Translations under genes and position numbers: made by a program | Assembly: GCA_025356015.1 (NCBI GenBank) | Contig: JANXYO010000047.1 | Span: 1-61,048, forward strand | Direction: 5' to 3' | Length of the DNA: 61,048 nucleotides | Source of the DNA: Spirochaetaceae bacterium | Lineage (GTDB): Bacteria; Spirochaetota; Spirochaetia; Treponematales; Rectinemataceae | Part shown: positions 1 to 61,048 of the stretch, piece after piece | Layout: every line of letters begins with the position of its first letter | Position numbering within the stretch: position 1 is the stretch's first letter | The notes under the pieces: generated by a model | Database searches by the model: none | Told to the model about the DNA's origin: nothing | The model's input: the letters and a program-made list of their open reading frames with translations, nothing else

Positions 1-596
1 AGCTTGTCGCGGGGCACGTCCTGGACCTTGAGGGTGATGGTCCAGCGCATCACCCCGCCGACCTTGGCTTCGGCCGTGGCGAGGCCGACGATATCTCCGC
101 CTGCGGCGAAGACGGCTCCCGCCACCTTCGCAACCGTCCCCTTCTGTCCCGAGGTCGTGGCATAGACGCGCACCCCGTGGCGGCGCTCCCCGAGGAGCTC
201 GGCGAAGGCCGTGAAAATATCGGTCTCGGTGATGATGCCCACGAGCTCATGGCCGCGCATCACGGGAAGCCCGCCGATCTTCTTCTCGGCCATCATGTGG
301 GCCGCCTGTTCGACCGGGGTGTCCTCGGTTATGGTGACAAGGGTCTTGGACATGACCATCTCCACGGTCAGCTTCGAAAGCAGGGAGTGGATTTCCCAGA
401 CGTTGAGCGACGTCGATGGCGAGGGCGAGGCGTAAAGGAGGTCCTTGTCTGAGACGATCCCCACCAGGCGCTTCTTGGGGTCGAGGACCGGCAGGCGCCT
501 CACCTTCTTCTCGCGCATGAGCGCGAGGGCGTCGGGGACGGAAACCTCGGGCCCGATCGTGACGGGATCCATCGTCATCTGCTCTCTTACCAGCAT
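1..596 (-). CDS. CBS-pair plus ACT-domain protein (AcuB-like), 3' end cut by window
   Basis: The frame stays open to the window edge, so about 198 codons are present and the C-terminus is missing. Two CBS domains come first, roughly residues 7-57 (VTIGPEVSVPDALALM) and 79-135 (LVTITEDTPVEQAAHMM). An ACT-like segment starts near residue 143 (RVYATTSGQKGTVAKVAG). This CBS-CBS-ACT order is that of AcuB-type proteins, cytoplasmic sensors that bind adenine nucleotides and possibly an amino acid; the ligand cannot be read here. The ATG at 596 is preceded by GGAGG at good spacing. The gene lies 112 bp downstream of the tolC-like gene on the same strand and probably has its own promoter. Confidence 0.85.
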   Translation of the reverse strand, partial: MLVREQMTMDPVTIGPEVSVPDALALMREKKVRRLPVLDPKKRLVGIVSDKDLLYASPSPSTSLNVWEIHSLLSKLTVEMVMSKTLVTITEDTPVEQAAHMMAEKKIGGLPVMRGHELVGIITETDIFTAFAELLGERRHGVRVYATTSGQKGTVAKVAGAVFAAGGDIVGLATAEAKVGGVMRWTITLKVQDVPRDK

Positions 597-630
597 TGCA
601 TGCCTCCTTCGTATGATTGTCCGCCCTTTT

Positions 631-636
631 AATATA
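631..636 (-). promoter_or_regulatory. candidate -10 box of the CBS-ACT gene
   Basis: On the minus strand TATATT lies about 35 nt before the start codon in a short AT-rich patch. No good -35 hexamer is visible: the sequence upstream is a run of G and C (GGGGGACCCCCGGGGG) that could fold and may instead end tolC transcription. Confidence 0.35.
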
Positions 637-708
637 ACTCCCCCGGGGGTCCCCCAGCCAGACTAAAGTTGTCCGGAATCGGCCTCGCGGGGGCTTTGGG
701 CGTGGCTC

Positions 709-2121
709 CTAGAGGGTTTCCATGGCGGCGGCCCTCGCGAGGTCGGCCCGGGCTATCTCGAGGTCGATGGCCTTGCTCTCGACTGCGAGACCGGCCCGGA
801 GGGTGGCGATCTCTGCCTGGAGGACGTCGGAATTTTTGGCGAGGCCGTTGTCGTACTTCTGCCTGGTGACGCGGAGGCTCTCCTCGGCCTGGCCGACGAG
901 GCCATGGGTGAGCTCGAGCGAGGTCTGGGAGCGTTTCAGGGCCAGGACGCAGCGCCTGACGTCCAGGGCTATGCCGTTGCGGGCCCTCGCGATGTCGGCA
1001 CGGGCCTTCTCGAGGTCGGCCTCGGCCGCCTTGCCCCTTTCGATGGCGCCGGGCATGCCCCCCAGCTCGTACCTGAGCCTGATTCCCGCCGACCAGGTGA
1101 GGTTGAACTTGTCGACCGGGGGGAAGAGCCTTGGGTCGGGATCGGCGTAGCTGATCGAGCCGTTCAGGACGACCGTGGGGAACTGGTCGGCGCGCGAGGC
1201 CGCAAGGGCGTGGTTCGCGGCGCCCAGGGCTGCCACGGCCCCACGGGACTCGGGCCTGTTGGCCAGGGCTGTCTCCACCAGGGCGGCCTCGTCGATCGGG
1301 CCCGAGAGGCCCGATGCCGGGAGAGGCGCCTCGCCGGGCTTTGACACGAGGTCGTAGCCAAGCTCGCCAAGCGTGGAAGCAGAGGCGTTCCTGTCCCCGA
1401 TTAGGGTGGACAGCTGGAGGAGGGAAAGCTCGAGCATGGACTTGGCATCGTCGAGGGCCAGGGTCGTCTGGTCGAAGCGGGCATCCTCGGCGAGGCTGTC
1501 AGCAGTCGTCGCCATGCCCTGCTCGACCAGGTTCCTCACATCCTCGCGGGTGAGCTTCTCGAGCTCGAGGTTCCGTTCGAGAACCGCCACGTTCGCCGAG
1601 GCGCGCACCGACTCCCAGTACGAGCGCCTGATCTCGAAGGCGAGGGCTCTCCGGCTCAGCTCGGCGGCGGCCTCCTTGCCGAGGACCTGGAGCTTGGAGA
1701 TCTGGATGGCCTCGCGGACGCGGAAGCCGGCGAAGACGGGGTACTGGAGATCGACCCGGACGTCCCTGGAATCGGTGGGGCCTCCGGTGAAGGCGCCCAG
1801 AAGATAGTTCACAGTCTTGTTGACGGTGGCGTCCGGCGTATTCACGGGCGTGACCCCAGGCTCCTGCGAGAGCATCGTGTAGCCAGTGGACAGGGCGACC
1901 GAGGGCAGCATCCTGTCAGCGGCGTCCTTGGCCTTCGCGCGGGCCGAGGCGAGGTCCCAGGCGGCCCCCTTCACGCCAGGGTCGCTGCCTAGCCCCGCGG
2001 CGACGGCGGCCTCGACGGACAGGGGCCTCACCGACTGGGCGGCCAAGCCAATGGGAAGGAGCAGGGCGGCCAGCGCGATGAGCGAAACCGGCATAAGTCG
2101 GGGTGCGGCGCGAGCGCTCAT
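709..2121 (-). CDS. TolC-family outer-membrane efflux channel
   Basis: A 470-residue protein with an N-terminal signal peptide (hydrophobic about residues 12-26, then AAQSVRPLS). The rest is Ala/Leu/Arg-rich helical sequence in two similar halves, as in outer-membrane efflux proteins; length is normal for the family. It would form the trimeric exit duct for the pump encoded upstream. Its ATG overlaps the stop of the preceding adaptor gene in an ATGA junction, so the two are translationally coupled. It is the last gene of the MarR-MFS-adaptor-adaptor-TolC operon. Confidence 0.9.
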   Translation of the reverse strand: MSARAAPRLMPVSLIALAALLLPIGLAAQSVRPLSVEAAVAAGLGSDPGVKGAAWDLASARAKAKDAADRMLPSVALSTGYTMLSQEPGVTPVNTPDATVNKTVNYLLGAFTGGPTDSRDVRVDLQYPVFAGFRVREAIQISKLQVLGKEAAAELSRRALAFEIRRSYWESVRASANVAVLERNLELEKLTREDVRNLVEQGMATTADSLAEDARFDQTTLALDDAKSMLELSLLQLSTLIGDRNASASTLGELGYDLVSKPGEAPLPASGLSGPIDEAALVETALANRPESRGAVAALGAANHALAASRADQFPTVVLNGSISYADPDPRLFPPVDKFNLTWSAGIRLRYELGGMPGAIERGKAAEADLEKARADIARARNGIALDVRRCVLALKRSQTSLELTHGLVGQAEESLRVTRQKYDNGLAKNSDVLQAEIATLRAGLAVESKAIDLEIARADLARAAAMETL

Positions 2122-3248
2122 TGCACCACCTTCTGGCCGTCCACGAGGGAGCTGACATTGGAAATCGCGATGGCGTCGCCCGCCGATATCCCCGACAGGA
2201 CCTGTACCTCGGTGCCGTCGCTGGCACCGATGCTCACCATGAGCTTCCTCGCGACCCCGCCCGACACGGCGTAGACGAAGGCCTTTCCGTTGTCTCGCTC
2301 GACGGCGGAGAGGGGGACGATGAGGCCCTGCTTCTCCGAGAGGGCCACGGAGGCGACTGCAGTCATGCCTGCGAGGAGCCTGCCGTCGTTCTTTATGCTT
2401 ATGGCGACGGGGAAGTACTGGCCGGTTGCCGCGGCGATCGGCCCCAGCTGGATGATGGTGCCCTGGTACTCGCGCCCGCCCATGCCATCGACCTTGATCT
2501 TGACCTTGTCGCCCGTGGCGAGGTGGAAGACATCGGTCTGGGGGACGTTGCCCTGGAGCTTCAGGTTCGCCGTGTCGGCTATGGTCATGATGGCCGTCGA
2601 GGTCGAGGTGAGCTCTCCTGGGTTGAGGGTCCTCGAGACGACGGTGCCGGCTATCGGGCTCGTTATGGTGCTGTTGGATATCTGGACCCGTATCAGGTTG
2701 GCCTGGGCCTCGGCCTGGGCAAGGCCCGAGCCCCCGACTGTCTGGTACTGGCGGTTGGCGTTGTCGAAGGCGGCCTTGGCAAGGTCGAGCTTGGTCTGGG
2801 CGTCGTCGGCCGCGCTCTGGGTCACCGACTTCGAGTCGAGGAGGGCCTTGGTCCTGTCGTAGTTCTTCTGGGCCATATCGAGGTTGAGCCGCGCGCTCTC
2901 GATGCCGACCTTGGCCTGGGCTGCCTGGTCGCGAACGCTCTGGACCGAGGCCTCAGAGACCTGGAGCTGGGCGTAGAGCTCCTTCGCGTCGATCTGGACC
3001 AGGAGCTGGCCCTCGCCCACCCTGTCGCCGACGTCGGCGGTCACCTTCGTCGCGAGGCCGGAGAGCTTGGGGAAGATGGTCACGGTCCTGTTTGGAACGA
3101 GGACACCCGACATCTCGACCTTGTCGGCGATCCTGCCCACCCTGGGCGTGACCGTCTTGACGGAGACACCGTCGGCCTGCTTGGACGCGCAGGAGGCGAG
3201 GCCCAGGAGCGAAGCGAGGACCACATAAATGATTGATCTCTTTGCCAT
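2118..3248 (-). CDS. RND-type periplasmic adaptor (membrane-fusion) lipoprotein
   Basis: A 376-residue protein with a lipobox ending in LASC (Cys20), so it is probably anchored by lipid in the inner membrane. It has the usual adaptor order: lipoyl half-domain (DVGDRVGEGQLLVQID), a long alpha-hairpin (about residues 90-190, Ala/Gln-rich), second lipoyl half (ITSPIAGTVVSRTLNPG), beta-barrel and membrane-proximal domain. It would bridge pump and TolC. Odd context: no RND pump is present; the only pump in the operon is an MFS protein, which already has an EmrA-like adaptor. It lies 15 bp after that gene and overlaps tolC by 4 bp. Confidence 0.88.
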   Translation of the reverse strand: MAKRSIIYVVLASLLGLASCASKQADGVSVKTVTPRVGRIADKVEMSGVLVPNRTVTIFPKLSGLATKVTADVGDRVGEGQLLVQIDAKELYAQLQVSEASVQSVRDQAAQAKVGIESARLNLDMAQKNYDRTKALLDSKSVTQSAADDAQTKLDLAKAAFDNANRQYQTVGGSGLAQAEAQANLIRVQISNSTITSPIAGTVVSRTLNPGELTSTSTAIMTIADTANLKLQGNVPQTDVFHLATGDKVKIKVDGMGGREYQGTIIQLGPIAAATGQYFPVAISIKNDGRLLAGMTAVASVALSEKQGLIVPLSAVERDNGKAFVYAVSGGVARKLMVSIGASDGTEVQVLSGISAGDAIAISNVSSLVDGQKVVQ

Positions 3249-3263
3249 GTTGCGGATAACTCC

Positions 3264-3959
3264 CTAGTTCAGATGGATGCGGACGGTCGCGTTCATGCCG
3301 ATCATGAGCCGCGAGTCGCCTGCGTCGAGGATGGCGATCTTGATAGGGATCACCTGGATGACTTTCGTGTAGTTGCCGCCCCCGCCCTGCGAGGGAAGGA
3401 GGGAGAAGGTCGAGGCTGTCGCGCGGCCGATCGAATCGACCCTGCCGCGGAAGCGCTTGCCGGGGAAGGCGTCGACGGCTATGTCGACATTCTGCCCGGC
3501 CTTCACCCGCGCGATCTGGCCCTCCTTGATGTTCGCGCTGATGTACAGGCCGTCGGTGTCGGCGATGACGGCGAGGGACATGCCCGGGCCGGCCATCTGG
3601 CCCACCACGGCCGTCGAGAGGATCACCTGGCCGTCGAGGGGAGCCTTTAGGGCCGCCTTCTCGGCGAAGACGCCGGCGACGGCGCCCATCGTCTGGGCAT
3701 TGACCGTGCCCGACGAGAGGGCCGAGCCGAGGTCCTGGCGCCCGAGCAGGGCGCCCTTGGCGACGCGGTCGCCCTCCTTCACGTTCCACTCGATGAGCTT
3801 GCCCGGTATCTCGGGGATGACGGCGACGACGTTCGAGGCGATCCGCGCGTCGTCGGTCTTCGCGAACCTCCAGCCTTCGTAGCCGTAGTAGGCCACGATG
3901 AGGGCCACGCCAACGACTGCCACGGCGAGCACTGCGATGATCACGTTCTTCTTGGGCAT
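3264..3959 (-). CDS. short HlyD/EmrA-like adaptor protein
   Basis: A 231-residue protein with one N-terminal transmembrane helix (about residues 5-25) followed by YGYEGWRFAKTDDARI, the typical opening of EmrA/HlyD adaptors that serve MFS DHA2 pumps. A biotinyl-lipoyl-like segment (GKLIEWNVKEGDRVAKG) and a beta-barrel region (LYISANIKEGQIARVKAG) follow. The long coiled-coil hairpin of classical EmrA is absent: only about 30 residues separate the lipoyl halves, so it may rely on the second adaptor next door to reach TolC. It lies 39 bp downstream of the MFS gene. Confidence 0.85.
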   Translation of the reverse strand: MPKKNVIIAVLAVAVVGVALIVAYYGYEGWRFAKTDDARIASNVVAVIPEIPGKLIEWNVKEGDRVAKGALLGRQDLGSALSSGTVNAQTMGAVAGVFAEKAALKAPLDGQVILSTAVVGQMAGPGMSLAVIADTDGLYISANIKEGQIARVKAGQNVDIAVDAFPGKRFRGRVDSIGRATASTFSLLPSQGGGGNYTKVIQVIPIKIAILDAGDSRLMIGMNATVRIHLN

Positions 3960-3998
3960 ATGGTTGCACTCCCTGTTGCTTGTATCCGAGTCAAGGGA

Positions 3999-5675
3999 TC
4001 ATTCTGCCGCGATGGCCGTGGACCTCATGCCGCCGGCGCCCTCGGCCGCCGCCTTGCGCTTGTTCTTGAGGAAGAGGGCGGGCACGAGGGCGAGGAGGGT
4101 GAAGAGGCCAGCGACGATGAAGACGTCGTCTATCGCGTTCACGAAGGAGGCCTTGGCTACCAGGCCGGAGAGGTAGGCGGCCGCGAGGCCCTTGCCCCTG
4201 GCGCCGCCTCCCGCTAGGCCGCCCAGCTTCGCGACCGAGTCGGCGACGACGGGATTTGAGAGGGTGAGGCTCCAGGCGAGCCTCGAGCCATGGAAGGCCT
4301 GCCTGGCTGTGAGGATCGAGGTGAGGACGGCGAGGCCGAAGGAACCCGCCACGCTCCTTATGATGTTTGAGATCGACGAGGCCCGGCCTATGAGCTCGTT
4401 GGGGATGTCGATGAGGGAGGCGGTCTGGGCGGGCATCATGGCAAAGGCCATGACGGCGCCGCGAAAGATGATCCACATCGTGATCGTGCCCGTCGCCGTC
4501 GCGAGGTTGAGGTTCGAGAAGTTGAGGGTGAGGACAGACAGCATGAGGAGGCCTGAGATGACAAGGGCCTTGGCCCCTATCTTGTCGAAGAGCTTGCCTG
4601 TGATGGGCATCATGACGGCCGTCACCAGGGCTCCCGGCATCATGAGGAGCCCTGTCTCCATCGCCCCTATGCCCCTGATGCTCTGCAGGAAGAGGGGGAT
4701 GTAGAAGAGGCCGGCATAGAGCCCGACCGTGGTGACGACGGTCGTGAGGTTGGCCGCGGTGAAGGAGGCGTACCTGAAGACCCGCAGGTCGAGGAGGGGG
4801 TTGTCGATCGTCGTCTCGATGTAGATGAAGAGGACCAGGGAGACCGCGGAGGCGAAGAAGAGGAGGACAATGGGCTCCGAGGTCCAGCCCCAGTCAGTGC
4901 CCTTGCTCAGGGCCAACAGGAGGGTGAAGAGCATGGTGGCAGAGGTCGCGGCTCCGGCGAAGTCCAGCTTGCCCGGGTGGGCCGACTTGAACTCAGGCAG
5001 GGTCATGATGGCCAAGAGGACGCCAATGACGCCGATGGGCAGGTTGATCGTGAAGATCCAGCGCCAGTTGACGTACTCGACAAGGTAGCCGCCGAGAGTG
5101 GGACCCAAGGCCGGCGCGACAAGGAGGGCGATGCCGAAGATGCCCATCGCCCCGCCCATCTTGTCGCGGGGGACCATGCGGTAGATCATCGCCATGATGG
5201 TCGGCATGATCATCCCGCCGCCGACGGCCTGGAGGACGCGGGCCACTATGAGGGAGTTTATGTCCCAGGCCAGGCCGCAGAGCAGGGAGCCCAGGACGAA
5301 GATGATCAGAGAGCCGATGTACAGGTTCTTGATGCCGAATCGGTCCCCCATCCAGCCCGAGAAGGGCACGATGCAGCCCGAGGCGAGGAGGTAGATCGTC
5401 GAGATCCACTGCACCGTGTTCGTGCTCGCGTTGAACACACTCATGATGGTGGGCACGGCCACATTGACGATGCTCGAGTCGAGGATGGCCATGAAGGCGC
5501 CGATGAGGGCGACGAGGACCGGCCCCATCCAGTGCTTCATGGTCCCGCCAAGGGCGGGATGGCCCTCGTCGCCACCGGCCCCTCTGGAGCCTCCTGCGGG
5601 ACTGCCAGGGACGGGTTTCCCAGACAGGGCCACGGGGCCGGGGCCCGTATTGGTCACGGGATCATCCGGATTCAT
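3999..5675 (-). CDS. MFS multidrug transporter, DHA2 (EmrB/QacA) family, 14 TM
   Basis: About 558 residues. After a Pro/Gly-rich cytoplasmic tail of some 45 residues come 14 hydrophobic segments. Family marks are DSSIVNVAVPTIM in TM1, the loop motif GWMGDRFGIKN, and APALGPTLGGYLVEY (antiporter motif C). It should export drugs or toxic organics with proton uptake. The ATG at 5675 overlaps the marR stop (ATGA) and has GAGGAGG upstream; a longer in-frame extension to 5705 lies inside marR and is not needed. It is the pump of the efflux operon. Confidence 0.92.
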   Translation of the reverse strand: MNPDDPVTNTGPGPVALSGKPVPGSPAGGSRGAGGDEGHPALGGTMKHWMGPVLVALIGAFMAILDSSIVNVAVPTIMSVFNASTNTVQWISTIYLLASGCIVPFSGWMGDRFGIKNLYIGSLIIFVLGSLLCGLAWDINSLIVARVLQAVGGGMIMPTIMAMIYRMVPRDKMGGAMGIFGIALLVAPALGPTLGGYLVEYVNWRWIFTINLPIGVIGVLLAIMTLPEFKSAHPGKLDFAGAATSATMLFTLLLALSKGTDWGWTSEPIVLLFFASAVSLVLFIYIETTIDNPLLDLRVFRYASFTAANLTTVVTTVGLYAGLFYIPLFLQSIRGIGAMETGLLMMPGALVTAVMMPITGKLFDKIGAKALVISGLLMLSVLTLNFSNLNLATATGTITMWIIFRGAVMAFAMMPAQTASLIDIPNELIGRASSISNIIRSVAGSFGLAVLTSILTARQAFHGSRLAWSLTLSNPVVADSVAKLGGLAGGGARGKGLAAAYLSGLVAKASFVNAIDDVFIVAGLFTLLALVPALFLKNKRKAAAEGAGGMRSTAIAAE

Positions 5676-6109
5676 CGTTGCGCCTCCTCTTCCCGGTCGA
5701 GGCATCCAAGCACGACCGTGAGGTCCTTAAAAAGCCGCTCGAGGAGCTCGGGCGGGAGCTTCTGCAGCACCAGGGCGAGGTCTTTCGAGCCCTCCTGCAT
5801 TGTGTTCGTGATGAAACCTTGGAGCTTGGGCGTGCCGTGAAGGATCACCGCCCTTCGATCCTCGGGATCGTCGCTCCGGTCGAGCCATCCCCCGGCCACG
5901 AGCCTGTCGAGGATGCCCGTGAGGGTGCTCGGAGGCAGCCCAAGCTCCGCGGAGAGCTCGGTGACGCGAGAGAAACCGCACTTGTGGACCTGCCAGAGCA
6001 CGATCATCTCGGTCTTGGAGATCCCCTTGCCCTTGGCGATGGGTCCTATCGTCTTCATCAGCTTGCGGTATATGCCGCTCAGAAGATCGATCAGCTCTAT
6101 CTCGTTCAT
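5672..6109 (-). CDS. MarR-family transcriptional regulator
   Basis: A 145-residue winged-helix protein of normal MarR length. The recognition region reads KTEMIVLWQVHKCGFSRVTE then ELGLPPSTLTGILDRLVAGG, and the wing is LDRSDDPEDRRAVIL, a near-perfect MarR wing. It is first in the efflux operon and likely represses it until a pump substrate binds. The ATG at 6109 is chosen because MNEIELIDLLSGIYRK matches the family N-terminus; the upstream in-frame extension would run into the promoter. The Shine-Dalgarno sequence (AGGAC) is weak. Confidence 0.9.
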   Translation of the reverse strand: MNEIELIDLLSGIYRKLMKTIGPIAKGKGISKTEMIVLWQVHKCGFSRVTELSAELGLPPSTLTGILDRLVAGGWLDRSDDPEDRRAVILHGTPKLQGFITNTMQEGSKDLALVLQKLPPELLERLFKDLTVVLGCLDREEEAQR

Positions 6110-6154
6110 AATCGTCCTATTCGTATCCGTATTGTTCGTTTCCGTAGTATGTCG

Positions 6155-6184
6155 AATATACCGCGGATAGTGACAGAGGGTCAA
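6155..6184 (-). promoter_or_regulatory. promoter of the marR-efflux operon
   Basis: On the minus strand TTGACC (6184-6179) is followed after 18 bp by TATATT (6160-6155), about 45 nt before the marR start. Just downstream, near-repeats (CGTATCCGTATT and CGTTTCCGTAGT as read on the plus strand) would suit a MarR operator. Function is inferred from sequence only. Confidence 0.55.
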
Positions 6185-6277
6185 GCCGAAGCGTTCCACT
6201 CAGCATAAACGACGATCCAGGGATGGATATCGTCTAGGGGGAGGAGGAATTGACTTAACTAGCTCTCAGAATTGAAC

Positions 6278-8791
6278 TTAAGAGCTCTGGCTAGACCTGC
6301 TTGGAGCGAAGGCGAGGGCAAGGAGGTAGAGACCGGCAGCGCAAGCGAGGACTACGGTATAGCCGAATGACACCGAAAGGAGCCTCGCCAGAAGAGTCCC
6401 TGTGACCGACAGGGCCCCGTTTATGCCCCAGGCCCAGGGCACAAGGCCTGGACGCGTGACGGCGAGGGCGGAGAGGCCGGTGGGGAAGGGAACGCCAAGG
6501 AAGAAGGCCGCAGGGGCGATCATAAGGACAGCCAGGCCGATCTTGGCGATCAGGGAGAGGCCCAGCAGAGCGGTGACGATGGGGGAGAGGCCGAAAACAT
6601 AGAAGCCGCAGGCGGCGCAGATCCCCGCGGCCGCGATGCCGATGACGCCCCGGCTCGGGAGCCTCAGGCCACCGCTCCAGAGGCTTCCCAGGCCGGAAAG
6701 GACGAGCATGACGGTGATCACGACGGCGTTCGAATAGATCGGGTCCACCAGGAAGAATGTCAGCCTCTGGATCAGGAACATCTCGATCATCATGTAGCCG
6801 AGGCCCAGACAGGCGAAGTAGACGATGACCGAGAAGCTCCCTCTGTGCCCCGCGAAAAGCTCCTTCCTGCGCCCCAAGAGGGGGACAAGCACGATGAGGA
6901 GGCCGAAGACAAGTGAGAAGCCGAAGGTGGCCACCAGGAGGACGTAGCCCCATTCCTCGGATAGGTCGCGGATATTCTGGACAATCGAGGTGAAGGTCGA
7001 GGGCTTCACGTAGGCCGTGTAGTAGGGCCTGTCGTCGGTCGCGGGCTCGATGTAGAAGGGATAGCCCTTGTAGAGCTGTGAAGACTGGCCGCGGAGGAGG
7101 GCGCTCACTGTGTGGTAGTACAGGTCCTCCTGCCTGAGCTCGCCTGAGTCTCCTGCCCCGCCCGTGACCGATTCGCTGTAGCCTTTGAGGACCTCGTCGA
7201 GGGAGGCCTCGGGCGCCGCCATCCCGGGATAGTAGCAGACGGTGAAAGACATCCGCGCGCAGAAGGCGCGAAGCTCGGCGATCTCCAGGTCGCTGAAAGG
7301 CCGATTGCACACGAGGACTGTCGCGGTGGATAGCAGCTGGTCGAACACGAAGATCCTGCGCCCCGGCCCGGCCACGCCCTCGCCGGCGAGGGCCTCGACC
7401 ACGGTGGCGAGGAGCTTGGGCACGTTGCGCGGCAGTGCCAGCCTGTTCCAGACGGTGACCGACAGGATGCCCGAGTCGGCAAGCCTGGAGAGGTAGGCCT
7501 TGATGCCCTCGACGGTGTAGAGGAAGTTCTCGGTCACCGCGTAGCCGCCCGTCTGCGACAGGCCTATAGAGTCGACGAGGCCGATCTCCGCGAGGTCGAA
7601 CTTCTCATCAGAGCTTGCCGCGAAGGCCCTCGGCTCGGTGTTCACTGTCACGATGCGCGGATCGCGCAGGAGCCTCCCCGTATAGGACAGCAGGAAGGGG
7701 TCGTCGCGGAGCATGCCGATGAGCGCGGGGTCGGGCTCGACCACGGTGACCTTGGAGGCACCGTGGCGCAGCGCCTCGTAGGCACCGATGCCCCCGCCGA
7801 GGCGAAGGAGGAGGACCTTCGGCTCGTGAAGGAGGAGGTAGGGGGCGGACATGGGCAGGTAGTCGAAGTAGCCCGCCTCCTTGGGCTCCAGCCTCCGCAT
7901 GACACCGATGGGGCCGTCCCCGTCGACATACAGGCCGAGGAAGGCGTCGGTCGGCATCGTGGCGAGGGCCGAGCTCGCATTGTCGCTGAGGCCCGGCGCG
8001 ATGTGGAAGTAGGAGGAGCGGTAGACGTTGAGCTCGCCGGTGGGCCCGAAGCTGTGGTAGACCCTCGATGCGTCGGGGAAGTCGCGGGCATAGCTGATCG
8101 GCTTGAACTCGGACACGCGTATCTGGCCCTTCCACTCCAGGGCGAAAAGCGACATGCCGAGGAGGAGGGCCGCCGCCGCCAGCTTCCAGAAGGACAGGGC
8201 AAGCCTTCCCTCCTTCGAGGAATAACCGATGTAGGTGAGGAAGGAGGCCGCCGCGGAGAGGACGACGATGGGACCAAGGAGGCGCCCCGGGGGGAGGAGG
8301 AAGAGGAGGCCGAGGATGAGGAAGCCTCCAAGCCCCGAGCCGACCATGTTCCAGAAGTACAGGCCGTGGATCCGCGAACGGAACGCTATGAAGGCCGAGC
8401 CGATGAAGAGGGCTCCGACAAAGAAGGGCAGGGCGTAGAGGGCGTAGTAGGCGGCGATCCAGAGGTACTGCCTCGAGTCGATGAGCATCATCACGGGGTT
8501 GAAGGGCACCCTCTGGGCAAGGACGTGGGCGAGGACCATGGAGGGCCCCACGAGGGAGGCGCTTACCGCAAGCCAGCGGTCGGGCCGGGCCATGATCCGC
8601 TTCTCAAGGAGGGTGATGATCGTCCCCGCGAGGCCGTAGCCGAGGAGGGCGATGCTGATCACCATGCTCCCGAAGTTCGACCAGGACCCGACCGCGAAGA
8701 TCCTCATGACCGCGAGCTCGTAGGCCACGAGGGCGATGCAGAGGAAGAAGAGCGCCGCGATCCTTAGAGTTGAGAGCCTAGCCGCCATCAT
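6278..8791 (-). CDS. polytopic membrane protein with spermidine-synthase-like SAM domain
   Basis: About 837 residues. An N-terminal block of roughly six TM helices (residues 1-200) is followed by a soluble methyltransferase/spermidine-synthase fold containing the SAM loop LLLRLGGGIGAYEALRHG and the acidic strand VTVVEPDP, then a C-terminal block of roughly seven TM helices. This layout is seen in bacterial spermidine-synthase-related membrane proteins of unknown substrate; whether it makes a polyamine or methylates something is not readable. The ATG at 8791 overlaps the stop of the upstream methyltransferase (ATGA). A longer open frame running on to 9922 is only the shadow of that gene. Confidence 0.82.
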   Translation of the reverse strand: MMAARLSTLRIAALFFLCIALVAYELAVMRIFAVGSWSNFGSMVISIALLGYGLAGTIITLLEKRIMARPDRWLAVSASLVGPSMVLAHVLAQRVPFNPVMMLIDSRQYLWIAAYYALYALPFFVGALFIGSAFIAFRSRIHGLYFWNMVGSGLGGFLILGLLFLLPPGRLLGPIVVLSAAASFLTYIGYSSKEGRLALSFWKLAAAALLLGMSLFALEWKGQIRVSEFKPISYARDFPDASRVYHSFGPTGELNVYRSSYFHIAPGLSDNASSALATMPTDAFLGLYVDGDGPIGVMRRLEPKEAGYFDYLPMSAPYLLLHEPKVLLLRLGGGIGAYEALRHGASKVTVVEPDPALIGMLRDDPFLLSYTGRLLRDPRIVTVNTEPRAFAASSDEKFDLAEIGLVDSIGLSQTGGYAVTENFLYTVEGIKAYLSRLADSGILSVTVWNRLALPRNVPKLLATVVEALAGEGVAGPGRRIFVFDQLLSTATVLVCNRPFSDLEIAELRAFCARMSFTVCYYPGMAAPEASLDEVLKGYSESVTGGAGDSGELRQEDLYYHTVSALLRGQSSQLYKGYPFYIEPATDDRPYYTAYVKPSTFTSIVQNIRDLSEEWGYVLLVATFGFSLVFGLLIVLVPLLGRRKELFAGHRGSFSVIVYFACLGLGYMMIEMFLIQRLTFFLVDPIYSNAVVITVMLVLSGLGSLWSGGLRLPSRGVIGIAAAGICAACGFYVFGLSPIVTALLGLSLIAKIGLAVLMIAPAAFFLGVPFPTGLSALAVTRPGLVPWAWGINGALSVTGTLLARLLSVSFGYTVVLACAAGLYLLALAFAPSRSSQSS

Positions 8792-9930
8792 TGCCCCTTG
8801 CCGTCGTTGAGCTTGTGCACACCCCCGCCGGAAGAGGTGAAGGGGACGAAGATGACCTTCCTGCCGTGGTAGATGTCGCTTCGCTCGAAGGCGAAGCTGC
8901 CGTCGGGAAGGACCTTCTTCACGACCTTGAGGACGGTCTGGCCCGATGGCGGCCCGACGGGGATGACCATGATGCCACCGGGTGCGAGCTGCTTGAGCAG
9001 GGGCGGGGGAATGTGGTCGATGCCCGCAGTCACGATGATCTTCTCGAAGGGCGCGTGCTCGGGCCAGCCGAAGTAGCCGTCGCCATTCATCCTTGTGATG
9101 TTGCGGTACTCGGGGTAGCTTCCCTCGAGCTTGCGGTAGATGGTGTCGGTCTCGGCAAAGAGGGGGGACACGATCTCGATCGTGTAGACCTGGTTCGAGA
9201 GCTCGGAAAGCAGGGCGGACTGGTAGCCCGAGCCCGTGCCGATCTCGAGGATCCGCTCGTCGGGGCCGGGTTCTATGCTCTCCGTCATGTGCGACACCAT
9301 GTGGGGTCCAGAGATCGTCTGGCCGTGGCCGATCGGTATGGCGGTGTCGTCGTAGGCCTTCTTCTGGTTGTAGCTCCGCGCGAAGTACTCGCGTGGCGTG
9401 TAGAGGAAGGCCCGCAGTATTGTGTCGTTGGTCACGTCCTTGCGGGCGAGTATCGCCCTGGACCTGTCCCACTTCTTGCGCAGGAAGCTCTCGTCCTCGT
9501 TGCTGTGCAGCTTCATCCAAGCGAGGTAGGATTTGAGGGAGTCGATGGGCATGCTCTCGAGGGCCCTCGCCTGGAGGGAGATGGCGGCCTTGGGGCCACT
9601 CTCGATGGCTCTGCTCTCTCCCGTCGGGCGCCCCGTCTGCCCGCCTGCGATGGCGGAAATGGGGGCAGGGGGCTCGCTGGTGGTGGGAAGTGCCGGGCTC
9701 TGTGCCGCAGCAGCTGGGGCAGCGGGGGGAGGCGAGGTGAGGTAGCAAAAGAGGCCGCCGGCGAGTAGGACGGAGCAGAACAGGGTCCCGGCTGCGAGAG
9801 ACAGCAAACCGCCTTCGCCCTTTCGCCCTGACGGCGCCGCCTGAGGCGCCTCGGCAGTGGCGCCGTGCCCACAGGCCGGGCAGGCGCGGCTCGGGTCGTA
9901 GTCGAAACCGCATTTCGGGCAACGCGTCAA
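8788..9930 (-). CDS. membrane-anchored isoaspartyl methyltransferase-like protein with zinc ribbon
   Basis: A 380-residue protein. Residues 4-20 form a zinc ribbon (CPKCG and CPACG), residues about 42-65 a TM helix, then a Pro/Ala-rich linker. From about residue 150 it is a protein-L-isoaspartate O-methyltransferase (PCMT) domain: TPREYFARSYNQKKAYDDTA, GHGQTISGPHMVSHM and ILEIGTGSGYQSALL are hallmark motifs. Ordinary Pcm is about 210 residues, soluble and lacks the N-terminal half. The enzyme repairs isoaspartate in aged proteins using SAM. With a cytoplasmic ribbon and one TM the catalytic domain would lie outside the inner membrane, where SAM is scarce, so its topology or role may differ from Pcm. 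Confidence 0.85.
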   Translation of the reverse strand: MTRCPKCGFDYDPSRACPACGHGATAEAPQAAPSGRKGEGGLLSLAAGTLFCSVLLAGGLFCYLTSPPPAAPAAAAQSPALPTTSEPPAPISAIAGGQTGRPTGESRAIESGPKAAISLQARALESMPIDSLKSYLAWMKLHSNEDESFLRKKWDRSRAILARKDVTNDTILRAFLYTPREYFARSYNQKKAYDDTAIPIGHGQTISGPHMVSHMTESIEPGPDERILEIGTGSGYQSALLSELSNQVYTIEIVSPLFAETDTIYRKLEGSYPEYRNITRMNGDGYFGWPEHAPFEKIIVTAGIDHIPPPLLKQLAPGGIMVIPVGPPSGQTVLKVVKKVLPDGSFAFERSDIYHGRKVIFVPFTSSGGGVHKLNDGKGQ

Positions 9931-10063
9931 GGACCTAGGCCTCCGCCTCTCGCTTTGAATTCCGGCGCGAACGCCGTGTCATCAATCTTGCTTCAGGGCG
10001 GACTAGGAGTCAAGTTCCTCTGGATCAACTCGCTCCAAGGAGAGCTGGGGGATCACTGCCTTG

Positions 10064-11026
10064 TTAACGGGCGGCAGCCGGAGGATCGGTCATGGAAAGG
10101 GAAGGGCTCGAGGCGAGGATCCTCCTGAACTCGCCAGCCTCGCTCACGAGGCCGTAGTGGTCGAAGGAGCTTTCCAGAAAGACGAGACGCGAGCCGAGGA
10201 CGCCGGAGTCGAGCCTGGGGTCGTCCATCCCCGCGGCCACCTGGAGCCCGCTCGCCTTCAGCGAATCCATGAGCAGGAGGGAGTTGTCCCTCGTCCCCCC
10301 CTCGTCGTCGCCGTAGACAGAGACGAACCTGCCATGGCCCCCGACAATCCAGGAGTAGAAGGTGTCCATCTCGGAGTACAGGCCGTCGAAGACGTAGACT
10401 TCCCCTATCTTTCCTGAGAGGCCGCCCCTCTCGAGGATCCTCGCCATGACCCTGTAGGCTCCCGAGTGTCCGGCCATGACCACATTCCCCAGGGAAGCGC
10501 CGCGGAGGTAGCCGCGCCTGGCCAGGAGGCCGAGGAGGTCGCGAGAGAGCCTGGCTAGGCCGCCATCCTCCTCGAGCTTTCCGCCAAAGGAATCGGGAGC
10601 GTCCCTCGCGGTCTCGGGGATCACGAGCAGGGCGTTCGCCCCGCTCGCAGCGAACTGCTCGAGCAGGGAAAAACGGGTCGTGGCATCGTCGACCGAGGAG
10701 AACCATCCATGGAAGAAGAAGACCAGATCAGTAGATACACCGGGCCTCAGTCCCCTGGGGATGAAGACGGCGACCGAGGGATCGGAGTAGTGGGATTCGT
10801 AGGAGTAGTCGTCCCCCTCGTAGCTGTAGCCCCGGGAGCGGTCCTGGTGGGGGAAGGCAGCCGAGGGAAGCTCTGCCACAAGGAGGATCCCCAGGGCTGA
10901 GGCGTGGACCTCCTCGATCTTCGACTGCCCCTCTCCGCTTCCGCTCCTGGAAAGCCCAAGGAGGGGCAGGATCGAGAAGAGGACGGCGACGGCTCCGGCG
11001 CAGACCATGGTCCTTTCGGTCTTCAT
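10064..11026 (-). CDS. exported alpha/beta-hydrolase-like protein
   Basis: A 320-residue protein with an N-terminal hydrophobic segment (about residues 8-26), probably a signal peptide or anchor. DLVFFFHGWFSSVDD is the oxyanion-strand region and VVMAGHSGAYRVMA carries the nucleophile elbow (GHSGA). A late Asp and SSFDHYGLV could supply the acid and His. The substrate is unknown; the elbow resembles esterases and poly-hydroxy-ester depolymerase-like folds. Its ATG overlaps the stop of the MFS gene (ATGA), so it is made together with that exporter. Confidence 0.75.
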   Translation of the reverse strand: MKTERTMVCAGAVAVLFSILPLLGLSRSGSGEGQSKIEEVHASALGILLVAELPSAAFPHQDRSRGYSYEGDDYSYESHYSDPSVAVFIPRGLRPGVSTDLVFFFHGWFSSVDDATTRFSLLEQFAASGANALLVIPETARDAPDSFGGKLEEDGGLARLSRDLLGLLARRGYLRGASLGNVVMAGHSGAYRVMARILERGGLSGKIGEVYVFDGLYSEMDTFYSWIVGGHGRFVSVYGDDEGGTRDNSLLLMDSLKASGLQVAAGMDDPRLDSGVLGSRLVFLESSFDHYGLVSEAGEFRRILASSPSLSMTDPPAAAR

Positions 11027-12441
11027 CGCCCCCGTCCCGCTTCGCGTCCCCTCACCAGGGAGGCGCCGATGCCGAGCACCGCCATCGCGGCGCAGACGAA
11101 GAAGGCCGTCCTGAAACCCATGAGGAAGCTGGCGCGAAGCGGCCCTTGGTCGGCAGCGCCCTGCTCGAGGGCCTGCCCGGCCGCCGAGGCGCCGAAGGCC
11201 CCGAATAGGGCACCGGCTATCGCCACGCTCATGCTCTGGCCTATCACCCTCCCCGTCGCCATGAAGCCCGAGGCCAGGCCACGGGAGGAGGAGGGCACGG
11301 ACCCAAGGAGGGCGCTGTTATTCGGCGATTGGAAGATGGCCTGCCCCAGGCCCACCACGATGAGGCGGGAGACTATGTCGAGGACGCTTGAGCTCTCGTC
11401 GAGGAGGCCCAGGAGGACAAGGCCGAGACAGGCTATCGCCAGGCCCGTGGCAGCGAGCCATCTCGTGCTCCCCGTCCTGTCGGCGATGGATCCCGAGATG
11501 GGCGCGACCAGGGCGATGCAGATCGGCAGGGGGGTGAGAAGGAGGCCCGCCATGCGGGTCGGGAAGGAGCGCAGCTGCTCGAAATAGAAGGGCATGAGGA
11601 AATTGACGGCAAAAAGGGCGAGAAAGCTCAGAATGAGGCTTAGGTTGGCGGAGAGGAAGACCCTGTCGTAAAGGAGGGAGAAGTCGATGATGGGACTCTT
11701 GGTCCTGCGCTCGACGAAGGGAAGCAGGACAAGGGCAGCGAGGCCATACCCGGCGGCGGCGAGAATCCAGGGGGAGGAGAGGCCCAGGTCCTGGGCAAAG
11801 GAGAGGGCACCCACAAGCGAGGCTATCCCCGAGCCGAGGAGTATGGCGCCCAGGGGGTCGAAGGCCACGGTGTCCTTTCTCGGGGCTTCCTCGAGGACGG
11901 CGAGGGTGAGGGCGATGCCAATTATGCCGATGGGCAGGTTGATGAGGAAGATCCAGCGCCAGGACAGGCTTGAGGTGATGAGACCGCCCAGGGTAGGGCC
12001 TGCGCTCGTCCCGAGGGCCACTGTCACCGCGTTGAGGCCCAGGGCCCGCCCCCTCTGCTCCGGCGGGAAGGCCGAAGTGAGCAGGGCCGGGCTGGTGGAA
12101 AAAAGGAGGGCCCCGCCCAGGCCTTGGAGGAAGCGCGCCGCCACGAGGAACCAGAGCGAGGGGGCGGCCCCGCAGAGCAGGGAACTCAGCGTGAAGATCG
12201 CGAGACCCGCGGTCCAGACCAGCTTGCGCCCCACGAGGTCCGAAAGCCTGCCCGAGCTCAGGAGAAAGGCGGCGCTCGAGACCAGGTAGCCAATGACTAC
12301 CCATTCGATCCCGCCGTTCAGGGGGCGGTGGAAGCTGCGGGCTATTGAGGGGAGGCTTATGTTGACGATTGAGGTGTCGAGGGTGCCCATGAAGACCCCG
12401 ATCGCGACAACTCCGAAGACCGCCCACTTCTTCGACTTCAT
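11023..12441 (-). CDS. MFS transporter, DHA2 family, 14 TM
   Basis: A 472-residue pump. Diagnostic segments are GTLDTSIVNISLPSIA (TM1), the loop SSGRLSDLVGRKLV, ARFLQGLGGALLFS, and LGTSAGPTLGGLI (antiporter motif C). It probably exports a small organic compound by proton antiport. Unlike the pump at 3999-5675 it has no adaptor or TolC partner nearby, but is coupled to an exported hydrolase. Its start lies 129 bp from the divergent small motility gene. Confidence 0.9.
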   Translation of the reverse strand: MKSKKWAVFGVVAIGVFMGTLDTSIVNISLPSIARSFHRPLNGGIEWVVIGYLVSSAAFLLSSGRLSDLVGRKLVWTAGLAIFTLSSLLCGAAPSLWFLVAARFLQGLGGALLFSTSPALLTSAFPPEQRGRALGLNAVTVALGTSAGPTLGGLITSSLSWRWIFLINLPIGIIGIALTLAVLEEAPRKDTVAFDPLGAILLGSGIASLVGALSFAQDLGLSSPWILAAAGYGLAALVLLPFVERRTKSPIIDFSLLYDRVFLSANLSLILSFLALFAVNFLMPFYFEQLRSFPTRMAGLLLTPLPICIALVAPISGSIADRTGSTRWLAATGLAIACLGLVLLGLLDESSSVLDIVSRLIVVGLGQAIFQSPNNSALLGSVPSSSRGLASGFMATGRVIGQSMSVAIAGALFGAFGASAAGQALEQGAADQGPLRASFLMGFRTAFFVCAAMAVLGIGASLVRGREAGRGR

Positions 12442-12528
12442 TGGCCGAACACTACTCCTCCCGGATCGGGAGGGTCAACGGGAAGGGGAGGCGCGCAGGC
12501 GGCGGGGCACCCGCCCGCCCGCCGCTTG

Positions 12529-12549
12529 CCTCCTTGCCCGGCAAGGAGG
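12529..12549. promoter_or_regulatory. perfect 10-bp inverted repeat ahead of the small motility gene
   Basis: CCTCCTTGCC and GGCAAGGAGG are exact complements separated by one base. On the plus strand the right arm contains the only strong AGGAGG before the gene at 12570, yet ends 20 nt from its ATG. It may be a stem that hides a ribosome site, an operator, or a terminator arm. Confidence 0.5.
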
Positions 12550-12569
12550 ATGGGTGTAGACTAGTTCGC

Positions 12570-12752
12570 ATGGACATCCAGACACTAAGCGTCGATTCGG
12601 CCCAGGCCCGCATTCTCGACCAGGTTGGCAGCACAATGCTGGCGAAGAGCCTCAAGGGGGCCCAGGAAGAGTCGGCCGAGCTTCTCGGCGGCCTCGCCCA
12701 GGCCGCGCCCCTGAGCGAGGGCTCGGGCGCCAAGCTCGACATCCTGGCCTAA
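12570..12752 (+). CDS. YjfB-family putative motility protein
   Basis: A 60-residue protein starting MDIQTLSVDSAQARILDQVG and ending GAKLDILA. The MDI(x)xLS opening, the Gln/Ala-rich middle and the terminal LDI match the YjfB motility family, whose short members occur beside flagellar genes; their molecular role is unknown. No alternative in-frame start lies between this ATG and position 12549, so the start is firm although the Shine-Dalgarno sequence is displaced. No flagellar genes are in the window. Confidence 0.7.
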   Translation: MDIQTLSVDSAQARILDQVGSTMLAKSLKGAQEESAELLGGLAQAAPLSEGSGAKLDILA

Positions 12753-12813
12753 GCCCGGCCATCTCCCTCCCCCTGCTACGATCTTGAAACGCCCCTAGTC
12801 CCTTCTCTTCAGC

Positions 12814-12850
12814 AAGGCGGATGAAAGCCGCCCGGGCCGGTCCCCGCCTT
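12814..12850. terminator. GC-rich stem-loop between convergent genes
   Basis: GGCGG (12816-12820) can pair with CCGCC (12828-12832), and AAGGCGG with CCGCCTT (12844-12850). The structures lie between the end of the motility gene and the end of the ABC permease gene. There is no T tract, so termination is only suggested. Confidence 0.3.
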
Positions 12851-12872
12851 AATTCAGCTCCCGACCCCGACC

Positions 12873-13850
12873 TCAGGCCTTTCGCCCGAGCTTCAGGAAG
12901 CCAGGCAGGCTGATCCCCTGGTTCAGTCTCAGGGCGAGGAGGATGACGATCCCTGTCACGAGGGGATGGAAGGCCGAGGGCATGTTGAGCAGGTTGAGCC
13001 CGTTGTTGATGAAGCCCACCATCACCGCCCCGATGAGGGCGCCCGCGACCGAGCCCGAGCCACCCATGAGGCTGGTGCCGCCCACGACGATGGCTGTGAT
13101 CACGTCCAGCTCGTAGCCTCCGGCGTTAGCCGCGTAGGCCTGCTGGGTCAGGGAGGCCATGACGATCCCCGCCACCGTGGCAGCCACGGCCGAGAGCACG
13201 TACACGATGACGCGGACGCGGTCGGGATCGACGCCGGAGAGCCGCGCCGACACCTCGTTCGCCCCTACCGCTATCGCCTGGCGTCCGAAGACCGTGTGCT
13301 TCAAGAGGACGTGGCTCGCGATGATCAGGACGACCATGATGTAGATCGGTATGGGCAGACCCAGGAACTTGCCTACCCCGATGGCCAGGAAGCCCTTGGG
13401 TTGCATGATCGTGATCTGGTCGCCGTTGGACACAAGCATGGCAAGGCCGAAGAGGTAGGTCTTGGCCGCCATCGTGACGATGAAGGCCGGTACCCTGAAC
13501 CTCGTGGTCACGATGCCGTTTATGTAGCCGATGAGGGCACCGAAGACCAGGGTCAGAAGGAGGGCGGGAACCCAGGGGATGCCCGCCTTGTTCATGAGGA
13601 CATTCGCGATGATTCCCGACAGAGCGGCCATCGAGGCGACCGAGAGGTCGATGCCGCCGGTTATCGGTGAATAGATCGCTCCCGAGCACATGATGCCGAT
13701 GAGGCAGACCGACCACAGGACATTGCTCAGGTTGTCGAGCTTGAGGAAACGCGGGGAGAGGATGGTCAGGACGGCCATGACGAGGAGGAGGACGAAGAAG
13801 AGCCGGAAGTCGGCAATGAGCCGCTTTGTCTTGAGAGGATCGAGTTTCAT
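12873..13850 (-). CDS. ribose-type ABC transporter permease (second permease)
   Basis: A 325-residue polytopic protein of the RbsC/XylH class with 8-10 hydrophobic segments. ITGGIDLSVASMAALSGI is the diagnostic BPD_transp_2 segment and the late VVGGTSLMGGSGSVAGALIG is the conserved EAA-like loop. It forms half of the inner-membrane pore of a sugar importer; the other half is encoded at 15408-16418. Its start overlaps the stop of the ATPase gene by 4 bp. It is the last gene of the importer operon. Confidence 0.93.
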   Translation of the reverse strand: MKLDPLKTKRLIADFRLFFVLLLVMAVLTILSPRFLKLDNLSNVLWSVCLIGIMCSGAIYSPITGGIDLSVASMAALSGIIANVLMNKAGIPWVPALLLTLVFGALIGYINGIVTTRFRVPAFIVTMAAKTYLFGLAMLVSNGDQITIMQPKGFLAIGVGKFLGLPIPIYIMVVLIIASHVLLKHTVFGRQAIAVGANEVSARLSGVDPDRVRVIVYVLSAVAATVAGIVMASLTQQAYAANAGGYELDVITAIVVGGTSLMGGSGSVAGALIGAVMVGFINNGLNLLNMPSAFHPLVTGIVILLALRLNQGISLPGFLKLGRKA

Positions 13851-15379
13851 CGCCCACCGCCTTCGAGTATGCCAGAGGAGGCCCGCAGGACGTCCTCTTC
13901 CGTCACGACCCCTTCCGCGAACTCCCTGATGATCCTGCCTTTTCGCAGGACGATGATCCGGTCAGAGAGCCGGGTCAGCTCGGGGAGGTCCGAGGAGACC
14001 AGGATGATCGACACGCCGGCCGCGGCCAGACGGGCGAAGGTCTGGTACATCTCCTCCTTCGCGCCGATGTCGATGCCCACCGTGGGCTCGTCCACGATCA
14101 GGAGCTTTAGGTCCCTGATCAGCCACTTGCCGACGACGACCTTCTGCTGGTTTCCTCCCGAGAGGTTGCCGACCGGCACCGAGGGCTCTGCGGGCCTTAT
14201 GTTGAGGAGGCCGATCGCCTTCCTCGCGAGCTCGAGCTCCCTTCTGTCGCTCACGAAGCCGAGAGTCCCGGTGCTGTCGAGGTTCGGTATCCCGACATTG
14301 CCGGTGATGCTGATCCCTCCCATGATTCCCTGCAGGCGCCTCTCCTCGGGGACAAAGCCGATGCCACCCTCGATCGAGGCCGAGACTCCGGGTTTCCAGT
14401 CGCGGCCCAGGAAGGAGACCTGACCGGAATCGAAGGGATCGATGCCGTAGATCGCGCGGACCAGCTCGGTCCTGCCCGAGCCGACGAGGCCGCCGATGCC
14501 AAGGATCTCCCCCTTGTGGAGGCTGAAGGCCACGTCCTGGAACCTGTCCTGGGAGCACAGGCCCTTGACCTCGAGCACCACCTCGCCGCCCTTGCGTGCC
14601 ATGGAGCGGTTGGACTCACCGGCCTCGAGGGCGCGGCCTATCATGAGGCGGATGATCTCCTCGGGATGGATCTGGTCCTTCTCGAGGATCGCGACCTTGC
14701 GGCCGTCGCGCAGGACGGTGACGCGGTCGGAGAGCCTGTACACCTCCTCCATGCGGTGGGAGATGTACAGGACGGCGATGCCCTCGGCCTTGAGCTTCTG
14801 GACGATCGCGAAAAGCTGGGCGCTCTCGGTCGAGGTGAGGGAGCTCGTCGGCTCGTCCATGATGATGAGGGAGGCCATGCTGTTCAGGGCCTTCAGTATT
14901 TCGACGGTCTGGCGCTGGGCGATGCTCAAGCTGTCGACAGAGTCGGTGGCCTTAAGGGAGAAGCCATAGCGGTCGATCAGGGCCTGGGCCTCGGCGTTCA
15001 TCCTGGCGATGTTGATGAGCCCGATGAGGGGATACCTCGGCTCCCTGGTCAGGAAGAGGTTCTGCGCCACGCTCATGCCGTGGATGAGGCTCAGCTCCTG
15101 GTATATGACGGCGATGCCCAGGTCCTGGGCCGCCTTCTTGGAGTGCTCGGCGCCGATGGCCACCCCATCGAAGCTCATCTCCCCGGCGTTGCGCCCCGTG
15201 ACCCCCGTGATGATCTTGATGAGGGTCGACTTGCCCGCCCCGTTCTCCCCGACCAGGGAGTGTACCTCGCCCCGGCGTATGGAGAAATCGACGGCGCTCA
15301 GGACCATGGGCCCGTTGTACGACTTGTCGATGCCGCGGCACTCAAGGAGGACCCCGGCCTGGCTTTCCGTTTCGCTCAT
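13847..15379 (-). CDS. ribose-type ABC transporter ATPase (double nucleotide-binding domain)
   Basis: A 510-residue protein with two fused ATPase domains as in RbsA/MglA/XylG. The first has GENGAGKSTLIKIITG (Walker A) and LIIMDEPTSSL (Walker B); its signature SIAQRQTVEI is degenerate. The second has the usual altered P-loop GLVGSGRTELVRAIYG, a full LSGGNQQKVVVGKW signature and LLIVDEPTVGID. The ATG at 15379 has GGAGG five bases upstream; a longer frame to 15466 overlaps the upstream permease and is not supported. It drives import of a pentose or sugar-acid-like substrate. Confidence 0.94.
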   Translation of the reverse strand: MSETESQAGVLLECRGIDKSYNGPMVLSAVDFSIRRGEVHSLVGENGAGKSTLIKIITGVTGRNAGEMSFDGVAIGAEHSKKAAQDLGIAVIYQELSLIHGMSVAQNLFLTREPRYPLIGLINIARMNAEAQALIDRYGFSLKATDSVDSLSIAQRQTVEILKALNSMASLIIMDEPTSSLTSTESAQLFAIVQKLKAEGIAVLYISHRMEEVYRLSDRVTVLRDGRKVAILEKDQIHPEEIIRLMIGRALEAGESNRSMARKGGEVVLEVKGLCSQDRFQDVAFSLHKGEILGIGGLVGSGRTELVRAIYGIDPFDSGQVSFLGRDWKPGVSASIEGGIGFVPEERRLQGIMGGISITGNVGIPNLDSTGTLGFVSDRRELELARKAIGLLNIRPAEPSVPVGNLSGGNQQKVVVGKWLIRDLKLLIVDEPTVGIDIGAKEEMYQTFARLAAAGVSIILVSSDLPELTRLSDRIIVLRKGRIIREFAEGVVTEEDVLRASSGILEGGGR

Positions 15380-15407
15380 GATTCCTCCGGAACTCGCATC
15401 ATCATCT

Positions 15408-16418
15408 CTAGGCCGCGGCCCTGCTCTCGGCCGAGGCCAGGCGCCGCCTCGCGGCCTTGCGCGCAAGCTTCTCGGCGAAGTCCTTGTACCAGACGTCGAC
15501 GACCACGACGACGATGATGATGCCGCCGATCGCTATGGGCTGGATGTAGGGGGAGATCCCAAGCTTGAGGATCCCGTTCTTGATGAGGGCGAGGAAGAGG
15601 GTGCCGATGACAGTGCCCCAGATGTCGCCCACCCCCCCGGTGAAGGGGGTTCCGCCTATGACCACCGAGGCGATGACGTCCATCTCGGAGCCGATGCCGA
15701 ACTCGGGCATCGCCGTCATCATCCGGGCCGAGAGGAAGACCGCGGCCAGGGAGGCGCAGAAGCCGCAGAACATGTAGACCCCGTAGATCGAACGCGTCGT
15801 TGAGATCCCCGAGAGCCGGGCGGCCGTGGGGTTGGCCCCGGTCGCGTAGATGTTGGTCCCGGCCCTAGTGCGCTTGATGAAGCCCTGGGTGAGGAAGGCG
15901 AGGACCACGAACACGATGGTGACTATGTAGAAGGGTCCGACCGTCCCCCCGAAGCCGAGGTAGACCGGGTCCTGGATGTACACGTTCGAGACGAAGCCGT
16001 CGGTGTCCTTGACCGCGATGATGAGGGCGAGGCCGGCGAGGATGCCACGGGAAGCGAGGGTCACTATGAACTCGGGCAGCTTGAAATGGGTGATGAAGAA
16101 GCCGTTGAAGGCGCCGACGGCGAGGCCGACGCAGAGCGAGAGGGGGATGAACAGGGCGGCGGGCAGAGCCGTGTAGGTGAGGAAGTTGACGCAGACCATG
16201 GCTGAAACGGCGATGACGGCGCCGATGGACATGTCGATGCCGGCGGTTATCAGGACCAGGGTGAAGCCGATCGCGACGATGCCCGTCTGCGAGGCGTCCT
16301 GCAGGAGGGTCATGAGGTTGTCAAGCTTGAGGAAGCTGGGGCTGGCGAGGGAGAGGGCGGCGCCGATCGCCAGGAGCAGCCCAATCAGGATCAATCGACG
16401 GATCGTGCTGGTCGACAC
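15408..16418 (-). CDS. ribose-type ABC transporter permease (first permease)
   Basis: About 336 residues, RbsC-like: TRSIYG loop, LVLITAGIDMSIGAVIAVSA and SVVIGGTPFTGGVGDIWG are the family marks. The start is the GTG at 16418 (VSTSTIRRLILIG): GGAGG sits seven bases upstream and the sequence further up, MGSRRWGDRSRAGG, does not look like family sequence. It pairs with the permease at 12873-13850. Two different permeases in one operon suggest a heterodimeric pore. Confidence 0.92.
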   Translation of the reverse strand: MSTSTIRRLILIGLLLAIGAALSLASPSFLKLDNLMTLLQDASQTGIVAIGFTLVLITAGIDMSIGAVIAVSAMVCVNFLTYTALPAALFIPLSLCVGLAVGAFNGFFITHFKLPEFIVTLASRGILAGLALIIAVKDTDGFVSNVYIQDPVYLGFGGTVGPFYIVTIVFVVLAFLTQGFIKRTRAGTNIYATGANPTAARLSGISTTRSIYGVYMFCGFCASLAAVFLSARMMTAMPEFGIGSEMDVIASVVIGGTPFTGGVGDIWGTVIGTLFLALIKNGILKLGISPYIQPIAIGGIIIVVVVVDVWYKDFAEKLARKAARRRLASAESRAAA

Positions 16419-16447
16419 GGTTGAACCTCCGGCTCGGGACCTATCGC

Positions 16448-16489
16448 CCCAGCGGCGGCTTCCCACTTTCTGGGGAATCCGCCGCCGGG
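16448..16489 (-). promoter_or_regulatory. intercistronic stem-loop between binding-protein and permease genes
   Basis: GCGGCGG (16452-16458) pairs with CCGCCGC (16479-16485), extended inward by TTCCC/GGGAA and outward by CCC/GGG. There is no U tract on the minus strand, so it is unlikely to be a full terminator. Such stem-loops after binding-protein genes often protect the 3' end of that cistron and lower expression of the permeases. That role is inferred. Confidence 0.6.
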
Positions 16490-16505
16490 CATCAGGGGAA
16501 AATGG

Positions 16506-17447
16506 CTACCAGCGGTTGTCGGCCGTGATCTGGCTGACGGTCTCCGCGGTGGCGAGGAAGGGCTTTATGGTCACGACCAGGGTCTTGGTCGCGGGCTTCA
16601 CTCCGGCCTTGAGGGTTTCGAGTGCGAGCTTCGCTGCCGCGGCGCCCTGGTCGTAGGCGTTCGTGTAGGCGGTGCCGGTGACCTTGCCCTGCTCGATCTG
16701 GACAAGGGTGCTCTTCTGGCCGTTGAATCCCCAGATCTTGACGTCCTTGAGGCGGCCGGCCGAATCGGCGGCGATGGCCGCTCCCTCCGCCATGTTGTCG
16801 TTGACGGCGAAGACGGCGTCAAGGTCCTTGTTGACCTGGAGGAAGCTGTTCATGATCGCGATGGCCTTGTCCTTGTTCCATTCGCCGTTCTGGGCGCCGA
16901 CGATCTTGATGCCGGGGTAGGTCTTCTTCATGACATCGCGGAAGCCCTTCTCGCGCTCGACTCCGGCAAGGGCGCCGGGGGGAGACTGGATGAGGGCCAC
17001 ATTGCCCTTTCCGGCGAGCTGCTTGCCGATGGCGTCGCCGACGGCGTAGCCGGCGCCGTAGTCGTCCATCGTCACGCAGGCGAGGTGGGGGGCGAGGGTG
17101 TCGGTGTTGAGGGTGATGACAGGGATGCCCTTGGACTCGGCCTTCTTGACGCTCGCGGTGAGGGCGGCCGCGTCGATGGGCTGGAGGATGATGAGGTTGT
17201 AGCCCTGGTTGATGAAATCGTCCATCATGGAAACTTGGATCTCGGCCTTCATCTGCGCGTCCAGGGACTGGACCTGGGCCCCCTCGGCCTTGAGGGTCTT
17301 CTCGATGCCCATGCCCCAGGCTTTGGTGAGGGCCTGGCCCACGGTGCTCGGCAGGTAGCCGATCTTGTAGCTGGTCTGGGCACCGAGGCTGAGCCCGGCG
17401 AGCAGAAACACAGTGGTCGCCAGGATCGTGGTCAATCTTGCCTTCAT
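16506..17447 (-). CDS. periplasmic sugar-binding protein of the ribose-type ABC importer
   Basis: A 313-residue protein with a signal peptide (residues 1-23, ending GLSLGAQ) and a type 1 periplasmic-binding fold (YKIGYLPSTVGQALTKAWG, NLIILQPIDAAALTASV, LDAVFAVNDNMAEGAAIA). It captures the substrate in the periplasm for the two permeases and may also present it to the chemoreceptor encoded at 18900. It is the first gene of the importer operon, with AAGGAGGAC ahead of its ATG. The substrate is not readable, but linkage to UlaG and a DeoR-type repressor suggests an ascorbate-like lactone or sugar acid. Confidence 0.92.
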   Translation of the reverse strand: MKARLTTILATTVFLLAGLSLGAQTSYKIGYLPSTVGQALTKAWGMGIEKTLKAEGAQVQSLDAQMKAEIQVSMMDDFINQGYNLIILQPIDAAALTASVKKAESKGIPVITLNTDTLAPHLACVTMDDYGAGYAVGDAIGKQLAGKGNVALIQSPPGALAGVEREKGFRDVMKKTYPGIKIVGAQNGEWNKDKAIAIMNSFLQVNKDLDAVFAVNDNMAEGAAIAADSAGRLKDVKIWGFNGQKSTLVQIEQGKVTGTAYTNAYDQGAAAAKLALETLKAGVKPATKTLVVTIKPFLATAETVSQITADNRW

Positions 17448-17504
17448 ACTGTCCTCCTTAGAATTGCCTTATCCACCGTGGTGGGTAGTTCCATGCTAAA
17501 ACGC

Positions 17505-17556
17505 TCATATTGATCGCTTGATCCCTCATTCTAAAATCATATTGTTCATTATGCAA
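17505..17556 (-). promoter_or_regulatory. promoter and candidate operators of the importer operon
   Basis: Minus strand: TTGCAT (17556-17551), 17 bp, then TAGAAT (17533-17528). Two copies of the locus motif lie over and beside it as read on the plus strand: TCATATTGATC at 17505-17515 and TCATATTGTTC at 17537-17547. CTTGCATAATGAACA here matches CTTGCAAAATGATCA at the ulaG promoter in 13 of 15 positions. The regulator is inferred to be the DeoR-type protein at 20606-21430. Confidence 0.6.
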
Positions 17557-17604
17557 GTTTTTTCGCATGCACCTTGGTTCTTTCCCAGCAGCTTGCGGCC
17601 GCTC

Positions 17605-18669
17605 CTAGAGGAAGGAGGGAAAGGGCAGGTCGGGCTCGGCCTCAAAGGCATCCTCGAAGCCGCGGGGGTGGTGGTATTCCGTCTTGGCCTGGTCTGTCGG
17701 GAAGACGTACTTGCCGCCCACCTCCCAGAGAAAGGGCCTGAAGCGGTAATCGAGCCTGTCCTTGCGCATCTGCCAGAGGGCCTTGATCTCCCGGGGATCG
17801 GCCTGGAAGTTCGTCCAGATGTCGTGATGGAAGGGAATGACCACCTTGGCCCGGAGGGCCTCGCCCATGCGGAGGATGTCGATCGAGGTCATCTTGTCGG
17901 TGATGCCTGGGGGGTTCTCGCCATAGGAGCCCAAGGCGACATCTATCACGTTGTCCTTGCCGTGCTTGACGTAGTGGTTCGAGTAGTGGGAGTCACCCGA
18001 GTGGTACAGGTTCCCTCCCGAGCTTTGGATAAGGTAGTTGACGGCCACCTCGTCCATGTCCATAACGGGCTGACCCCTCAGGGTCACGCCCTTGCCGGCC
18101 GTGATCAGGGCCGTCCTGTCGAAGGATTCCAGGGCCAGGACCTCGATGTCCTTGATCTTCACCCTGTCGCCGGGCCTGACCGTGACGCAGCGCTCTGCCG
18201 GGACTCCCCAGCCCACCCAGATGTCCACGCAGGCCTTGGGTCCGATGAAGGGGACATCGGGGGCGCAGTTCTTCATCACCGCGGCCGCCACGTTCGGGTC
18301 GATGTGGTCATTGTGGTTGTGTGTGGCGAGGACGGCGTCGATCTGCCTGATGGCGAAGGGATCGAGGGGGAAGATCGAGTTGCGGAGGTTGGGCTGCATC
18401 TTCCTGACGCCCGCCATCCTCTGCATCTGGTGCCCCGTCGCCATGAGGGGATCCTTGGCGGTCTTCTTGCCCCTTCCCACCCAGAAATCTATCGAGATAT
18501 TGACCCCGCCAGCCGACTTGAACCAAATACCGGTGCAGCCGAGCCACCACATGGCGAAGGTCCCCGGACTCACCGTCTCCCTTTCGATCTCCTCGTTGAG
18601 CCAGGTCCCCCACTCGGGGAAGGTGCTCAGTATCCAGGACTCGCGGGTGATCTCGCCTATCCTTGCCAT
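17605..18669 (-). CDS. ulaG: L-ascorbate-6-phosphate lactonase UlaG
   Basis: A 354-residue metallo-beta-lactamase-fold enzyme, exactly the length of E. coli UlaG, with near-identical segments such as [26 protein letters not shown], the metal site [25 protein letters not shown] and [14 protein letters not shown]. UlaG opens the lactone of L-ascorbate-6-phosphate to 3-keto-L-gulonate-6-phosphate in the cytoplasm. The ATG at 18669 has GAGGAGG upstream; a longer frame to 18900 crosses the promoter and is rejected. In E. coli the substrate arrives by PTS; here the neighbours are an ABC importer and a kinase. The downstream ula genes (ulaD, ulaE, ulaF) are not in the window. Confidence 0.95.
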
Positions 18670-18725
18670 CCCAATCCTCCTCGCTTTCGGGCCCCTTCGG
18701 CCACTCGCCTTAAGGAACCAGAAAC

Positions 18726-18754
18726 AGCTTACACCAGAAATGATCATTTTGCAA
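18726..18754 (-). promoter_or_regulatory. ulaG promoter with internal operator-like site
   Basis: Minus strand: TTGCAA (18754-18749), 17 bp, then TAAGCT (18731-18726), about 55 nt before the ulaG ATG. The palindrome TGATCA with flanking T/A tracts fills the spacer (motif copy TCATTTTGCAA at 18744-18754 on the plus strand). A repressor bound there would block polymerase. Confidence 0.55.
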
Positions 18755-18783
18755 GGGATTCTTCTTCGATATGGACATTTTTG

Positions 18784-18817
18784 GATCATTTTGATACCAT
18801 ACAGATTCATATTGATC
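18784..18817. promoter_or_regulatory. pair of operator-like motifs between ulaG and the chemoreceptor gene
   Basis: Plus strand: GATCATTTTGATA (18784-18796) and TCATATTGATC (18807-18817), start to start 21-23 bp apart, about two helical turns. They match the sites near the importer and kinase genes and sit in the shared divergent region, so one regulator could act on both directions. Confidence 0.5.
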
Positions 18818-18844
18818 TCTTGCCATCTAGCTTTCTGGACCGCA

Positions 18845-18873
18845 TTTGCAATCCATTGCAAAGCCGTTAGAAT
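18845..18873 (+). promoter_or_regulatory. chemoreceptor gene promoter with palindrome over -35
   Basis: TTGCAA (18846-18851), 16 bp, TAGAAT (18868-18873). A perfect inverted repeat, TTTGCAA at 18845-18851 and TTGCAAA at 18856-18862 with four bases between, covers the -35 box and could be an operator distinct from the TCATWTTGATC motif. Confidence 0.5.
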
Positions 18874-18899
18874 TACGAAAACGCCTGCGGAGGTACACA

Positions 18900-20609
18900 A
18901 TGAAGATCGGAATCAAGCTCCTCATGGGTTTTGGCCTCGTGATCGCCCTGCTTTTGGCCATCGTCGCAATCAACACCGCCGCCGGGGCGAAGCTTAAGTT
19001 CCTTCAGGACGAGGGGGCGCGACGCTCTGCCGACTCGGTCCAAGCCGAATTGGCCGCCGGCGCGCCGACGAGGATCTACAAGCTCATCGCCGATGCCGAG
19101 ATCAACCGCGACCTCGCCGCCACCCAGAAGGCCTGGGACGAGGCCAAGACCCGCGAGATGAGCCTCATCGCGGAGGTCCGCGACCACATGGACACCGATG
19201 CCGAGAAGTCCTGGGCCAGCGAGGCCGCTGCCGGACTCTCAAAGATAGCCGATGCCTTCGAAAAGCGAATGCTTCCCCTCCTCGCCACGAGCAAGGGCGT
19301 GACTCCCGAGGTCGCAGCCCTCGACGCCGAATTCGACAAGATGAACGACGCCTATGAGCTCCCCCTGCAGAAGATCGCCGTCTCGCTCAGGAAGGAGATG
19401 AGCGAGGGCGACGCCACCTATGACAGCATCTACCGGTCGAGCAGCCTTCAGACCCTCATCGCCTCGGCCCTGGCCCTCCTGGCTGCCATCGCCTCGACCG
19501 TCCTCATGGTGAGGAGCATAAGCACGCCTCTTCGCAGGGCGACCGCCCTCGCTGGAAAGCTCGCGGAGGGCGACCTCCGCGAGGAGGTCGAGGCCAAGTA
19601 CCTCGCTCGAAGGGACGAGGTGGGCGATCTCGCCCGCTCCCTACAGGGCATGATGACGAGGCTAAGGGAGATCGTCGCCTCGGTCACAGGATCGGCGGGC
19701 CACGTCCGCTCCGGCAGCGAGGAGATCTCCTCGACGGCCCAAGAGCTGTCGCAGGGCGCCACCGAGCAGGCAGCGGCCGCAGAGGAGGTCAGCTCCTCGG
19801 TCGAGGAGATGGGCTCCACCATCAGGCAGAACGCCGACAACGCGGCCTCGGCCGAGGGCATATCCCGCAAGAGCGCGGGGGATGCCTCGGCGGGAGCTGA
19901 GTCGGTGGTGAAGACCGTCTCGGCGATGAAGGACATCGCGGGAAGGATCGGCATCATCGAGGAGATAGCGCGGCAGACCAACCTCCTTGCGCTCAACGCG
20001 GCGATCGAGGCCGCGCGGGCAGGAGAGGCAGGCAAGGGCTTCGCCGTGGTCGCCAGCGAGGTCCGGAAGCTCGCCGAGCGCTCGCAGGCGGCCTCCCGCG
20101 AGATCTCCGAGCTCTCCGGCACCAGCCTCTCGGTGGCCGACAAGGCGGTGAGGCTCATCGGCGAGGTCGTGCCAGACATCCAGAGGACGGCCGAGGTGGT
20201 TCAGGAGATCAACTCCGCCTCGCGCGAGCAGAGCACGGGGGTGGAGCAGATCGGCAAGGCCGTGGTCCAGCTTGACACTGTGATCCAGCAGAACGCCTCG
20301 GCCTCCGAGGAGCTCGCCTCGATGGCCGAGGAGCTTAGCAGCCAGGCTGACCAGCTCGCAGAGACCCTCACCTTCTTCAAGCTGCCCGAGGCTGGAGAGG
20401 CCGCTACCGCGCGCCTGGAAGCGCCGGCGCGGGTGGAGGCGCCGGTCCGGCGGGTAGCGCCCAAGCCGCCGCGCCAAGCGACGGAGCGACAGCTGCCGGA
20501 GGCCCGCGCCGCGGCGATAGCCCTGCCCAGGCCCGAACCGAAGAGCCCCGCGCCCCCGGCCAAGAGGCCGGCCCGGCACGATGACGACTCGGGCTTCGAG
20601 GAGTTCTAG
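18900..20609 (+). CDS. methyl-accepting chemotaxis protein
   Basis: A 569-residue receptor: TM1 (about 7-27), periplasmic four-helix-type sensor (30-190), TM2 (about 193-213), HAMP ([19 protein letters not shown]), and a signalling domain with the conserved hairpin tip [20 protein letters not shown]. The last 60 residues are a Pro/Ala-rich flexible linker ending GFEEF, which fits the x-[FHWY]-x-x-[FHWY] tether that recruits CheR/CheB in receptors such as Tar. GGAGG precedes the ATG at 18900. It diverges from ulaG and converges on the repressor gene with overlapping stop codons, so it probably senses the substrate of this locus, perhaps through the binding protein. Confidence 0.93.
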
Positions 20610-21430
20610 GCATCCTCCTCGCCGACGACATGGACCTTGACCCCCGCCTCGCCAAGCTCGTCGAGGAAGGCGGGGGGGCTCTGCCAGTCGGTGATGACGA
20701 GGTTTATCCTCGACAGGGGACAGGTGAGGAAGCTCGACACCGTGTTCATCTTCGTGTGGTCGGCGACCACGATGATGTCGGCGCTGGAGTTGTCGATCAT
20801 CGCCCCGTTGACAGTGGTCTCCTGGTAGATGGCCGAGGTGAAGCCCTGCTTCACGCTGATGCCATTCATGCCCAGGATGGTGAGGCTCGAGAAGATGCCC
20901 CGGATCCCCGTGATGGTGAGCTCGCCGATGAGGGACCTGGACTGGCTGCGCAGCTCCCCGCCCAGGAGCATGAGCTCCACCTCGCTGTCGAGGTCGATGG
21001 TCAGGGCGGCCGCGTTGTTGGTCACGACCTTGACCTTCTTCCCCTTGAGGTGGCGCAGGACCTCGAGGGTCGTCGAGCCGGCGTTGAGGAAGAGGGTGTC
21101 GTGCTCCTTCACCAGGGAGGCCGCGTACTTCCCGATGAGGCGCTTCTCACGCTTCGAGAGGCTGTCCTTCTCCTCGAAGACCTCCTCGAGCCGTGGATGG
21201 GAGCTGATCACCGCCCCTCCCCTCGTGCGCTCGAGGAGCTTGTCGGCGTCCAGGGCATCGAGGTCACGGCGGATGGTGATCTTCGAGACGCCGAACTCAA
21301 GCGCCAGCTCCTCGGCCGAGACGGCGTTCTTGCGGTAGAGCAGCTGGAGGATCTTCTTGTGCCGGTAGTTTGTGACGGCCGGCGGGCTCTGCGGGTCGCT
21401 CATGTTCATCTCCCTGTTTTCGCTCATCAT
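20606..21430 (-). CDS. DeoR-family transcriptional repressor of the sugar-acid locus
   Basis: About 274 residues. The N-terminal DeoR helix-turn-helix is complete: [20 protein letters not shown] then [15 protein letters not shown] and the wing [11 protein letters not shown]. The C-terminal DeoR sugar-phosphate sensor has [22 protein letters not shown] and DHTKMNT. UlaR, the E. coli ascorbate repressor, belongs to this family and responds to ascorbate-6-phosphate. Start uncertain: ATG at 21430 overlaps the kinase stop (ATGA coupling), but ATG at 21406 follows AGGGAG. Best candidate to bind the repeated TCATWTTGATC-like sites. Confidence 0.92.
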
Positions 21431-22932
21431 GGGAAAAGCCCCCTGAAGGCCGGATTCGCGAGGGCCGCGTAGAGCCCTCCTGCCTGCTGGCGCCGCTTGC
21501 CGTAGAAGTCCCCCATCGCGGCATCGGGCTCGAAGCGCTCAGGGTCCGCCCCGGCCGTCGCGCGGGCGAAGGCCTCCCTGTGGCCCGCTGCCAGGCCGGT
21601 GGCCACAGCCCCCGCGATCCAGGCGCCGAGCGAGGTCGCCTCGCCCATGGGGTAGCGCACAACGGGACGGCCGAAGACGTCGGCCTGGATCTGGTTGAAG
21701 AGCCCTGAGCCGGTCAGGCCCCCAGAGACGCTGACCGAGCCTACCCTGCCGCAGACCTCCTCGACCAGAGCGAGGCTCTCGGAGAGTTCGATGGCTATGC
21801 CCTCAAGGATGGCCCGCGCAAGGTCGCCGCGCTTCGTGCTCAAGGAGAGGTTGTAAAAGAGGCCCCGGGCGGCGCTGTCCCAGTGGGGGCTGCCCGCGCC
21901 CTTGAAATGGGGAAGCATGACCAGGCCCCCCGCCCCGGGCCCCGAGGCCTCAGCCTCGGCGTTCATGGCGGCGAAGGCATCGGCTCCCTCCCCCCCAGCC
22001 CAGAGGTTTTCCCTGAGCCAGCGGTAGATGCTTCCCGAGCTCAGGACGGCGGCCTCGAGGATGAAGGCCCCGGGGACCGCAGACACGTTGCAGGAGAGCC
22101 TCATCTCGCTATCTATCCAGGGCTGGCCTGAGTGGCCGATGAGGTAGGAGCCGGTGCCGGTGTTGGTGACTGCCCTCTCGGCGCTGAAGAGCCCCAGGCC
22201 GAGGGCGGCGCACTGCTGGTCACCCCCGGCGCTTATGACGGGCGTCCCCGCGGTGAGGCCCGTCGCCTCGGCCGTGGCCTTTCCCAGCCCCCCGACGACA
22301 GAACCCGGGGGAATGAGCTCGCAGAGCATGTCCTCCTCGACCTCGAAGAGGGAGAGGAGCTCGGGGCTCCAGCCAAGGCTTTTGAGGTCGAAGAGGTTGG
22401 TCCGGCTGCCAAAGCTGTGGTCGGTGACATAGCGGCCGGTGAGCATGTGGACGACGAAGTCCTGGATGCCGATCAGGCGGCGGGTCCTCGCGAAAAGCTC
22501 AGCCTCGTTGCGTCGCAGCCAGAGCATCTTTATGGCCGAGAAGACGGGGGAGATGCGCAGACCCGTCCTCTCGAAGACGAGGCGCTCGTTTCCGGCCATC
22601 GAGGCGGCGAGCTCCGAGCTGCGCTGGTCCTGCCACATGATCGCCGGCCTCAGGGCCCTGCCCTCGGCGTCGACAGGGATGAGAGAGGAGCGCTGGGCGG
22701 TCAGGGAGATGCCCGAGACGATGATGCCCCGGGCCGAGGCGCACTCGGCGGCGCTTTTGAGGACGGCTGGCAGGAGCCGGAGCCAGGCCTCGGTGTCCTG
22801 CTCGACCCGGCCGTCGGGGTAGTAGCTGGGCATGTTCGTGCGCTGGTCGGCGGGCCAGGCCCTGCCCTCGGCATCGAATACGATCGAACGAAGGCTTGTC
22901 GTGCCAATATCGATGGTGATGATCCCGCTCAT
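21427..22932 (-). CDS. FGGY-family carbohydrate kinase
   Basis: A 501-residue kinase of normal family length. GIITIDIGTTSLRSIVFD is the phosphate-1 motif, TGTGSYLIG the phosphate-2 motif, SAGGDQQCAALG holds the catalytic Asp region, and SVSGGLTGSGLFNQIQADVF is FGGY signature 2. It phosphorylates a sugar, polyol or sugar acid with ATP; it resembles YgcE/xylulokinase-type members but the substrate cannot be assigned. The ATG at 22932 leads straight into conserved sequence; an upstream TTG at 22953 is the alternative. With an ABC importer delivering unphosphorylated substrate, it could supply the phosphate that UlaG needs. Confidence 0.92.
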   Translation of the reverse strand: MSGIITIDIGTTSLRSIVFDAEGRAWPADQRTNMPSYYPDGRVEQDTEAWLRLLPAVLKSAAECASARGIIVSGISLTAQRSSLIPVDAEGRALRPAIMWQDQRSSELAASMAGNERLVFERTGLRISPVFSAIKMLWLRRNEAELFARTRRLIGIQDFVVHMLTGRYVTDHSFGSRTNLFDLKSLGWSPELLSLFEVEEDMLCELIPPGSVVGGLGKATAEATGLTAGTPVISAGGDQQCAALGLGLFSAERAVTNTGTGSYLIGHSGQPWIDSEMRLSCNVSAVPGAFILEAAVLSSGSIYRWLRENLWAGGEGADAFAAMNAEAEASGPGAGGLVMLPHFKGAGSPHWDSAARGLFYNLSLSTKRGDLARAILEGIAIELSESLALVEEVCGRVGSVSVSGGLTGSGLFNQIQADVFGRPVVRYPMGEATSLGAWIAGAVATGLAAGHREAFARATAGADPERFEPDAAMGDFYGKRRQQAGGLYAALANPAFRGLFP

Positions 22933-22973
22933 GTGCCTACCGCCATAGAACAAATTGATTCTTCCATTCTATA

Positions 22974-23002
22974 TTGACAGATCAAAATGATCAATCAAGA
23001 AT
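22974..23002 (+). promoter_or_regulatory. promoter of the propeller-like gene with operator in the spacer
   Basis: TTGACA (22974-22979), 17 bp, AAGAAT (22997-23002). The palindrome GATCAAAATGATC (22980-22992) occupies the spacer, and the reverse strand reads TCATTTTGATC, the locus motif. As the kinase gene starts at 22932 in the other direction, a bound repressor would control both sides. Confidence 0.6.
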
Positions 23003-23022
23003 ATCAATGGCAAGGGGGCCGC

Positions 23023-24063
23023 ATGAACATAGAGAAGAAGCACCTGACCGATCTAAGCCGCTGCTATGCTACGGCGAGCATCGAGATCGAGGGCGAGACC
23101 ACGGTGCTCCTGGCGAGCGAAGGCGAGGGAGCCTGCTATGCCTTCAGCGGTCCCGACTACTCCCGGCAGAGGACTGTATGGGACGGCCCCGGCGGTACGA
23201 TGTCCATCGTTCCCATACCGGGAAGGACGGGGGAATTCCTGGCCGTGCAGAAGTTCTTCAAGCTTTTCCAGTGGGACGAGGCTATCGTCGTCTGGGTGAA
23301 ACCCCAGGCGGGAGGGGGTTTCGCCTCAAGACAGATACTCCATCTGCCCTACATCCACCGCTTCGACCTGTTCAAGGTCGGGGAAAGGATCCATTTCCTG
23401 GGATGCACCCTCGCCGAGAGCAAAGACAGCCGCGAGGACTGGTCGAGGCCTGGCAAGGTCTATGTCGGGGAGCTTGGCGCGGACTGGGACAGGCCCCTCG
23501 AGCTCGAGGTCCTGCGCGAGGGCCTCTACCGCAACCACGGCTACGCGCGCTCGGTCTGGAAGGGCAGCGAGGCTGGCCTCGTCACCAGCGACGAGGGCGC
23601 CTTCGCCATCCTTCCTCCTGCCTCCGAAGGCGCCATCTGGAGCATCGAGCGCTTCATGGACTGGCCGATCAGCGACATCGCCGCCTGCGACATCGACGGC
23701 GACGGGGAGCTCGAGTACGCAACTATCGAACCCTGGCACGGCGAGCATTTCCGCGTGTACAAGAAGCTGGACGCGGCATTCAGACAGGTCTGGGAGCACC
23801 CCGAGCTCTCAGAGTTCTATCATGTCGTGGTCGGCACGAGGATAGGGGGAAGGCCGGCCTTCATTGGCGGCTGCAGACGCGGCAGCCAGGAGCTCTTCTG
23901 TCTCCGCGCGTCCTCGCCTTCCCCCCTTCAGCTCGAGGCCGTGACGATCGACAAGGGCGTGGGACCGAGCAATGTCGCGGTCGTGCATGAAGGGGAGAGG
24001 GATGTCATCGTCTCGGCGAACCGCGAGAAGGGCGAGGCCGCCTTGTACTTCGTGACCGGCTAG
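23023..24063 (+). CDS. predicted propeller-like protein of the sugar-acid locus, function unknown
   Basis: A 346-residue protein with no signal peptide or TM helix. Regular blade-like segments (MSIVPIPGRTGEFLAVQKFF, IHFLGCTLAE, AAFRQVWEH) and CDIDGDGELEYATIEPW, an FG-GAP/VCBS-type calcium-loop motif, suggest a six- or seven-bladed beta-propeller. I know no named family. The ATG at 23023 has AAGGGGG upstream; earlier in-frame codons lie in the promoter. Divergence from the kinase and the shared operator imply a role in the same pathway, perhaps as a lactonase, isomerase or sensor. That is inference only. Confidence 0.75.
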   Translation: MNIEKKHLTDLSRCYATASIEIEGETTVLLASEGEGACYAFSGPDYSRQRTVWDGPGGTMSIVPIPGRTGEFLAVQKFFKLFQWDEAIVVWVKPQAGGGFASRQILHLPYIHRFDLFKVGERIHFLGCTLAESKDSREDWSRPGKVYVGELGADWDRPLELEVLREGLYRNHGYARSVWKGSEAGLVTSDEGAFAILPPASEGAIWSIERFMDWPISDIAACDIDGDGELEYATIEPWHGEHFRVYKKLDAAFRQVWEHPELSEFYHVVVGTRIGGRPAFIGGCRRGSQELFCLRASSPSPLQLEAVTIDKGVGPSNVAVVHEGERDVIVSANREKGEAALYFVTG

Positions 24064-24080
24064 GGGCCGAGGCGCGCAGC

Positions 24081-24644
24081 TCAGCCATGCCGTGCCGGGC
24101 GCGACTCCCTGCGCAGCTCCTCGATCTCCCTTCCCAGCTGGTCGAGACGCTGGAGTATCTCGGCATGGCGCGAGAGCTCGGGCCTGGGAGCCTTCTGGAC
24201 GAAGAAGAGCTGGCCGTCGGGGTCGAGCTCGGCCCTCTCCACATTGGCGAGGGAGGCAATGCCCTGCTTGTGGGCGGCGATCTCGAGCTCAGCCACCGTG
24301 ATCAGCTCCTTGTCGAGCCTGGCCTGATTGAGCCTGCCGTTGAGGATCAGGACATCGGGCCTTCCCTCGAAGGCGGCCTCGAGCCTTGGGTGGCGGAAGA
24401 AGAACCTGACCACCAGGAAGTTGGCGACAAGCAGGGTCAGGGCCCCCACGATCCCGCCCAGCACCGAGTTGTCGTTGCCGATGATGGCGTTCTGGACGGT
24501 GTTGGAGAGCAGGAGGAGGACGACGAAGTCGGAGCTGTTGACCTGGGCCATCTCACGTTTGCCAGCGATCCTGAGGGCCAGGACCAGGAAGAGGTACACG
24601 ATGAGGGGCCTGAGGATCTTCTCGAGGATGGAGATGGCCGGCAC
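24081..24644 (-). CDS. DUF421 (YetF-like) membrane protein
   Basis: A 187-residue protein with two or three N-terminal TM helices (about 10-30, 40-55, 60-80) and the DUF421 core: LRIAGKREMAQVNSSDFVVL, NTVQNAIIGND and the soluble domain start PDVLILNGRLNQARL. The C-terminal 35 residues are charged and helical. The start is GTG at 24644, the first in-frame start after a stop; no strong Shine-Dalgarno sequence is seen. The family is conserved in spore-formers and others, with unclear function. It follows the DoxX gene by 41 bp, probably in one transcript. Confidence 0.88.
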   Translation of the reverse strand: MPAISILEKILRPLIVYLFLVLALRIAGKREMAQVNSSDFVVLLLLSNTVQNAIIGNDNSVLGGIVGALTLLVANFLVVRFFFRHPRLEAAFEGRPDVLILNGRLNQARLDKELITVAELEIAAHKQGIASLANVERAELDPDGQLFFVQKAPRPELSRHAEILQRLDQLGREIEELRRESRPARHG

Positions 24645-24685
24645 CGCGATGCCCGTCCAATCTATGGAGAGCAGGGCCTGGAGTC

Positions 24686-25105
24686 TCAGGGGGATTTCCT
24701 GCGGAGGGCGCCCAGGGCAAAGCGGCCCGGACCGAGCAGGAACGCGCCGAGGGCGGAGAGCAGGAAGAAGAAGTCCTGCTCCATCGCCCAGCCCCCCGTC
24801 CTGTCCATCGCGAACAGTGCGGGCAGCCTGACAAGCAGTATGGCCACTGCGATGTCGAAGGCCACGACAAGGGCCGAGATCCTGGTCCAGAGGCCCAGGA
24901 TCACGAGGACGGGGGCAAGGACCTCGCCGACGAAGACCCCATAGGCGGCGAAGGCGGGGAGATGGGCAGCCACGAGGGCATCCCTGATCCAGCCTATCCC
25001 GTACACCAGCTTTGACACTCCGTGGAAGAGCAGGAGACCGCCCAGCATCAGCCTAAGGAGGAGCCTGCCCGCATCCTCCATGACCTTCTTTCCAGCCTCA
25101 GCCAT
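24686..25105 (-). CDS. DoxX-family membrane protein
   Basis: A 139-residue protein with four TM helices. LLLRLMLGGLLLFHGVSKL is the DoxX family opening, and GEVLAPVLVILGLWTRISAL the third-helix signature. DoxX members form small membrane oxidoreductase-like complexes or are involved in thiosulfate and redox stress; no partner is obvious here. The ATG at 25105 has GAGGAG upstream; the longer frame to 25150 is not needed. It is transcribed away from the histidine kinase gene. Confidence 0.88.
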   Translation of the reverse strand: MAEAGKKVMEDAGRLLLRLMLGGLLLFHGVSKLVYGIGWIRDALVAAHLPAFAAYGVFVGEVLAPVLVILGLWTRISALVVAFDIAVAILLVRLPALFAMDRTGGWAMEQDFFFLLSALGAFLLGPGRFALGALRRKSP

Positions 25106-25160
25106 GCTCTGGCTCCTCGGGGACGGAAGCCTTGGGATGATTCCGCGCACCCTGCCAAAG

Positions 25161-25190
25161 AATCTATTCGCGCTTGCTTCGCGAAGTCAA
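25161..25190 (-). promoter_or_regulatory. promoter of doxX-DUF421 with inverted repeat in spacer
   Basis: Minus strand: TTGACT (25190-25185), 18 bp, TAGATT (25166-25161). TTCGCG (25167-25172) and CGCGAA (25180-25185) form a 6-bp inverted repeat inside the spacer, a possible operator. Confidence 0.5.
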
Positions 25191-25295
25191 GCTAGGGGAG
25201 GGAACCGGGCCGATGGCGTGCAGCCGCAGGCCAGGGGTCAGCCTCAAGTCCAGATGGAACTTGACCCGGGCTTGGGCCCGGCGTACGCTTGGCCG

Positions 25296-26870
25296 ATGCT
25301 TGCGCCGATCGATGCCAAATCCTTTCCCGAGAGCCTGGATCGGCTCCACGACAGGAATATCAGGAAATTCGCCTTTGTGTGCGCCGCCGGGGGAATCCTC
25401 ATGCTGGGGGCCGACTTCGCCTTTGGCCTCACGGGCAGCACGGGCATCGAGGCGGCAGTGGTCGGTCTTGTCCTGCTCTGCCTCATCGCCTCCCGAAGCG
25501 CCAGACTCGTGAGGGTCGTCGCCTTCGCCCTGCCCGCCATCATCCTCGCCGGGGCAAGCCTCGCCTTCTGCTTCGGGATTGGCATAGCCTTCTTCATGGG
25601 CGAACGTGGCGCCCTCGCCTTCACCTTCATCTCGGTCGCGGCCGCGAGTCTCGTCGTCGCTGCCGAGCTCGGCGGCCTCTACAGGACGCCATACCATTCG
25701 ACCCTCGGCACGATGGTGACCTTCGACGTGATCATCGCCATCGGCGGCTTCCTGCTCTGGACCATAACCAGGTCGCTCGAGAGCGCCTTTGTCGCGGCGA
25801 AGCGGGCCGAGACCAGCCTCAAGACGCTCAACGCCGACCTCGAGCGCAGGGTCGACGAGCGCGGCCAGAAGCTCAAGCGGGCCCAGGACGAGCTCATCCG
25901 CTCCGAGAAGATGGCCGCCCTGGGCCAGCTCATGGCGGGGATAGCCCACGAGATCAACAGCCCCCTCGGCGCCATCACGTCCTCGAGGACGACGGCCTCG
26001 CAGATCCTGCCCTCGGTCCTCGCCGAGGTCGCCCGCTTCGCCCGGGCAATCGGACCCGAGGACGAAGCCACTCTCCTGGCCTTCCTCAACTCCGTCTCCC
26101 TCGAGGCCAACCTCGCTCCTATCGTGACGACAGCCGATGAGCGGGCCTTCGCCACGGCCTCGGCGAGGCGGCTGGCCGAGTTGGGCCTCGACACCGCCCT
26201 CATCGCGGAGACCTCACAGCTCGTCTCGCGCTCGGGCCTTCCGGGCCTCATCGACTTCGCCGCTCCCTACATCCACGCCGGCCGCGCGACCGAGGCGATG
26301 CGGACCGCCGAAGGCGTCGCCTCCCTCGCCAACTGCCTGTCGACGATCCAGAAATCCATTGACCGAACCTCCAGGATCGTCGTCGCGCTAAAGACCTACG
26401 CCCAGGTCCAGGACGCCGGAGCCATCAAGGAGGAGTCACTCGCCGAAAGCCTGAACCAGGCCCTATCCTTATTCGCCGACGTGCTCAGGCACGGGGTCTG
26501 CCTGAAGAAGAGCTACGAGTATGCCGGGATGGTGAGCTGCCGCACCGGCACCCTCGGCCAGGTCTGGGTCAACCTGATCCAGAACGCGGTCCAGGCGATG
26601 GAGGGCTCTGGCGAGCTCCAGGTCGAGCTCCTGCGCGAGGGCGATGAGGCCGTCGCGCGCATAGTGGACAACGGCCCCGGCATCCCTGTGGAAATGCACG
26701 AGAAGATCTTCGAGCCCTTCTTCACCACCAAGCGACACGGGGAGGGCACAGGCCTTGGCCTGGACATATCGCGGAGGATCATCGATGCCCACGGCGGGAC
26801 GATAAGCCTTCAGAGCGTTCCCGGCCGAACCTCCTTCGAGGTGAGACTGCCCCTGGCCGGGAACTGCTAA
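25296..26870 (+). CDS. membrane sensor histidine kinase with large insert after the H-box
   Basis: About 524 residues. Five or so TM helices (residues 25-165) form the sensor, then a coiled coil ([20 protein letters not shown]). The H-box is [16 protein letters not shown]; about 115 residues of helical sequence separate it from [17 protein letters not shown], far longer than a normal HisKA hairpin. The ATPase has [14 protein letters not shown] (N), VDNGPGIP (G1), [18 protein letters not shown] (F/G2). Start uncertain: ATG at 25296 lies 7 nt after a possible TACGCT -10 box whose TTGACC -35 is at 25261, implying a leaderless message; ATG at 25254 is an alternative. The GntR-like gene follows after 8 bp. 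Confidence 0.88.
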
Positions 26871-26878
26871 AAGCCGCC

Positions 26879-27775
26879 ATGACCAACATCAGGAAGAGCG
26901 CCCTGCCCAAGCCCCCGAGCCTCAGCGTCTTCATCCGCCACGACCTTAGCAACAGGATCGATTCGGGTGAGCTAGGGCCCGAGGACCTCTCCCTCCAGGT
27001 CCTCGCCTCGCACTACGCGGTGAGCTTCACTCCCCTCCGGAGGGCGATCAACGAGCTCCTGGAGATGGGCTATCTGACGAAGCTCGCCAACCGCCGCCTC
27101 CAGGTGAATCCCAGGAGGCGAGGGAAGGCCAAGCCAAGGATCAAGCCTCAAAGCCCGCCCACGCCCGGAGACTGGGACAAGGCCCTCCTCATGGAGGTGG
27201 TCGACGCGAGCCTTGGGCGGCGCCCGGCCTACCTGAGGGAAGACTCCCTCTCAAGGAAGCTCGAGGTGGGCAGATCGGTCATGCGCCAGGCCTTGAGCCG
27301 CTTCGCTGGGGCAGGCCTGATCGAGCACATCCCGCGCCACGGATGGTTCGTCCATCCGCTCGGGGTGGAGGACATGAGGGCCTACCTCGAGATCCGCGAA
27401 ATGCTCGAGATCAAGGCCTTGAGGCTCGCGAGGCCGAGCATCGAGATGGCCGACCTCAAACGCATTCGCAAGATCTGCGCGAAGGGAAAGAAGGGCGGGA
27501 AGCTGGACTCGAGCATCCACGACCACATCATCGACAGGTCGGGAAACCGGTACATCAGGCAGTTCTTCCAGCAGTACATCGCCCGCTACTACACCGAGCT
27601 TTTCTACATGGCAGCCCCGAAAACCAGGGTGGTCGGGGAGATGGCGAGGCAGCACCTCGGGATCATCGATGCCCTCCTCGCAGGACGCTGGGCACAGGCA
27701 GAGAAGCTCCTTGCCGAGCACATCTGGGCCCAGGCCGCTGTCCTCGTGAAGCTTCTCGATAAGAAGAAGCGCTAG
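26879..27775 (+). CDS. GntR/FadR-like regulator with two winged-helix domains
   Basis: A 298-residue protein. A first GntR-type winged helix spans about residues 15-78 (DLSNRIDSGELGPEDLSLQV, VSFTPLRRAINELLEMGYL). A second follows at about 98-165 (YLREDSLSRKLEVGRSVMRQ, AGAGLIEHIPRHGWFVHPL). The C-terminus from residue 165 is an FCD-like all-helical effector domain (LEIREMLEIKALRLARPSIE). Standard FadR-group proteins have only one such DNA-binding domain. It follows the sensor kinase by 8 bp and precedes an acetate-type transporter, so it may regulate carbon-acid use; the ligand is unknown. Confidence 0.85.
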   Translation: MTNIRKSALPKPPSLSVFIRHDLSNRIDSGELGPEDLSLQVLASHYAVSFTPLRRAINELLEMGYLTKLANRRLQVNPRRRGKAKPRIKPQSPPTPGDWDKALLMEVVDASLGRRPAYLREDSLSRKLEVGRSVMRQALSRFAGAGLIEHIPRHGWFVHPLGVEDMRAYLEIREMLEIKALRLARPSIEMADLKRIRKICAKGKKGGKLDSSIHDHIIDRSGNRYIRQFFQQYIARYYTELFYMAAPKTRVVGEMARQHLGIIDALLAGRWAQAEKLLAEHIWAQAAVLVKLLDKKKR

Positions 27776-27876
27776 CCGGAAGGCTTCGGGCAGGGCTGCA
27801 GAGCCGGGGGCGGCACTTGATCAGCTCCCCCCATCCATGCTTGTCTGTGGCCCACAAACCCCAAGCAAGGAAGTCG

Positions 27877-28509
27877 ATGACCATGTCAGATCCTCTGAAC
27901 CAGCCGCCGCACAAGACCTCGATACTCGTCGCGAATCCCTCGGCCATGGGCCTCTTCGGCCTCGCCATGGTCACCCTGGTCGCGAGCAGCCAAAAGCTCG
28001 GCCTCACCTCGGGCACCACCCTGGTCCTTCCCTGGGCCATCTTCCTGGGCGCCGGCCTCCAGCTCTACGCCTCGATCCTCGACGCCAAGCTCAACAACGC
28101 CTTCGGCGCCACGGCCTTCGGTGCCTATGCCTTCTTCTGGGTGGCGGTCGCCATGACCTGGATGATCCAGGGGGGGCTCTTCGGCGCCGAACTCGCCGCC
28201 AAGGCCGACATCCACCAGCTCGGCGTGGCCTTCCTCGGCTACCTCCTCTTCAGCCTCTTCATGACCATCGGGGCGATGACCACGACCAGGCTCCTCTTCG
28301 CCATCTTCGTCCTCATCGACTTCCTCTTCCTGGGCCTCTCACTCTCGGTCCTGGGCGTGGCTCCCGAGCCGAGCCACCTCATCGCGGCCTGGGCCGAGCT
28401 CGGCATCGCCCTCCTCTCCTTCTACGGCTCCGCGGCCGCGATCATCAACGGCCAGTTCGGCCGCGTGATCCTCCCCCTCGGAAGGCCCCTCGGCCCCGCA
28501 AGGAGCTAG
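27877..28509 (+). CDS. acetate/succinate transporter, GPR1/FUN34/YaaH family
   Basis: A 210-residue protein with six TM helices. ANPSAMGLFGLAMVTLV corresponds to the family motif NPxxxGL, and the last helix ends in LSFYGSAAAIINGQFGR, close to the YaaH C-terminus. Homologues such as SatP move acetate and succinate with protons. The ATG at 27877 has AAGGAA at good spacing; the longer frame from 27817 lacks a ribosome site. It follows the GntR-like gene by 101 bp. Confidence 0.9.
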   Translation: MTMSDPLNQPPHKTSILVANPSAMGLFGLAMVTLVASSQKLGLTSGTTLVLPWAIFLGAGLQLYASILDAKLNNAFGATAFGAYAFFWVAVAMTWMIQGGLFGAELAAKADIHQLGVAFLGYLLFSLFMTIGAMTTTRLLFAIFVLIDFLFLGLSLSVLGVAPEPSHLIAAWAELGIALLSFYGSAAAIINGQFGRVILPLGRPLGPARS

Positions 28510-28560
28510 TCCGCCCTCGCAGCGATACGCTAAGCTCGCCATCAAAGAGAGGGAGAAGCC

Positions 28561-29394
28561 ATGAACAAACCAGCGATGATCAAGCTCAATGACGGATTCT
28601 CGATCCCCCAGCTCGGCCTGGGCAGCTGGCAGGTCGAGCCCTCCATCACCGCCCGCGTCGTCCTGGAAGGGATCGCGGCCGGCTACCGCTCGATCGACAC
28701 GGCCGAGGGCTACAACAACGAGGAGGGAGTCGGCGAGGCGGTCCGCAAGGCCGGGGTCCCGCGTTCGGAGCTCTTCATCACGAGCAAGCTCTGGAACAGC
28801 GCCCACGCCCAGGCCCTCGCCCTGCGCAACTTCGAGGACACGATGCGCAAGCTCGGCCTCGAGGTGCTCGACCTCTTCCTCATCCACTGGCCCGTGCCCA
28901 GCCAGGGCAAGTACGTCGAGGCCTGGAAGACCCTCGTGGACCTGCGCAGGCAGGGGCGCATCAGATCGATCGGCGTCTCCAACTTCAACGCCGAGCACCT
29001 CGAGCGGATCATCGGCGAGACCGGGGTCGTGCCGGCAGTCAACCAGATCGAGCTCCACCCCATGTTCCAGCAGCTCGCCATCCGCGAGGTCCACAAGAAA
29101 CTCGGCATCGCGACCGAGAGCTGGAGCCCCCTGGGCTCGGGAAAGGACCTGGCCGACCCTGTGCTCGGGCAGATCGCCGCAAAACACGGCAAGAGCGTCG
29201 CCCAGGTGATCATCCGCTGGCACCTGCAGTCAGGCTTGATCGCCATACCCAAGACCGTCCACGCCGAGAGGATGCGCCAGAACATCGAGGTCTTCGGCTT
29301 CGAGCTGGATGGCGAGGACCTGGGGCGGATCGCCGCCCTTGACGATCCGACCGGCCGGCTCGGCCCCGATCCCGCGACCGCAGCCTTCATGTAG
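28561..29394 (+). CDS. aldo/keto reductase, DkgA-like
   Basis: A 277-residue NADPH-dependent reductase of normal length. The catalytic tetrad is visible: Asp and Tyr in IDTAEGYNNEEGVGEAV, Lys in FITSKLWN and His in FLIHWPVP. IGVSNFNAEHL and AIPKTVHAERMRQNI are family signatures, the latter binding the cofactor phosphate. DkgA-type enzymes reduce 2,5-diketo-D-gluconate and many aldehydes. A link to the sugar-acid locus 5 kb upstream is possible but unproven. GAGGGAG precedes the ATG. Confidence 0.93.
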   Translation: MNKPAMIKLNDGFSIPQLGLGSWQVEPSITARVVLEGIAAGYRSIDTAEGYNNEEGVGEAVRKAGVPRSELFITSKLWNSAHAQALALRNFEDTMRKLGLEVLDLFLIHWPVPSQGKYVEAWKTLVDLRRQGRIRSIGVSNFNAEHLERIIGETGVVPAVNQIELHPMFQQLAIREVHKKLGIATESWSPLGSGKDLADPVLGQIAAKHGKSVAQVIIRWHLQSGLIAIPKTVHAERMRQNIEVFGFELDGEDLGRIAALDDPTGRLGPDPATAAFM

Positions 29395-29472
29395 GACCTC
29401 AAACCGGGACGCGGCCTTCACCCTGGATGCCGCGGCCCTCTTCCCTCCCGCCCCGACTTGCCTTGCGCCGCC

Positions 29473-29499
29473 TTGCCCCGCCCCCGGAAAAGTTATAAT
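29473..29499 (+). promoter_or_regulatory. promoter of the binding-lipoprotein/kinase pair
   Basis: A perfect TATAAT (29494-29499) sits in a short AT-rich patch 36 nt before the start codon. The best upstream hexamer, TTGCCC at 29473-29478, is only 15 bp away, so the promoter may depend on an activator. Confidence 0.5.
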
Positions 29500-29534
29500 T
29501 ATTATTAACCCCCCGATGTGCTAGACTTGAGGTC

Positions 29535-30650
29535 ATGGACTCCCTCAAGAGCCAGAAAAACCTGCCCTTATTCGCGATCGCCCTCATCATGGCGGCCTTT
29601 GCCATGGGCACGGCCTGCGTCAGCCGCCAGCCCATAGTCCTGGGCCTCGCCGGGAGCTTCTCGGGCAGGGACTCGGCGTTGGGCATCTCGGGGCGCAACG
29701 CGGCCGAGCTCTTCGTGCGGCAGCTCAACCAGGCCGGGGGCCTGGGCCACAGGATGGTCGTGCTCCAGACGAGGGACTTCGCGAGCGACGAATCGAAAAC
29801 CGTCGGCGCCGACAGGGAACTCCTCGACCTCGGTGCCGTCGCGATAGTGGGGCATTTCACCAGCGCCTCGGCCGTGGCCGCCCTCGATTTCGCCAACCGG
29901 GAGCGCATCGTCCTCGTGTGCCCCACAGCGAGCGCTGCGAGCCTCGGGGGGAAGAGGGATTTCCTGTTCAGGACCATCATGAGCTCGGTGGGGGATGCCA
30001 TCGCCATCGCAGCCGACTTGGCTGCGACCGGCCGGAAGCGACTCCTCGTCATCGAGGCGAGGGAGAACAAGCCCTACGCCGAGACCTATACCCAGTCCCT
30101 CGCCAAGTCGGTCCAGCTGGTCGACGATATCGGCTTCGATGCCCTGGCCGACATCGATTACGGGCGGATCGCCAGGGCCCGGGCAGACGCGATCCTCATC
30201 ATCGCCAACCCCATCGACACGGGCAGCATCGCCCAGGAACTCAGGCTCCACAAGGTAGCCGAGCCCCTGTACCTGAGCGGCTTCGCGACTACCAACAGCG
30301 CCGACCTCCTGGCCAGCGGAGGAGAGGCACTGGAGGGCGCCTGGTTCGTCCACCAGATGGTCGAGTCCCAGCCTGCCCTCGGCCCCCTGATCGAGAGCTA
30401 TCGATCGGTCTATGGGGTGGCCCCGGATTCGGCGGCGATAGAGACCTGGGACGCGATGTGCCTCGTCAAGATCGTCCTCGAGGCCGGAGGCCTGGACAGG
30501 AGGAGCTTCTACGAGCGCATCTGCAAGGTCCGCAGCTTCCAGGGCTCGGCCGACCTGATCTCCCTGGACGATTTCGGTGACGCGACGCGACCCCTCTACA
30601 TCTTCCAGATACGGGATGGGAAGATCCAGTTCTCGGGTCGGACCGGATGA
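29535..30650 (+). CDS. periplasmic ligand-binding lipoprotein (Leu/Ile/Val-binding type)
   Basis: A 371-residue protein with a lipobox ending GTAC (Cys28) and a type 1 periplasmic-binding fold of the branched-chain amino-acid class (IVLGLAGSFSGRDSALGI, AVAIVGHFTSASAVAALDFA, LSGFATTNSADLL). No ABC permease or ATPase adjoins it. Instead its stop overlaps the start of a membrane histidine kinase (ATGA), so it probably delivers ligand to that sensor rather than to a transporter, as LuxP does for LuxQ. That role is inferred from the coupling. Confidence 0.88.
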   Translation: MDSLKSQKNLPLFAIALIMAAFAMGTACVSRQPIVLGLAGSFSGRDSALGISGRNAAELFVRQLNQAGGLGHRMVVLQTRDFASDESKTVGADRELLDLGAVAIVGHFTSASAVAALDFANRERIVLVCPTASAASLGGKRDFLFRTIMSSVGDAIAIAADLAATGRKRLLVIEARENKPYAETYTQSLAKSVQLVDDIGFDALADIDYGRIARARADAILIIANPIDTGSIAQELRLHKVAEPLYLSGFATTNSADLLASGGEALEGAWFVHQMVESQPALGPLIESYRSVYGVAPDSAAIETWDAMCLVKIVLEAGGLDRRSFYERICKVRSFQGSADLISLDDFGDATRPLYIFQIRDGKIQFSGRTG

Positions 30651-32290
30651 GGAAGAGGCTGTCGGCAGGGCTCTCCCTGAACCTCTTCCTCGTCGGCTCG
30701 GTCATCGTCTCGGGAGTCCTCGCCCTCGTCGCGATGACCTGGCAGACGGGGAGCGCGGTGCGCCAGCACCTGAGCGAGGAGCTCGGCGACCAAAGCAAGT
30801 CCCTGGCCCGCTCCGTGGCGAGGAACACGAGCTTCTTCCTCGAGAGCCATTTCGGCGCCCTTGCCGCGCTCGCGGCCGAGCCCGACGAGCGGTCCCTCGG
30901 GACCCTCGCTTCGGCCTTCCCCGCCTTCTCTACCCTCCTGGTCGTCGATTCGACGGGCAAGGTCAGGCTCAGCCACGGGGGGGACAACGAGGAGGGCTAC
31001 GATGTCTCGCGCCGTGAGTACTATCTCGGACCGGTGAAGAGCGGCCAGAGCTATCTGTCCGACTCATCGATCTCCCGGCGGAGCTACCACCCAACCGTGT
31101 ACCTTTCGCAGCGGGTACCGCAGGGAATTGTGGCGGGCGAGCTCGACCTGCAGTCCCTCTCGGTCTACATCGCCCAACTTGCTCTCAAGAGCGAGGACCT
31201 TGCCGCGATAGCCGACGGCAGGGGCACCCTCGTCGCCCACAGCGATGGCAGCCGGGTCGAGAGGAGCGAGAACCTCGCCTGGCCGCCCGAGCTCAAGGCT
31301 GCCATGTTCAGGGAGGATTCGGCCCCGAAGGAGATGGATTTCGAGGGCCAGAGGGTCCTGCTCTCGGCCGCCCCCGTCCCCGGCACGCGTTGGATGGCCA
31401 TTGTCGCGATACCAACGGCCGAAGGGGAGCATTCCGTCAGCCGGCTCCGCTATTCCCTCCTGTTCGCGATGAGCCTGATAATCGCCCTCATCCTGGGCAC
31501 CTCGATTGTCGGCCTCTTCTACCTCGCCAGCGAGTTTCGCGGCTTCGCGGCGCGCATGCACGCGATCGCCTCGGGCGACTATGAGCTCCTCCCCCACGAG
31601 CCCGTCTTCAGCGAGTTCCGGAGCCTCGCCCGGGATTTCGAGCACATGGCCCAGAAGGTAAAGACCAGGGAGACTGGTCTGTCGGAGAGCCTCGAGCACA
31701 AGGAGGCATTGATACAGGAAGTGCACCACCGGGTGAAGAACAACATGCAGATGGTCGTGAGCCTGCTCTCGCTGGGTCAGCAGCAGATCGATGACCCCCT
31801 CGCGAGGGTCCACTTCGAGAGGGCGATCGGCAGGATCGACGCCATGGCCACGGTCCACGAGATGCTCTACTACTCGGGAAACCTCGCCAGGCTGCGCTTC
31901 GACGACTACCTGCGCAGCCTCGCCCTCGCCCTCGTGGACCCATCCTGCCTGCGCATCGAATCCGAGGTCCTCGTCCTCGACATGGACAGGGCCATACCCG
32001 GGGGTCTCATCGCGAACGAGCTCATCACCAACGCCATCAAGCACTCGGGGAAGGACAGGGCCGTCGAGATCAGGCTCTGCCTCGCCATCGAGGGCAGACC
32101 AGAGGAGGGCATGGCGATGGCGAGGCTCGAGGTAGCCGACAACGGCCGCGGCTTCGAGGAAGGTCTCGATCCCGAGCACTCAGGCACCCTTGGCCTAAGG
32201 CTCGTCCTGTCCCTCATCCAGCAGCTCCGTGGCAGCTGGGAGCTCTCGAACGACTGCGGCGCGCACTGGACCATCCGCTTCCCCCTCTAG
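30647..32290 (+). CDS. membrane sensor kinase, HisKA_2 family
   Basis: A 547-residue protein: TM1 (about 10-32), a large extracytoplasmic Cache-like sensor (35-265, with YDVSRREYYLGPVKSGQSYL), TM2 (about 270-295), a HAMP-like linker, then the HisKA_2 motif IQEVHHRVKNNMQMVVSLLS with the phospho-acceptor His in HHRVKNN. The HATPase has GLIANELITNAIKHS and EVADNGRGF. HisKA_2 kinases usually signal to response regulators with output domains encoded elsewhere; none is nearby. Coupled to the upstream binding lipoprotein. Confidence 0.92.
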   Translation: MRKRLSAGLSLNLFLVGSVIVSGVLALVAMTWQTGSAVRQHLSEELGDQSKSLARSVARNTSFFLESHFGALAALAAEPDERSLGTLASAFPAFSTLLVVDSTGKVRLSHGGDNEEGYDVSRREYYLGPVKSGQSYLSDSSISRRSYHPTVYLSQRVPQGIVAGELDLQSLSVYIAQLALKSEDLAAIADGRGTLVAHSDGSRVERSENLAWPPELKAAMFREDSAPKEMDFEGQRVLLSAAPVPGTRWMAIVAIPTAEGEHSVSRLRYSLLFAMSLIIALILGTSIVGLFYLASEFRGFAARMHAIASGDYELLPHEPVFSEFRSLARDFEHMAQKVKTRETGLSESLEHKEALIQEVHHRVKNNMQMVVSLLSLGQQQIDDPLARVHFERAIGRIDAMATVHEMLYYSGNLARLRFDDYLRSLALALVDPSCLRIESEVLVLDMDRAIPGGLIANELITNAIKHSGKDRAVEIRLCLAIEGRPEEGMAMARLEVADNGRGFEEGLDPEHSGTLGLRLVLSLIQQLRGSWELSNDCGAHWTIRFPL

Positions 32291-32296
32291 GCGGGT

Positions 32297-32914
32297 TCAC
32301 TTCTTTTTCGGCTTCTTGGGCTTGCCAAGGTTCTCCTCGACCCTGAACCTCACGATCCGCATGATGAGCTCGGCGGGCAGCTCCTGGTCGAGCGGGAACT
32401 GGATCGAGCCCTTGCCAACCTTGTAGCCCTTGAGCTCCTCCTGGAAGCTCGTGAGGACATGGGGCAGGGGATAAAGGCCGATGTGGTGGGTGAAGGCGCC
32501 GAAATAGACGAGGTTGCCGTTGAGGTAGAAGGTGGGCATATGATAGCTGATCCTCTCGCTCGCCTCGGGGGCGGCGGAGCGGATCAGCTCCCTCATCTTC
32601 CTGAGGGCCTCCTGGGTGGCCCTGGGATAGGAAAGGATGTACTGGTCGACCGTGGCGTGGCCGGCCTTGGCCCGAGACGCCTCGGCCTTCCCGGTCCCCT
32701 TCGCCGTCTTCGCCACCTTCTCGGGCTTGAAGACGAGTCCGGCCTCTTTCATGGCCAGCTCGATCCGCTTCATGGCATTGGGTCCGATGCCGTGGAGGCC
32801 CTCGATCTCCGCGCGGCTGTGCTTGGCGATATCCCCGAGCCTCATGATGCCAAGGGACTCAAGGGCCCTTCGCGCGGGGCTGGCCAACAGGGCGAGAAGT
32901 CCGGCGATGTCCAT
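32297..32914 (-). CDS. helix-hairpin-helix plus DUF1801 fusion protein
   Basis: About 205 residues. The first 60 resemble the helix-hairpin-helix of the RNA polymerase alpha C-terminal domain (LESLGIMRLGDIAKHSRAEI, GLHGIGPNAMKRIELAM). After a Lys/Ala linker comes a DUF1801 domain (RELIRSAAPEASERISYHMP, FYLNGNLVYFGAFTHHIGLY, KGSIQFPLDQELP). Two ATGs are close: at 32920 GGAGGT touches the codon, while ATG 32914 has GGAGG seven bases away, so 32914 is chosen. DUF1801 proteins are small and cytoplasmic, of unknown function. Converges on the kinase gene. Confidence 0.85.
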   Translation of the reverse strand: MDIAGLLALLASPARRALESLGIMRLGDIAKHSRAEIEGLHGIGPNAMKRIELAMKEAGLVFKPEKVAKTAKGTGKAEASRAKAGHATVDQYILSYPRATQEALRKMRELIRSAAPEASERISYHMPTFYLNGNLVYFGAFTHHIGLYPLPHVLTSFQEELKGYKVGKGSIQFPLDQELPAELIMRIVRFRVEENLGKPKKPKKK

Positions 32915-32951
32915 GTCCATACCTCCTGGGGGAATCAGCGATTTTCTTCGC

Positions 32952-33929
32952 TCACTCACGCCTCCCTGGCCTCTTCCTCGAGGGCAGGAGGGAAAGGAGC
33001 CAGCCCAGGATGGGGCGAGCTCCCCTGCCAACGCCTGTCCCCGCCCCGTCCCTCCCTGCCCGAGCCGGGGACTCGCCTTCCCTATCCTTTGCCGGGAGGA
33101 TGTTCGCGCGGATGAAGAGGTGGTCTGAAGGGAGCAGGGCGCGCTGGGCCCGGTTCAGGGGGATAGCCCCCTCGATCACGCCGGCGTCAAGGACCTCGAT
33201 GTCCTCGCTGCAGAAGATGTAGTCGAGCTGGGCGAAGTTGGGCTTGGGCGAGAAGTGGTAGTGGGTGCGGCGCTTCTCGACCGGTATCCCGACAGCCTCG
33301 AGGACGTCGATGAAGGGCAGCTCGAGGAAGGGCGAGTACTCGAACTGGTGCTCGCCTCGTATCAGGATGCCGTTGAAGTCGCCCATCACGACACAGTTGC
33401 GCGTGCGCACGAGGGAGCGCAGGCGCTCAACCTCCCTGATGCGCTGCTCGAGGCCCCGGTCGGGGCCGTACTGGGACTTCAGGTGGACCACGAAGACGGC
33501 CAGCCCCCCGCCCTCGCTGCCCAGGTCGAGGCGGAGGAGGTTCCTCGAGAAGGAACCGCTCATATTGCTGGCCCTGCACCCGGGGAAGCGGCCTTTCTTC
33601 ACCAGGGCCCCCACGAAGATGCCGCGCCTCGAGTTCTCTTCGTGCAGGAAGCAGTCGTAGCCCCCTTCCAGATAGAGGCGGTTGAAGGCCTCGAGGGTCT
33701 CCATGCCCCCCACCTCGCAGAGGCCCACGAGGTCGAAGTCGCGCTCGAGGATTGTGGCGGCTATCTCCGCGATCTTATCCCGTTCCTTGTTGGGGTTGAA
33801 GATCGAGGGGTTCATCGCGAGGTACTCGTGGCCTTCGAGAGCCTCGAGCTCCTCGCGCCCCAGGCCGGGGTCCAGGAGGAGGTAAAAGTTCTCGGCGTTG
33901 AAGGAGGCGATGCTCAAGGAACGGTTCAC
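32952..33929 (-). CDS. endonuclease/exonuclease/phosphatase family protein
   Basis: A 325-residue protein. LSIASFNAENFY, LVGLCEVGGMETLEAF (metal Glu), FVVHLKSQYG, CVVMGDFNG (catalytic Asp/Asn) and LPSDHLFIRANI (final Asp-His) follow the DNase I/exonuclease III-like order, so the catalytic set is complete. The substrate could be nucleic acid, a phosphoinositide-like headgroup or other phosphoester. There is no signal peptide. Start is a GTG at 33929 with a weak ribosome site. The C-terminal 50 residues are basic and Pro/Gly-rich. Confidence 0.88.
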   Translation of the reverse strand: MNRSLSIASFNAENFYLLLDPGLGREELEALEGHEYLAMNPSIFNPNKERDKIAEIAATILERDFDLVGLCEVGGMETLEAFNRLYLEGGYDCFLHEENSRRGIFVGALVKKGRFPGCRASNMSGSFSRNLLRLDLGSEGGGLAVFVVHLKSQYGPDRGLEQRIREVERLRSLVRTRNCVVMGDFNGILIRGEHQFEYSPFLELPFIDVLEAVGIPVEKRRTHYHFSPKPNFAQLDYIFCSEDIEVLDAGVIEGAIPLNRAQRALLPSDHLFIRANILPAKDREGESPARAGRDGAGTGVGRGARPILGWLLSLLPSRKRPGRRE

Positions 33930-33938
33930 GGCTCAACT

Positions 33939-34349
33939 CTAGCCGAGGGGAGATGGTTCAGGAAGGGGCTGGGTTCCGCTAAGACTCATCCAGGCCACCC
34001 TGCTCATGCCCATCTTGTTCTCCTTTACCCATGCGCCGTTCTTCTCGAAGCCCTTCTCGAGGTATTCGACGAATTCCATGCCGAGGGCCCTGAGCACCCT
34101 CTCACTCGCGATGTTCCAGAGCGCGTACTGGGCGACGATCGAAACGGCCTCGAGCCTCTCGAAGCCGAAGTCCAGGACGGCCCGGGCGGCCTCCTTCATG
34201 TAGCCCCTTCCTTGGAGGGCTGGGTGGGTCCAGTAGCCGATGTCCCAGACCTTCTCCACATCTGTCTTGCGGATCGAGATGATGCCGACCCGCTGCTCGA
34301 GCTCCCTGTCCACCATGATGAAGGAGTAGTGGCTGCCCTTGATCCCAAG
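33939..34349 (-). pseudogene. 5'-truncated GNAT acetyltransferase (RimJ/RimL type)
   Basis: The readable part starts LGIKGSHYSFIMVDRE and continues with GIISIRKTDVEKVWDIGYW, the CoA-binding loop HPALQGRGYMKEAARAVLDF and NIASERVLRALGMEFVE. That is the C-terminal two-thirds of a RimJ-like acetyltransferase; about the first 55 residues are missing. Directly upstream in the same frame is the TAG stop of the DUF3795 gene, so the 5' part was probably lost in a deletion that fused the two. An internal ATG at 34316 could start a 125-residue product, but it would lack the first strands of the fold. Confidence 0.7.
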
Positions 34350-34781
34350 CTAGAGCCTCGGGCCCTTCCCTATCTCCATCTTTCCCTTGAAGTATTTCGC
34401 CTCGATTGCCCCAGACTCCTCGACAAAGCGCTCAAGGCCCCTCGCCCTGATCGAGCAGAGGTTGAAGACCTTCAGGTTGTGCGGCAGGACCTGGGCCCGG
34501 TCCGAAGCGGGATTGAGCTTGCCGCAGGGGAAGTCCCCGCACTCGTGGCAGAAGCGCACGCCCTTGTCCGCCACGCCCTGGTAGGTTGCGCACTGTTCGC
34601 CAATGACGGGGCAGTGGCCCTCGGCCTTCCTGCAGCCGGGACAGGGCAGCTTCTCCTCGGGGATCCCCCGCTTCTTGAGGGCCTCGAAGAAGTCCCTGTT
34701 GTCCCCGGCCAGGTAGAGATTGCAGTTCCCGCAGTCGATGCCGCAGGCCGCCACCATGGCAAGTCTGTCCTCGGGTTTCAT
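34350..34781 (-). CDS. DUF3795 cysteine-rich protein
   Basis: A 143-residue cytoplasmic protein with a Cys pattern typical of DUF3795: ACGIDCGNCNLYL, LPCPGCRKAEGHCP, EQCATY and CHECGDFPCGKL, likely binding zinc or an iron-sulfur cluster. The ATG at 34781 has AAGGAGG upstream. The same frame stays open far upstream, but that sequence has no family resemblance and lies opposite two plus-strand genes. Its stop is the junction with the truncated acetyltransferase. Function unknown. Confidence 0.88.
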   Translation of the reverse strand: MKPEDRLAMVAACGIDCGNCNLYLAGDNRDFFEALKKRGIPEEKLPCPGCRKAEGHCPVIGEQCATYQGVADKGVRFCHECGDFPCGKLNPASDRAQVLPHNLKVFNLCSIRARGLERFVEESGAIEAKYFKGKMEIGKGPRL

Positions 34782-34904
34782 CCCGCCTCCTTTTTTCGAT
34801 CCCGCGCGTCCAGAGATACTAGCACCAGCCCGCCCTAGGGCGCCACCGCGAGGCCGTTGACCCGGGGCCGCTAAAGCCCGTATCGTCGGATCAAGGGGGA
34901 CACA

Positions 34905-35258
34905 ATGAAACTGGCGGTGCTGGTAGGAAGCGGCAGGAAGATCGGCCTTCTCACCCTGCCCTTCCTGGCGATCGGGCTCTACCTCAACCTCAGCTACCCA
35001 TCCTTCTTCGCGGTCGGGGGACCACATCGCGCCCTCGTGGCGGTGTCGCTCATCCTCCTTGTTCCCGGCATCGTGGCATGGGCCTGGTCGGTATTCCTCA
35101 TCCTCACCCGGATACCCCGGTGGCTCGGCCTGGTGATCGGGGCTGTCGTCTATGTGGGCTCGAGACTTTTCTCGCCCGAGGAGGAGGCGATCCTGGCGAG
35201 GGTCTTCGGCAGCCGCTGGAGTGACTACGAGAAAGGCGTGAGGATACCCTGGCTCTGA
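34905..35258 (+). pseudogene. isoprenylcysteine-methyltransferase-like membrane protein lacking its core
   Basis: A 117-residue frame. The first 70 residues (GRKIGLLTLPFLAIGLYLNL, LVPGIVAWAWSVFLILTRIP) and the last 45 (VVYVGSRLFSPEEEAILARV, DYEKGVRIPWL) match the two ends of the PEMT/ICMT-like methyltransferase family. Its central block, the Gly-Pro-Tyr to Arg/Lys-His-Pro-x-Tyr SAM-binding segment of about 33 residues, should lie after LTRIPR and is absent. The frame is kept, so a stub protein may be made but could not bind SAM in the usual way. A Shine-Dalgarno-like GGGGGA precedes the ATG. Confidence 0.6.
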
Positions 35259-35309
35259 GGCCAGGATCCCCCTGCCACCATTCAAAAGGATCGAAAAGGA
35301 GAGAAGAGC

Positions 35310-36086
35310 ATGGACATCAAGACCCTTCTGGGGCTGTTCGACACCCACGAGCGCATCGGCGCCGACTACCCCCGCTATAGGCGCGAGGTGGCTGGCAGCA
35401 AGGTCAGGATGATCAGCCTCGAGGAGGGCGGGCACCACTACCTCGCCTACTCGAGGCTCACCGAGGACGACGCCGATGCCGCTATAGACGAGGAGCTGCG
35501 CTTTTTCGGCGGCCTGGGCCAAGGCTTCGAGTGGAAGCTCTATTCCCACGACGGGCCGCCAGACCTGAAGCAGCGTCTCGCGGCCAGGGGCTTCTCGGTA
35601 GGCGATGACGAGGCCGTCATGGCCCTCGAGCTCGCGGCCCTCCCGAAGGAGCTCACGGGGGCCCATGGCCACGATGTGCGCAAGGTCGTGGACGAGCAGG
35701 GCATCGCCGACTACGCCCGGCTCAACGCCGAGGCCTGGCCCGACGACGACGAGGCCTGGGCGAACTCCCTCGCCACCACCTTGAGGCAGAAGCTTGAGCG
35801 CATGAGCGCCTGGGTCGCCTATGTCGAGGGGAGGCCCGTCTGTGCCGCGCGCATCGATTTCCCCGGGCATTCCCCCTTCGCGAGCCTCTGGGGCGGGGCG
35901 ACCCTCGAGGGCTTCCGGAAGCGCGGCCTTTACACCGCAGTCCTGGCCGAGAGGGCCCGGGAGGCGATAGCCCGCGGCTACCGCTTCCTCACCATCGACG
36001 CGAGCCCAATGAGCAGACCCATCGTCGAGAGGCATGGCTTCCGCCTCCTCGCGATCTCAAACCCCTGTGACTCTCCCAAGGCCTAG
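35310..36086 (+). CDS. GNAT-family acetyltransferase
   Basis: A 258-residue protein with a GNAT domain in the C-terminal half: AWVAYVEGRPVCAARIDFPG, then the acyl-CoA loop region ATLEGFRKRGLYTAVLAERA and RFLTIDASPMSRPIVERHGF. The N-terminal half (residues 1-125) looks like a degenerate second GNAT copy, as in tandem GNAT proteins. AGGAGAG precedes the ATG. Substrate unknown. Confidence 0.85.
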   Translation: MDIKTLLGLFDTHERIGADYPRYRREVAGSKVRMISLEEGGHHYLAYSRLTEDDADAAIDEELRFFGGLGQGFEWKLYSHDGPPDLKQRLAARGFSVGDDEAVMALELAALPKELTGAHGHDVRKVVDEQGIADYARLNAEAWPDDDEAWANSLATTLRQKLERMSAWVAYVEGRPVCAARIDFPGHSPFASLWGGATLEGFRKRGLYTAVLAERAREAIARGYRFLTIDASPMSRPIVERHGFRLLAISNPCDSPKA

Positions 36087-36125
36087 GAGGTCAAGCAGAG
36101 ACAGGACGCCCTCCCCGGCCAAGCC

Positions 36126-36153
36126 TTGACCCCGCGCCATTTCGCTATAGAAT
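36126..36153 (+). promoter_or_regulatory. promoter of the caspase-like gene
   Basis: TTGACC (36126-36131), 16 bp, TAGAAT (36148-36153). Transcription should start near 36160, which excludes the ATG at 36152 as a start codon. Confidence 0.5.
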
Positions 36154-36178
36154 GCGCACCGAGGCTAGGTCAGCGGAG

Positions 36179-37431
36179 GTGGTAAAAATCAAATCAAAAA
36201 CGGCCCTGCTATCCATCGCGCTCACGGCCGGCCTCTGCCTCCTGCGCGCTCAGCCTGCGGCACCGCAGGACCGCGGTCTGAGCGTGGTGGCGCGCAAGGT
36301 CACCGGCCAGCCTGATTTCGATGTCGGCAAGCAATACGCCGTCGTCATTGGCATCGACAGGTACCAGGAGTGGCCCGGGCTCCGAAGCGCCGTCGCCGAG
36401 GCGAAGAGCATCAGGCGAATCCTGGCCGATCGGTACTACATCGATGAATTCTTCGAGCTCTATGACAGGGACGCGAGCGCAGCCAATATCAGGAGGCTCT
36501 TCGTCGAGACCCTTCCCAGGAAGCTGGGGGTCCACGATTCCCTTCTCGTGTTCTACGCAGGGCATGGACAGCTCGACGCCTCGAAGACCGGTTTCTGGAT
36601 CGCCTGCGACGGCTCGAAGGACGCCTTCAGCCAATCGGGCTGGATCCCAACGCCCAGCTTCGCAACATGCTCGCCCAGCTCAAGGCCCAGCGCATACTCG
36701 TCCTCGCCGACGCCTGTTTCGCTGGCGACTTCCTCAACGTCAGCCGCGGCGCCCAGCCCACAGTGGACTCGGCCTATTCCCGTCGGGCCCTCCAGCTCAC
36801 CGCCCGGCAGGTCCTGAGCTGGGGCGCCTCCGAGACCGTGCCCGACAAGAGTGAGTTCGGCCGCCAGCTCATCTCGCTGCTCGAGCGCAACACCGAGGCC
36901 CTCCTCGACCCCATCGGGATGTACGACCGCATACGCCTCGGCGTCACCCAGACCCAGCCCCTCCTGGGCAGCCTGCCAGGCAACGAGCAGGGCGCGAGCT
37001 TTGTCCTCTTCCTCAAGCCGAGCGCCACCTCGTCTGCAGGGGCCGCGGGGCCCGCAGCCCCTGCCGCGCCTCCCGCCGCTCCGGCCCCCATCGCCGCGCC
37101 GACCATGACGGTGATCCGCTCCTACGGCAGCCTCCTCGTGTCCTCGGCCTCACTGGGTTCGCTCTTCCTTGACGGCAAGGCGATGGGTGAGCTGCCGGCC
37201 GGGGCCGAAGCGCGGCTCGACAACATCGAGGTCGGCGAGAGGACCCTCGAGATCCGCTATGCCAACGGCGAAAACGACCAGCTCAACGCCGTGCTCGATG
37301 AGAAGGTCTGCACCGCGATCTGGGCGGGCCTGCGGGACATCGGCCTTGGGACCCGGAGCCCCGAGGAGGTCGCCGCCGCGGTGCAGACTGCCTTCGACAA
37401 GGGGAAGGCGGGAAATTGGGCCCGGCCCTGA
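36179..37431 (+). pseudogene. exported caspase-like (peptidase C14) protein, frameshifted
   Basis: The first frame encodes a signal peptide (LLSIALTAGLCLLRAQ), a caspase p20 start (YAVVIGIDRYQEWPGLRSAV) and the catalytic His (LLVFYAGHGQLDAS). Near 36646-36649 it leaves the family: after SQSGWIP the protein continues in the -1 frame as NAQLRNMLAQLKAQRI, then LVLADACFAGDFL with the catalytic Cys, and GSFVLFLKP-like p20 end. A C-terminal Ala/Pro linker and a PEGA-like domain (GSLFLDGKAMGELPAGAEA) follow, ending at 37431. One missing base explains the break. The start is uncertain: GTG 36179 is used because the promoter excludes ATG 36152. Intact, it would be a secreted cysteine protease of the metacaspase/caspase type. 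Confidence 0.8.
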
Positions 37432-37526
37432 AGACGGCTCGAGCCGCATGTCGACCAGGTCCACAGGCCCAGGTGCCCCGCCGCCGAGACTCCGTCCACT
37501 TCATGAGCCAAGCCCTTCCTCCCCTC

Positions 37527-38087
37527 CTATCTCGCGCCTGCCCGGCCCTGGGTCCACTCCTCCCTGATGAGGGACCAGAGGTAGCAGTCCTGGAACTTCC
37601 CGTCGGCGACGAAGCTCTTGCGGGCCAGACCTTCCTTGGTGAAGCCGAACCTTAGCGCGATGGCCTGGCTCCTCTCGTTGCGCACATCGCACCAGAGGGC
37701 CAGCCTCTCGAGGGCGTACTCCCAGAAGACATGGTCGATGAGGAGGCCGCAGGCCTCGCTCACGAGGCCCCTGCCCTCGTAGTCCTGGTCGATGCAGTAG
37801 GAGATCTCCCCCGCGCGGAAGTCCTCGTCCATGTCCCTGACGCTCACGACCCCGACGATCCGCTTGCCGTCCCAGAGCCCCCAGGAGCAGAAGCTGCCGT
37901 GGGCCATGGCCTCGAGGCCCCTCACGATGAAGGACTCGGTATCCTTCTCGCTCCGGAGCTTCTCGATAAAGCGCAGGATGCCGCGGTAGTGCTCCCTGTT
38001 CTTTTCGAGGAAGGCGAAGAAGGCCGCGGCGTGGCGCTTCTCGATGAGGGCGAGGTGGCAGTTGTGTTTGAGTGGATAGGACAACAT
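37527..38087 (-). CDS. GNAT acetyltransferase, RimJ/RimL (ribosomal-protein-like) type
   Basis: A 186-residue protein of normal RimL length. It has the opening ALIEKRHAAAFFAFLEKN, the strand GLWDGKRIVGVVSVRDMDED, the CoA loop IDQDYEGRGLVSEACGLLID and the closing LRFGFTKEGLARKSFVADGK. AGGAG precedes the ATG at 38087. It is intact, unlike the two genes just upstream in the same direction. Confidence 0.9.
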   Translation of the reverse strand: MLSYPLKHNCHLALIEKRHAAAFFAFLEKNREHYRGILRFIEKLRSEKDTESFIVRGLEAMAHGSFCSWGLWDGKRIVGVVSVRDMDEDFRAGEISYCIDQDYEGRGLVSEACGLLIDHVFWEYALERLALWCDVRNERSQAIALRFGFTKEGLARKSFVADGKFQDCYLWSLIREEWTQGRAGAR

Positions 38088-38096
38088 CGCTGGCTC

Positions 38097-38369
38097 CTAG
38101 ATGCTTAGTGTCATGCCCGTGCTGATCTTCGCCAGTCTCCCCTTGAGGATCCCGGCGAGGATATGCAAGGCATAGTCTCCTGTGCAGTGGCCGGTGTGGA
38201 AGGAGATTGCGCTGGCGGCCATGAAGCTGCCCCTGGCCAGGTGATTCCTCGGGCCGAAATCATAGAGCATCTTCTGCGAACCGAAATCGATCATGAGGGA
38301 CAGCCCGTGCTTGCCGGGAAATCCTTCAAGGGTGCTGGAATTCTCAAGGATGATCCGTACACTCAGCAT
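38097..38369 (-). pseudogene. metallo-hydrolase (COG1237-like) with internal deletion
   Basis: A 90-residue frame that starts VRIILENSSTLEGFPGKHG, LSLMIDFGSQKMLYDFGPRN as in the MBL-fold group related to methanopterin-precursor synthases, then jumps to FHTGHCTGDYALHILAGILK and LAKISTGMTLSI, the C-terminal end of that fold. About 130-170 central residues are missing, including the HxHxDH metal site. The frame is preserved and GGAGG precedes the ATG, so a stub could be translated, but it cannot be a working hydrolase. Confidence 0.7.
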
Positions 38370-38382
38370 CGTCCCTCCCCTC

Positions 38383-38800
38383 CTATGCCTTCCGCGCCTC
38401 GACTATCAGCCTGTCCTCGTATCTGTCCAGGAGCCTGTGGACCTTGATCCCCGAGAATCCGATCCGCCCCAGACAGCCGATGACGTCGGCGATGTCGTGG
38501 CGGTGGAAGTGCACGTTGTTCGTCAGCTTCGCCTTCTCGAGGAGGTCCTTGTTCTCCATGTAGAAGACCAGCTTTCCTCCGTCCTTGAGGCTTGACCATA
38601 TCCTCGAGAAGGGCGTTCCTGAACTTGCGCAGGGCCCTCGCGTACATGAGGCTCGAGTAGTCGATGCCGACGTAGCCGATGTCGTACTTCCCCAGGAAAT
38701 AGGCGATCCCGAAGCCGGGGCCGAAGCCGATCTCAAGCCTGGACACGAAGACCCCAAGCAAGCCCGAGGGTTTCCTGAGCTGGGATGCGAGCATGTTCAC
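38383..38800 (-). pseudogene. SAM-dependent methyltransferase with deletions and frameshift
   Basis: Starting at GTG 38800, the first frame reads MLASQLRKPSGLLGVFVSR, then jumps to the SAM motif LEIGFGPGFGIAYFLGK and YVGIDYSSLMYARALRKFRN. Near 38590-38600 the family sequence moves to another frame: SLKDGGKLVFYMENKDLLEK, then IGFSGIKVHRLLDRYEDRL and IVEARKA. Compared with class I methyltransferases, about 20 residues are missing before the SAM motif and about 45 after it. The start overlaps the stop of the upstream membrane protein (GTGA), a relic of an operon. Confidence 0.72.
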
Positions 38801-39237
38801 AATGCTTTTCCTCCGTCCCGCAGACGTCTCAGCAGGGGGAAAGGGAACCTGTCCTCCTTCCCCAGCACAAGGATGGAACAGAATCCCAGCACCATGCCGC
38901 AGACCAGGATGGCCAGCTGCATGGGATTGACTGTCTCCATGATGAAGCATTGGATGAGGATCCAGCAGATGGTGACGGAGGCCATGATGATTGCCGAATA
39001 GGGGTAGAGCCTTGCCCTCGCGATCGCGAGGACCGCCGAGGCGATGTTCCCCAGCCCGATCACGATGAACAGGAACAGGCCGGGGATCAGGAAGTCCTCG
39101 AAGGGTCCCCTCCTGAGCGCTTCGGGGGAGATACCGAAGGGCTTATGCGGATTCGAGACGGCCGCATAGCCGCCCGCGACAGCATTCAGCCCGACCAGTA
39201 CCTGCACAGCGATGATCAGTATGTATATTGCTCTCAC
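38797..39237 (-). CDS. four-TM membrane protein of unknown function
   Basis: A 146-residue protein with four hydrophobic segments (about 3-22, 50-72, 78-97, 103-125). A loop holds GYAAVSNPHKPFGISPEALR between TM1 and TM2. I recognise no family with certainty. The GTG at 39237 is chosen because GGAGG lies five bases upstream; the same frame runs further up to 39393 without family-like sequence. The 3' end overlaps the start of the broken methyltransferase gene. Confidence 0.65.
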   Translation of the reverse strand: MRAIYILIIAVQVLVGLNAVAGGYAAVSNPHKPFGISPEALRRGPFEDFLIPGLFLFIVIGLGNIASAVLAIARARLYPYSAIIMASVTICWILIQCFIMETVNPMQLAILVCGMVLGFCSILVLGKEDRFPFPLLRRLRDGGKAL

Positions 39238-39389
39238 CCAGGCCTCCTCCCGGATCGCGCGCCTACTGCGAGGGATGGACGATACCCAGGTTCCGGCGCG
39301 GATGCGGTAGTAGCCTATCTGAACCCTGGCCTGGCCGGCAATGTCCACGGGGCTCCAGCCCGATGCAGTCCTTGAGAATCGCACGCGTC

Positions 39390-40448
39390 TCACCGGACAG
39401 CCGGGAAGGCCCGAAGGACATCCTCGCTGAAGTAGGGTTCCTGGTTCGACCAGAAGATGTAGCTGACGTGGAGGAAGCCCTTCGCGAAGGCGTGCAGGGC
39501 AGGCACGAGGTTCTCCCGCCTCTTCTCGACGCTGGCCGTCCCCGTCTCTCCGATATAGTTCCCGTCCTGGACCGCGATGCCCAGGGGGACGGTGAAGCTC
39601 CCCTCGTGCATCATGGCTATCGTGTGGTTGAGCTGGGCCTTCCTCGTGAAGATCAGGTCGGGGCCGCCAAGCCCGACGCCTATCCTCTCCCCGTACTCAT
39701 AGACCGAGCGGAGATAGCCCTTGTCGTCCCAGGGCAGCCACTCCTCGCTCATGAAATTGGCGTACTGCATCGTCACCGAGCTCGGGAAGGCCCGCTTCAT
39801 CGCCAGCATGTTCGCCTTCACCGCTGCCGCGTAGACAGGGCCGCTGAACGAGGGATCGTCCTTGGCGCTCACCCCGATGGCGGTCTCCTGGAGGTTTATG
39901 CCCTCTATCTTCCCATCAAGCTCTCGTCCCATGGCCTCCAAAAGTAATGCGAAACGCTCCCTGACCCTGGGACTCCAGCGCTTGGCCACCCAGCCCTCGG
40001 GCTTGCCGTCATCGCCGCGCTGATAGACAGCGCCCCCGTCATAGTCCCTGGACATGAGATAGGCCGGGACCGGGTTGAAGCTCGGATCGAAGCTGGCGTC
40101 CTGAAGCTGGACGAAGAGGCGCTTGTGCCTTGCCTTGAGGAACTCGTAGTCATCACGGATCATAGAGAAGTCGTAGCTGCCCCTCTCGGGCTCGACGAGG
40201 GCCCAGGGATACATGATCTGGGCCCCCGCAAAGCTCGGGTTGTCCAAAAAGGCATTGCCGCGCATCGCGGCGCGGTCCCTCGCGAAGTAGACGAAGTTCG
40301 AGATCCCGTCCACGGGGATCGGAGACTGGGCGCCAAGATAGGCCTTGTAGGCCTCGGCATGGCGCTCGGCCGGGTTCTTCCAGTCCTCGCACCAGAGCGA
40401 GCCCGCGCAGGCCAGTGCCAGGAGGATCAGCAGGCCTCTCCTTCTCAT
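39390..40448 (-). CDS. secreted glycoside-hydrolase-like protein
   Basis: A 352-residue protein with a signal peptide (MRRRGLLILLALACAGSLWC). Sequence features suit a TIM-barrel glycosidase: MYPWALVEPERGSYDFSMIR resembles the second-strand region of GH42/GH-A-type enzymes, KIEGINLQETAIGV has an acidic residue at a strand end, and FLHVSYIFWSNQEPYFSEDV closes the barrel. I cannot assign a GH family or substrate. GAGGAG precedes the ATG at 40448. A cysteine after the signal (SLWCED) could make it a lipoprotein. Confidence 0.75.
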   Translation of the reverse strand: MRRRGLLILLALACAGSLWCEDWKNPAERHAEAYKAYLGAQSPIPVDGISNFVYFARDRAAMRGNAFLDNPSFAGAQIMYPWALVEPERGSYDFSMIRDDYEFLKARHKRLFVQLQDASFDPSFNPVPAYLMSRDYDGGAVYQRGDDGKPEGWVAKRWSPRVRERFALLLEAMGRELDGKIEGINLQETAIGVSAKDDPSFSGPVYAAAVKANMLAMKRAFPSSVTMQYANFMSEEWLPWDDKGYLRSVYEYGERIGVGLGGPDLIFTRKAQLNHTIAMMHEGSFTVPLGIAVQDGNYIGETGTASVEKRRENLVPALHAFAKGFLHVSYIFWSNQEPYFSEDVLRAFPAVR

Positions 40449-40467
40449 GCTTCGCTCCTCGGCACTG

Positions 40468-41262
40468 CTAGCTCCCATCGTGGAGCAGAGCATCGATCTT
40501 TGCTTCGATTTCCCAGACCTCGTCCCCGAAGTTGCTCACGACGGTGATCGTCTGTCCGGCCACTTCGTCATGGCTGGAGATGAAGCTCACGCCGGGGTCG
40601 GAGCCCTGGAAAAAGGGAACGAGCCTGTCGCGCCTCGACCTGAACCATGACCCGTATCCGTAGCTCCCCCACTTCCCCTTCACCTGCTCTCTGAGCATCT
40701 GCTGCCGGGACTCAGGACCCAGGAGCTTCCCATCCATGAGGGCCCTCCACAGACGCCTCACGTCCCCGACGGTCGTGAAGGCCCCTCCAGCCCCCGAGCC
40801 CTTGGCGTCGACGCTGTAGATGTTCGTGTAGTACTCCCCCGTCGCCTTGTCCAGGATATAGGCCGAGGCGCAGCCTTCCGGCAAGTGGTCAAGCTCATAG
40901 TAGCCCGTCCTCTCCATTCCCGCTGGCGCGAAGACCTTCTCTTGAAGGTAGCAGTCAAAGGGAAGGCCGCTGACAGCCTCGATGGCCAGGCCGAGGAGGA
41001 CATAGCCGCTGTTGTTGTACTGGAACCTTTCCCCCGGGGGATACATCATCGGCTTGTCGAGGAACAGGGGCAGCAGGTCGCAGAACCTGCGGATCCTGTA
41101 GTTTGGAAGTTCGACCCAGAGCTCCGCGTACTCCGTCATCACCGACTCGTCAAAGTAATCGGGCACCCCCGAGGTGTGGGTCAGGAGCTGGCGGACCGTG
41201 ACGCGCGGTATTTTCTCACTTAATTCTCTGTGGTCTTCATATGGGCGGCGTCGTTCTAACAT
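40468..41262 (-). pseudogene. beta-lactamase/serine hydrolase (class C-like), 5'-truncated at attC-like site
   Basis: From EKIPRVTVRQLLTHTSGVPD onward the protein follows class C serine hydrolases: PPGERFQYNNSGYVLLGLAI (Tyr-x-Asn), ASAYILDKATGEYYT, GSGAGGAFTTVGDVRRLWRA, and ends YGSWFR...TITVVSNFGDEVWEI. The N-terminal part of about 60 residues with the catalytic Ser-x-x-Lys is missing. The frame before it (MLERRRPYEDHRELS) is read from the edge of the attC-like stem-loop. Without the nucleophile it should be inactive. Confidence 0.75.
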
Positions 41263-41362
41263 GCGGTTACCCTGCGACGCGAGCCTGGCGTGGTTCGTGC
41301 CGTTATCTTGCCTAGCACGAACCATGACAGGCCGCGGAGTCTGGTTGAACCGCGCGTTAGGA
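41254..41362. other. attC-like integron recombination site (imperfect stem-loop)
   Basis: A roughly 109-bp imperfect palindrome. The ends are CTAAC (41256-41260) and GTTAG (41356-41360), matching attC core boxes of type YYYAAC/GTTRRR. Then GCGGTT (41263-41268) pairs with AACCGC (41348-41353), GCCTG (41283-41287) with CAGGC (41328-41332), and TGGTTCGTGC (41291-41300) exactly with GCACGAACCA (41315-41324) around a 14-nt loop. Unpaired bases between the boxes are also attC-like. No integrase or second site is visible, and the last core base is A rather than Y, so this is a candidate only. Confidence 0.6.
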
Positions 41363-41635
41363 CTCATCCTAACGGGTGATTATGCCGTTGCGCCTAAACT
41401 CCCACCGCAATCCAGGTTCTCCCACCCCCAGTATACCCACCCCTAGCCCGCATCGAAACCCCGGACGCTGGCCCTACCTGACCACATCCCTCATCCACTC
41501 GCCTCGGCCTTCCAACTTCCCCGATCCTCCAATCCTTCCAATATATTAATCTTCTTTAACCGGCCATTTTCCGCTTGCCCATTTCTCCGCATAGGTGCAA
41601 AAATACTAACCATCATCTCTCAAAGGAGGCCAACG
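41363..41635. other. gene-free stretch between the attC-like site and the next gene
   Basis: No coding sequence is supported here. CCTAAC at 41368-41373 directly repeats the attC core motif without a partner. The stretch becomes AT-rich near 41540-41575 and again at 41600-41620, which probably holds the promoter of the gene at 41636; no convincing -35/-10 pair could be fixed. Confidence 0.5.
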
Positions 41636-42106
41636 ATGGCGCAACGCAATGCGATCTCAGTCAAGATCCCGGACACGGACATGGCGGATATCCGCAATGC
41701 CCTCGGGATCCTTCAGGACAAGCTGGCGCCCCATCTCGCCAGCCTGAGCGCTCAGGACAGGATGGAGCTGCCCAAGATGGGGGACAAGACTGTGGCTTTC
41801 GTGCGCAAGACCTACGAGTACGGGAGGAAGCACAAGGAGCTTGCCCCCGCCTTCCTGGACATGGAGGAGCTGGGAGTAGATCTCGCCGCCGTCGACTTCT
41901 TCCGCGACATCTCCCAGATCCTCGCGCCGATCAGCTCGGCCGTCGATGACAGCCTCACACTTTCGGGTAGCGAGGCCTACCAGGGCGCGCTACTCATCTA
42001 CGGGGGAATCAAGGCGGCAGCGAGGGCCAAGCATCCCAACGCCATCGCGATCTACGACGAGCTTTCGACCCGCTTCCCCGGGGCTCCGAAGAAGAAGAAG
42101 GCATAG
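41636..42106 (+). CDS. conserved hypothetical protein, mainly helical
   Basis: A 156-residue soluble protein. AAAGGAGG sits ahead of the ATG. It reads as an all-helical fold: ISVKIPDTDMADIRNALGIL, LPKMGDKTVAFVRKTYEYG, SSAVDDSLTLSGSEAYQGAL, and a C-terminal Lys tail. It resembles widespread uncharacterised proteins of about 150 residues from Bacteroidetes and others with a conserved ELPKMGDKTVAFV segment, as I remember them. Function unknown. Confidence 0.82.
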   Translation: MAQRNAISVKIPDTDMADIRNALGILQDKLAPHLASLSAQDRMELPKMGDKTVAFVRKTYEYGRKHKELAPAFLDMEELGVDLAAVDFFRDISQILAPISSAVDDSLTLSGSEAYQGALLIYGGIKAAARAKHPNAIAIYDELSTRFPGAPKKKKA

Positions 42107-42208
42107 GCGTCTCGCAGTGGTCCGGCCCCGGCATCCGAAGAGAGCATCACGGAGGCGCTCGGGGCCAGGCCCCAGGCGCAAGCCTCGCAAGTGGTAGCTC
42201 ACATCTCA

Positions 42209-42480
42209 CAATTGGGAGGTCGGGGGCCGCAATTGGAGAGTCGAAGCTCCCAATTAGAGGGGCCGAGATCCTAATTGGCAGGTCACGGGCACCTAGCTTG
42301 AAGGTCAAAGCTCCTAATTGGGGGGTCTGAGCTCCGGCCTCGGAGGTCAGAGCTCCCAAGCCGGGGGTATGGAAATCAAAATTGGTGGCTCCGACCTGGA
42401 AATTGGAGGGTGCCGAGCCAGCAATTGCGAGCTGCGAGCTTCAATCAGCTAGTCCCGAGCTCGGGAGGCAGGAGCCTAGG
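42209..42480. repeat. degenerate 21-bp tandem repeat, about 12-13 units
   Basis: Units of 21-22 bp begin CAATTGGGAGGTC and end GAGCTCC, with AATTG and GAGCTC as recurrent palindromic cores. Early copies (for example 42209, 42230, 42251, 42272, 42294, 42315) are clearer; later ones are more degraded. With a 21-bp period one minus-strand frame reads a heptad such as LGALTFK, but it has stops nearby and no start signal. There are no spacers of unique sequence, so it is not a CRISPR. The whole 394-bp gap 42107-42500 holds no supported gene. Confidence 0.8.
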
Positions 42481-42500
42481 GCCGCCCGCCGCGGCCCCCT

Positions 42501-43415
42501 TTAGATCCTTCCGCCCTCGACTGCCTCAACGAACTCAAGGATACCCCGGAAATAGGCCTCCTGGTCGTCCCACATGGCGAGGTGGGATCCCTCGGGGCAG
42601 TGGTGGTAGCACCCCCTCTTGAGGCAGGCGGCCATCGCCCTGAGGTGGGCGGGATCCATGGTGTCATGGCTCGCGCCGATGACGAGGGCAGGGACCTTGA
42701 TCCGCTCAAGATCGGCGAAGCGGTCCCAGCCAAGAAGCTTGCCGCTTGCCCCCAGCTCGCTCGGGCCCTGCATGGGAAGGTAGATCTTGCGGTTCTCCCT
42801 GGCGAAGGAAAGCCTTACCGGCTCGGGCCAGTCGGCCTCGGCCATGCGAAGGACATGGTGGCTGTAGAAGTGGGGAACAAGGAGCTCCATGTAGCGCGGC
42901 TCCTCGGTCCGGCCCTCGGCCTCGAGCTGCCTGATCTCACTCATGGCAGCCTGGTCCATCTGGGGGGCGAGGACGGTCTCGGCGTAGACGTTGTAGGCCG
43001 CGATGCTCGCCATCATGTTCGACACGATGAGGGCCTTGAGACTGTCCTGGTGGGCCAGGGCGTACTCGATGGCGAGGATGCCTCCCCAAGAGTGGCCGTA
43101 GAGGTAGAAGTTGTCCCGGTCAAGGCCGAGGGCCGCCCTCACCTGCTCGACCTCGTCGACAAAACGGTCAACTTCCCAGAGTCCCGGCTCGTCGGGGCTG
43201 TCGCTGAAACCTGAGCCGAGCTGGTCGTAGTAGTAGCACTCGATCCCCGCGCCGGGGAGGAAGGCCTCGAAGGCCTCGAGGTAGTCGTGGGTCGAGCCCG
43301 GGCCTCCGTGTAGCAGGAGGAGCTTCACCTTCGGGTTGTCACCCGAGCGCCTGGTCCAGACCTTGAAGGTTCCGAGGGGTGTGCGCACGCTAATAAGCCT
43401 GCCTGCCTCAGACAT
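42501..43415 (-). CDS. proline iminopeptidase-like alpha/beta hydrolase
   Basis: A 304-residue protein. LLLLHGGPGSTHDYLEAF is the oxyanion HGGPG motif, DQLGSGFSDSPDEPGLW the family loop, FYLYGHSWGGILAIEYAL the nucleophile elbow (Ser in GHSWGG), ASHDTMDPAHLRAM the acid Asp and PEGSHLAMWDD the His. This is a full S33 peptidase set, releasing N-terminal proline or acting on related amides. It begins right after the stop of the upstream acetyltransferase gene and is probably co-transcribed. Confidence 0.93.
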   Translation of the reverse strand: MSEAGRLISVRTPLGTFKVWTRRSGDNPKVKLLLLHGGPGSTHDYLEAFEAFLPGAGIECYYYDQLGSGFSDSPDEPGLWEVDRFVDEVEQVRAALGLDRDNFYLYGHSWGGILAIEYALAHQDSLKALIVSNMMASIAAYNVYAETVLAPQMDQAAMSEIRQLEAEGRTEEPRYMELLVPHFYSHHVLRMAEADWPEPVRLSFARENRKIYLPMQGPSELGASGKLLGWDRFADLERIKVPALVIGASHDTMDPAHLRAMAACLKRGCYHHCPEGSHLAMWDDQEAYFRGILEFVEAVEGGRI

Positions 43416-43904
43416 TCACAGGATCCTCTCATAGGCCACGAACTCGGTCCCGAAGAGGGTGCAGGTCCCGAGCCGCGAATATCCCATGCGCTTGTAGAGC
43501 CTGTTGGCGGCGAGGTTCTCCGTGGCGGCGAGGTGGCGGCTGGCCTCGAAGCCGCGGACCTTCGCCTCCTCGCTGATGAGCCGCATCATCCTTTCACCCA
43601 GACCCTGGCCCTGGCGGAGCGGCGACACGCACAGACGCATGAGGAGGCAGGAGCGGGCCATGGTCCAGGGAAGGGCGCCTGTCTCGGCCTCCTCGCCATC
43701 TTCCATGGTGATGGCGGCGACTATCTGGCCCTCCTCCTCAAGCACGAAGAGCCGGCCCTTGAGCAGGTCTTCTTGCAGCATGCCGGCGCTGGGGTACTCA
43801 TCGTCCCAGTTCGAGGATCCGTCGCCCTTCCCCTTCTCGGTCGCCGACCTGTAGAGGGCCAGGATGAGGGGAGCCTCGGCGGCCAAGGCCTTCCTGAAGA
43901 TCAT
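43416..43904 (-). CDS. GNAT-family acetyltransferase
   Basis: A 162-residue single-domain GNAT. LFVLEEEGQIVAAITMEDGE forms the central strands, LLMRLCVSPLRQGQGLGERM the acetyl-CoA loop (RQGQGLG) and TENLAANRLYKRMGYSRLGT the closing helix. Intact and of normal length. The stop is immediately followed by the start of the iminopeptidase gene. Substrate unknown. Confidence 0.9.
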   Translation of the reverse strand: MIFRKALAAEAPLILALYRSATEKGKGDGSSNWDDEYPSAGMLQEDLLKGRLFVLEEEGQIVAAITMEDGEEAETGALPWTMARSCLLMRLCVSPLRQGQGLGERMMRLISEEAKVRGFEASRHLAATENLAANRLYKRMGYSRLGTCTLFGTEFVAYERIL

Positions 43905-43908
43905 GGAA

Positions 43909-44265
43909 TCAGTCTGCCACCAGCCATGCCTTGGCCTGCTCCTCGGTGTCGAAGGTCCGCAGGGTCTCCCCGCTCAAGCGGGAATAGGCGCTCAGGAAGA
44001 GCTTCTTGATCCCTGTGATGCCCACGACTGCGTTCTTGGCGAGCTTGTCGGCGACCTGGGGTCCGAGCTTCTTTATCTCGGCGACGAACTCCTCGTTCGC
44101 GAAGGTGCCCTCGTAATTCTGGAGCATGAGGAGGTTTCCGCTGGATTTCTTCTCGATCTCGATCGCCTCCCTGAGCTGGCGCAACGAGGCCTCGGCTCCG
44201 CTTATGCCCCGGTAGTCCACGTACAGTATTTTCTTTCCGCTCACTTCAAGCCACGAAATGCCCAC
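43909..44265 (-). CDS. SpoIIAA-like / STAS-type small protein
   Basis: A 118-residue protein. KILYVDYRGISGAEASLRQL, LLMLQNYEGTFANEEFV and AVVGITGIKKLFLSAYSRLS follow the SpoIIAA-like family, which has a fold related to anti-sigma antagonists and lipid-binding CRAL-TRIO domains. The start is the GTG at 44265 with GGAGG upstream; the frame continues further up without support. It precedes the acetyltransferase by 4 bp, so the three genes probably form an operon. Confidence 0.82.
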   Translation of the reverse strand: MGISWLEVSGKKILYVDYRGISGAEASLRQLREAIEIEKKSSGNLLMLQNYEGTFANEEFVAEIKKLGPQVADKLAKNAVVGITGIKKLFLSAYSRLSGETLRTFDTEEQAKAWLVAD

Positions 44266-44467
44266 GAAACCCTCCTGTAGCCTTGACTCTGCGCGATGCG
44301 CGCCCGCTAAAGCATATATCCTCAAGCCTGAGGGCTCGTAAAGCGGGCCCGGCCCTAGGGGTTTCTGCCCAGCATACATCATTCCCCTCCCGATAGATCG
44401 CGCACGGGATTGCTGCCTCCCCATGATATGCTGTCCCCTCACGCGATAGAAAGCCGGAGGCCAGCCC

Positions 44468-45058
44468 ATGAAGCCCTATCTCGATCCCCCGCCCCGCCTT
44501 CCCCTCCTCATCCGTCTCGCCCTCGGCCTGGTCGAGCGGCACCTCGGGAAGGAGCTCCTGGCCAACCGCATCCTGGCCTGGTATCCGAAGGCCCTCGTGG
44601 GATCGGGCATCATGGAGGGCCTTGTGGCCCACGACGAGGAGGAGGTGCCTATGCGCCTGCTCAAGCTGATCCGCATGTACACTTCCTTCCTGGTGTCCTG
44701 CCCCTTCTGCATCGACATGAACTCAAGCACCTTCCGGGAGAGCGGGATCTCCGAGGACGAGATCATGACGCTCCAGGGCCGCAAGGCCATGGCCGAGGTG
44801 GCTTCGCTCGGCGAGCGGGAGAGGGCTGCCCTGGCCTACGCTGCCTGCATATCGAGGACCCCCTTGAGCTTCGAGGCCGAGGTGGTCGAGGCCATGAAGA
44901 GGCATTTCTCCGAACGGGGGATCGTCATAGTCGCGAGCACCTGCGCCCAGGTGAACTTCTGGGCCCGCCTCATCCAGGCCTTTGGCGTGGCCCCCGCGGG
45001 TTTCACCGAGGAATGCTCCATCCTCGAGCTTGAGAAGTACAGGACGGGGAAGGCCTAA
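44468..45058 (+). CDS. AhpD-like / carboxymuconolactone decarboxylase family protein
   Basis: A 196-residue protein. The active-site pair appears in MYTSFLVSCPFCIDMNSSTF (CPFC), followed by EDEIMTLQGRKAMAEVA and ERAALAYAACISRTP; the His two residues after the second Cys in AhpD is replaced by Asp, as in several family members. Such proteins are small helical thiol oxidoreductases or lyases. The last helix IVIVASTCAQVNFWARLIQA is typical. GGAGG lies 8 bases upstream of the ATG. Confidence 0.88.
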   Translation: MKPYLDPPPRLPLLIRLALGLVERHLGKELLANRILAWYPKALVGSGIMEGLVAHDEEEVPMRLLKLIRMYTSFLVSCPFCIDMNSSTFRESGISEDEIMTLQGRKAMAEVASLGERERAALAYAACISRTPLSFEAEVVEAMKRHFSERGIVIVASTCAQVNFWARLIQAFGVAPAGFTEECSILELEKYRTGKA

Positions 45059-45099
45059 GGAATCCGATATCGCCTGTGGAAAAATCGGCCCCTGCTTTG

Positions 45100-45128
45100 T
45101 TGCCAAGGGTCCCGGCATTGTCGATAAT
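45100..45128 (+). promoter_or_regulatory. strong promoter just ahead of the PAS sensor kinase
   Basis: TTGCCA (45100-45105), 17 bp, GATAAT (45123-45128): five of six matches in each box. The expected start point near 45135 leaves only about 6 nt before the ATG at 45141, so translation may be leaderless. Confidence 0.6.
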
Positions 45129-45140
45129 CCTGCTGTGGGT

Positions 45141-46193
45141 ATGCGAGGATTAGTCAGATTCAAGCTGTCGACGGCGATCAGGCATAGAGAGGAGAAGTTC
45201 AGGGACCTCGTCCAGGGCATGGGCGTGGGGGTCCTCATCCAGGGTCCGAACTCGGAGATCCTCCTCTCCAATCCCCGGGCCCTCGAGCTCCTCGGGCTTA
45301 GCGAGGACCAGCTCATGGGAAGGACCTCCTTCGACAAGGACTGGGATGTGGTCCATGAGGACGGCTCCCCCTTTCCCGGCCCCGAGCATCCCGTGTCCCG
45401 GGCAATAGCCACACTGCAGCCCGTCATCGGCGTGACCATGGGTGTCCATAGACCCGCGAGGGGCGACAGGGTCTGGCTCTCGGTGGATGCCATTCCCCAG
45501 CTGGACCCGAGGGGCCATCTTCGCCAGGTCGTGTGCACCTTCATAGAAATAACCAAGAGGGTCGTGGCCGAGGAGATGGTCCAGAATCTGCTCAGGGAGA
45601 AGGAGCTGATCCTCAAGGAAGTCCACCACCGCATCAAGAACAACCTCAACAGCGTGGCCTCGCTGCTCGACATGCAGGCCAACCTGCCCGAGAACGCCCA
45701 GGCCAAGATGATACTCCAGGAGGCCGAGGGTCAGGTCGAGAGCATGAGCATCCTCTACGACAGGCTCTACCGCTCCGGGAGCTACGGCTCCCTCGGCCTG
45801 GCCGACTATCTTCCGGCCCTGATCGAAGAGGTCGTGGGCATCTTCAGGCGGCCGGTTCCTGTGAAGATCGCCTGCGAGATCGGCGACATCTCTCTTGGCG
45901 AGAGGATCATCACTCCCCTTGGCATTATCCTCAACGAGTTCATCACGAACGCCATGAAGTACGCCTTCCCCGGCCGCAGCGAGCCCCGCATCGCTCTGAG
46001 GGCCTCGCGGCAGGGGAAGCTGGTGACGATCGTCTTCGAGGACAACGGGGTGGGAATGCCCGAGGGAGTTGACTTCGGCAACTCCTCGGGTTTCGGGCTC
46101 CAGCTGGTGGACATGCTGGTGCGCCAGATCGGTGGCTCGATCAGGATGGAGCGCGTCCAGGGGACGCGTTACACGATCTCCTTCGAGGCCTAG
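45141..46193 (+). CDS. cytoplasmic PAS-HisKA_2 sensor kinase
   Basis: A 350-residue protein without TM helices. A PAS domain spans residues about 18-145 (FRDLVQGMGVGVLIQGPNSE, PRALELLGLSEDQLMGRTSF). The HisKA_2 motif is LILKEVHHRIKNNLNSVASL, and the HATPase has LGIILNEFITNAMKYAFPG, EDNGVGMPEGVDF and GFGLQLVDMLVRQIGGSI. It senses a cytoplasmic cue, perhaps redox or a small ligand. No response regulator is adjacent. The ATG at 45141 has no Shine-Dalgarno sequence and follows the promoter closely. Confidence 0.9.
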   Translation: MRGLVRFKLSTAIRHREEKFRDLVQGMGVGVLIQGPNSEILLSNPRALELLGLSEDQLMGRTSFDKDWDVVHEDGSPFPGPEHPVSRAIATLQPVIGVTMGVHRPARGDRVWLSVDAIPQLDPRGHLRQVVCTFIEITKRVVAEEMVQNLLREKELILKEVHHRIKNNLNSVASLLDMQANLPENAQAKMILQEAEGQVESMSILYDRLYRSGSYGSLGLADYLPALIEEVVGIFRRPVPVKIACEIGDISLGERIITPLGIILNEFITNAMKYAFPGRSEPRIALRASRQGKLVTIVFEDNGVGMPEGVDFGNSSGFGLQLVDMLVRQIGGSIRMERVQGTRYTISFEA

Positions 46194-46216
46194 GCTCCCG
46201 CCCTTTTTTCAGAGCC

Positions 46217-46864
46217 TCATTCCATCCAGCGGACCGCCGACTCGGGTAGCCTGTCCTTCCTCTCATGGCTCGCGCCCGTATGCATCCCCACGAGGCAGCC
46301 GTCGAGGGCCCATTCCCCGGCCCTGAGGCCGAGGGTCTCCATGATCCTCCTGTCGCGCGAGGCCATCGAGGTGGCGCTCAGGAGCATGAAGGCGAGGCCG
46401 AGCTCGGTGGCCTTGAGCCACATGTTCTGAAGGACATGGGCGAGTGTCTTGTCCTCGGCCGGGGGGAAGCCCCGGCGCTCGGCCACGATGATCCAGAAGG
46501 GCGCGCTCTCGAGGGTCTTTATCCCCTTCTTCGAGAGTCCGCTCACGATGCTGTAGAAGCCGGCGGTCTTGCGCCCCAGGCCGGGGACGATCCTGCGGGC
46601 CAGGCCGAGCTTCCTGCGGTTGGAGCGCAGACGGTCCATGAGGAAGGAGTACAGAAGGCCGTGGCTCGGGCTGTCCCGGGACACCACGAAGAAGCGCCGT
46701 TTCTCGGCCAGGGGGATGCCTGCCGCGCCCGCGTGGGGGGCGAGCCAGCCTGCCTCGAGGAGGGCATGGATGGCCGCGCCGGTGGGAGCGGCCTCGGCGA
46801 AGATCCTCGAGGAATGCCTGCCTGCCAAGACCTGATCAAGTACTGCCATCGTGTCGTTGCCCAT
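46217..46864 (-). CDS. nitroreductase-family protein
   Basis: A 215-residue protein. AGRHSSRIFAEAAPTGAAIH and ALLEAGWLAPHAGAAGIPLA are the FMN-binding N-terminus (the usual RRSxRxF is RHSSRIF). HVLQNMWLKATELGLAFMLL and the C-terminal ALDGCLVGMHTGA match the nitroreductase fold. It probably reduces quinones or nitro compounds with NAD(P)H. GGAG lies 6 bases before the ATG, which comes right after the antitoxin stop, so it is the third gene of that operon. Confidence 0.85.
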   Translation of the reverse strand: MGNDTMAVLDQVLAGRHSSRIFAEAAPTGAAIHALLEAGWLAPHAGAAGIPLAEKRRFFVVSRDSPSHGLLYSFLMDRLRSNRRKLGLARRIVPGLGRKTAGFYSIVSGLSKKGIKTLESAPFWIIVAERRGFPPAEDKTLAHVLQNMWLKATELGLAFMLLSATSMASRDRRIMETLGLRAGEWALDGCLVGMHTGASHERKDRLPESAVRWME

Positions 46865-46866
46865 GC

Positions 46867-47178
46867 TCACTCCTTGCGTGGCTTGTGTGCCTTGTCTGTG
46901 ATTGCCCCCCGGGGGCAGGCCGAGGGGGCTTCGAGGCCATAGCGGGCGCAGAGCTTCTCCACCACGTCGAAGACGCAGTGTTCCGCGTCGAGCAGGGCGA
47001 CGAGGAGGGCTTCCTCGATGCCGCAGAGCCGCGAGAGCTCGGCAGTGGCCAGTCCCTCCGCGTGGACCCGGGCGACGAGCTCCATGGTGGCCGGGCAGGC
47101 TTCGCACCAAGATTGGTAGCCATCTGCGAAATCCTTCCGCTCGAGCTTGCCCTGGAGCTCTTCCCTAAAGCTGGCCAT
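46867..47178 (-). CDS. HigA-like antitoxin (helix-turn-helix)
   Basis: A 103-residue protein opening MASFREELQGKLERKDFADG, the usual start of HigA/XRE antitoxins paired with Gp49-like toxins. The helix-turn-helix is VARVHAEGLATAELSRLCGI and EEALLVALLDAEHCVFDVVE. Four Cys residues (SWCEACP, RLCG, KLCARYG) could bind metal, which is unusual for the family. It overlaps the toxin gene by 14 bp, toxin first, as in HigBA. It would neutralise the toxin and repress the operon. Confidence 0.72.
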   Translation of the reverse strand: MASFREELQGKLERKDFADGYQSWCEACPATMELVARVHAEGLATAELSRLCGIEEALLVALLDAEHCVFDVVEKLCARYGLEAPSACPRGAITDKAHKPRKE

Positions 47179-47593
47179 CGGCGATCACCTCCACCTGCTT
47201 CCGGTCGATCCGTCTGAGGAAGTCCTCGCGGTAGTGGCGCGTCGCCTCGATAAAGGCCTCGGGAACGCGGTCTGTGTGCTTGCGCAGGACCGAATAGAAG
47301 ACGATGTAGCGCTCGTAGCAGAAGAAGTACAGCATGCGGATCTGCTCGCCCGATAGCTTCACGCGCAGCTCGTGGACCCCATCCCTTAGTATGTCGGAAT
47401 AGGGGCGGGGCATCCCTGGCCCCATCTCCTCGAGGAGTTCCAGGATATGGAAGAGCTTGACCTGGTGAGGGACGCTGCAGCCCTCGATAAAGGACGAGAC
47501 GGGGCAATCCCTCGCGTGGGCATCGCAAAAGAGGACTGCCCAGCGCCTTCCTCCGCTTCCCTGGACCCGTTGTTCGGCCATGGCGAGGACCAT
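47165..47593 (-). CDS. HigB/Gp49-like toxin
   Basis: About 142 residues. WAVLFCDAHARDCPVSSFIE, VKLFHILELLEEMGPGMPRP, LRDGVHELRVKLSGEQIRML and YFFCYERYIVFYSVLRKHTD give the RelE/HigB fold with the Gp49 signature. These toxins cut mRNA on the ribosome. The start is uncertain: ATG 47593 or ATG 47581; neither has a clear Shine-Dalgarno sequence. The N-terminal 15-20 residues are longer than in most members. Confidence 0.8.
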   Translation of the reverse strand: MVLAMAEQRVQGSGGRRWAVLFCDAHARDCPVSSFIEGCSVPHQVKLFHILELLEEMGPGMPRPYSDILRDGVHELRVKLSGEQIRMLYFFCYERYIVFYSVLRKHTDRVPEAFIEATRHYREDFLRRIDRKQVEVIADGQL

Positions 47594-47653
47594 TGCATCC
47601 AAGACAGGGACTTGTCAACGCTCCCGAGGCTGACTTGATACGTCAATGTGCGC

Positions 47654-47682
47654 TTGTAAACAGGAAAAAGCCGGGCTATAGT
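47654..47682 (+). promoter_or_regulatory. promoter of the cyclase operon
   Basis: TTGTAA (47654-47659), 17 bp, TATAGT (47677-47682). The start point near 47689 would lie about 3 nt before the ATG at 47692. GGGG at 47684-47687 might act as a weak ribosome site if transcription starts earlier. Confidence 0.55.
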
Positions 47683-47691
47683 TGGGGCTTC

Positions 47692-49353
47692 ATGAGCATA
47701 CGTGTCAAAATCATCTTCGTCATACTTCCGCTCATCATGGTCGCCGTCGTCCTCGCCGGCATGAGTTCCTATTTTGTCGCGGCCTCGGCCGTGACCAGGG
47801 TGGCCATGGACTTCCTCGCCTTCAAGGCTTCGGAGCTCGAGAAGTACGCGAACGGACAGTGGAACCTCCTCGTCGACAATGGCCTCGTGGGCCGCTCCGA
47901 CATGGAATCGGCGGCCAAGGCGGCTGTCGAGTCCTTCGCCCGCTCGGTCCTGCGCAGCGACACCGAGACGATCATCGCCGTCGATCCCGCGGGCAGGGCC
48001 GCGATGCGTGCGGGGCCTGCCGCCCCCCTCCCGGGCGAGGAAGCTGCCCTCTCCATCTTGGCGGGGGCGGGTGACCGCGGCTTCGGCACAATTAGGATGG
48101 GCTCAGGCGACAGGGTGGCCTTCTACTTCCCTTTCCGCCCCTTCAACTGGCTGATCCTGGTCACCGAGGATAGGGGGGCCTTCTACGGGGCCGTCGAGTC
48201 CATCGCCAGGACCTCGATAGCGATCCTGGCCCTGTCGATGCTTGTCTCGGTCTTCCTGGTCCTCCTCATGGCCCGTTTCATAACCAGGCCACTCGAGGTC
48301 CTGTCCAAGGCCATGCAGAAGATCATCGACGAGAACGACCTCGAGCAACGCGTTCCCGTCGAGTACAAGGACGAGATCGGCCAGCTCTCCCACACCTTCA
48401 ACCTCATGCTCGAGGAGCTGGGCAAGGCCTATAAGCAGATCAAGCTCTTCGCCTACGGCCAGGCCGTGGCCCAGACCAAGGAACGCAAGATCAAGCTGAT
48501 CTTCGAGAAGTACGTGCCCAAGGACGTCATCGACCTTGTGTACGGCAATCCCGAGGACATGCTCGTCGGCGACACGAGGATCCTCGCCGTCCTCTTCTCG
48601 GACATAAGGAGCTTCACGACCATCTCCGAGAAGATGACCCCCAACGACCTCGTCGACACCCTGAACAAGTATTTCTCCTACATGGTGGAAGTCATCATGC
48701 AGGATCACGGCGGCATGGTCGATAAGTACATAGGCGACGCCATCATGGCCTACTGGGGCACTCCCAAGAAACGGGACGACGACGCCTTGCAGTCGGTTCT
48801 GGCCGGCCTTGACATGCTCACGGCCCTGGACAGGTTCAACGAGTGGCAGAAGGAGCGTGGCATGGCTCCCTGGGCCATCGGCATCGGCATCAACTACGGC
48901 GGCCTGACCGTCGGCAACATAGGCAGCGCGCGCAAGATGAACTACACGGTCATCGGTGACATGGTCAACCTCGCCTCACGTCTGGAGGGCGCAACCAAGC
49001 GCTACCACCAGCCCATCATCATCTCCGAGAGCGTCCAGAGAGGGGTGAAGGACAGCCTGCGCTGCAGACACATCGACACCGTCGCCGTCAAGGGCAAGAC
49101 CACGGGAGTGCGGATCTACACGACCCGCAAGACCCTCACGAGCGAGGAGACGCGGACCTGGGACCTCCACGACCAGGCCCTCGAGCTCTACTACTCGAGG
49201 AAGTTCAAGGACGCCGAGGCGGCCTTCAGGGACATCCTAAAAGACAGCCCCGACGACTATCCCGCGGAGATCTTCAAGGAGAGGGCGCTCGCCTTCGCCA
49301 AGAACCCTCCTCCCGCCTCCTGGGATGGCGTGGAAGTCCTCACCGAGAAGTAA
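47692..49353 (+). CDS. membrane class III adenylate/guanylate cyclase
   Basis: A 553-residue protein: TM1 (about 5-30), a 140-residue extracytoplasmic sensor, TM2 (about 175-200), HAMP (FITRPLEVLSKAMQKIIDEN), a linker helix, and a class III cyclase domain (about 290-480). Metal Asp residues are in VLFSDIRSFTTISEKM and MVDKYIGDAIMAYWG; the transition-state part is MNYTVIGDMVNLASRLEG. The Lys of DKYIGD and the Asp of VIGD support ATP as substrate. The last 50 residues contain a TPR-like helix pair. It is first of a five-gene coupled operon with a stop/start overlap (TAATG) to the next gene, so cAMP may report a signal sensed by the downstream envelope proteins. Confidence 0.92.
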   Translation: MSIRVKIIFVILPLIMVAVVLAGMSSYFVAASAVTRVAMDFLAFKASELEKYANGQWNLLVDNGLVGRSDMESAAKAAVESFARSVLRSDTETIIAVDPAGRAAMRAGPAAPLPGEEAALSILAGAGDRGFGTIRMGSGDRVAFYFPFRPFNWLILVTEDRGAFYGAVESIARTSIAILALSMLVSVFLVLLMARFITRPLEVLSKAMQKIIDENDLEQRVPVEYKDEIGQLSHTFNLMLEELGKAYKQIKLFAYGQAVAQTKERKIKLIFEKYVPKDVIDLVYGNPEDMLVGDTRILAVLFSDIRSFTTISEKMTPNDLVDTLNKYFSYMVEVIMQDHGGMVDKYIGDAIMAYWGTPKKRDDDALQSVLAGLDMLTALDRFNEWQKERGMAPWAIGIGINYGGLTVGNIGSARKMNYTVIGDMVNLASRLEGATKRYHQPIIISESVQRGVKDSLRCRHIDTVAVKGKTTGVRIYTTRKTLTSEETRTWDLHDQALELYYSRKFKDAEAAFRDILKDSPDDYPAEIFKERALAFAKNPPPASWDGVEVLTEK

Positions 49354-50654
49354 TGGCGATACCTACTCATATCCGCAGGATAGGACTCCTTCCCCTGCTC
49401 CTCGCCCAGCTTCTCATGCTCGGCAGCCTGTCGGCCCAGGACCAGGTCCCCTCGGCGGCGCCCGACCAGGTCCCCGCCGCGGCCGCCGGGACAGGTCCCC
49501 AAAAGGCCCCCGGATCGGTCCGCCTCTTCCCCGCCATTGTCTCGGCCGACGATCCCAGCCAGGCCGATGACGCCGCGACCTACGCTGCTTCCCTGCGCTC
49601 CGGCCTCGATCAGAGCCTCAAGGCCGCAGGCTATCAGGTGGCCATGGCCGACGCTGCCCTCACCCCCGACCTGAGCGAACCCGCCCAGGCGGCCGACCTC
49701 GCCCACACAGCGGGCAATGACTGGGCCGCAGTCTGCGCCCTCTCGCTCTCCGAGGGCCGCCTGAGCTACCGCGTCGCGATCTACGATTCGGCCGACGGCA
49801 GCCTCGCCGCCGGCGACTCCTTCTCTGTCCTCTCGGGACTCGGTGCCCTGCGGACCATGGGCGACTCGGCGGCGGCGGCTGTCGGCCGGCTCGGAGACTA
49901 CCGCGCCGGCCACGCCGGGACGGTGCGCACGGCGGTGAGCTACCGCATCGCCGTGAGCTGCCCCTCCGAGGGAGCGACGGTGCGCATCGAGTCCCCCGGC
50001 CTCAAGTCGGGGGCGCCGACCGGAAAGATCAAGAACGGCAAGGTCCTCCTGCCCTACTTTCCCTTCCTCCAGGGCTCGACCCTCGTCGTTAGCGCCACCA
50101 CCAAGCTGCTCCAGAGGATGAGCACCACCGTCACCCTCGAAACCCAGGCTCCCCTCATCGAGCTCATGCCCCGGAAGCCCCGTTTTGACATCCTTGTCGG
50201 GACGGGGACTGGCCGGCTCCTGGGCGCGGGTGCCGAGCTACGCGCCTACATCGAGCCGGACTGGAGCTTCCTCTTCCTGGAGGACAGGCTCTATTCGGGT
50301 TTTGACTTTCTGCCCGGCTCCTCCCCGGTGATCCACGAGGAATCATGGAACGGCCTTGGCTGGTACCTCTTCTTCCCGCCCGAGTCCCGTTTCAGGATGG
50401 GCTTCAGCCTTGGTGTGGGCTTCCTGTTCAGCCTCACCACGGCAGCCAGTCCCTCGAAACAGCTCTTCTTCGATTTCGCCCTCCTGCCTGTCAACCTCTT
50501 TGGGGAATACAGCCTCGGCAAGGACATGGCCGCGTGGATGTCTCTAAGGTCGGCCTTCTCGGTGGGGACCGAGGGCTCCGGCCTCCTGGCCAGGGGCTGG
50601 ATGGGCAATGGCACGCCCGCCATCTCCCTGGGCTGGCTCTGGAGGCGAAAATGA
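49353..50654 (+). CDS. exported barrel-like protein A of the cyclase operon
   Basis: A 433-residue protein with a signal peptide (LLPLLLAQLLMLGSLSAQ). Residues about 50-175 resemble the N-terminal domain of TolB-like or lipoprotein sensors (LFPAIVSADDPSQ, NDWAAVCALSLSEGRLSYRV). Residues about 190-260 form a PEGA-like sheet (SYRIAVSCPSEGATVRIESP). The C-terminal 170 residues alternate polar and aromatic residues (AELRAYIEPDWSFLFLEDRL, GWYLFFPPESRFRMGFSLGV) and end in LGWLWRRK, suggesting an outer-membrane barrel. I recognise no family. It shares this three-part plan with protein B at 51646. Overlaps neighbours on both sides. Confidence 0.72.
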   Translation: MAIPTHIRRIGLLPLLLAQLLMLGSLSAQDQVPSAAPDQVPAAAAGTGPQKAPGSVRLFPAIVSADDPSQADDAATYAASLRSGLDQSLKAAGYQVAMADAALTPDLSEPAQAADLAHTAGNDWAAVCALSLSEGRLSYRVAIYDSADGSLAAGDSFSVLSGLGALRTMGDSAAAAVGRLGDYRAGHAGTVRTAVSYRIAVSCPSEGATVRIESPGLKSGAPTGKIKNGKVLLPYFPFLQGSTLVVSATTKLLQRMSTTVTLETQAPLIELMPRKPRFDILVGTGTGRLLGAGAELRAYIEPDWSFLFLEDRLYSGFDFLPGSSPVIHEESWNGLGWYLFFPPESRFRMGFSLGVGFLFSLTTAASPSKQLFFDFALLPVNLFGEYSLGKDMAAWMSLRSAFSVGTEGSGLLARGWMGNGTPAISLGWLWRRK

Positions 50655-51649
50655 GGGCCATGACCTCCCGTAACGCGCCCTTAAGGCTCGTCCCGCTTGT
50701 CCTCTGCATCGCCTTGGCCTGTCTTGCCACTCTCATCCTCGCCTCCTGCACCTACCTCCTCGACGACCCCTACCCGGCCTACACCCAGAGGATCTCCACC
50801 TGGACCGACATCGATGCCACGGTGAAGCAGGTCTCGGGTGGAGCAAGCCTGCTTTTCATAAACCATCTGGACTACCTGGAATCGGGGAGCTCGAGCGGGA
50901 TATTCCTCCAACTGGCCACCTCGGACGGCGTGGGTCGACTCGTGACCCTGGACGGGGGGGACTTTGGCAGTCCCGTGAGCTATGTGTACGGGATCGACCC
51001 CGTGGGCCTGACGACGGGCCTGAGCTCGGCCGGCCAGTATCGCAGCGGGGCCGTGCTGATGAACCCGGCCAACCGGACAAGCGCTGCCGTCCTTGGTCCG
51101 ATATCCGGCATCCTCCTGAGCGAGGCCGGGGTGAACTACTACGGCACCGTGTCGGGTGCGACCATGAGCGCCGCACGCTACGACTCGGCCTGGGTCAGCC
51201 TCGGAACCGTCTCGGTGCAGATCTCGACCATATACCCGGGTCCCTGGGAGCTTGTCTCCGCGGGACAGGGCGGGGGCTGGTACTCCTTCCTCTTCCGTGA
51301 CTCGAGCAGCAACAGCTATCGCGCTTTCAGGACACCCTCGCTGGCCTCGATGACCTGGACCTCCCTCTTCGACGATCCCGCCGTCCCTGCCAGCTACAGG
51401 ACGCCGCAATTCTCGGCCGACATGAGCTCGGTGGGGATCACTGCCGACGGCCCCGTGATGCGGGGCCATTCCCAGGGGGGGAACGGCGACAAGCTCAGCT
51501 TCCTGCCCTTCGGCTCCTCGTCCTCGAAGGACTACTATCCGCGGAACTCGGGCTCGGTCCAATACTTCTTCGAGGCCTCGGGACAGTACTGGTTCCTCCA
51601 CGAGGCCTCATCCGGCCGTCTGTACAAGCTGAGGACCTGGTGGAAATGA
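50651..51649 (+). CDS. lipoprotein A of the cyclase operon
   Basis: A 332-residue lipoprotein (lipobox ILASC, Cys33). The mature part is rich in Ser, Gly and aromatic residues and looks like a beta-propeller or repeated sheet (SLLFINHLDYLESGSSSGIF, WYSFLFRDSSSNSYRAFRTP, SGQYWFLHEASSGRLYKLRT). No family recognised. GGAGG is 5 bases before the ATG, which overlaps the stop of protein A (ATGA); its own stop overlaps the start of protein B. The fixed order barrel then lipoprotein suggests the two act together at the outer membrane. Confidence 0.72.
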   Translation: MRAMTSRNAPLRLVPLVLCIALACLATLILASCTYLLDDPYPAYTQRISTWTDIDATVKQVSGGASLLFINHLDYLESGSSSGIFLQLATSDGVGRLVTLDGGDFGSPVSYVYGIDPVGLTTGLSSAGQYRSGAVLMNPANRTSAAVLGPISGILLSEAGVNYYGTVSGATMSAARYDSAWVSLGTVSVQISTIYPGPWELVSAGQGGGWYSFLFRDSSSNSYRAFRTPSLASMTWTSLFDDPAVPASYRTPQFSADMSSVGITADGPVMRGHSQGGNGDKLSFLPFGSSSSKDYYPRNSGSVQYFFEASGQYWFLHEASSGRLYKLRTWWK

Positions 51650-52929
51650 CGCGGCATCATGGAGAGCGGCTGGCATTGAGCCTCGCCCTCGTCCTCTGCG
51701 CGGGCCTTGGCCTCTCGGGCCAGGACTCCCCCGCGCCCGCAGCCGGAGGGGATGCGGCAGCTCCCGCGGCCGAGGCCAAGCGTTTCAGGATCATGGTGGA
51801 TTTCGCCGGCCCCGAGGGCCAGGATCCCCTCCCCTATCTCGACTCCCTCGAGGCCAGCCTGATCCAGTCCCCCATGGCCCTCGCCGTCGTGCGTGCACCA
51901 CAGGGAGTCGGAAGCCTCGCGACCAGGGCCGAGAGGAGCGCCTGCGCCCTCGCCATCCAGCTTGGCGTCACGGTCGAGGGAGACCAGGCCCGCATCAAGT
52001 GGACGATCTACGCGCCTCCCGGCAGCGAGGCCGCAGGACGCGGCAGCGTGGCCAAGGACCTGCCCGATCCCCAGGCCTTCTCCACGACCTTCTGGAATGA
52101 AGCCATCGAGGCCCTCGAAGCCGCCTCGGCCGGGATGGAGGAGGCGAGGAAGTTCCTCACCCTCGTGGGCAGGCCGGGAACCCTCGTCTCGGGGATCGGC
52201 GAGGACATCCTCCTGCCGGAGTCAGGGAAGGTCGATGTGCCCCTAGTGATGCCCGCCTACGTTGTCTGGAGCGCCACGGCCCCCGGGGCGCGCAAGGAGG
52301 GCGGGACAAGGATCGTGAAGGAAAGCGGTTCCACCCTGGTGATCCCCTTCAGGCCCGAGCTTCCTCCCTCGAAGCTGTCCATAGACACGGCCTTCTACGG
52401 CTTGGCCTTTCCCGAGCTCGGCCTGCGCTGGGACATTTCGAGGCGTTTCTTCCTCAAGGCGAACCTTGGCCAGTACCTCGCGGGCCTCGCCCTCCAGGGC
52501 CAGCAAGGCTTCCAGAGCTCCAAGACCGCGCCGGCCTCCCTCATTTCCTCCATCGAACTCGTGCAGCCCGGCCTCGGCGGAGGTTTTGTCTTCTCGGCGC
52601 CCACGGCCCCTTTCCGCCTCTATGCAAGCTTCGACCTCTTTGCCCGGATCGCCTTCCCCGAGGGGAAGCAGCTGATGCTCGACCCCGTCGCGCCGATTGG
52701 AAGCCAGCTCGCCATGGGCTTCGACTGGGGGAAAAAGCCGGGTATCCGCCTCTATTTCGAGCTGGGCGCTGCCTTGTATCCCTGGGCCTACCCCGGCCTC
52801 ATGATCGCTTCATGGAGCGGCCAGGGCATGCCTCGCCTCACCGGGGGAGGGGCGGGTCTCTTCAACGGTCACCCGGGCTGGTTCGTCGAGTTCCCCGTAC
52901 CACGGCTCGGTCTGAGGATCCACCTATGA
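51646..52929 (+). CDS. exported barrel-like protein B of the cyclase operon
   Basis: A 427-residue protein with a signal peptide (LALSLALVLCAGLGLSGQ). The plan parallels protein A: an N-terminal soluble domain (about 45-175: FRIMVDFAGPEGQDPLPYLD, ACALAIQLGVTVEGDQARIK), a PEGA-like middle (VDVPLVMPAYVVWSATAPGA) and a C-terminal barrel-like part (LGLRWDISRRFFLKANLGQY, FRLYASFDLFARIAFPEGKQ) ending in PRLGLRIHL. Sequence identity to A is low, so A and B are diverged paralogues at best. ATG 51646 overlaps the upstream stop (ATGA) and is preferred to the GTG at 51640. Confidence 0.72.
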   Translation: MTRHHGERLALSLALVLCAGLGLSGQDSPAPAAGGDAAAPAAEAKRFRIMVDFAGPEGQDPLPYLDSLEASLIQSPMALAVVRAPQGVGSLATRAERSACALAIQLGVTVEGDQARIKWTIYAPPGSEAAGRGSVAKDLPDPQAFSTTFWNEAIEALEAASAGMEEARKFLTLVGRPGTLVSGIGEDILLPESGKVDVPLVMPAYVVWSATAPGARKEGGTRIVKESGSTLVIPFRPELPPSKLSIDTAFYGLAFPELGLRWDISRRFFLKANLGQYLAGLALQGQQGFQSSKTAPASLISSIELVQPGLGGGFVFSAPTAPFRLYASFDLFARIAFPEGKQLMLDPVAPIGSQLAMGFDWGKKPGIRLYFELGAALYPWAYPGLMIASWSGQGMPRLTGGGAGLFNGHPGWFVEFPVPRLGLRIHL

Positions 52930-54056
52930 AAGCTACCCCCCGCCTGAGCAGCCTGGCAGCCCGCCTGGGCAGCATGGCGGCGGCCCTTGCAGCCGGCGCC
53001 CTCCTTGTTTCCTGCTGGGCCCCCTACTACAACCCCGCCGTCTCGCTCTCCGTCCCCATGTACAAGAAGCTCGGCAATCCCATCCTGGCCATCGGCCCGA
53101 TATCCACCAAGAATACCGGCGGCTTCGACACCACGCTCCCCGTCGATTTCATCCCCTCGAGGCCGAACACCCTTCCTCCCGATCCCCTCGACGGCTTCAT
53201 GGTCCAGAGGGTCCCCCAGACCGCGTCCATCAAGATCAGCTTTGTGGAGAACAGCGGCGGCAGCTACCAGCTGGCCCCCAGCAGCCAGACCGTCCTCAAC
53301 CAGCTCGGCGATGGAGCCATCGTGCGCGCGGCGGCCGCCAACGGGACCGAAGCCCAGCTCATCGTGATAGGCGACAGGACGGCCGCCCGCCAGTTCTCCT
53401 TCGATCCAGCCATGCACCAGATCAATGTCGGCCCGACCACGGCCCTCGGCACCGGGACGACGGCGGTCTACGCCCTCGGGGCGAGCCTCCTCATGCCGCC
53501 CTCGACCGACACCGACAGCTACGCGGTGCTCTACACCGACGGGACCAGGAACACCGTCTCTATGGATGGGATCGACCTGAACCTGAACAGCTTCTCGGAC
53601 CAGCTCAACGTGACTGCCCCTCTGGCCCTCGGGGGCCACAGCCTCGCCACGGGAGGAAGGGCCTTCCTCGACATCCAGAACCATAGGTTTTACTATTCAT
53701 CCCCTGCCGGCCCGACCTTGCTCTGGGACACCACCATGTGGCCGGGCACCCATCCTGGGCCCAGCGTCCTGCCCATATCGGAGCTCGTGACCACCTTGCT
53801 TTCGGACGGGACCCTTGTGGCCCAGGGTGACAACTACATAAGCGCCTACCGCAGCGATGGAAGCAAGCTCTTCACCATGCCCGCGGGCTCGGTTCGCCTC
53901 GTCCATGAGATCTACTACCCCGGCCCCAATCCCCTCGCCGGGAACTACCTGATCTTCAGCCAGGTGCTTTCGACGGCCGTCCAGGGATCGGGCAGCGACA
54001 GGGAATACTACGTCAATGTGTGGAGATGTCCGCTGTCAGATTTCAGGGCCTTCTAG
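52926..54056 (+). CDS. lipoprotein B of the cyclase operon
   Basis: A 376-residue lipoprotein (lipobox LLVSC, Cys30). The mature protein has regular Gly/Thr/Ser-rich blades (DTTLPVDFIPSRPNTLPPDP, EAQLIVIGDRTAARQFSFDP, SYAVLYTDGTRNTVSMDGID, RFYYSSPAGPTLLWDTTMWP), suggesting a beta-propeller. No family recognised. It is the last gene of the operon and overlaps protein B by 4 bp. A 12-bp inverted repeat follows 10 bp later. Confidence 0.72.
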   Translation: MKATPRLSSLAARLGSMAAALAAGALLVSCWAPYYNPAVSLSVPMYKKLGNPILAIGPISTKNTGGFDTTLPVDFIPSRPNTLPPDPLDGFMVQRVPQTASIKISFVENSGGSYQLAPSSQTVLNQLGDGAIVRAAAANGTEAQLIVIGDRTAARQFSFDPAMHQINVGPTTALGTGTTAVYALGASLLMPPSTDTDSYAVLYTDGTRNTVSMDGIDLNLNSFSDQLNVTAPLALGGHSLATGGRAFLDIQNHRFYYSSPAGPTLLWDTTMWPGTHPGPSVLPISELVTTLLSDGTLVAQGDNYISAYRSDGSKLFTMPAGSVRLVHEIYYPGPNPLAGNYLIFSQVLSTAVQGSGSDREYYVNVWRCPLSDFRAF

Positions 54057-54066
54057 CGAGGAGGGT

Positions 54067-54110
54067 CACGAGGATCGCGGCCGCCTTGGAAGCGGGGAGC
54101 GATCCTCGTG
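54067..54110. terminator. 12-bp perfect inverted repeat between convergent operons
   Basis: CACGAGGATCGC (54067-54078) is exactly complementary to GCGATCCTCGTG (54099-54110) around a 20-nt loop. It lies between the stops of the cyclase operon and of the coiled-coil gene, so it could terminate both. No T tract follows on either strand. Confidence 0.6.
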
Positions 54111-54119
54111 GGCGCCGCT

Positions 54120-56504
54120 CTATTTCAGGAGGCCACGCAGGGCGTCGATGAAGCCAACCAGGGTCGGATCTCCCGCGTAGTGCTTCGCGTTCGCATCCAG
54201 GGAGTTCTGCCTCTCCTTGCCCGGCTTGGCCTTTGTCGCCTGGATGGCGATGTCGGCGGCCGTCCGGAGGGTCGCCACCGACATCTGCTGCTGCCAGGCG
54301 GTCATCTGCGAGTCCACCAGGCGCTCGAGCTCGGGGAAGACTGTCTTAAACTCCCCGCTTCCGAAGAGGGCGACGAGGCGCTTCTGCCTCTCGATGAGGA
54401 CAGCATCGCCGGTCTTGCCCGCCGTGGCGTTCTCGGTGGCGATGTAGGAAGCATACTGGCTCTTGAGGGCGCCGGTCACGGCCTTGAGCTCGGCAAGAGC
54501 CTTGGCGTCACCGGTGGCCAAGGTCGCGTCCTGGGGACTGATGCTCCCCGCCTGCACACCGGCCTTGGCCGTCGCAGCCTGGGCCGCGACAAGCTGGACC
54601 TGGAGGGCGGCTATCTGGTCCTGGGAGGCCTTGAGCCTGCGCTCCGAGTCGGCAAGCTTTCCCTCGGCGACCGCCTTTCCCTGGTTCGCCGCATCGAGGT
54701 TGGCGCTGAGCTGGCGGTTCTCCTCGCCGAGCTTGACCGCCGTGCCACCGGCATCTGACTTGAGGTCGCCGATGGCCTTCTCGTAGGCCGCGGTGCGGGT
54801 CTCGATGTCCCTGTCCATGGCCTTTCGCGCGCTGTCGATGCCCTTGAGGGCTTCGCCGGTCTGGTCGGCTGAGGGATAGCTGCTAAGGACGCCTACATAG
54901 CCAGTCAAGGCCGAGGCCCATGCGCTCGAGGCGAGGTCCTGCTTGGCCGCGGCCATGGCAGCCCGAGCCGCCCTGGTATCGGCGGCGCGCCTGGCCTTGT
55001 CGGCCTCGAGGGCCCCGGCCTGGGCGAGGCGCGCGAGCATGACGGAACGGTTCGCCTCGTCCATGGGAAGCCAGGAGACCGCCTCCGAATAGCGGGCCGA
55101 GGCCGCGGCCATGTCTCCCGCCTTGAAGGCGAGGTCTGCCGCCGCGAGGGAGGAGTCGAGCTTGGCCTTGCGGGCCTCGTCGTCCTGCTTCGCCTTGGTG
55201 AGGAAGTATTCGTGGGCTGCGAGGATCTCTGGCACCGTCGCAAGGGATTCCTGGTACTTGGCCGCGGCTGTCGAGAGGTCTCCCGCCTTGAGGGCACGGT
55301 CTCCCGCCGCCGAGGCCTCCCTCGCGGCGGCCATGAGCTCGGCCTGGCGGACCAGCTTCGAGCTGTCGACGCTGGCTTTCTCGATCTCGCCCTGGGCGAG
55401 GCTCCCGAGGGCGTCGCCCACGAAGAGGTCGGCCTCGCGCCTGGCCTGGATGGCGGGCACCGAGATGACCGAGGGATCGTTCAGATAGGCGTTCAAGGAG
55501 GACACCGAGGCGAGGGCATCGGTGAAGCGGCGCTCCCGGAGGGCGCTGCGGATCGAGCCATAGAGGCCGAGGATGCGGTCCTCGACGGCCTGGACTCTCG
55601 ACCTCTGGTCCTCGAGCCTCGAGAGCTCGGCCTGGGCAGCCGTGGCGCTGGCCTTGGCTGCCGCGCTTTGGCCCTCGAGCTCCTTGGCCTTGGTGTCGAG
55701 GGAGGCGCGCAGCTGATCCTCGCGTTTGCGGGACTCGTCGAGGAGCTTCTTGCGCTCATCGTTGAGCCCGGAGATGCTCCTCTGGTACTCGTCACGGGCC
55801 TGGGCGAGCTTGGCGTCCTCCGCGGCCTTGTCTGCGGCCGCCTGCTTCTGGAAGGCGGCGAGCTGGGAATTGAACTCGGCCGTCTTCTGGGCCTCGAAGA
55901 CCTTGAGCTTGGCCTGGATCGAGGCCTCTGACAGGCCGAGGTCGGTGAGGCGCTGCCTCTCCTTGTCCAGTTCCAGTTTGAGGGCCGCCCGGAGCTCGGT
56001 CTCGCGGGCTGCGATCCTCTGCTCGATCGTCGCGGCGAGCTCGCTGCGCTGCTTGTCGATGGTGCTCAGGCGGGTCTGGATCTCGGCGATGGCCTTGTCC
56101 TTCTCCTGGAGCTTGGAATCGGAGTCTCGCTTGATCTCCTGGATGAGCTTGCCTTCGGCGCTGGTGACGACCGCGTTGCCCGAGGCGAGGCTCTGGTCCT
56201 GGGCCCTGAACACGAAGGCCAGGACGGCGACAATGCCCGCGGTGAGGACGATGGCGAGGACGTTGACGACCAGGGGGAAGACAAAGCCCTTTCGCAGGGG
56301 AGTGATGACCGTGGATCCCGTGCCCGCGGTCAGGCCGCTCCTCGTGGCAACCTTGTCGATGCTCGCGAGTATCTCGCGGCGTTCTTCGGCGGTGATTCCC
56401 TCCTCCTGCTCCTCGGGAGCCGGAGGGGCGCTTGGCGCGCCCAGCTTGAGGCGTCTTCTGAGTTCGGAAGCCCGTTCGATGAGTCCGGTCCCGCGAAATT
56501 CCAT
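54120..56504 (-). CDS. large coiled-coil/TPR-like single-pass membrane protein
   Basis: A 794-residue protein. An N-terminal cytoplasmic part (residues 1-72, EEQEEGITAEERREILASID) is followed by one TM helix (about 76-100, FPLVVNVLAIVLTAGIVAVL), then about 200 residues of charged coiled coil (ELRAALKLELDKERQRLTDL), helical repeats resembling TPRs (DRALKAGDLSTAAAKYQESL, DLAFKAGDMAAASARYSEAV), and a second coiled coil. It may act as a periplasmic scaffold or spacer. No family recognised; similar Ala-rich coiled-coil membrane proteins occur in treponemes. Start ATG 56504, with GGGA upstream; a longer frame to 56624 reaches into the promoter region of the divergent gene. Confidence 0.78.
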   Translation of the reverse strand: MEFRGTGLIERASELRRRLKLGAPSAPPAPEEQEEGITAEERREILASIDKVATRSGLTAGTGSTVITPLRKGFVFPLVVNVLAIVLTAGIVAVLAFVFRAQDQSLASGNAVVTSAEGKLIQEIKRDSDSKLQEKDKAIAEIQTRLSTIDKQRSELAATIEQRIAARETELRAALKLELDKERQRLTDLGLSEASIQAKLKVFEAQKTAEFNSQLAAFQKQAAADKAAEDAKLAQARDEYQRSISGLNDERKKLLDESRKREDQLRASLDTKAKELEGQSAAAKASATAAQAELSRLEDQRSRVQAVEDRILGLYGSIRSALRERRFTDALASVSSLNAYLNDPSVISVPAIQARREADLFVGDALGSLAQGEIEKASVDSSKLVRQAELMAAAREASAAGDRALKAGDLSTAAAKYQESLATVPEILAAHEYFLTKAKQDDEARKAKLDSSLAAADLAFKAGDMAAASARYSEAVSWLPMDEANRSVMLARLAQAGALEADKARRAADTRAARAAMAAAKQDLASSAWASALTGYVGVLSSYPSADQTGEALKGIDSARKAMDRDIETRTAAYEKAIGDLKSDAGGTAVKLGEENRQLSANLDAANQGKAVAEGKLADSERRLKASQDQIAALQVQLVAAQAATAKAGVQAGSISPQDATLATGDAKALAELKAVTGALKSQYASYIATENATAGKTGDAVLIERQKRLVALFGSGEFKTVFPELERLVDSQMTAWQQQMSVATLRTAADIAIQATKAKPGKERQNSLDANAKHYAGDPTLVGFIDALRGLLK

Positions 56505-56617
56505 GGTTCCCGATATCCCCCCGTGAAGCTTGACTCTGATTATCGGCGAAAAACCCGCTTCCCGGGTCGACAAAACCGCCGATTTTTCCCGGATTCGCCC
56601 CTCGTGCCACGATGATA

Positions 56618-56647
56618 TTGACAAATCCGCAAAAAGGCGGATATTAG
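56618..56647 (+). promoter_or_regulatory. promoter of the first repeat lipoprotein, with palindrome in spacer
   Basis: TTGACA (56618-56623), 18 bp, TATTAG (56642-56647). ATCCGC (56625-56630) and GCGGAT (56637-56642) make a 6-bp inverted repeat within the spacer, a possible operator. Confidence 0.5.
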
Positions 56648-56690
56648 TAACTAAATATTAATGTGCAATTCTTCCATTCGAGGTGCGGCC

Positions 56691-57938
56691 ATGGAAAGCT
56701 GTCGCCACGGGAGGATTCACGCCGTCCTGGTCGCCTGCCTCATTGGCGCGATCGCCATCCTCTTCGTCACCTGTCCCAATCCTTCCTCGTGGATGAGGGA
56801 CACCTGGAACAATTTTAGCCAGAAAGAGGACATCGTGGATATCGTCCCGGGACAGGTGGCGAACCCGGTCTTCAAGCCCAGCACGGGAAGCTATTCCACG
56901 GACCAGGGCGTGTCAATAAGCTGCGCGACGGCTGGGGCGAAGCTCTACGTCACGACCGACGGCAGCGAGCCCACCGAGGCCTCCCCCCTCTACTTTTCGC
57001 CCATCGCGGTAGCCGGGGACGGGACAGCGAGGACCATCAAGGTCCTCGCCGTCCTGGCCGGCCTCACCGAGGCACGGGGCTCGGCCATCTACACCATTAA
57101 ATACTCCCAGGTCTCCACCCCCCAGTTCTCCCCCCCGGCGGGGGTCTACGGGGCTGATCGGACAATATCCCTGAGCTGCCCCACCCAGGGCGCCACCATT
57201 TATTACAGCTCGGGAAGCAGCCTGGACACGACAGCTGCCCCTACCAGGGCCTCGAAGTCCTACTCGGAGCCCATTGTCTTGTCTGGCGATGGCTCGAACC
57301 TCGCGATCAAGGCTCTCGCGGTAAAGGACGGCCTTGCCGACGCCAGCGCCTCGGCGAGCTTCGGGATCAGCTACCCCAGGGTGACAATTGTCGTGGGCGG
57401 CTCGGGTAGCACCGTCCCGGCCGCTGGCCAGCAGACCAGCTACCCGGAGGGCCTGCCCCTTTTGATCAGCGCGAGCCCGGCAGAGGGCTGGCAGTTCCGA
57501 GGGTGGAAGAGCTCAGGCGGAGCCGGGGTCGACGCGCCTGGGTCCAGGAACGCGAATGCGACCCTTCATGGCACCGGAACCAGCCTCCTGACCGCCAGCT
57601 TCGTGCGGACCTTCAGGGTGACCGCGATCGCGTATGGGGGCCGGATCTGGACAAGCCCCGATTCCGGGGGAACATGGTACACGGGCAACTCCCACGCCAT
57701 GAACTGGACTACCCTGGCCGCGTCGGCAGACGGTACCAGGATCCTGGCCTCGGCCGGGGCCTCGGGCAGCAATTCCTCGATTTATGGCTCAGGCGATGGG
57801 GGCCTCTACTCGGTCAAGGCTGGCCACGGCCAGAGCATCTACCTCTCATACGACGGCGGGGAAAGCTTCGAGCTCCAGACCGGGCCGGGAATCTCGGGTC
57901 TTGCCGACTGGAGGGGGATCAAAATCCAATCCAAATGA
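56691..57938 (+). CDS. chitobiase-C-like repeat lipoprotein 1, shortened propeller
   Basis: A 415-residue lipoprotein (lipobox LFVTC, Cys28). Two chitobiase/beta-hexosaminidase C-terminal-type repeats follow (about 50-130: GAKLYVTTDGSEPTEASPLY; 135-215: GATIYYSSGSSLDTTAAPTR), then a bacterial-repeat module (ASPAEGWQFRGWKSSGG, about 225-295) and the start of a propeller (AYGGRIWTSPDSGGTWYTGN). Only about one and a half blades remain before the end (GGESFELQTGPGISGLADWR). The next gene has the same start and end with some 290 more residues, so an internal deletion is likely. ATG 56691 has GAGGTG upstream and is preferred to ATG 56661. Confidence 0.8.
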   Translation: MESCRHGRIHAVLVACLIGAIAILFVTCPNPSSWMRDTWNNFSQKEDIVDIVPGQVANPVFKPSTGSYSTDQGVSISCATAGAKLYVTTDGSEPTEASPLYFSPIAVAGDGTARTIKVLAVLAGLTEARGSAIYTIKYSQVSTPQFSPPAGVYGADRTISLSCPTQGATIYYSSGSSLDTTAAPTRASKSYSEPIVLSGDGSNLAIKALAVKDGLADASASASFGISYPRVTIVVGGSGSTVPAAGQQTSYPEGLPLLISASPAEGWQFRGWKSSGGAGVDAPGSRNANATLHGTGTSLLTASFVRTFRVTAIAYGGRIWTSPDSGGTWYTGNSHAMNWTTLAASADGTRILASAGASGSNSSIYGSGDGGLYSVKAGHGQSIYLSYDGGESFELQTGPGISGLADWRGIKIQSK

Positions 57939-57949
57939 ATCCGTCAGGA

Positions 57950-57977
57950 TTGACAAGCTGTCCGAAATAGTCATACT
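57950..57977 (+). promoter_or_regulatory. promoter of repeat lipoprotein 2
   Basis: TTGACA (57950-57955), 16 bp, CATACT (57972-57977), 45 nt before the start codon. Confidence 0.5.
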
Positions 57978-58021
57978 TATTGGCAAACCAAAAAAGTCAA
58001 TCACTTCCACCCGGAGGGGTC

Positions 58022-60139
58022 ATGGGAACCGTTCAACGCGGGAAGACCCGCGCTCCACTCTTCGCATGCCTCCTTTTCGGGGCTGTTGTCCTCTTCTTTG
58101 CCGCCTGCACGAACTCCTCTTCCTTCGGGAGCGATCCCTGGTCCAGCCGTGGCCCAAACGCCGGCCCCGTTGATTTCACGGCCCAGCCCCTTGCGACACC
58201 CGTCTTCATTCCGTCTGCGGGTAGCTACTCAGCCGACCAGAGCGTCCAGATCAGCTGCGCGACACCGGGAGCAAACCTCTACTACACTGTCGATGGCAGC
58301 ACACCCACCACGGCCTCGCCCTTGTATTCCGTGCCAATCCCGGTTACCGGGAGCGGAACAAACAAGACCATCAGGGTCCTCGCTGTAAAGACGGGCTCCA
58401 CCGACGCCACGGCCGCGGCGAGCTTCGTCATCAACTATTCCCAAGTCTCGACCCCCCAGTTCTCAACGCCAGGGGGAAGCTATGGGGCCGACCAAGATAT
58501 CGTGCTGAGCTGTTCCACGCCCGGGGCGACCATCTATTACGAAACTGGCAGCAGCCTGGCCCTCACAGCAAATCCAACAACCGCGTCACCGGTCTACTCC
58601 ACGCCAATCCCTGTGCACGGCAATCCCGCCAACGTGGCGATCAAGGTCCTCGCGTGGAAGGCAGGCATGGCCGACGGAATCGCCACTGCGGTCTTCTCCA
58701 TCAACTACCCCATCCTAACCATGGCCATAAGCGGTCCCGGCAGCGGCAGCACCATGCCGACGGTTGGCATGCCGATCGCGATTCCCGCCGGCATTCCCTA
58801 CTTAGTCAACGCGACACCGGCGACAGGCTCCCATATTGATCCCGCCCTGATCTTGACGACCTCGGGCGGGGCCAGCATCAACCTCGCGACCTTCCAGGTG
58901 ACCCTCAGCTCAAGCGGCACGGTGACCGCCCACTTCGCCTTGAACCAGTACACGCTCAGCCCGGCCGTGGCCGGCAGCGGCAGCATGACTCCTGGCGTGG
59001 CGATGTCGGCAGACTACGGGGTGCCGACACTTATCACGGCGACGCCCATCCCCGGCTGGCACTTCACCGGCTGGGCGGGTGTAGGCGGCGCGACAGTGGA
59101 CCTCCCGGCAAGCCCCATAGCCCACGCGACCCTCTGGTCCGACGGGTCCGTGACAGCCAACTTTGCCCTTGACCCGGTCAGGCTCAGCGCCATCGCCTCC
59201 GGAGGCCGGATCTGGTCCTCCTCGGACGGGGGCATCTCCTGGTTCCCGGGGAACTCCGCCACGATGAACTGGTCAACACTCACGAGCTCGGCCGACGGAA
59301 CCAAGGTCGTCGCCTCGGCCGGAGCCTTTGGCGTCGATTCCCTCATCTACCGCTCCGCCGACGGGGGCCTCAACTGGAGCCCCCTCTCGGCCCCCTTGCT
59401 TGCATACCAAGGCCTTGGGTCGAGCGGCGACGGAAGCATCATCGCCGCCTCGGTCTATGACGGTGTCAATGACCTCTACTATTCCACCACCTCAGGGCTC
59501 GGCTGGGGAAGCGCCAGCATCCCCGGTTACCAATGGTGGTCCACTCCCTCTTCGTCCGGCGATGGCCTTCATTGGGTCATGGAGAACGGCGGCGATAGCT
59601 CCGGCAACGTGAAGATATTCACGGGCACTTTCGACGGCGCTGCCTCCTGGAACTGGACCCCCACCCCCTTCACCGCGGGCGGCGGCAGCGACTATCCCTC
59701 GGGCTATTCGGTCTCGAAGGACGGGCAGAAGATCTTCGTGACCTATGCCGGCCACATGCACATCTCGACGGACTTCGGTGCAAGCTGGAATCCCATAAGC
59801 AGCACCTTCACCCAGATAAGCTCCTCATCCATGTCGGGAAACGGCAATACCCTGGCCATCGTCGACCACACGAGCGGCAACAGCAGGCTGTATCTCTCGA
59901 CCGACGGGGGCTCGACCTGGATCCAGAGCAGCACCGGCCTGCCAGCAGTCACAGCCCCGGATAGCTTCAGCGCGCCCTCTATCTCCTACGACGGATCCAG
60001 GATCGCGGTCTACACGGTCCTGGGCGGATCCGGCAATCTGATATACATCTCGACAAACGGCGGCTTGAGCTTTGCCGCGCAAACGGGCCCCGGAGCCAGC
60101 GGCGTGGCCAACTGGCTAGGGATCCACATCTCCCAGTAA
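58022..60139 (+). CDS. chitobiase-C-like repeat lipoprotein 2, full length
   Basis: A 705-residue lipoprotein (lipobox FFAAC, Cys29). Order: two chitobiase-C-type repeats (GANLYYTVDGSTPTTASPLY, GATIYYETGSSLALTANPTT), two bacterial-repeat modules (to about 390, including TATPIPGWHFTGWAGVGGAT), then a long sortilin/BNR-like propeller with Asp-box-like turns (IYRSADGGLNWSPL, LYLSTDGGSTWIQSS, IYISTNGGLSFAAQTG) to the end. Such surface lipoproteins may bind glycans. GGAGGGG precedes the ATG at 58022. The first 50 bp are nearly identical to those of the next gene, a sign of duplication or gene conversion. Confidence 0.85.
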   Translation: MGTVQRGKTRAPLFACLLFGAVVLFFAACTNSSSFGSDPWSSRGPNAGPVDFTAQPLATPVFIPSAGSYSADQSVQISCATPGANLYYTVDGSTPTTASPLYSVPIPVTGSGTNKTIRVLAVKTGSTDATAAASFVINYSQVSTPQFSTPGGSYGADQDIVLSCSTPGATIYYETGSSLALTANPTTASPVYSTPIPVHGNPANVAIKVLAWKAGMADGIATAVFSINYPILTMAISGPGSGSTMPTVGMPIAIPAGIPYLVNATPATGSHIDPALILTTSGGASINLATFQVTLSSSGTVTAHFALNQYTLSPAVAGSGSMTPGVAMSADYGVPTLITATPIPGWHFTGWAGVGGATVDLPASPIAHATLWSDGSVTANFALDPVRLSAIASGGRIWSSSDGGISWFPGNSATMNWSTLTSSADGTKVVASAGAFGVDSLIYRSADGGLNWSPLSAPLLAYQGLGSSGDGSIIAASVYDGVNDLYYSTTSGLGWGSASIPGYQWWSTPSSSGDGLHWVMENGGDSSGNVKIFTGTFDGAASWNWTPTPFTAGGGSDYPSGYSVSKDGQKIFVTYAGHMHISTDFGASWNPISSTFTQISSSSMSGNGNTLAIVDHTSGNSRLYLSTDGGSTWIQSSTGLPAVTAPDSFSAPSISYDGSRIAVYTVLGGSGNLIYISTNGGLSFAAQTGPGASGVANWLGIHISQ

Positions 60140-60150
60140 TTATCGAAGCG

Positions 60151-60178
60151 TTGACTAGCAATACGGCAAAAACATGAT
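60151..60178 (+). promoter_or_regulatory. promoter of repeat lipoprotein 3
   Basis: TTGACT (60151-60156), 16 bp, CATGAT (60173-60178), 44 nt before the start codon; same spacing as upstream of lipoprotein 2. Confidence 0.45.
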
Positions 60179-60221
60179 TGTGCGTAAACCAAGGCCAGAG
60201 ATTTGCCGCACGGAGGAAGAC

Positions 60222-61048
60222 ATGGGATCAGGTCAACGCGGGAGTATCCGCGCTCCACATTTCGCATGCCTTCCTGGCATCCTGGCTTTCATCCTGGCAG
60301 TTTCGGTGGCCGGCTGCTCGAACCCCGCGGGCCTGGTGAAAGACACCTGGACCAACTTCGACCAGAAGCAGAGCCCCGTGCCGATAGTATCGGGAGCGGT
60401 GGCCATCCCCATCTTCACTCCGGCCGCGGGGGTCTTTTCTGTCGACCAGAGCGTATCCATAGGTTGCGCGACATCGGGAACAAGCCTTTACTTTACTGTC
60501 GACGGGAGCACGCCCACGACCGCCTCGAGCCTCTATGCCGGACCCATCCCGGTCGCGGGCAACGGGACGAGCCAGACCATCAGGGTCCTGGCGGTGAAGG
60601 CGGGCTTTCTCCCGGCTTCGGCCTCCTCGGGCTATGACATCAACTACGCCCAGGTGTCGGCGCCGAACTTCTCTCCCGGCGCCGGTTCCTATGGCACCGA
60701 CCAGAACGTCACGATCAGCTGCACCACTGGCGGGGCCGTCATCCACTACACGACCGACGGGACGACTCCCACTGGCGCCTCGGCTGTGTACTCCACGCCC
60801 ATCCCCGTGTCGGGGAACGGCTCAAGCCTGACCATCAAGGCCATGGCCACCAAGTCCATGATGACCGACTCACCGGTCGCCTCGGCCCTTATCACGATCA
60901 GTTACGGCCAGGCCTCATCGCCTAACTTCTCCCCTCCCGGGGGCACATACTTCTCCGTCTTTTTCGTGAGCCTCTCATCGACGGCACCCTCGATCCGATA
61001 CACGACCGACGGAAGCACGCCGAGCTCGACGGTCGGGACCCTGGGCAG
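60222..61048 (+). CDS. chitobiase-C-like repeat lipoprotein 3, 3' end outside window
   Basis: The frame is open to the edge (275 codons). The lipobox is SVAGC (Cys32). The start MGSGQRGSIRAPHFACL parallels MGTVQRGKTRAPLFACL of lipoprotein 2. Three chitobiase-C-type repeats are visible (GTSLYFTVDGSTPTTASSLY, GAVIHYTTDGTTPTGASAVY, and PSIRYTTDGSTPSSTVGTL at the edge), one more than in its neighbours. CGGAGGA precedes the ATG. A propeller probably follows beyond the window. Confidence 0.85.
   Translation, partial: MGSGQRGSIRAPHFACLPGILAFILAVSVAGCSNPAGLVKDTWTNFDQKQSPVPIVSGAVAIPIFTPAAGVFSVDQSVSIGCATSGTSLYFTVDGSTPTTASSLYAGPIPVAGNGTSQTIRVLAVKAGFLPASASSGYDINYAQVSAPNFSPGAGSYGTDQNVTISCTTGGAVIHYTTDGTTPTGASAVYSTPIPVSGNGSSLTIKAMATKSMMTDSPVASALITISYGQASSPNFSPPGGTYFSVFFVSLSSTAPSIRYTTDGSTPSSTVGTLG

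Follow-up and report, generated by a model that had tools for sequence, protein, structure and literature searches.

The locus between 33,939 and 41,367 raises the question of why so many genes are damaged side by side, and whether the damage arose in the cell or during assembly. It lies in a 61,048-nt window (the whole stretch of DNA that was analysed); this is contig 53 in a draft genome of 4.17 Mb that comprises 150 contigs.

Genes of the region and their lesions

Eleven genes were counted at 33,939-41,367, and six of them are damaged. Longer relatives were found for each of the six, and the damage was assessed by comparison with them. The features, from left to right, are:

33,939-34,346, minus strand: GNAT acetyltransferase fragment without its N-terminal part (profile match 64-138 of 138)
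34,350-34,790, minus strand: DUF3795 gene, intact by domain coverage (1-82 of 83)
34,905-35,258, plus strand: ICMT-like membrane methyltransferase gene, about 34 codons lost in frame at a junction near 35,120
35,310-36,086, plus strand: intact GNAT gene with 66% identity to a relative (residues 8-256 of 258 aligned)
36,152-37,431, plus strand: caspase-like gene, split by a frame break at about 36,640-36,667, without large loss
37,527-38,087, minus strand: intact RimL-type acetyltransferase (domain match 7-138 of 138)
38,097-38,369, minus strand: metallo-beta-lactamase-fold hydrolase, core lost in frame (about 188 codons net), junction within about 38,213-38,247
38,383-38,794, minus strand: class I methyltransferase, 25 codons lost in frame near 38,737 and about 40 near 38,593 with a frame change
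38,797-39,393, minus strand: small membrane protein with weak DUF2165 similarity (20.9 bits, cut-off 24.9), no damage established
39,390-40,493, minus strand: protein of 367 aa, no Pfam match, intact by comparison with relatives (57-60% identity, residues 9-366)
40,468-41,214, minus strand: serine hydrolase (S12/beta-lactamase fold), first about 85 residues gone
41,215-41,255, minus strand: leader with lower G+C and a non-coding profile, separating the hydrolase junction from the hairpin
41,256-41,360, no strand assigned: attC-like hairpin with CTAAC ... GTTAG ends and a long imperfect stem

The original prediction had named the same six genes with the place and kind of damage in each, and all six were confirmed against longer relatives, profiles and solved structures; the DUF3795 and RimL-type neighbours are whole, as it had stated. 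The GNAT fragment retains the C-terminal 75 of the 138 positions of the Acetyltransf_3 profile. Its alignment begins at residue 65-85 of four relatives (191-217 aa) and at residue 66-104 of the solved acetyltransferases that it matches, and the stop codon of the DUF3795 gene (34,350-34,352) is within a few bases of its open-frame start. The ICMT-like gene has a single 34-residue gap, in frame, with both ends aligned to a 175-aa relative. The two halves of the caspase-like gene lie in different frames and match family profile NF047832 at 2-98 and 115-189 of 211, so that its lesion is a frame break without large loss. In the metallo-hydrolase, residues 1-40 and 53-90 match the two ends of a 280-aa relative, and likewise those of PDB entry 2p4z. 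The methyltransferase lesions were measured on Methylosinus plasmid protein WP_161915568.1, to which the C-terminal alignment is weak; 25 residues are gone in frame, and a second loss of about 40 also shifts the frame. The two pieces had no match in the solved-structure search. The serine hydrolase aligns from residue 86 of a relative with 63% identity (333 aa) and from residue 85 of 3tg9.

In five of the six genes the lesion has removed roughly 75 to 560 bases or the 5' end. As the loss is internal in three genes and 5' in two, with a frame break only in the remaining one, the proposed pattern of a lost centre with retained ends does not hold as a general rule.

Clustering, kind and age of the damage

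Damage is concentrated in the cluster, with 6 of 11 genes affected versus 2 of 33 Pfam-matched window proteins elsewhere that have a partial top domain (Fisher P 0.0014). When the same criterion, a partial top Pfam match, was used on both sides, the counts were 3 of 6 and 2 of 33 (P 0.019). The counts exclude controls without a Pfam match and the sub-cut-off DUF2165-like gene of the cluster, and retain one complete SpoIIAA-like control that is under its own cut-off; both P values are optimistic because the region was picked after its damage was seen. The two partial controls are YetF and one HlyD-type protein. The YetF-like gene (24,081-24,644) matches DUF421 only at 5-71 of 129 and is possibly a natural short form or shortened at its 3' end. 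Of 30 proteins scanned on three other contigs, 27 were Pfam-matched, and in 4 of these the top match (PfkB, Aconitase_C, PHP, and MCPsignal) covered less than 60% of the profile. All four are in frames of ordinary length, and partial Pfam coverage is therefore a noisy sign of damage. The five proteins scanned on contig C110 are all complete. Proteins sampled in other parts of the genome look whole, and damage comparable to the cluster is absent among them.

The kind of damage was compared with published pseudogenes. According to the counts cited from Kuo and Ochman 2010 (PMC2916853), 346 single-lesion pseudogenes of Salmonella comprise 141 with deletions that take no more than 20% of the gene and 131 with premature stops, about 17% with insertions (short), and two with start-codon changes; by our own subtraction from these counts, about 13 of 346 are left for larger losses. 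About five of the six broken genes here lost roughly 20% or more, with the ICMT-like gene (34 of about 151 residues) borderline for this class. At the Salmonella rate, at least five large losses in six genes have a binomial P of 4e-7, a crude guide given that organism and method both differ. Large losses were perhaps easier to notice when the sequence was first read, but stops and frame breaks would have been noticed too. As far as the Salmonella set is described in the cited counts, the cluster resembles its young pseudogenes in that genes are disabled, for the most part by deletions, and show little further decay, while the rest of the genome looks whole. It differs from that set in the size of the losses and in having six broken genes within 7.3 kb.

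A set of large deletions accompanied by hardly any small lesions is awkward for independent neutral decay, and this odd spectrum is the strongest reason for giving weight to an assembly artefact or to a single event. The original view that simple decay would not usually leave such a pattern gains some support from the Salmonella lesion spectrum, but the decay of a young accessory region explains the data without any special process.

No premature stop was found in the 1,131 codons of the broken genes. As 102 stop-making changes are expected per unit of neutral divergence (weighted count), zero stops corresponds to a neutral divergence since the damage of less than 0.029 substitutions per site at 95%, a bound that presupposes no selection on the fragments after the damage. 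In codon usage and third-position G+C, the fragments resemble intact genes. With zero premature stops and normal codon usage, the damage to the six genes looks young. The same normal codon usage and missing stops would also suit truncated genes that persist as stable short forms with retained or new function, and three of the four internal deletions keep the frame. An in-frame share of this size can arise by chance (P about 0.11, calculated by hand; not significant), the first 85 residues of the serine hydrolase and nearly the whole core of the metallo-hydrolase are gone, and the aligned frames of relatives are longer, so that stable short forms are hardly credible here.

The original prediction offered a local deletion process or an assembly artefact as the cause, and neither was demonstrated. 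The short direct repeats that it proposed to look for at the deletion ends were not found at the junctions. A repeat search of 33,900-41,500 returned only short imperfect families, none of them shared by junctions, and no common motif was seen by eye when the junction sequences were placed side by side. False joins in a short-read graph require a shared k-mer at both breakpoints. In an assembly artefact, stretches would have been dropped when pieces of a poorly covered region were joined, with the gene ends kept. Such an origin is in accordance with a draft of 150 contigs, and the large losses, few small lesions, lack of stops, and apparent youth all fit losses that never occurred in the cell. 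On the other hand, the window contains no N characters, the junctions are free of repeats, and the halves are colinear within one gene. Intact genes lie between the lesions, and proteins from other contigs are whole. The missing pieces of the two genes searched for, the metallo-hydrolase and the serine hydrolase, were not found elsewhere in the assembly, where dropped pieces could have been stranded on other contigs, and the hydrolase junction runs into attC-like sequence. An artefact is thus unlikely, although it deserves serious consideration. Assembler choice is described as changing pseudogene counts in a study (PMC11017572) in which, in the portion cited, truncations were set aside. In a narrow search of the literature on pseudogenes and assembly errors, no account of a pattern such as this one was found.

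Right edge of the region and the integron integrase

The lost 5' part of the serine hydrolase is replaced by the leader, and this is followed by the attC-like hairpin at 41,256-41,360; this junction borders integron-like sequence and differs from a plain internal loss. G+C content of 41,201-41,260 is 0.48, and the coding score is -0.195 for 41,215-41,367 versus +0.353 for the hydrolase fragment. The leader at 41,215-41,255 may well be cassette-derived. The hairpin has a folding z of -5.0 (0 of 200 shuffles), and its energy density was reached by no candidate with such ends in 100 shuffled windows. AAC and GTT triplets stand at its ends, as in attC sites, and bulged bases were seen by eye in one putative L-box arm. 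Rfam gave no attC match here. Its hits were all sub-threshold, and a miRNA model over the hairpin was among them and was taken as a chance match. The hydrolase runs in the orientation that would suit the site as a cassette boundary, an orientation assigned from the bulged bases read by eye.

This is the one attC-like site found in the 61 kb window. As a cassette cluster, whether CALIN or array, needs at least two neighbouring sites, an array of cassettes spanning the region was ruled out. DNA searches of the genome with the window site and with the edge of the C110 integron found no convincing match to a similar attC site elsewhere. An integron integrase is encoded in the same genome on contig C110 (G000:C110:540-1481) and scored 447.6 bits with a cut-off of 265; the same profile was above cut-off in none of 14 control genomes. 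The gene is at the contig edge and is transcribed toward the AT-rich contig end, and an integrase of Treponema is, in the passage cited from PMC3607928, likewise transcribed toward attI. The open frame of the integrase (C110 537-2225) is extended at its N-terminus by a stretch in which IPQVE-type units recur. No integrase was found on the window's own contig. On contig C37, a recombinase whose match fell into two pieces first resembled an internal deletion, but its full reading is one open frame, XerD-like by eye.

The hairpin of about 105 bases, with AAC and GTT bounds, a long imperfect stem, and an integrase in the genome, is like integron attC sites and CALIN-type remnants as characterized in the cited portions of PMC9024848 and PMC3607928. 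Unlike CALIN-type elements as described there, it is a single site without an array, without an integrase on its contig, and with no similar site found by DNA search. Lone attC sites may be true or false, as stated in the part of PMC9024848 relied on here, and since no second or similar site was found in the genome, the label was kept at attC-like. A short palindrome at 41,356-41,373 (GTTAGGA / TCCTAAC, with a 4-base loop) is located directly beside the hairpin and may represent another integron core site, although an incomplete one.

The integron-like site at the edge and the integrase in the genome bear on a further possible cause, a single complex event or a deletion process acting locally. 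Template switching or break repair would then have removed several stretches together within 7 kb, with integron recombination at the right edge as a possible trigger. The six lesions are clustered with clean sequence between them, and all appear young, as would be expected from one event. However, the sole attC-like site of the window is at the edge and none is at the other junctions, and a common motif or repeats are absent at the junctions, which makes such an event quite improbable. It is likewise improbable that the deletions within 7 kb derive from one or a few linked events at the edge of the integron remnant, as a small-scale shattering that left the intervening sequence untouched.

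Probable accessory character of the region and loss of its genes

In a scan of species genomes, the nearest relatives of the 367-aa protein (39,390-40,493) were found in Runella (57%) and Sansalvadorimonas (60%), and the protein has no match in Pfam, NCBIfam or PADLOC. The intact 258-aa acetyltransferase is patchily distributed, being present in 9 of 58 genomes, its own included. No syntenic locus was found in relatives, all of them from other genera, as blastn and tblastn of the cluster genes against the fetched loci gave single-gene matches only. The relatives of the 367-aa protein, the patchy acetyltransferase, and the lack of synteny together fit a variable region in which genes come and go, and the stretch is consistent with an accessory and partly horizontally acquired one. 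An anti-phage defence island was considered and rejected, as PADLOC matched the caspase only (1 of 10 proteins).

The cluster is probably a group of young pseudogenes, produced by recent deletional decay of unneeded accessory genes and with integron debris at its right edge. The affected accessory genes would have become dispensable, with selection on them relaxed. Independent deletions would then have been tolerated, being confined to dispensable genes and sparing the intact neighbours, and a rearrangement may have removed the 5' part of the serine hydrolase and joined the gene to an integron cassette remnant.

If the junctions are real, the cluster is a snapshot of accessory-gene loss mainly by large deletions ahead of point damage, a stage rarely caught because such pseudogenes vanish fast. 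If they are false, it is a warning that drafts of uncultured bacteria can hold colinear, repeat-free losses that resemble biology. In both cases, annotating the six truncated genes as functional short proteins would require additional evidence.

Two other observations were made in the window to the right of the cluster. A degenerate intergenic array at 42,191-42,440 has a spacing of about 21 bases with AATTGG and AGCTCC elements (copy spacings 21, 42, 43, and 64); it does not appear in the output of Tandem Repeats Finder at default score. At 49,353-54,056 there are four long ORFs on the same strand without Pfam match, with two of the three overlaps about 120 and about 310 bases long, and these possibly represent frame breaks or an unusual gene family.

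Follow-up and report, generated by a model that had tools for sequence, protein, structure and literature searches.

The question raised by this locus is whether five genes with overlapping ends, headed by a membrane adenylate cyclase, encode an envelope sensor that reports to cAMP, as was suggested by a sequence-only reading of the same DNA. The window, meaning the whole stretch that was analysed, comprises 61,048 nucleotides of a draft Spirochaetaceae genome (assembly GCA_025356015.1, contig JANXYO010000047.1), and the five genes lie on its forward strand at 47692-54056, in the order CYC (class III adenylate cyclase with a HAMP domain), P2, P3, P4 and P5.

The overlaps claimed for the four junctions were all borne out in the sequence: TAATG between CYC and P2 (49351-49355, with the stop TAA at 49351-49353 and the ATG of P2 at 49353), and ATGA between P2 and P3 (50651-50654), P3 and P4 (51646-51649) and P4 and P5 (52926-52929). 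In P4, an in-frame GTG at 51640 is a possible alternative start, the coupled start being the ATG at 51646. Over 79 distinct loci carrying a cyclase orthologue, the gap was at most 3 nt at 105 of the 113 consecutive-gene junctions of the block, and exactly -4 at 70 of them, in a count that took, of the possible start codons, the one closest to the stop before it and thereby favoured short gaps; junction overlap in CYC-P2-P3-P4-P5 operons far exceeds chance. The further claim that the five proteins are made in fixed proportion goes too far, because translational coupling by overlap does not set equal stoichiometry. Divergent from the operon, on the reverse strand (47165-47602), lies a small Gp49/HigB-like gene (PF05973), possibly forming a toxin-antitoxin pair with the short gene beside it. 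Elsewhere on the forward strand, two overlapping frames (36152-37431), the second with the caspase-like motif LADACFAGDF, may be a single peptidase C14 gene interrupted by a frameshift.

CYC (47692-49353, forward strand, 553 aa) has hydrophobic transmembrane segments at residues 7-25 and 176-194 by hydropathy, with an extracytoplasmic part at about 26-175, a HAMP domain at residues 192-243 (PF00672, E 4e-14), a class III catalytic domain at residues 298-471 (PF00211, E 1e-25, 90.9 bits against a curated cut-off of 21.9) and a weakly TPR-like tail. Six residues are invariant in 16 orthologues, which we take to be the metal-binding aspartate pair (D304 and D349), the adenine-selecting residues (K345 and T419) and the transition-state residues (N426 and R430). 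In this enzyme family, these six make up the full adenylate cyclase active site, and cAMP synthesis is predicted. The catalytic domain is close to CyaB (PDB 3r5g; E 7.7e-33 to the CyaB chain) and to 2w01. Catalytic domain, active-site residues and HAMP relay are common to CYC and the HAMP class III membrane adenylate cyclases; unlike the known ones, CYC has its own conserved extracytoplasmic region and shares its operon with an outer-membrane barrel/lipoprotein block, none being described for them. The extracytoplasmic region is Cache-like by length only, no Cache family match at a significant level being found among 16 members, one of which matches dCache_1 with an E of 0.014. The genome of the window (G000, ~4.2 Mb) is rich in cAMP signalling: its 4.17 Mb draft contains 20 class III cyclase domains and 26 cNMP-binding domain matches. 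The latter indicate that cAMP receivers are present; with so many cyclase domains, cAMP may therefore not be specific to input from P2-P5.

P2 (49353-50654, forward strand, 433 aa) begins with a hydrophobic export signal and was modelled with AlphaFold2 from 38 sequences (pLDDT 85.5, pTM 0.55), the low pTM meaning that the mutual placement of its domains is not fixed. Residues 52-185 (49506-49907) form a TolB-N-like domain in the model (Z 12.4 to the TolB N-domain, 11.6 to FlgT and 10.7 to a flagellar ring chain), and residues 274-433 (50172-50651) a predicted 8-stranded barrel with strands between 278 and 432 (Z 17.6 to OprF, rmsd 2.1 over 133 residues; Z 17.1 to OmpA). P2 is thus strongly predicted, on the basis of the model, to be an exported protein with an OmpA-type outer-membrane barrel of eight transmembrane-type strands. 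Between the two domains, at about residues 195-270, the model has a small sheet that can be called PEGA-like by strand pattern only, since the Pfam PEGA model matches none of 14 P2 and 15 P4 members; nor does any Pfam barrel or OmpA family match any of them. P4 (51646-52929, forward strand) is an exported paralogue whose barrel is predicted by homology: hhalign aligns P2 and P4 over 316 columns, most of their length (probability 98.1, E 1.3e-13). In a joint tree the two families form separate clades, each with 100/100 support and with similar groupings inside, from which it follows that P2 and P4 are ancient paralogues, duplicated before the sampled radiation began, and that both copies were kept. 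The plan of soluble domain, small sheet and barrel attributed to two exported proteins is therefore reproduced by the P2 model and extends to P4 through homology; the barrel whose absence from predictions was to count against the sequence-only reading is predicted in P2. No Pfam or NCBIfam family matches P2, P3, P4 or P5, or the relatives of P2 and P4, and a PDB sequence search with the P2, P3 and P5 profiles gave no significant match.

Two propeller-like lipoproteins had also been claimed; a lipobox is present in both P3 and P5, and a modelled propeller in P3, one of the two. P3 (50651-51649, forward strand, 332 aa) has a lipobox cysteine, Cys33 (LASC), which is invariant in 27 sequences together with W330-W331, and its AlphaFold2 model, built from 27 sequences (pLDDT 86.2, pTM 0.82), has a propeller at residues 43-332. 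Its best fold match reaches Z 13.6; propellers of the NHL, Pizza, lectin and TolB kinds score lower (TolB Z 11.5), and P3 is strongly predicted, by lipobox and model together, to be a beta-propeller lipoprotein. In P5 (52926-54056, forward strand, 376 aa), the lipobox cysteine, Cys30 (VSCW), is nearly invariant in 25 relatives. The only PDB sequence match of the P5 profile is a propeller-type lactonase (E 0.16), and two profile comparisons of P3 with P5 aligned nothing beyond the signal peptide; the P5 fold is probably similar to the P3 propeller.

Conservation of the operon was surveyed with several queries. A single-sequence scan of genome contigs with P2 alone found no relatives, because P2 has diverged too far for patterns drawn from one sequence; P2 is present in 16 of 59 near relatives, and a profile search of a phylum-wide sample of 345 genomes found P2 in 20 and P4 in 19. 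With the cyclase N-terminal region, a query independent of P2-P5, 54 named loci were obtained, and its search over the phylum sample gave 58 of the 345 genomes, the weakest six of which are probably not orthologues. In total, 79 distinct cyclase-orthologue loci were read, 63 of them with at least 2 kb downstream; the block lies directly behind the cyclase in 31 of these 63, and the cyclase occurs without P2-P5 in 32. The full cyclase-P2-P3-P4-P5 order, for which a survey of homologous operons had been proposed, recurs in about 22 of the 79 loci and in several families of the class Spirochaetia (20 by strict count, plus L039 and L044, judged by eye, with a split frame in P5 and P2, respectively), in counts limited by split frames and contig ends, most relatives being MAGs. 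The operon is real and conserved among many uncultured spirochaetes. Seen from the side of P2, a cyclase orthologue is encoded in 19 of the 20 P2 genomes and P2 stands directly behind it in 17, which is contrary to the prediction that, were the sequence-only reading wrong, homologues of the envelope genes would occur without the cyclase in most genomes. Three genomes depart from this arrangement: in G049, P2-P4 are at another place than the cyclase (L042/L125); in G189, P2-P3-P4-P5 adjoin the gene DN described below, ~90 kb away from the cyclase orthologue (L065/L129); and in G051 a P2-like block (L066) was found and a cyclase orthologue was not.

Variants of the block also occur. A clade of "Treponema" MAGs has CYC-P2-P4, both lipoproteins being absent (L060, L061, L089, L098, L101 and L113), whereas L087 lacks P3 alone and L030 lacks P5 alone; that the barrels stay without lipoproteins in one clade argues against strict barrel-lipoprotein pairs. 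In G146, one contig (L058, 12283-13242) ends in P5 and another (L059, 5562-10437) ends with a P5 fragment and then P2-P5; the block is apparently duplicated in tandem there and divided over two contig ends.

A sixth gene, missed in the sequence-only reading, is a more constant partner of the cyclase than P2-P5. This gene, DN (54120-56504, reverse strand), is convergent to the operon and has no Pfam family; it encodes one transmembrane segment (about residues 78-96) followed by a long region judged by eye to be coiled-coil-like, and a transmembrane segment lies within residues 40-119 in all 39 members read. Its product is predicted from these features to be an inner-membrane-anchored, periplasmic coiled-coil protein. 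DN is found within 5 kb of 40 of the 79 cyclase loci and adjoins the operon in most complete loci; within the same class it also adjoins cyclases without P2-P5 (e.g. L080, L083, L084, L086, L116, L120, L123 and L126), as it does in other classes of Spirochaetota, where the two genes can share an operon (L130, L136). Because DN adjoins the cyclase even without P2-P5, the oldest unit was probably CYC with DN, P2-P5 being an extension; likewise, the frequent occurrence of the cyclase without P2-P5 makes the block look like a later addition behind an older, more widespread cyclase. On a deep branch without recognisable P2-P5, an exported protein of 379 aa and a lipoprotein of 374 aa stand beside DN and the cyclase (L120, 4257-6508), and may be a barrel/lipoprotein pair that has diverged very far. 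A PEGA-looking exported protein directly precedes DN beside the cyclase in another class of the phylum (L131, 900-2210). In the window, three adjoining forward-strand genes beyond DN (56661-61046) are lipoprotein-like with CHB_HEX_C_1/Fn3-associated repeats, one having BNR/sortilin-type propeller repeats, and look like tandem duplicates.

The favoured reading of these genes is an envelope-spanning sensory operon, in which an outer-membrane module, P2-P5, was attached to an older cyclase/DN pair; we hold it tentatively, its truth seeming only slightly less probable than its failure. Its core would be an inner-membrane cyclase that senses through its extracytoplasmic region and relays through HAMP, partnered with the inner-membrane-anchored periplasmic coiled-coil protein DN, to which, in the class Spirochaetia, the products of the genes added behind the cyclase gene would contribute two OmpA-type barrels with periplasmic TolB-N-like domains (P2, P4) and two lipoproteins (P3, P5). 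As to physical assembly, stimulus, direction of signalling and signal transfer to cAMP, we infer that barrels and lipoproteins would assemble at the outer membrane and sense either the condition of that membrane or a ligand from outside, and that their TolB-N-like and PEGA-like parts would contact the extracytoplasmic region of the cyclase, DN perhaps bridging the periplasm. Cyclase activity would be set by this contact, and cAMP would then act through some of the cNMP-binding proteins of the genome. Such reporting of outer-membrane state to cAMP is plausible.

In favour of a sensor are the conserved overlapping order, the adjacency and presence of the cyclase in P2 genomes (17 and 19 of 20) and its intact active site; the predicted barrel and TolB-N folds of P2, the P3 propeller and its invariant lipobox cysteine; the cNMP-binding matches; DN beside cyclases without P2-P5; and the long maintenance of P2 and P4 as separate lineages, with the apparent block duplication in G146. 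Against it are the cyclases without the block in many spirochaetes, the block without adjacent cyclase in G049, G189 and G051, the 20 cyclase domains of the genome and the sensor region without a significant Cache match; moreover, co-transcription proves no signalling.

This last point leads to the chief rival, that P2-P5 are a structural or functional outer-membrane assembly (a tether, an adhesin or an assembly factor), and that the cyclase merely shares their transcript or regulates upstream of them, receiving no signal from them. An older cyclase that often lacks the block agrees with such an assembly, as do G189, where P2-P5 and DN stay together far from the cyclase, and G051; on the other hand, the block is mostly found directly behind, and overlapping with, one cyclase lineage (one of 20 domains) in several families. 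The assembly is a possible explanation, though on the doubtful side. A second rival is that overlaps are ordinary in these compact genomes and the neighbourhood was inherited vertically, without functional link. Other gene pairs of the window do overlap by 4 nt (11023-11026, 13847-13850 and 30647-30650), and the similar groupings in the P2 and P4 subtrees are those expected from vertical inheritance; however, the five-gene order stays while the flanking genes except DN change freely and the proteins diverge to 16-30% identity, and such hitchhiking is unlikely. Finally, an accessory of the periplasmic flagellum or of motility, suggested by the likeness of the P2 domain to FlgT and to a flagellar ring chain and by the spirochaete flagella, which run through the periplasm, is very improbable, as TolB scores as high, the domain type is widespread, a barrel is no flagellar part and no flagellar genes were recognised beside the loci in a partial reading.

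In several spirochaete families, a conserved and overlapping gene order links a single lineage of cyclases with four protein families absent from Pfam and NCBIfam, and, to our knowledge, there are few known ways for a bacterium to read its outer membrane into an internal second messenger. Should this association prove functional, an outer-membrane sensor would have cAMP as its output, the operon would give it defined partners, and outer-membrane barrels would be named in a group where such barrels were hard to find. A stronger form of the sensory reading, a new class of trans-envelope receptor in which paired TolB-N-like OmpA-type barrels and propeller lipoproteins control an inner-membrane cyclase over a coiled-coil bridge, is conceivable but rather less likely than the sensory operon as such; if true, spirochaetes would convert the state of their outer membrane directly into cAMP.

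No system with the composition of cyclase plus P2-P5 was found in Pfam, NCBIfam and the literature searched (a search that took in few subscription papers), and as far as these sources go the operon is undescribed, in agreement with what had been supposed from sequence. The Pycsar anti-phage system was considered and rejected, PycC models matching the catalytic domain of CYC only and no effector model matching P2-P5 or DN. P2 shares its 8-stranded barrel with OmpA and OprF, with no sequence similarity detected; OmpA has its barrel first and then a peptidoglycan-binding domain, whereas the barrel of P2 is C-terminal, behind the TolB-N-like domain, an order seen in none of the structural matches listed for P2. 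Both folds of TolB recur, the N-domain in P2 and the propeller, among many propellers, in P3; TolB, however, is one soluble periplasmic chain, and here the two folds are on separate proteins, one of them barrel-bearing. P2 itself was rejected as a TolB, a sheet and a barrel following its TolB-N-like domain where TolB has its propeller, and the likeness of P2 and P3 to TolB would be one of fold. BamB, which is in the Foldseek list for P3, is likewise a propeller lipoprotein; it has no sequence similarity to P3 and belongs to the BAM complex with BamA, whereas P3 travels with small OmpA-type barrels. In the RcsF-OmpA-IgaA/Rcs system, an outer-membrane lipoprotein and an OmpA-type barrel inform an inner-membrane signalling protein, with a phosphorelay as output; the proposed sensor would work similarly, with a cyclase as output instead. 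With no membership claimed in any of these systems, RcsF-OmpA sensing would be the nearest in its working, and TolB, OmpA and BamB would be the nearest in fold.
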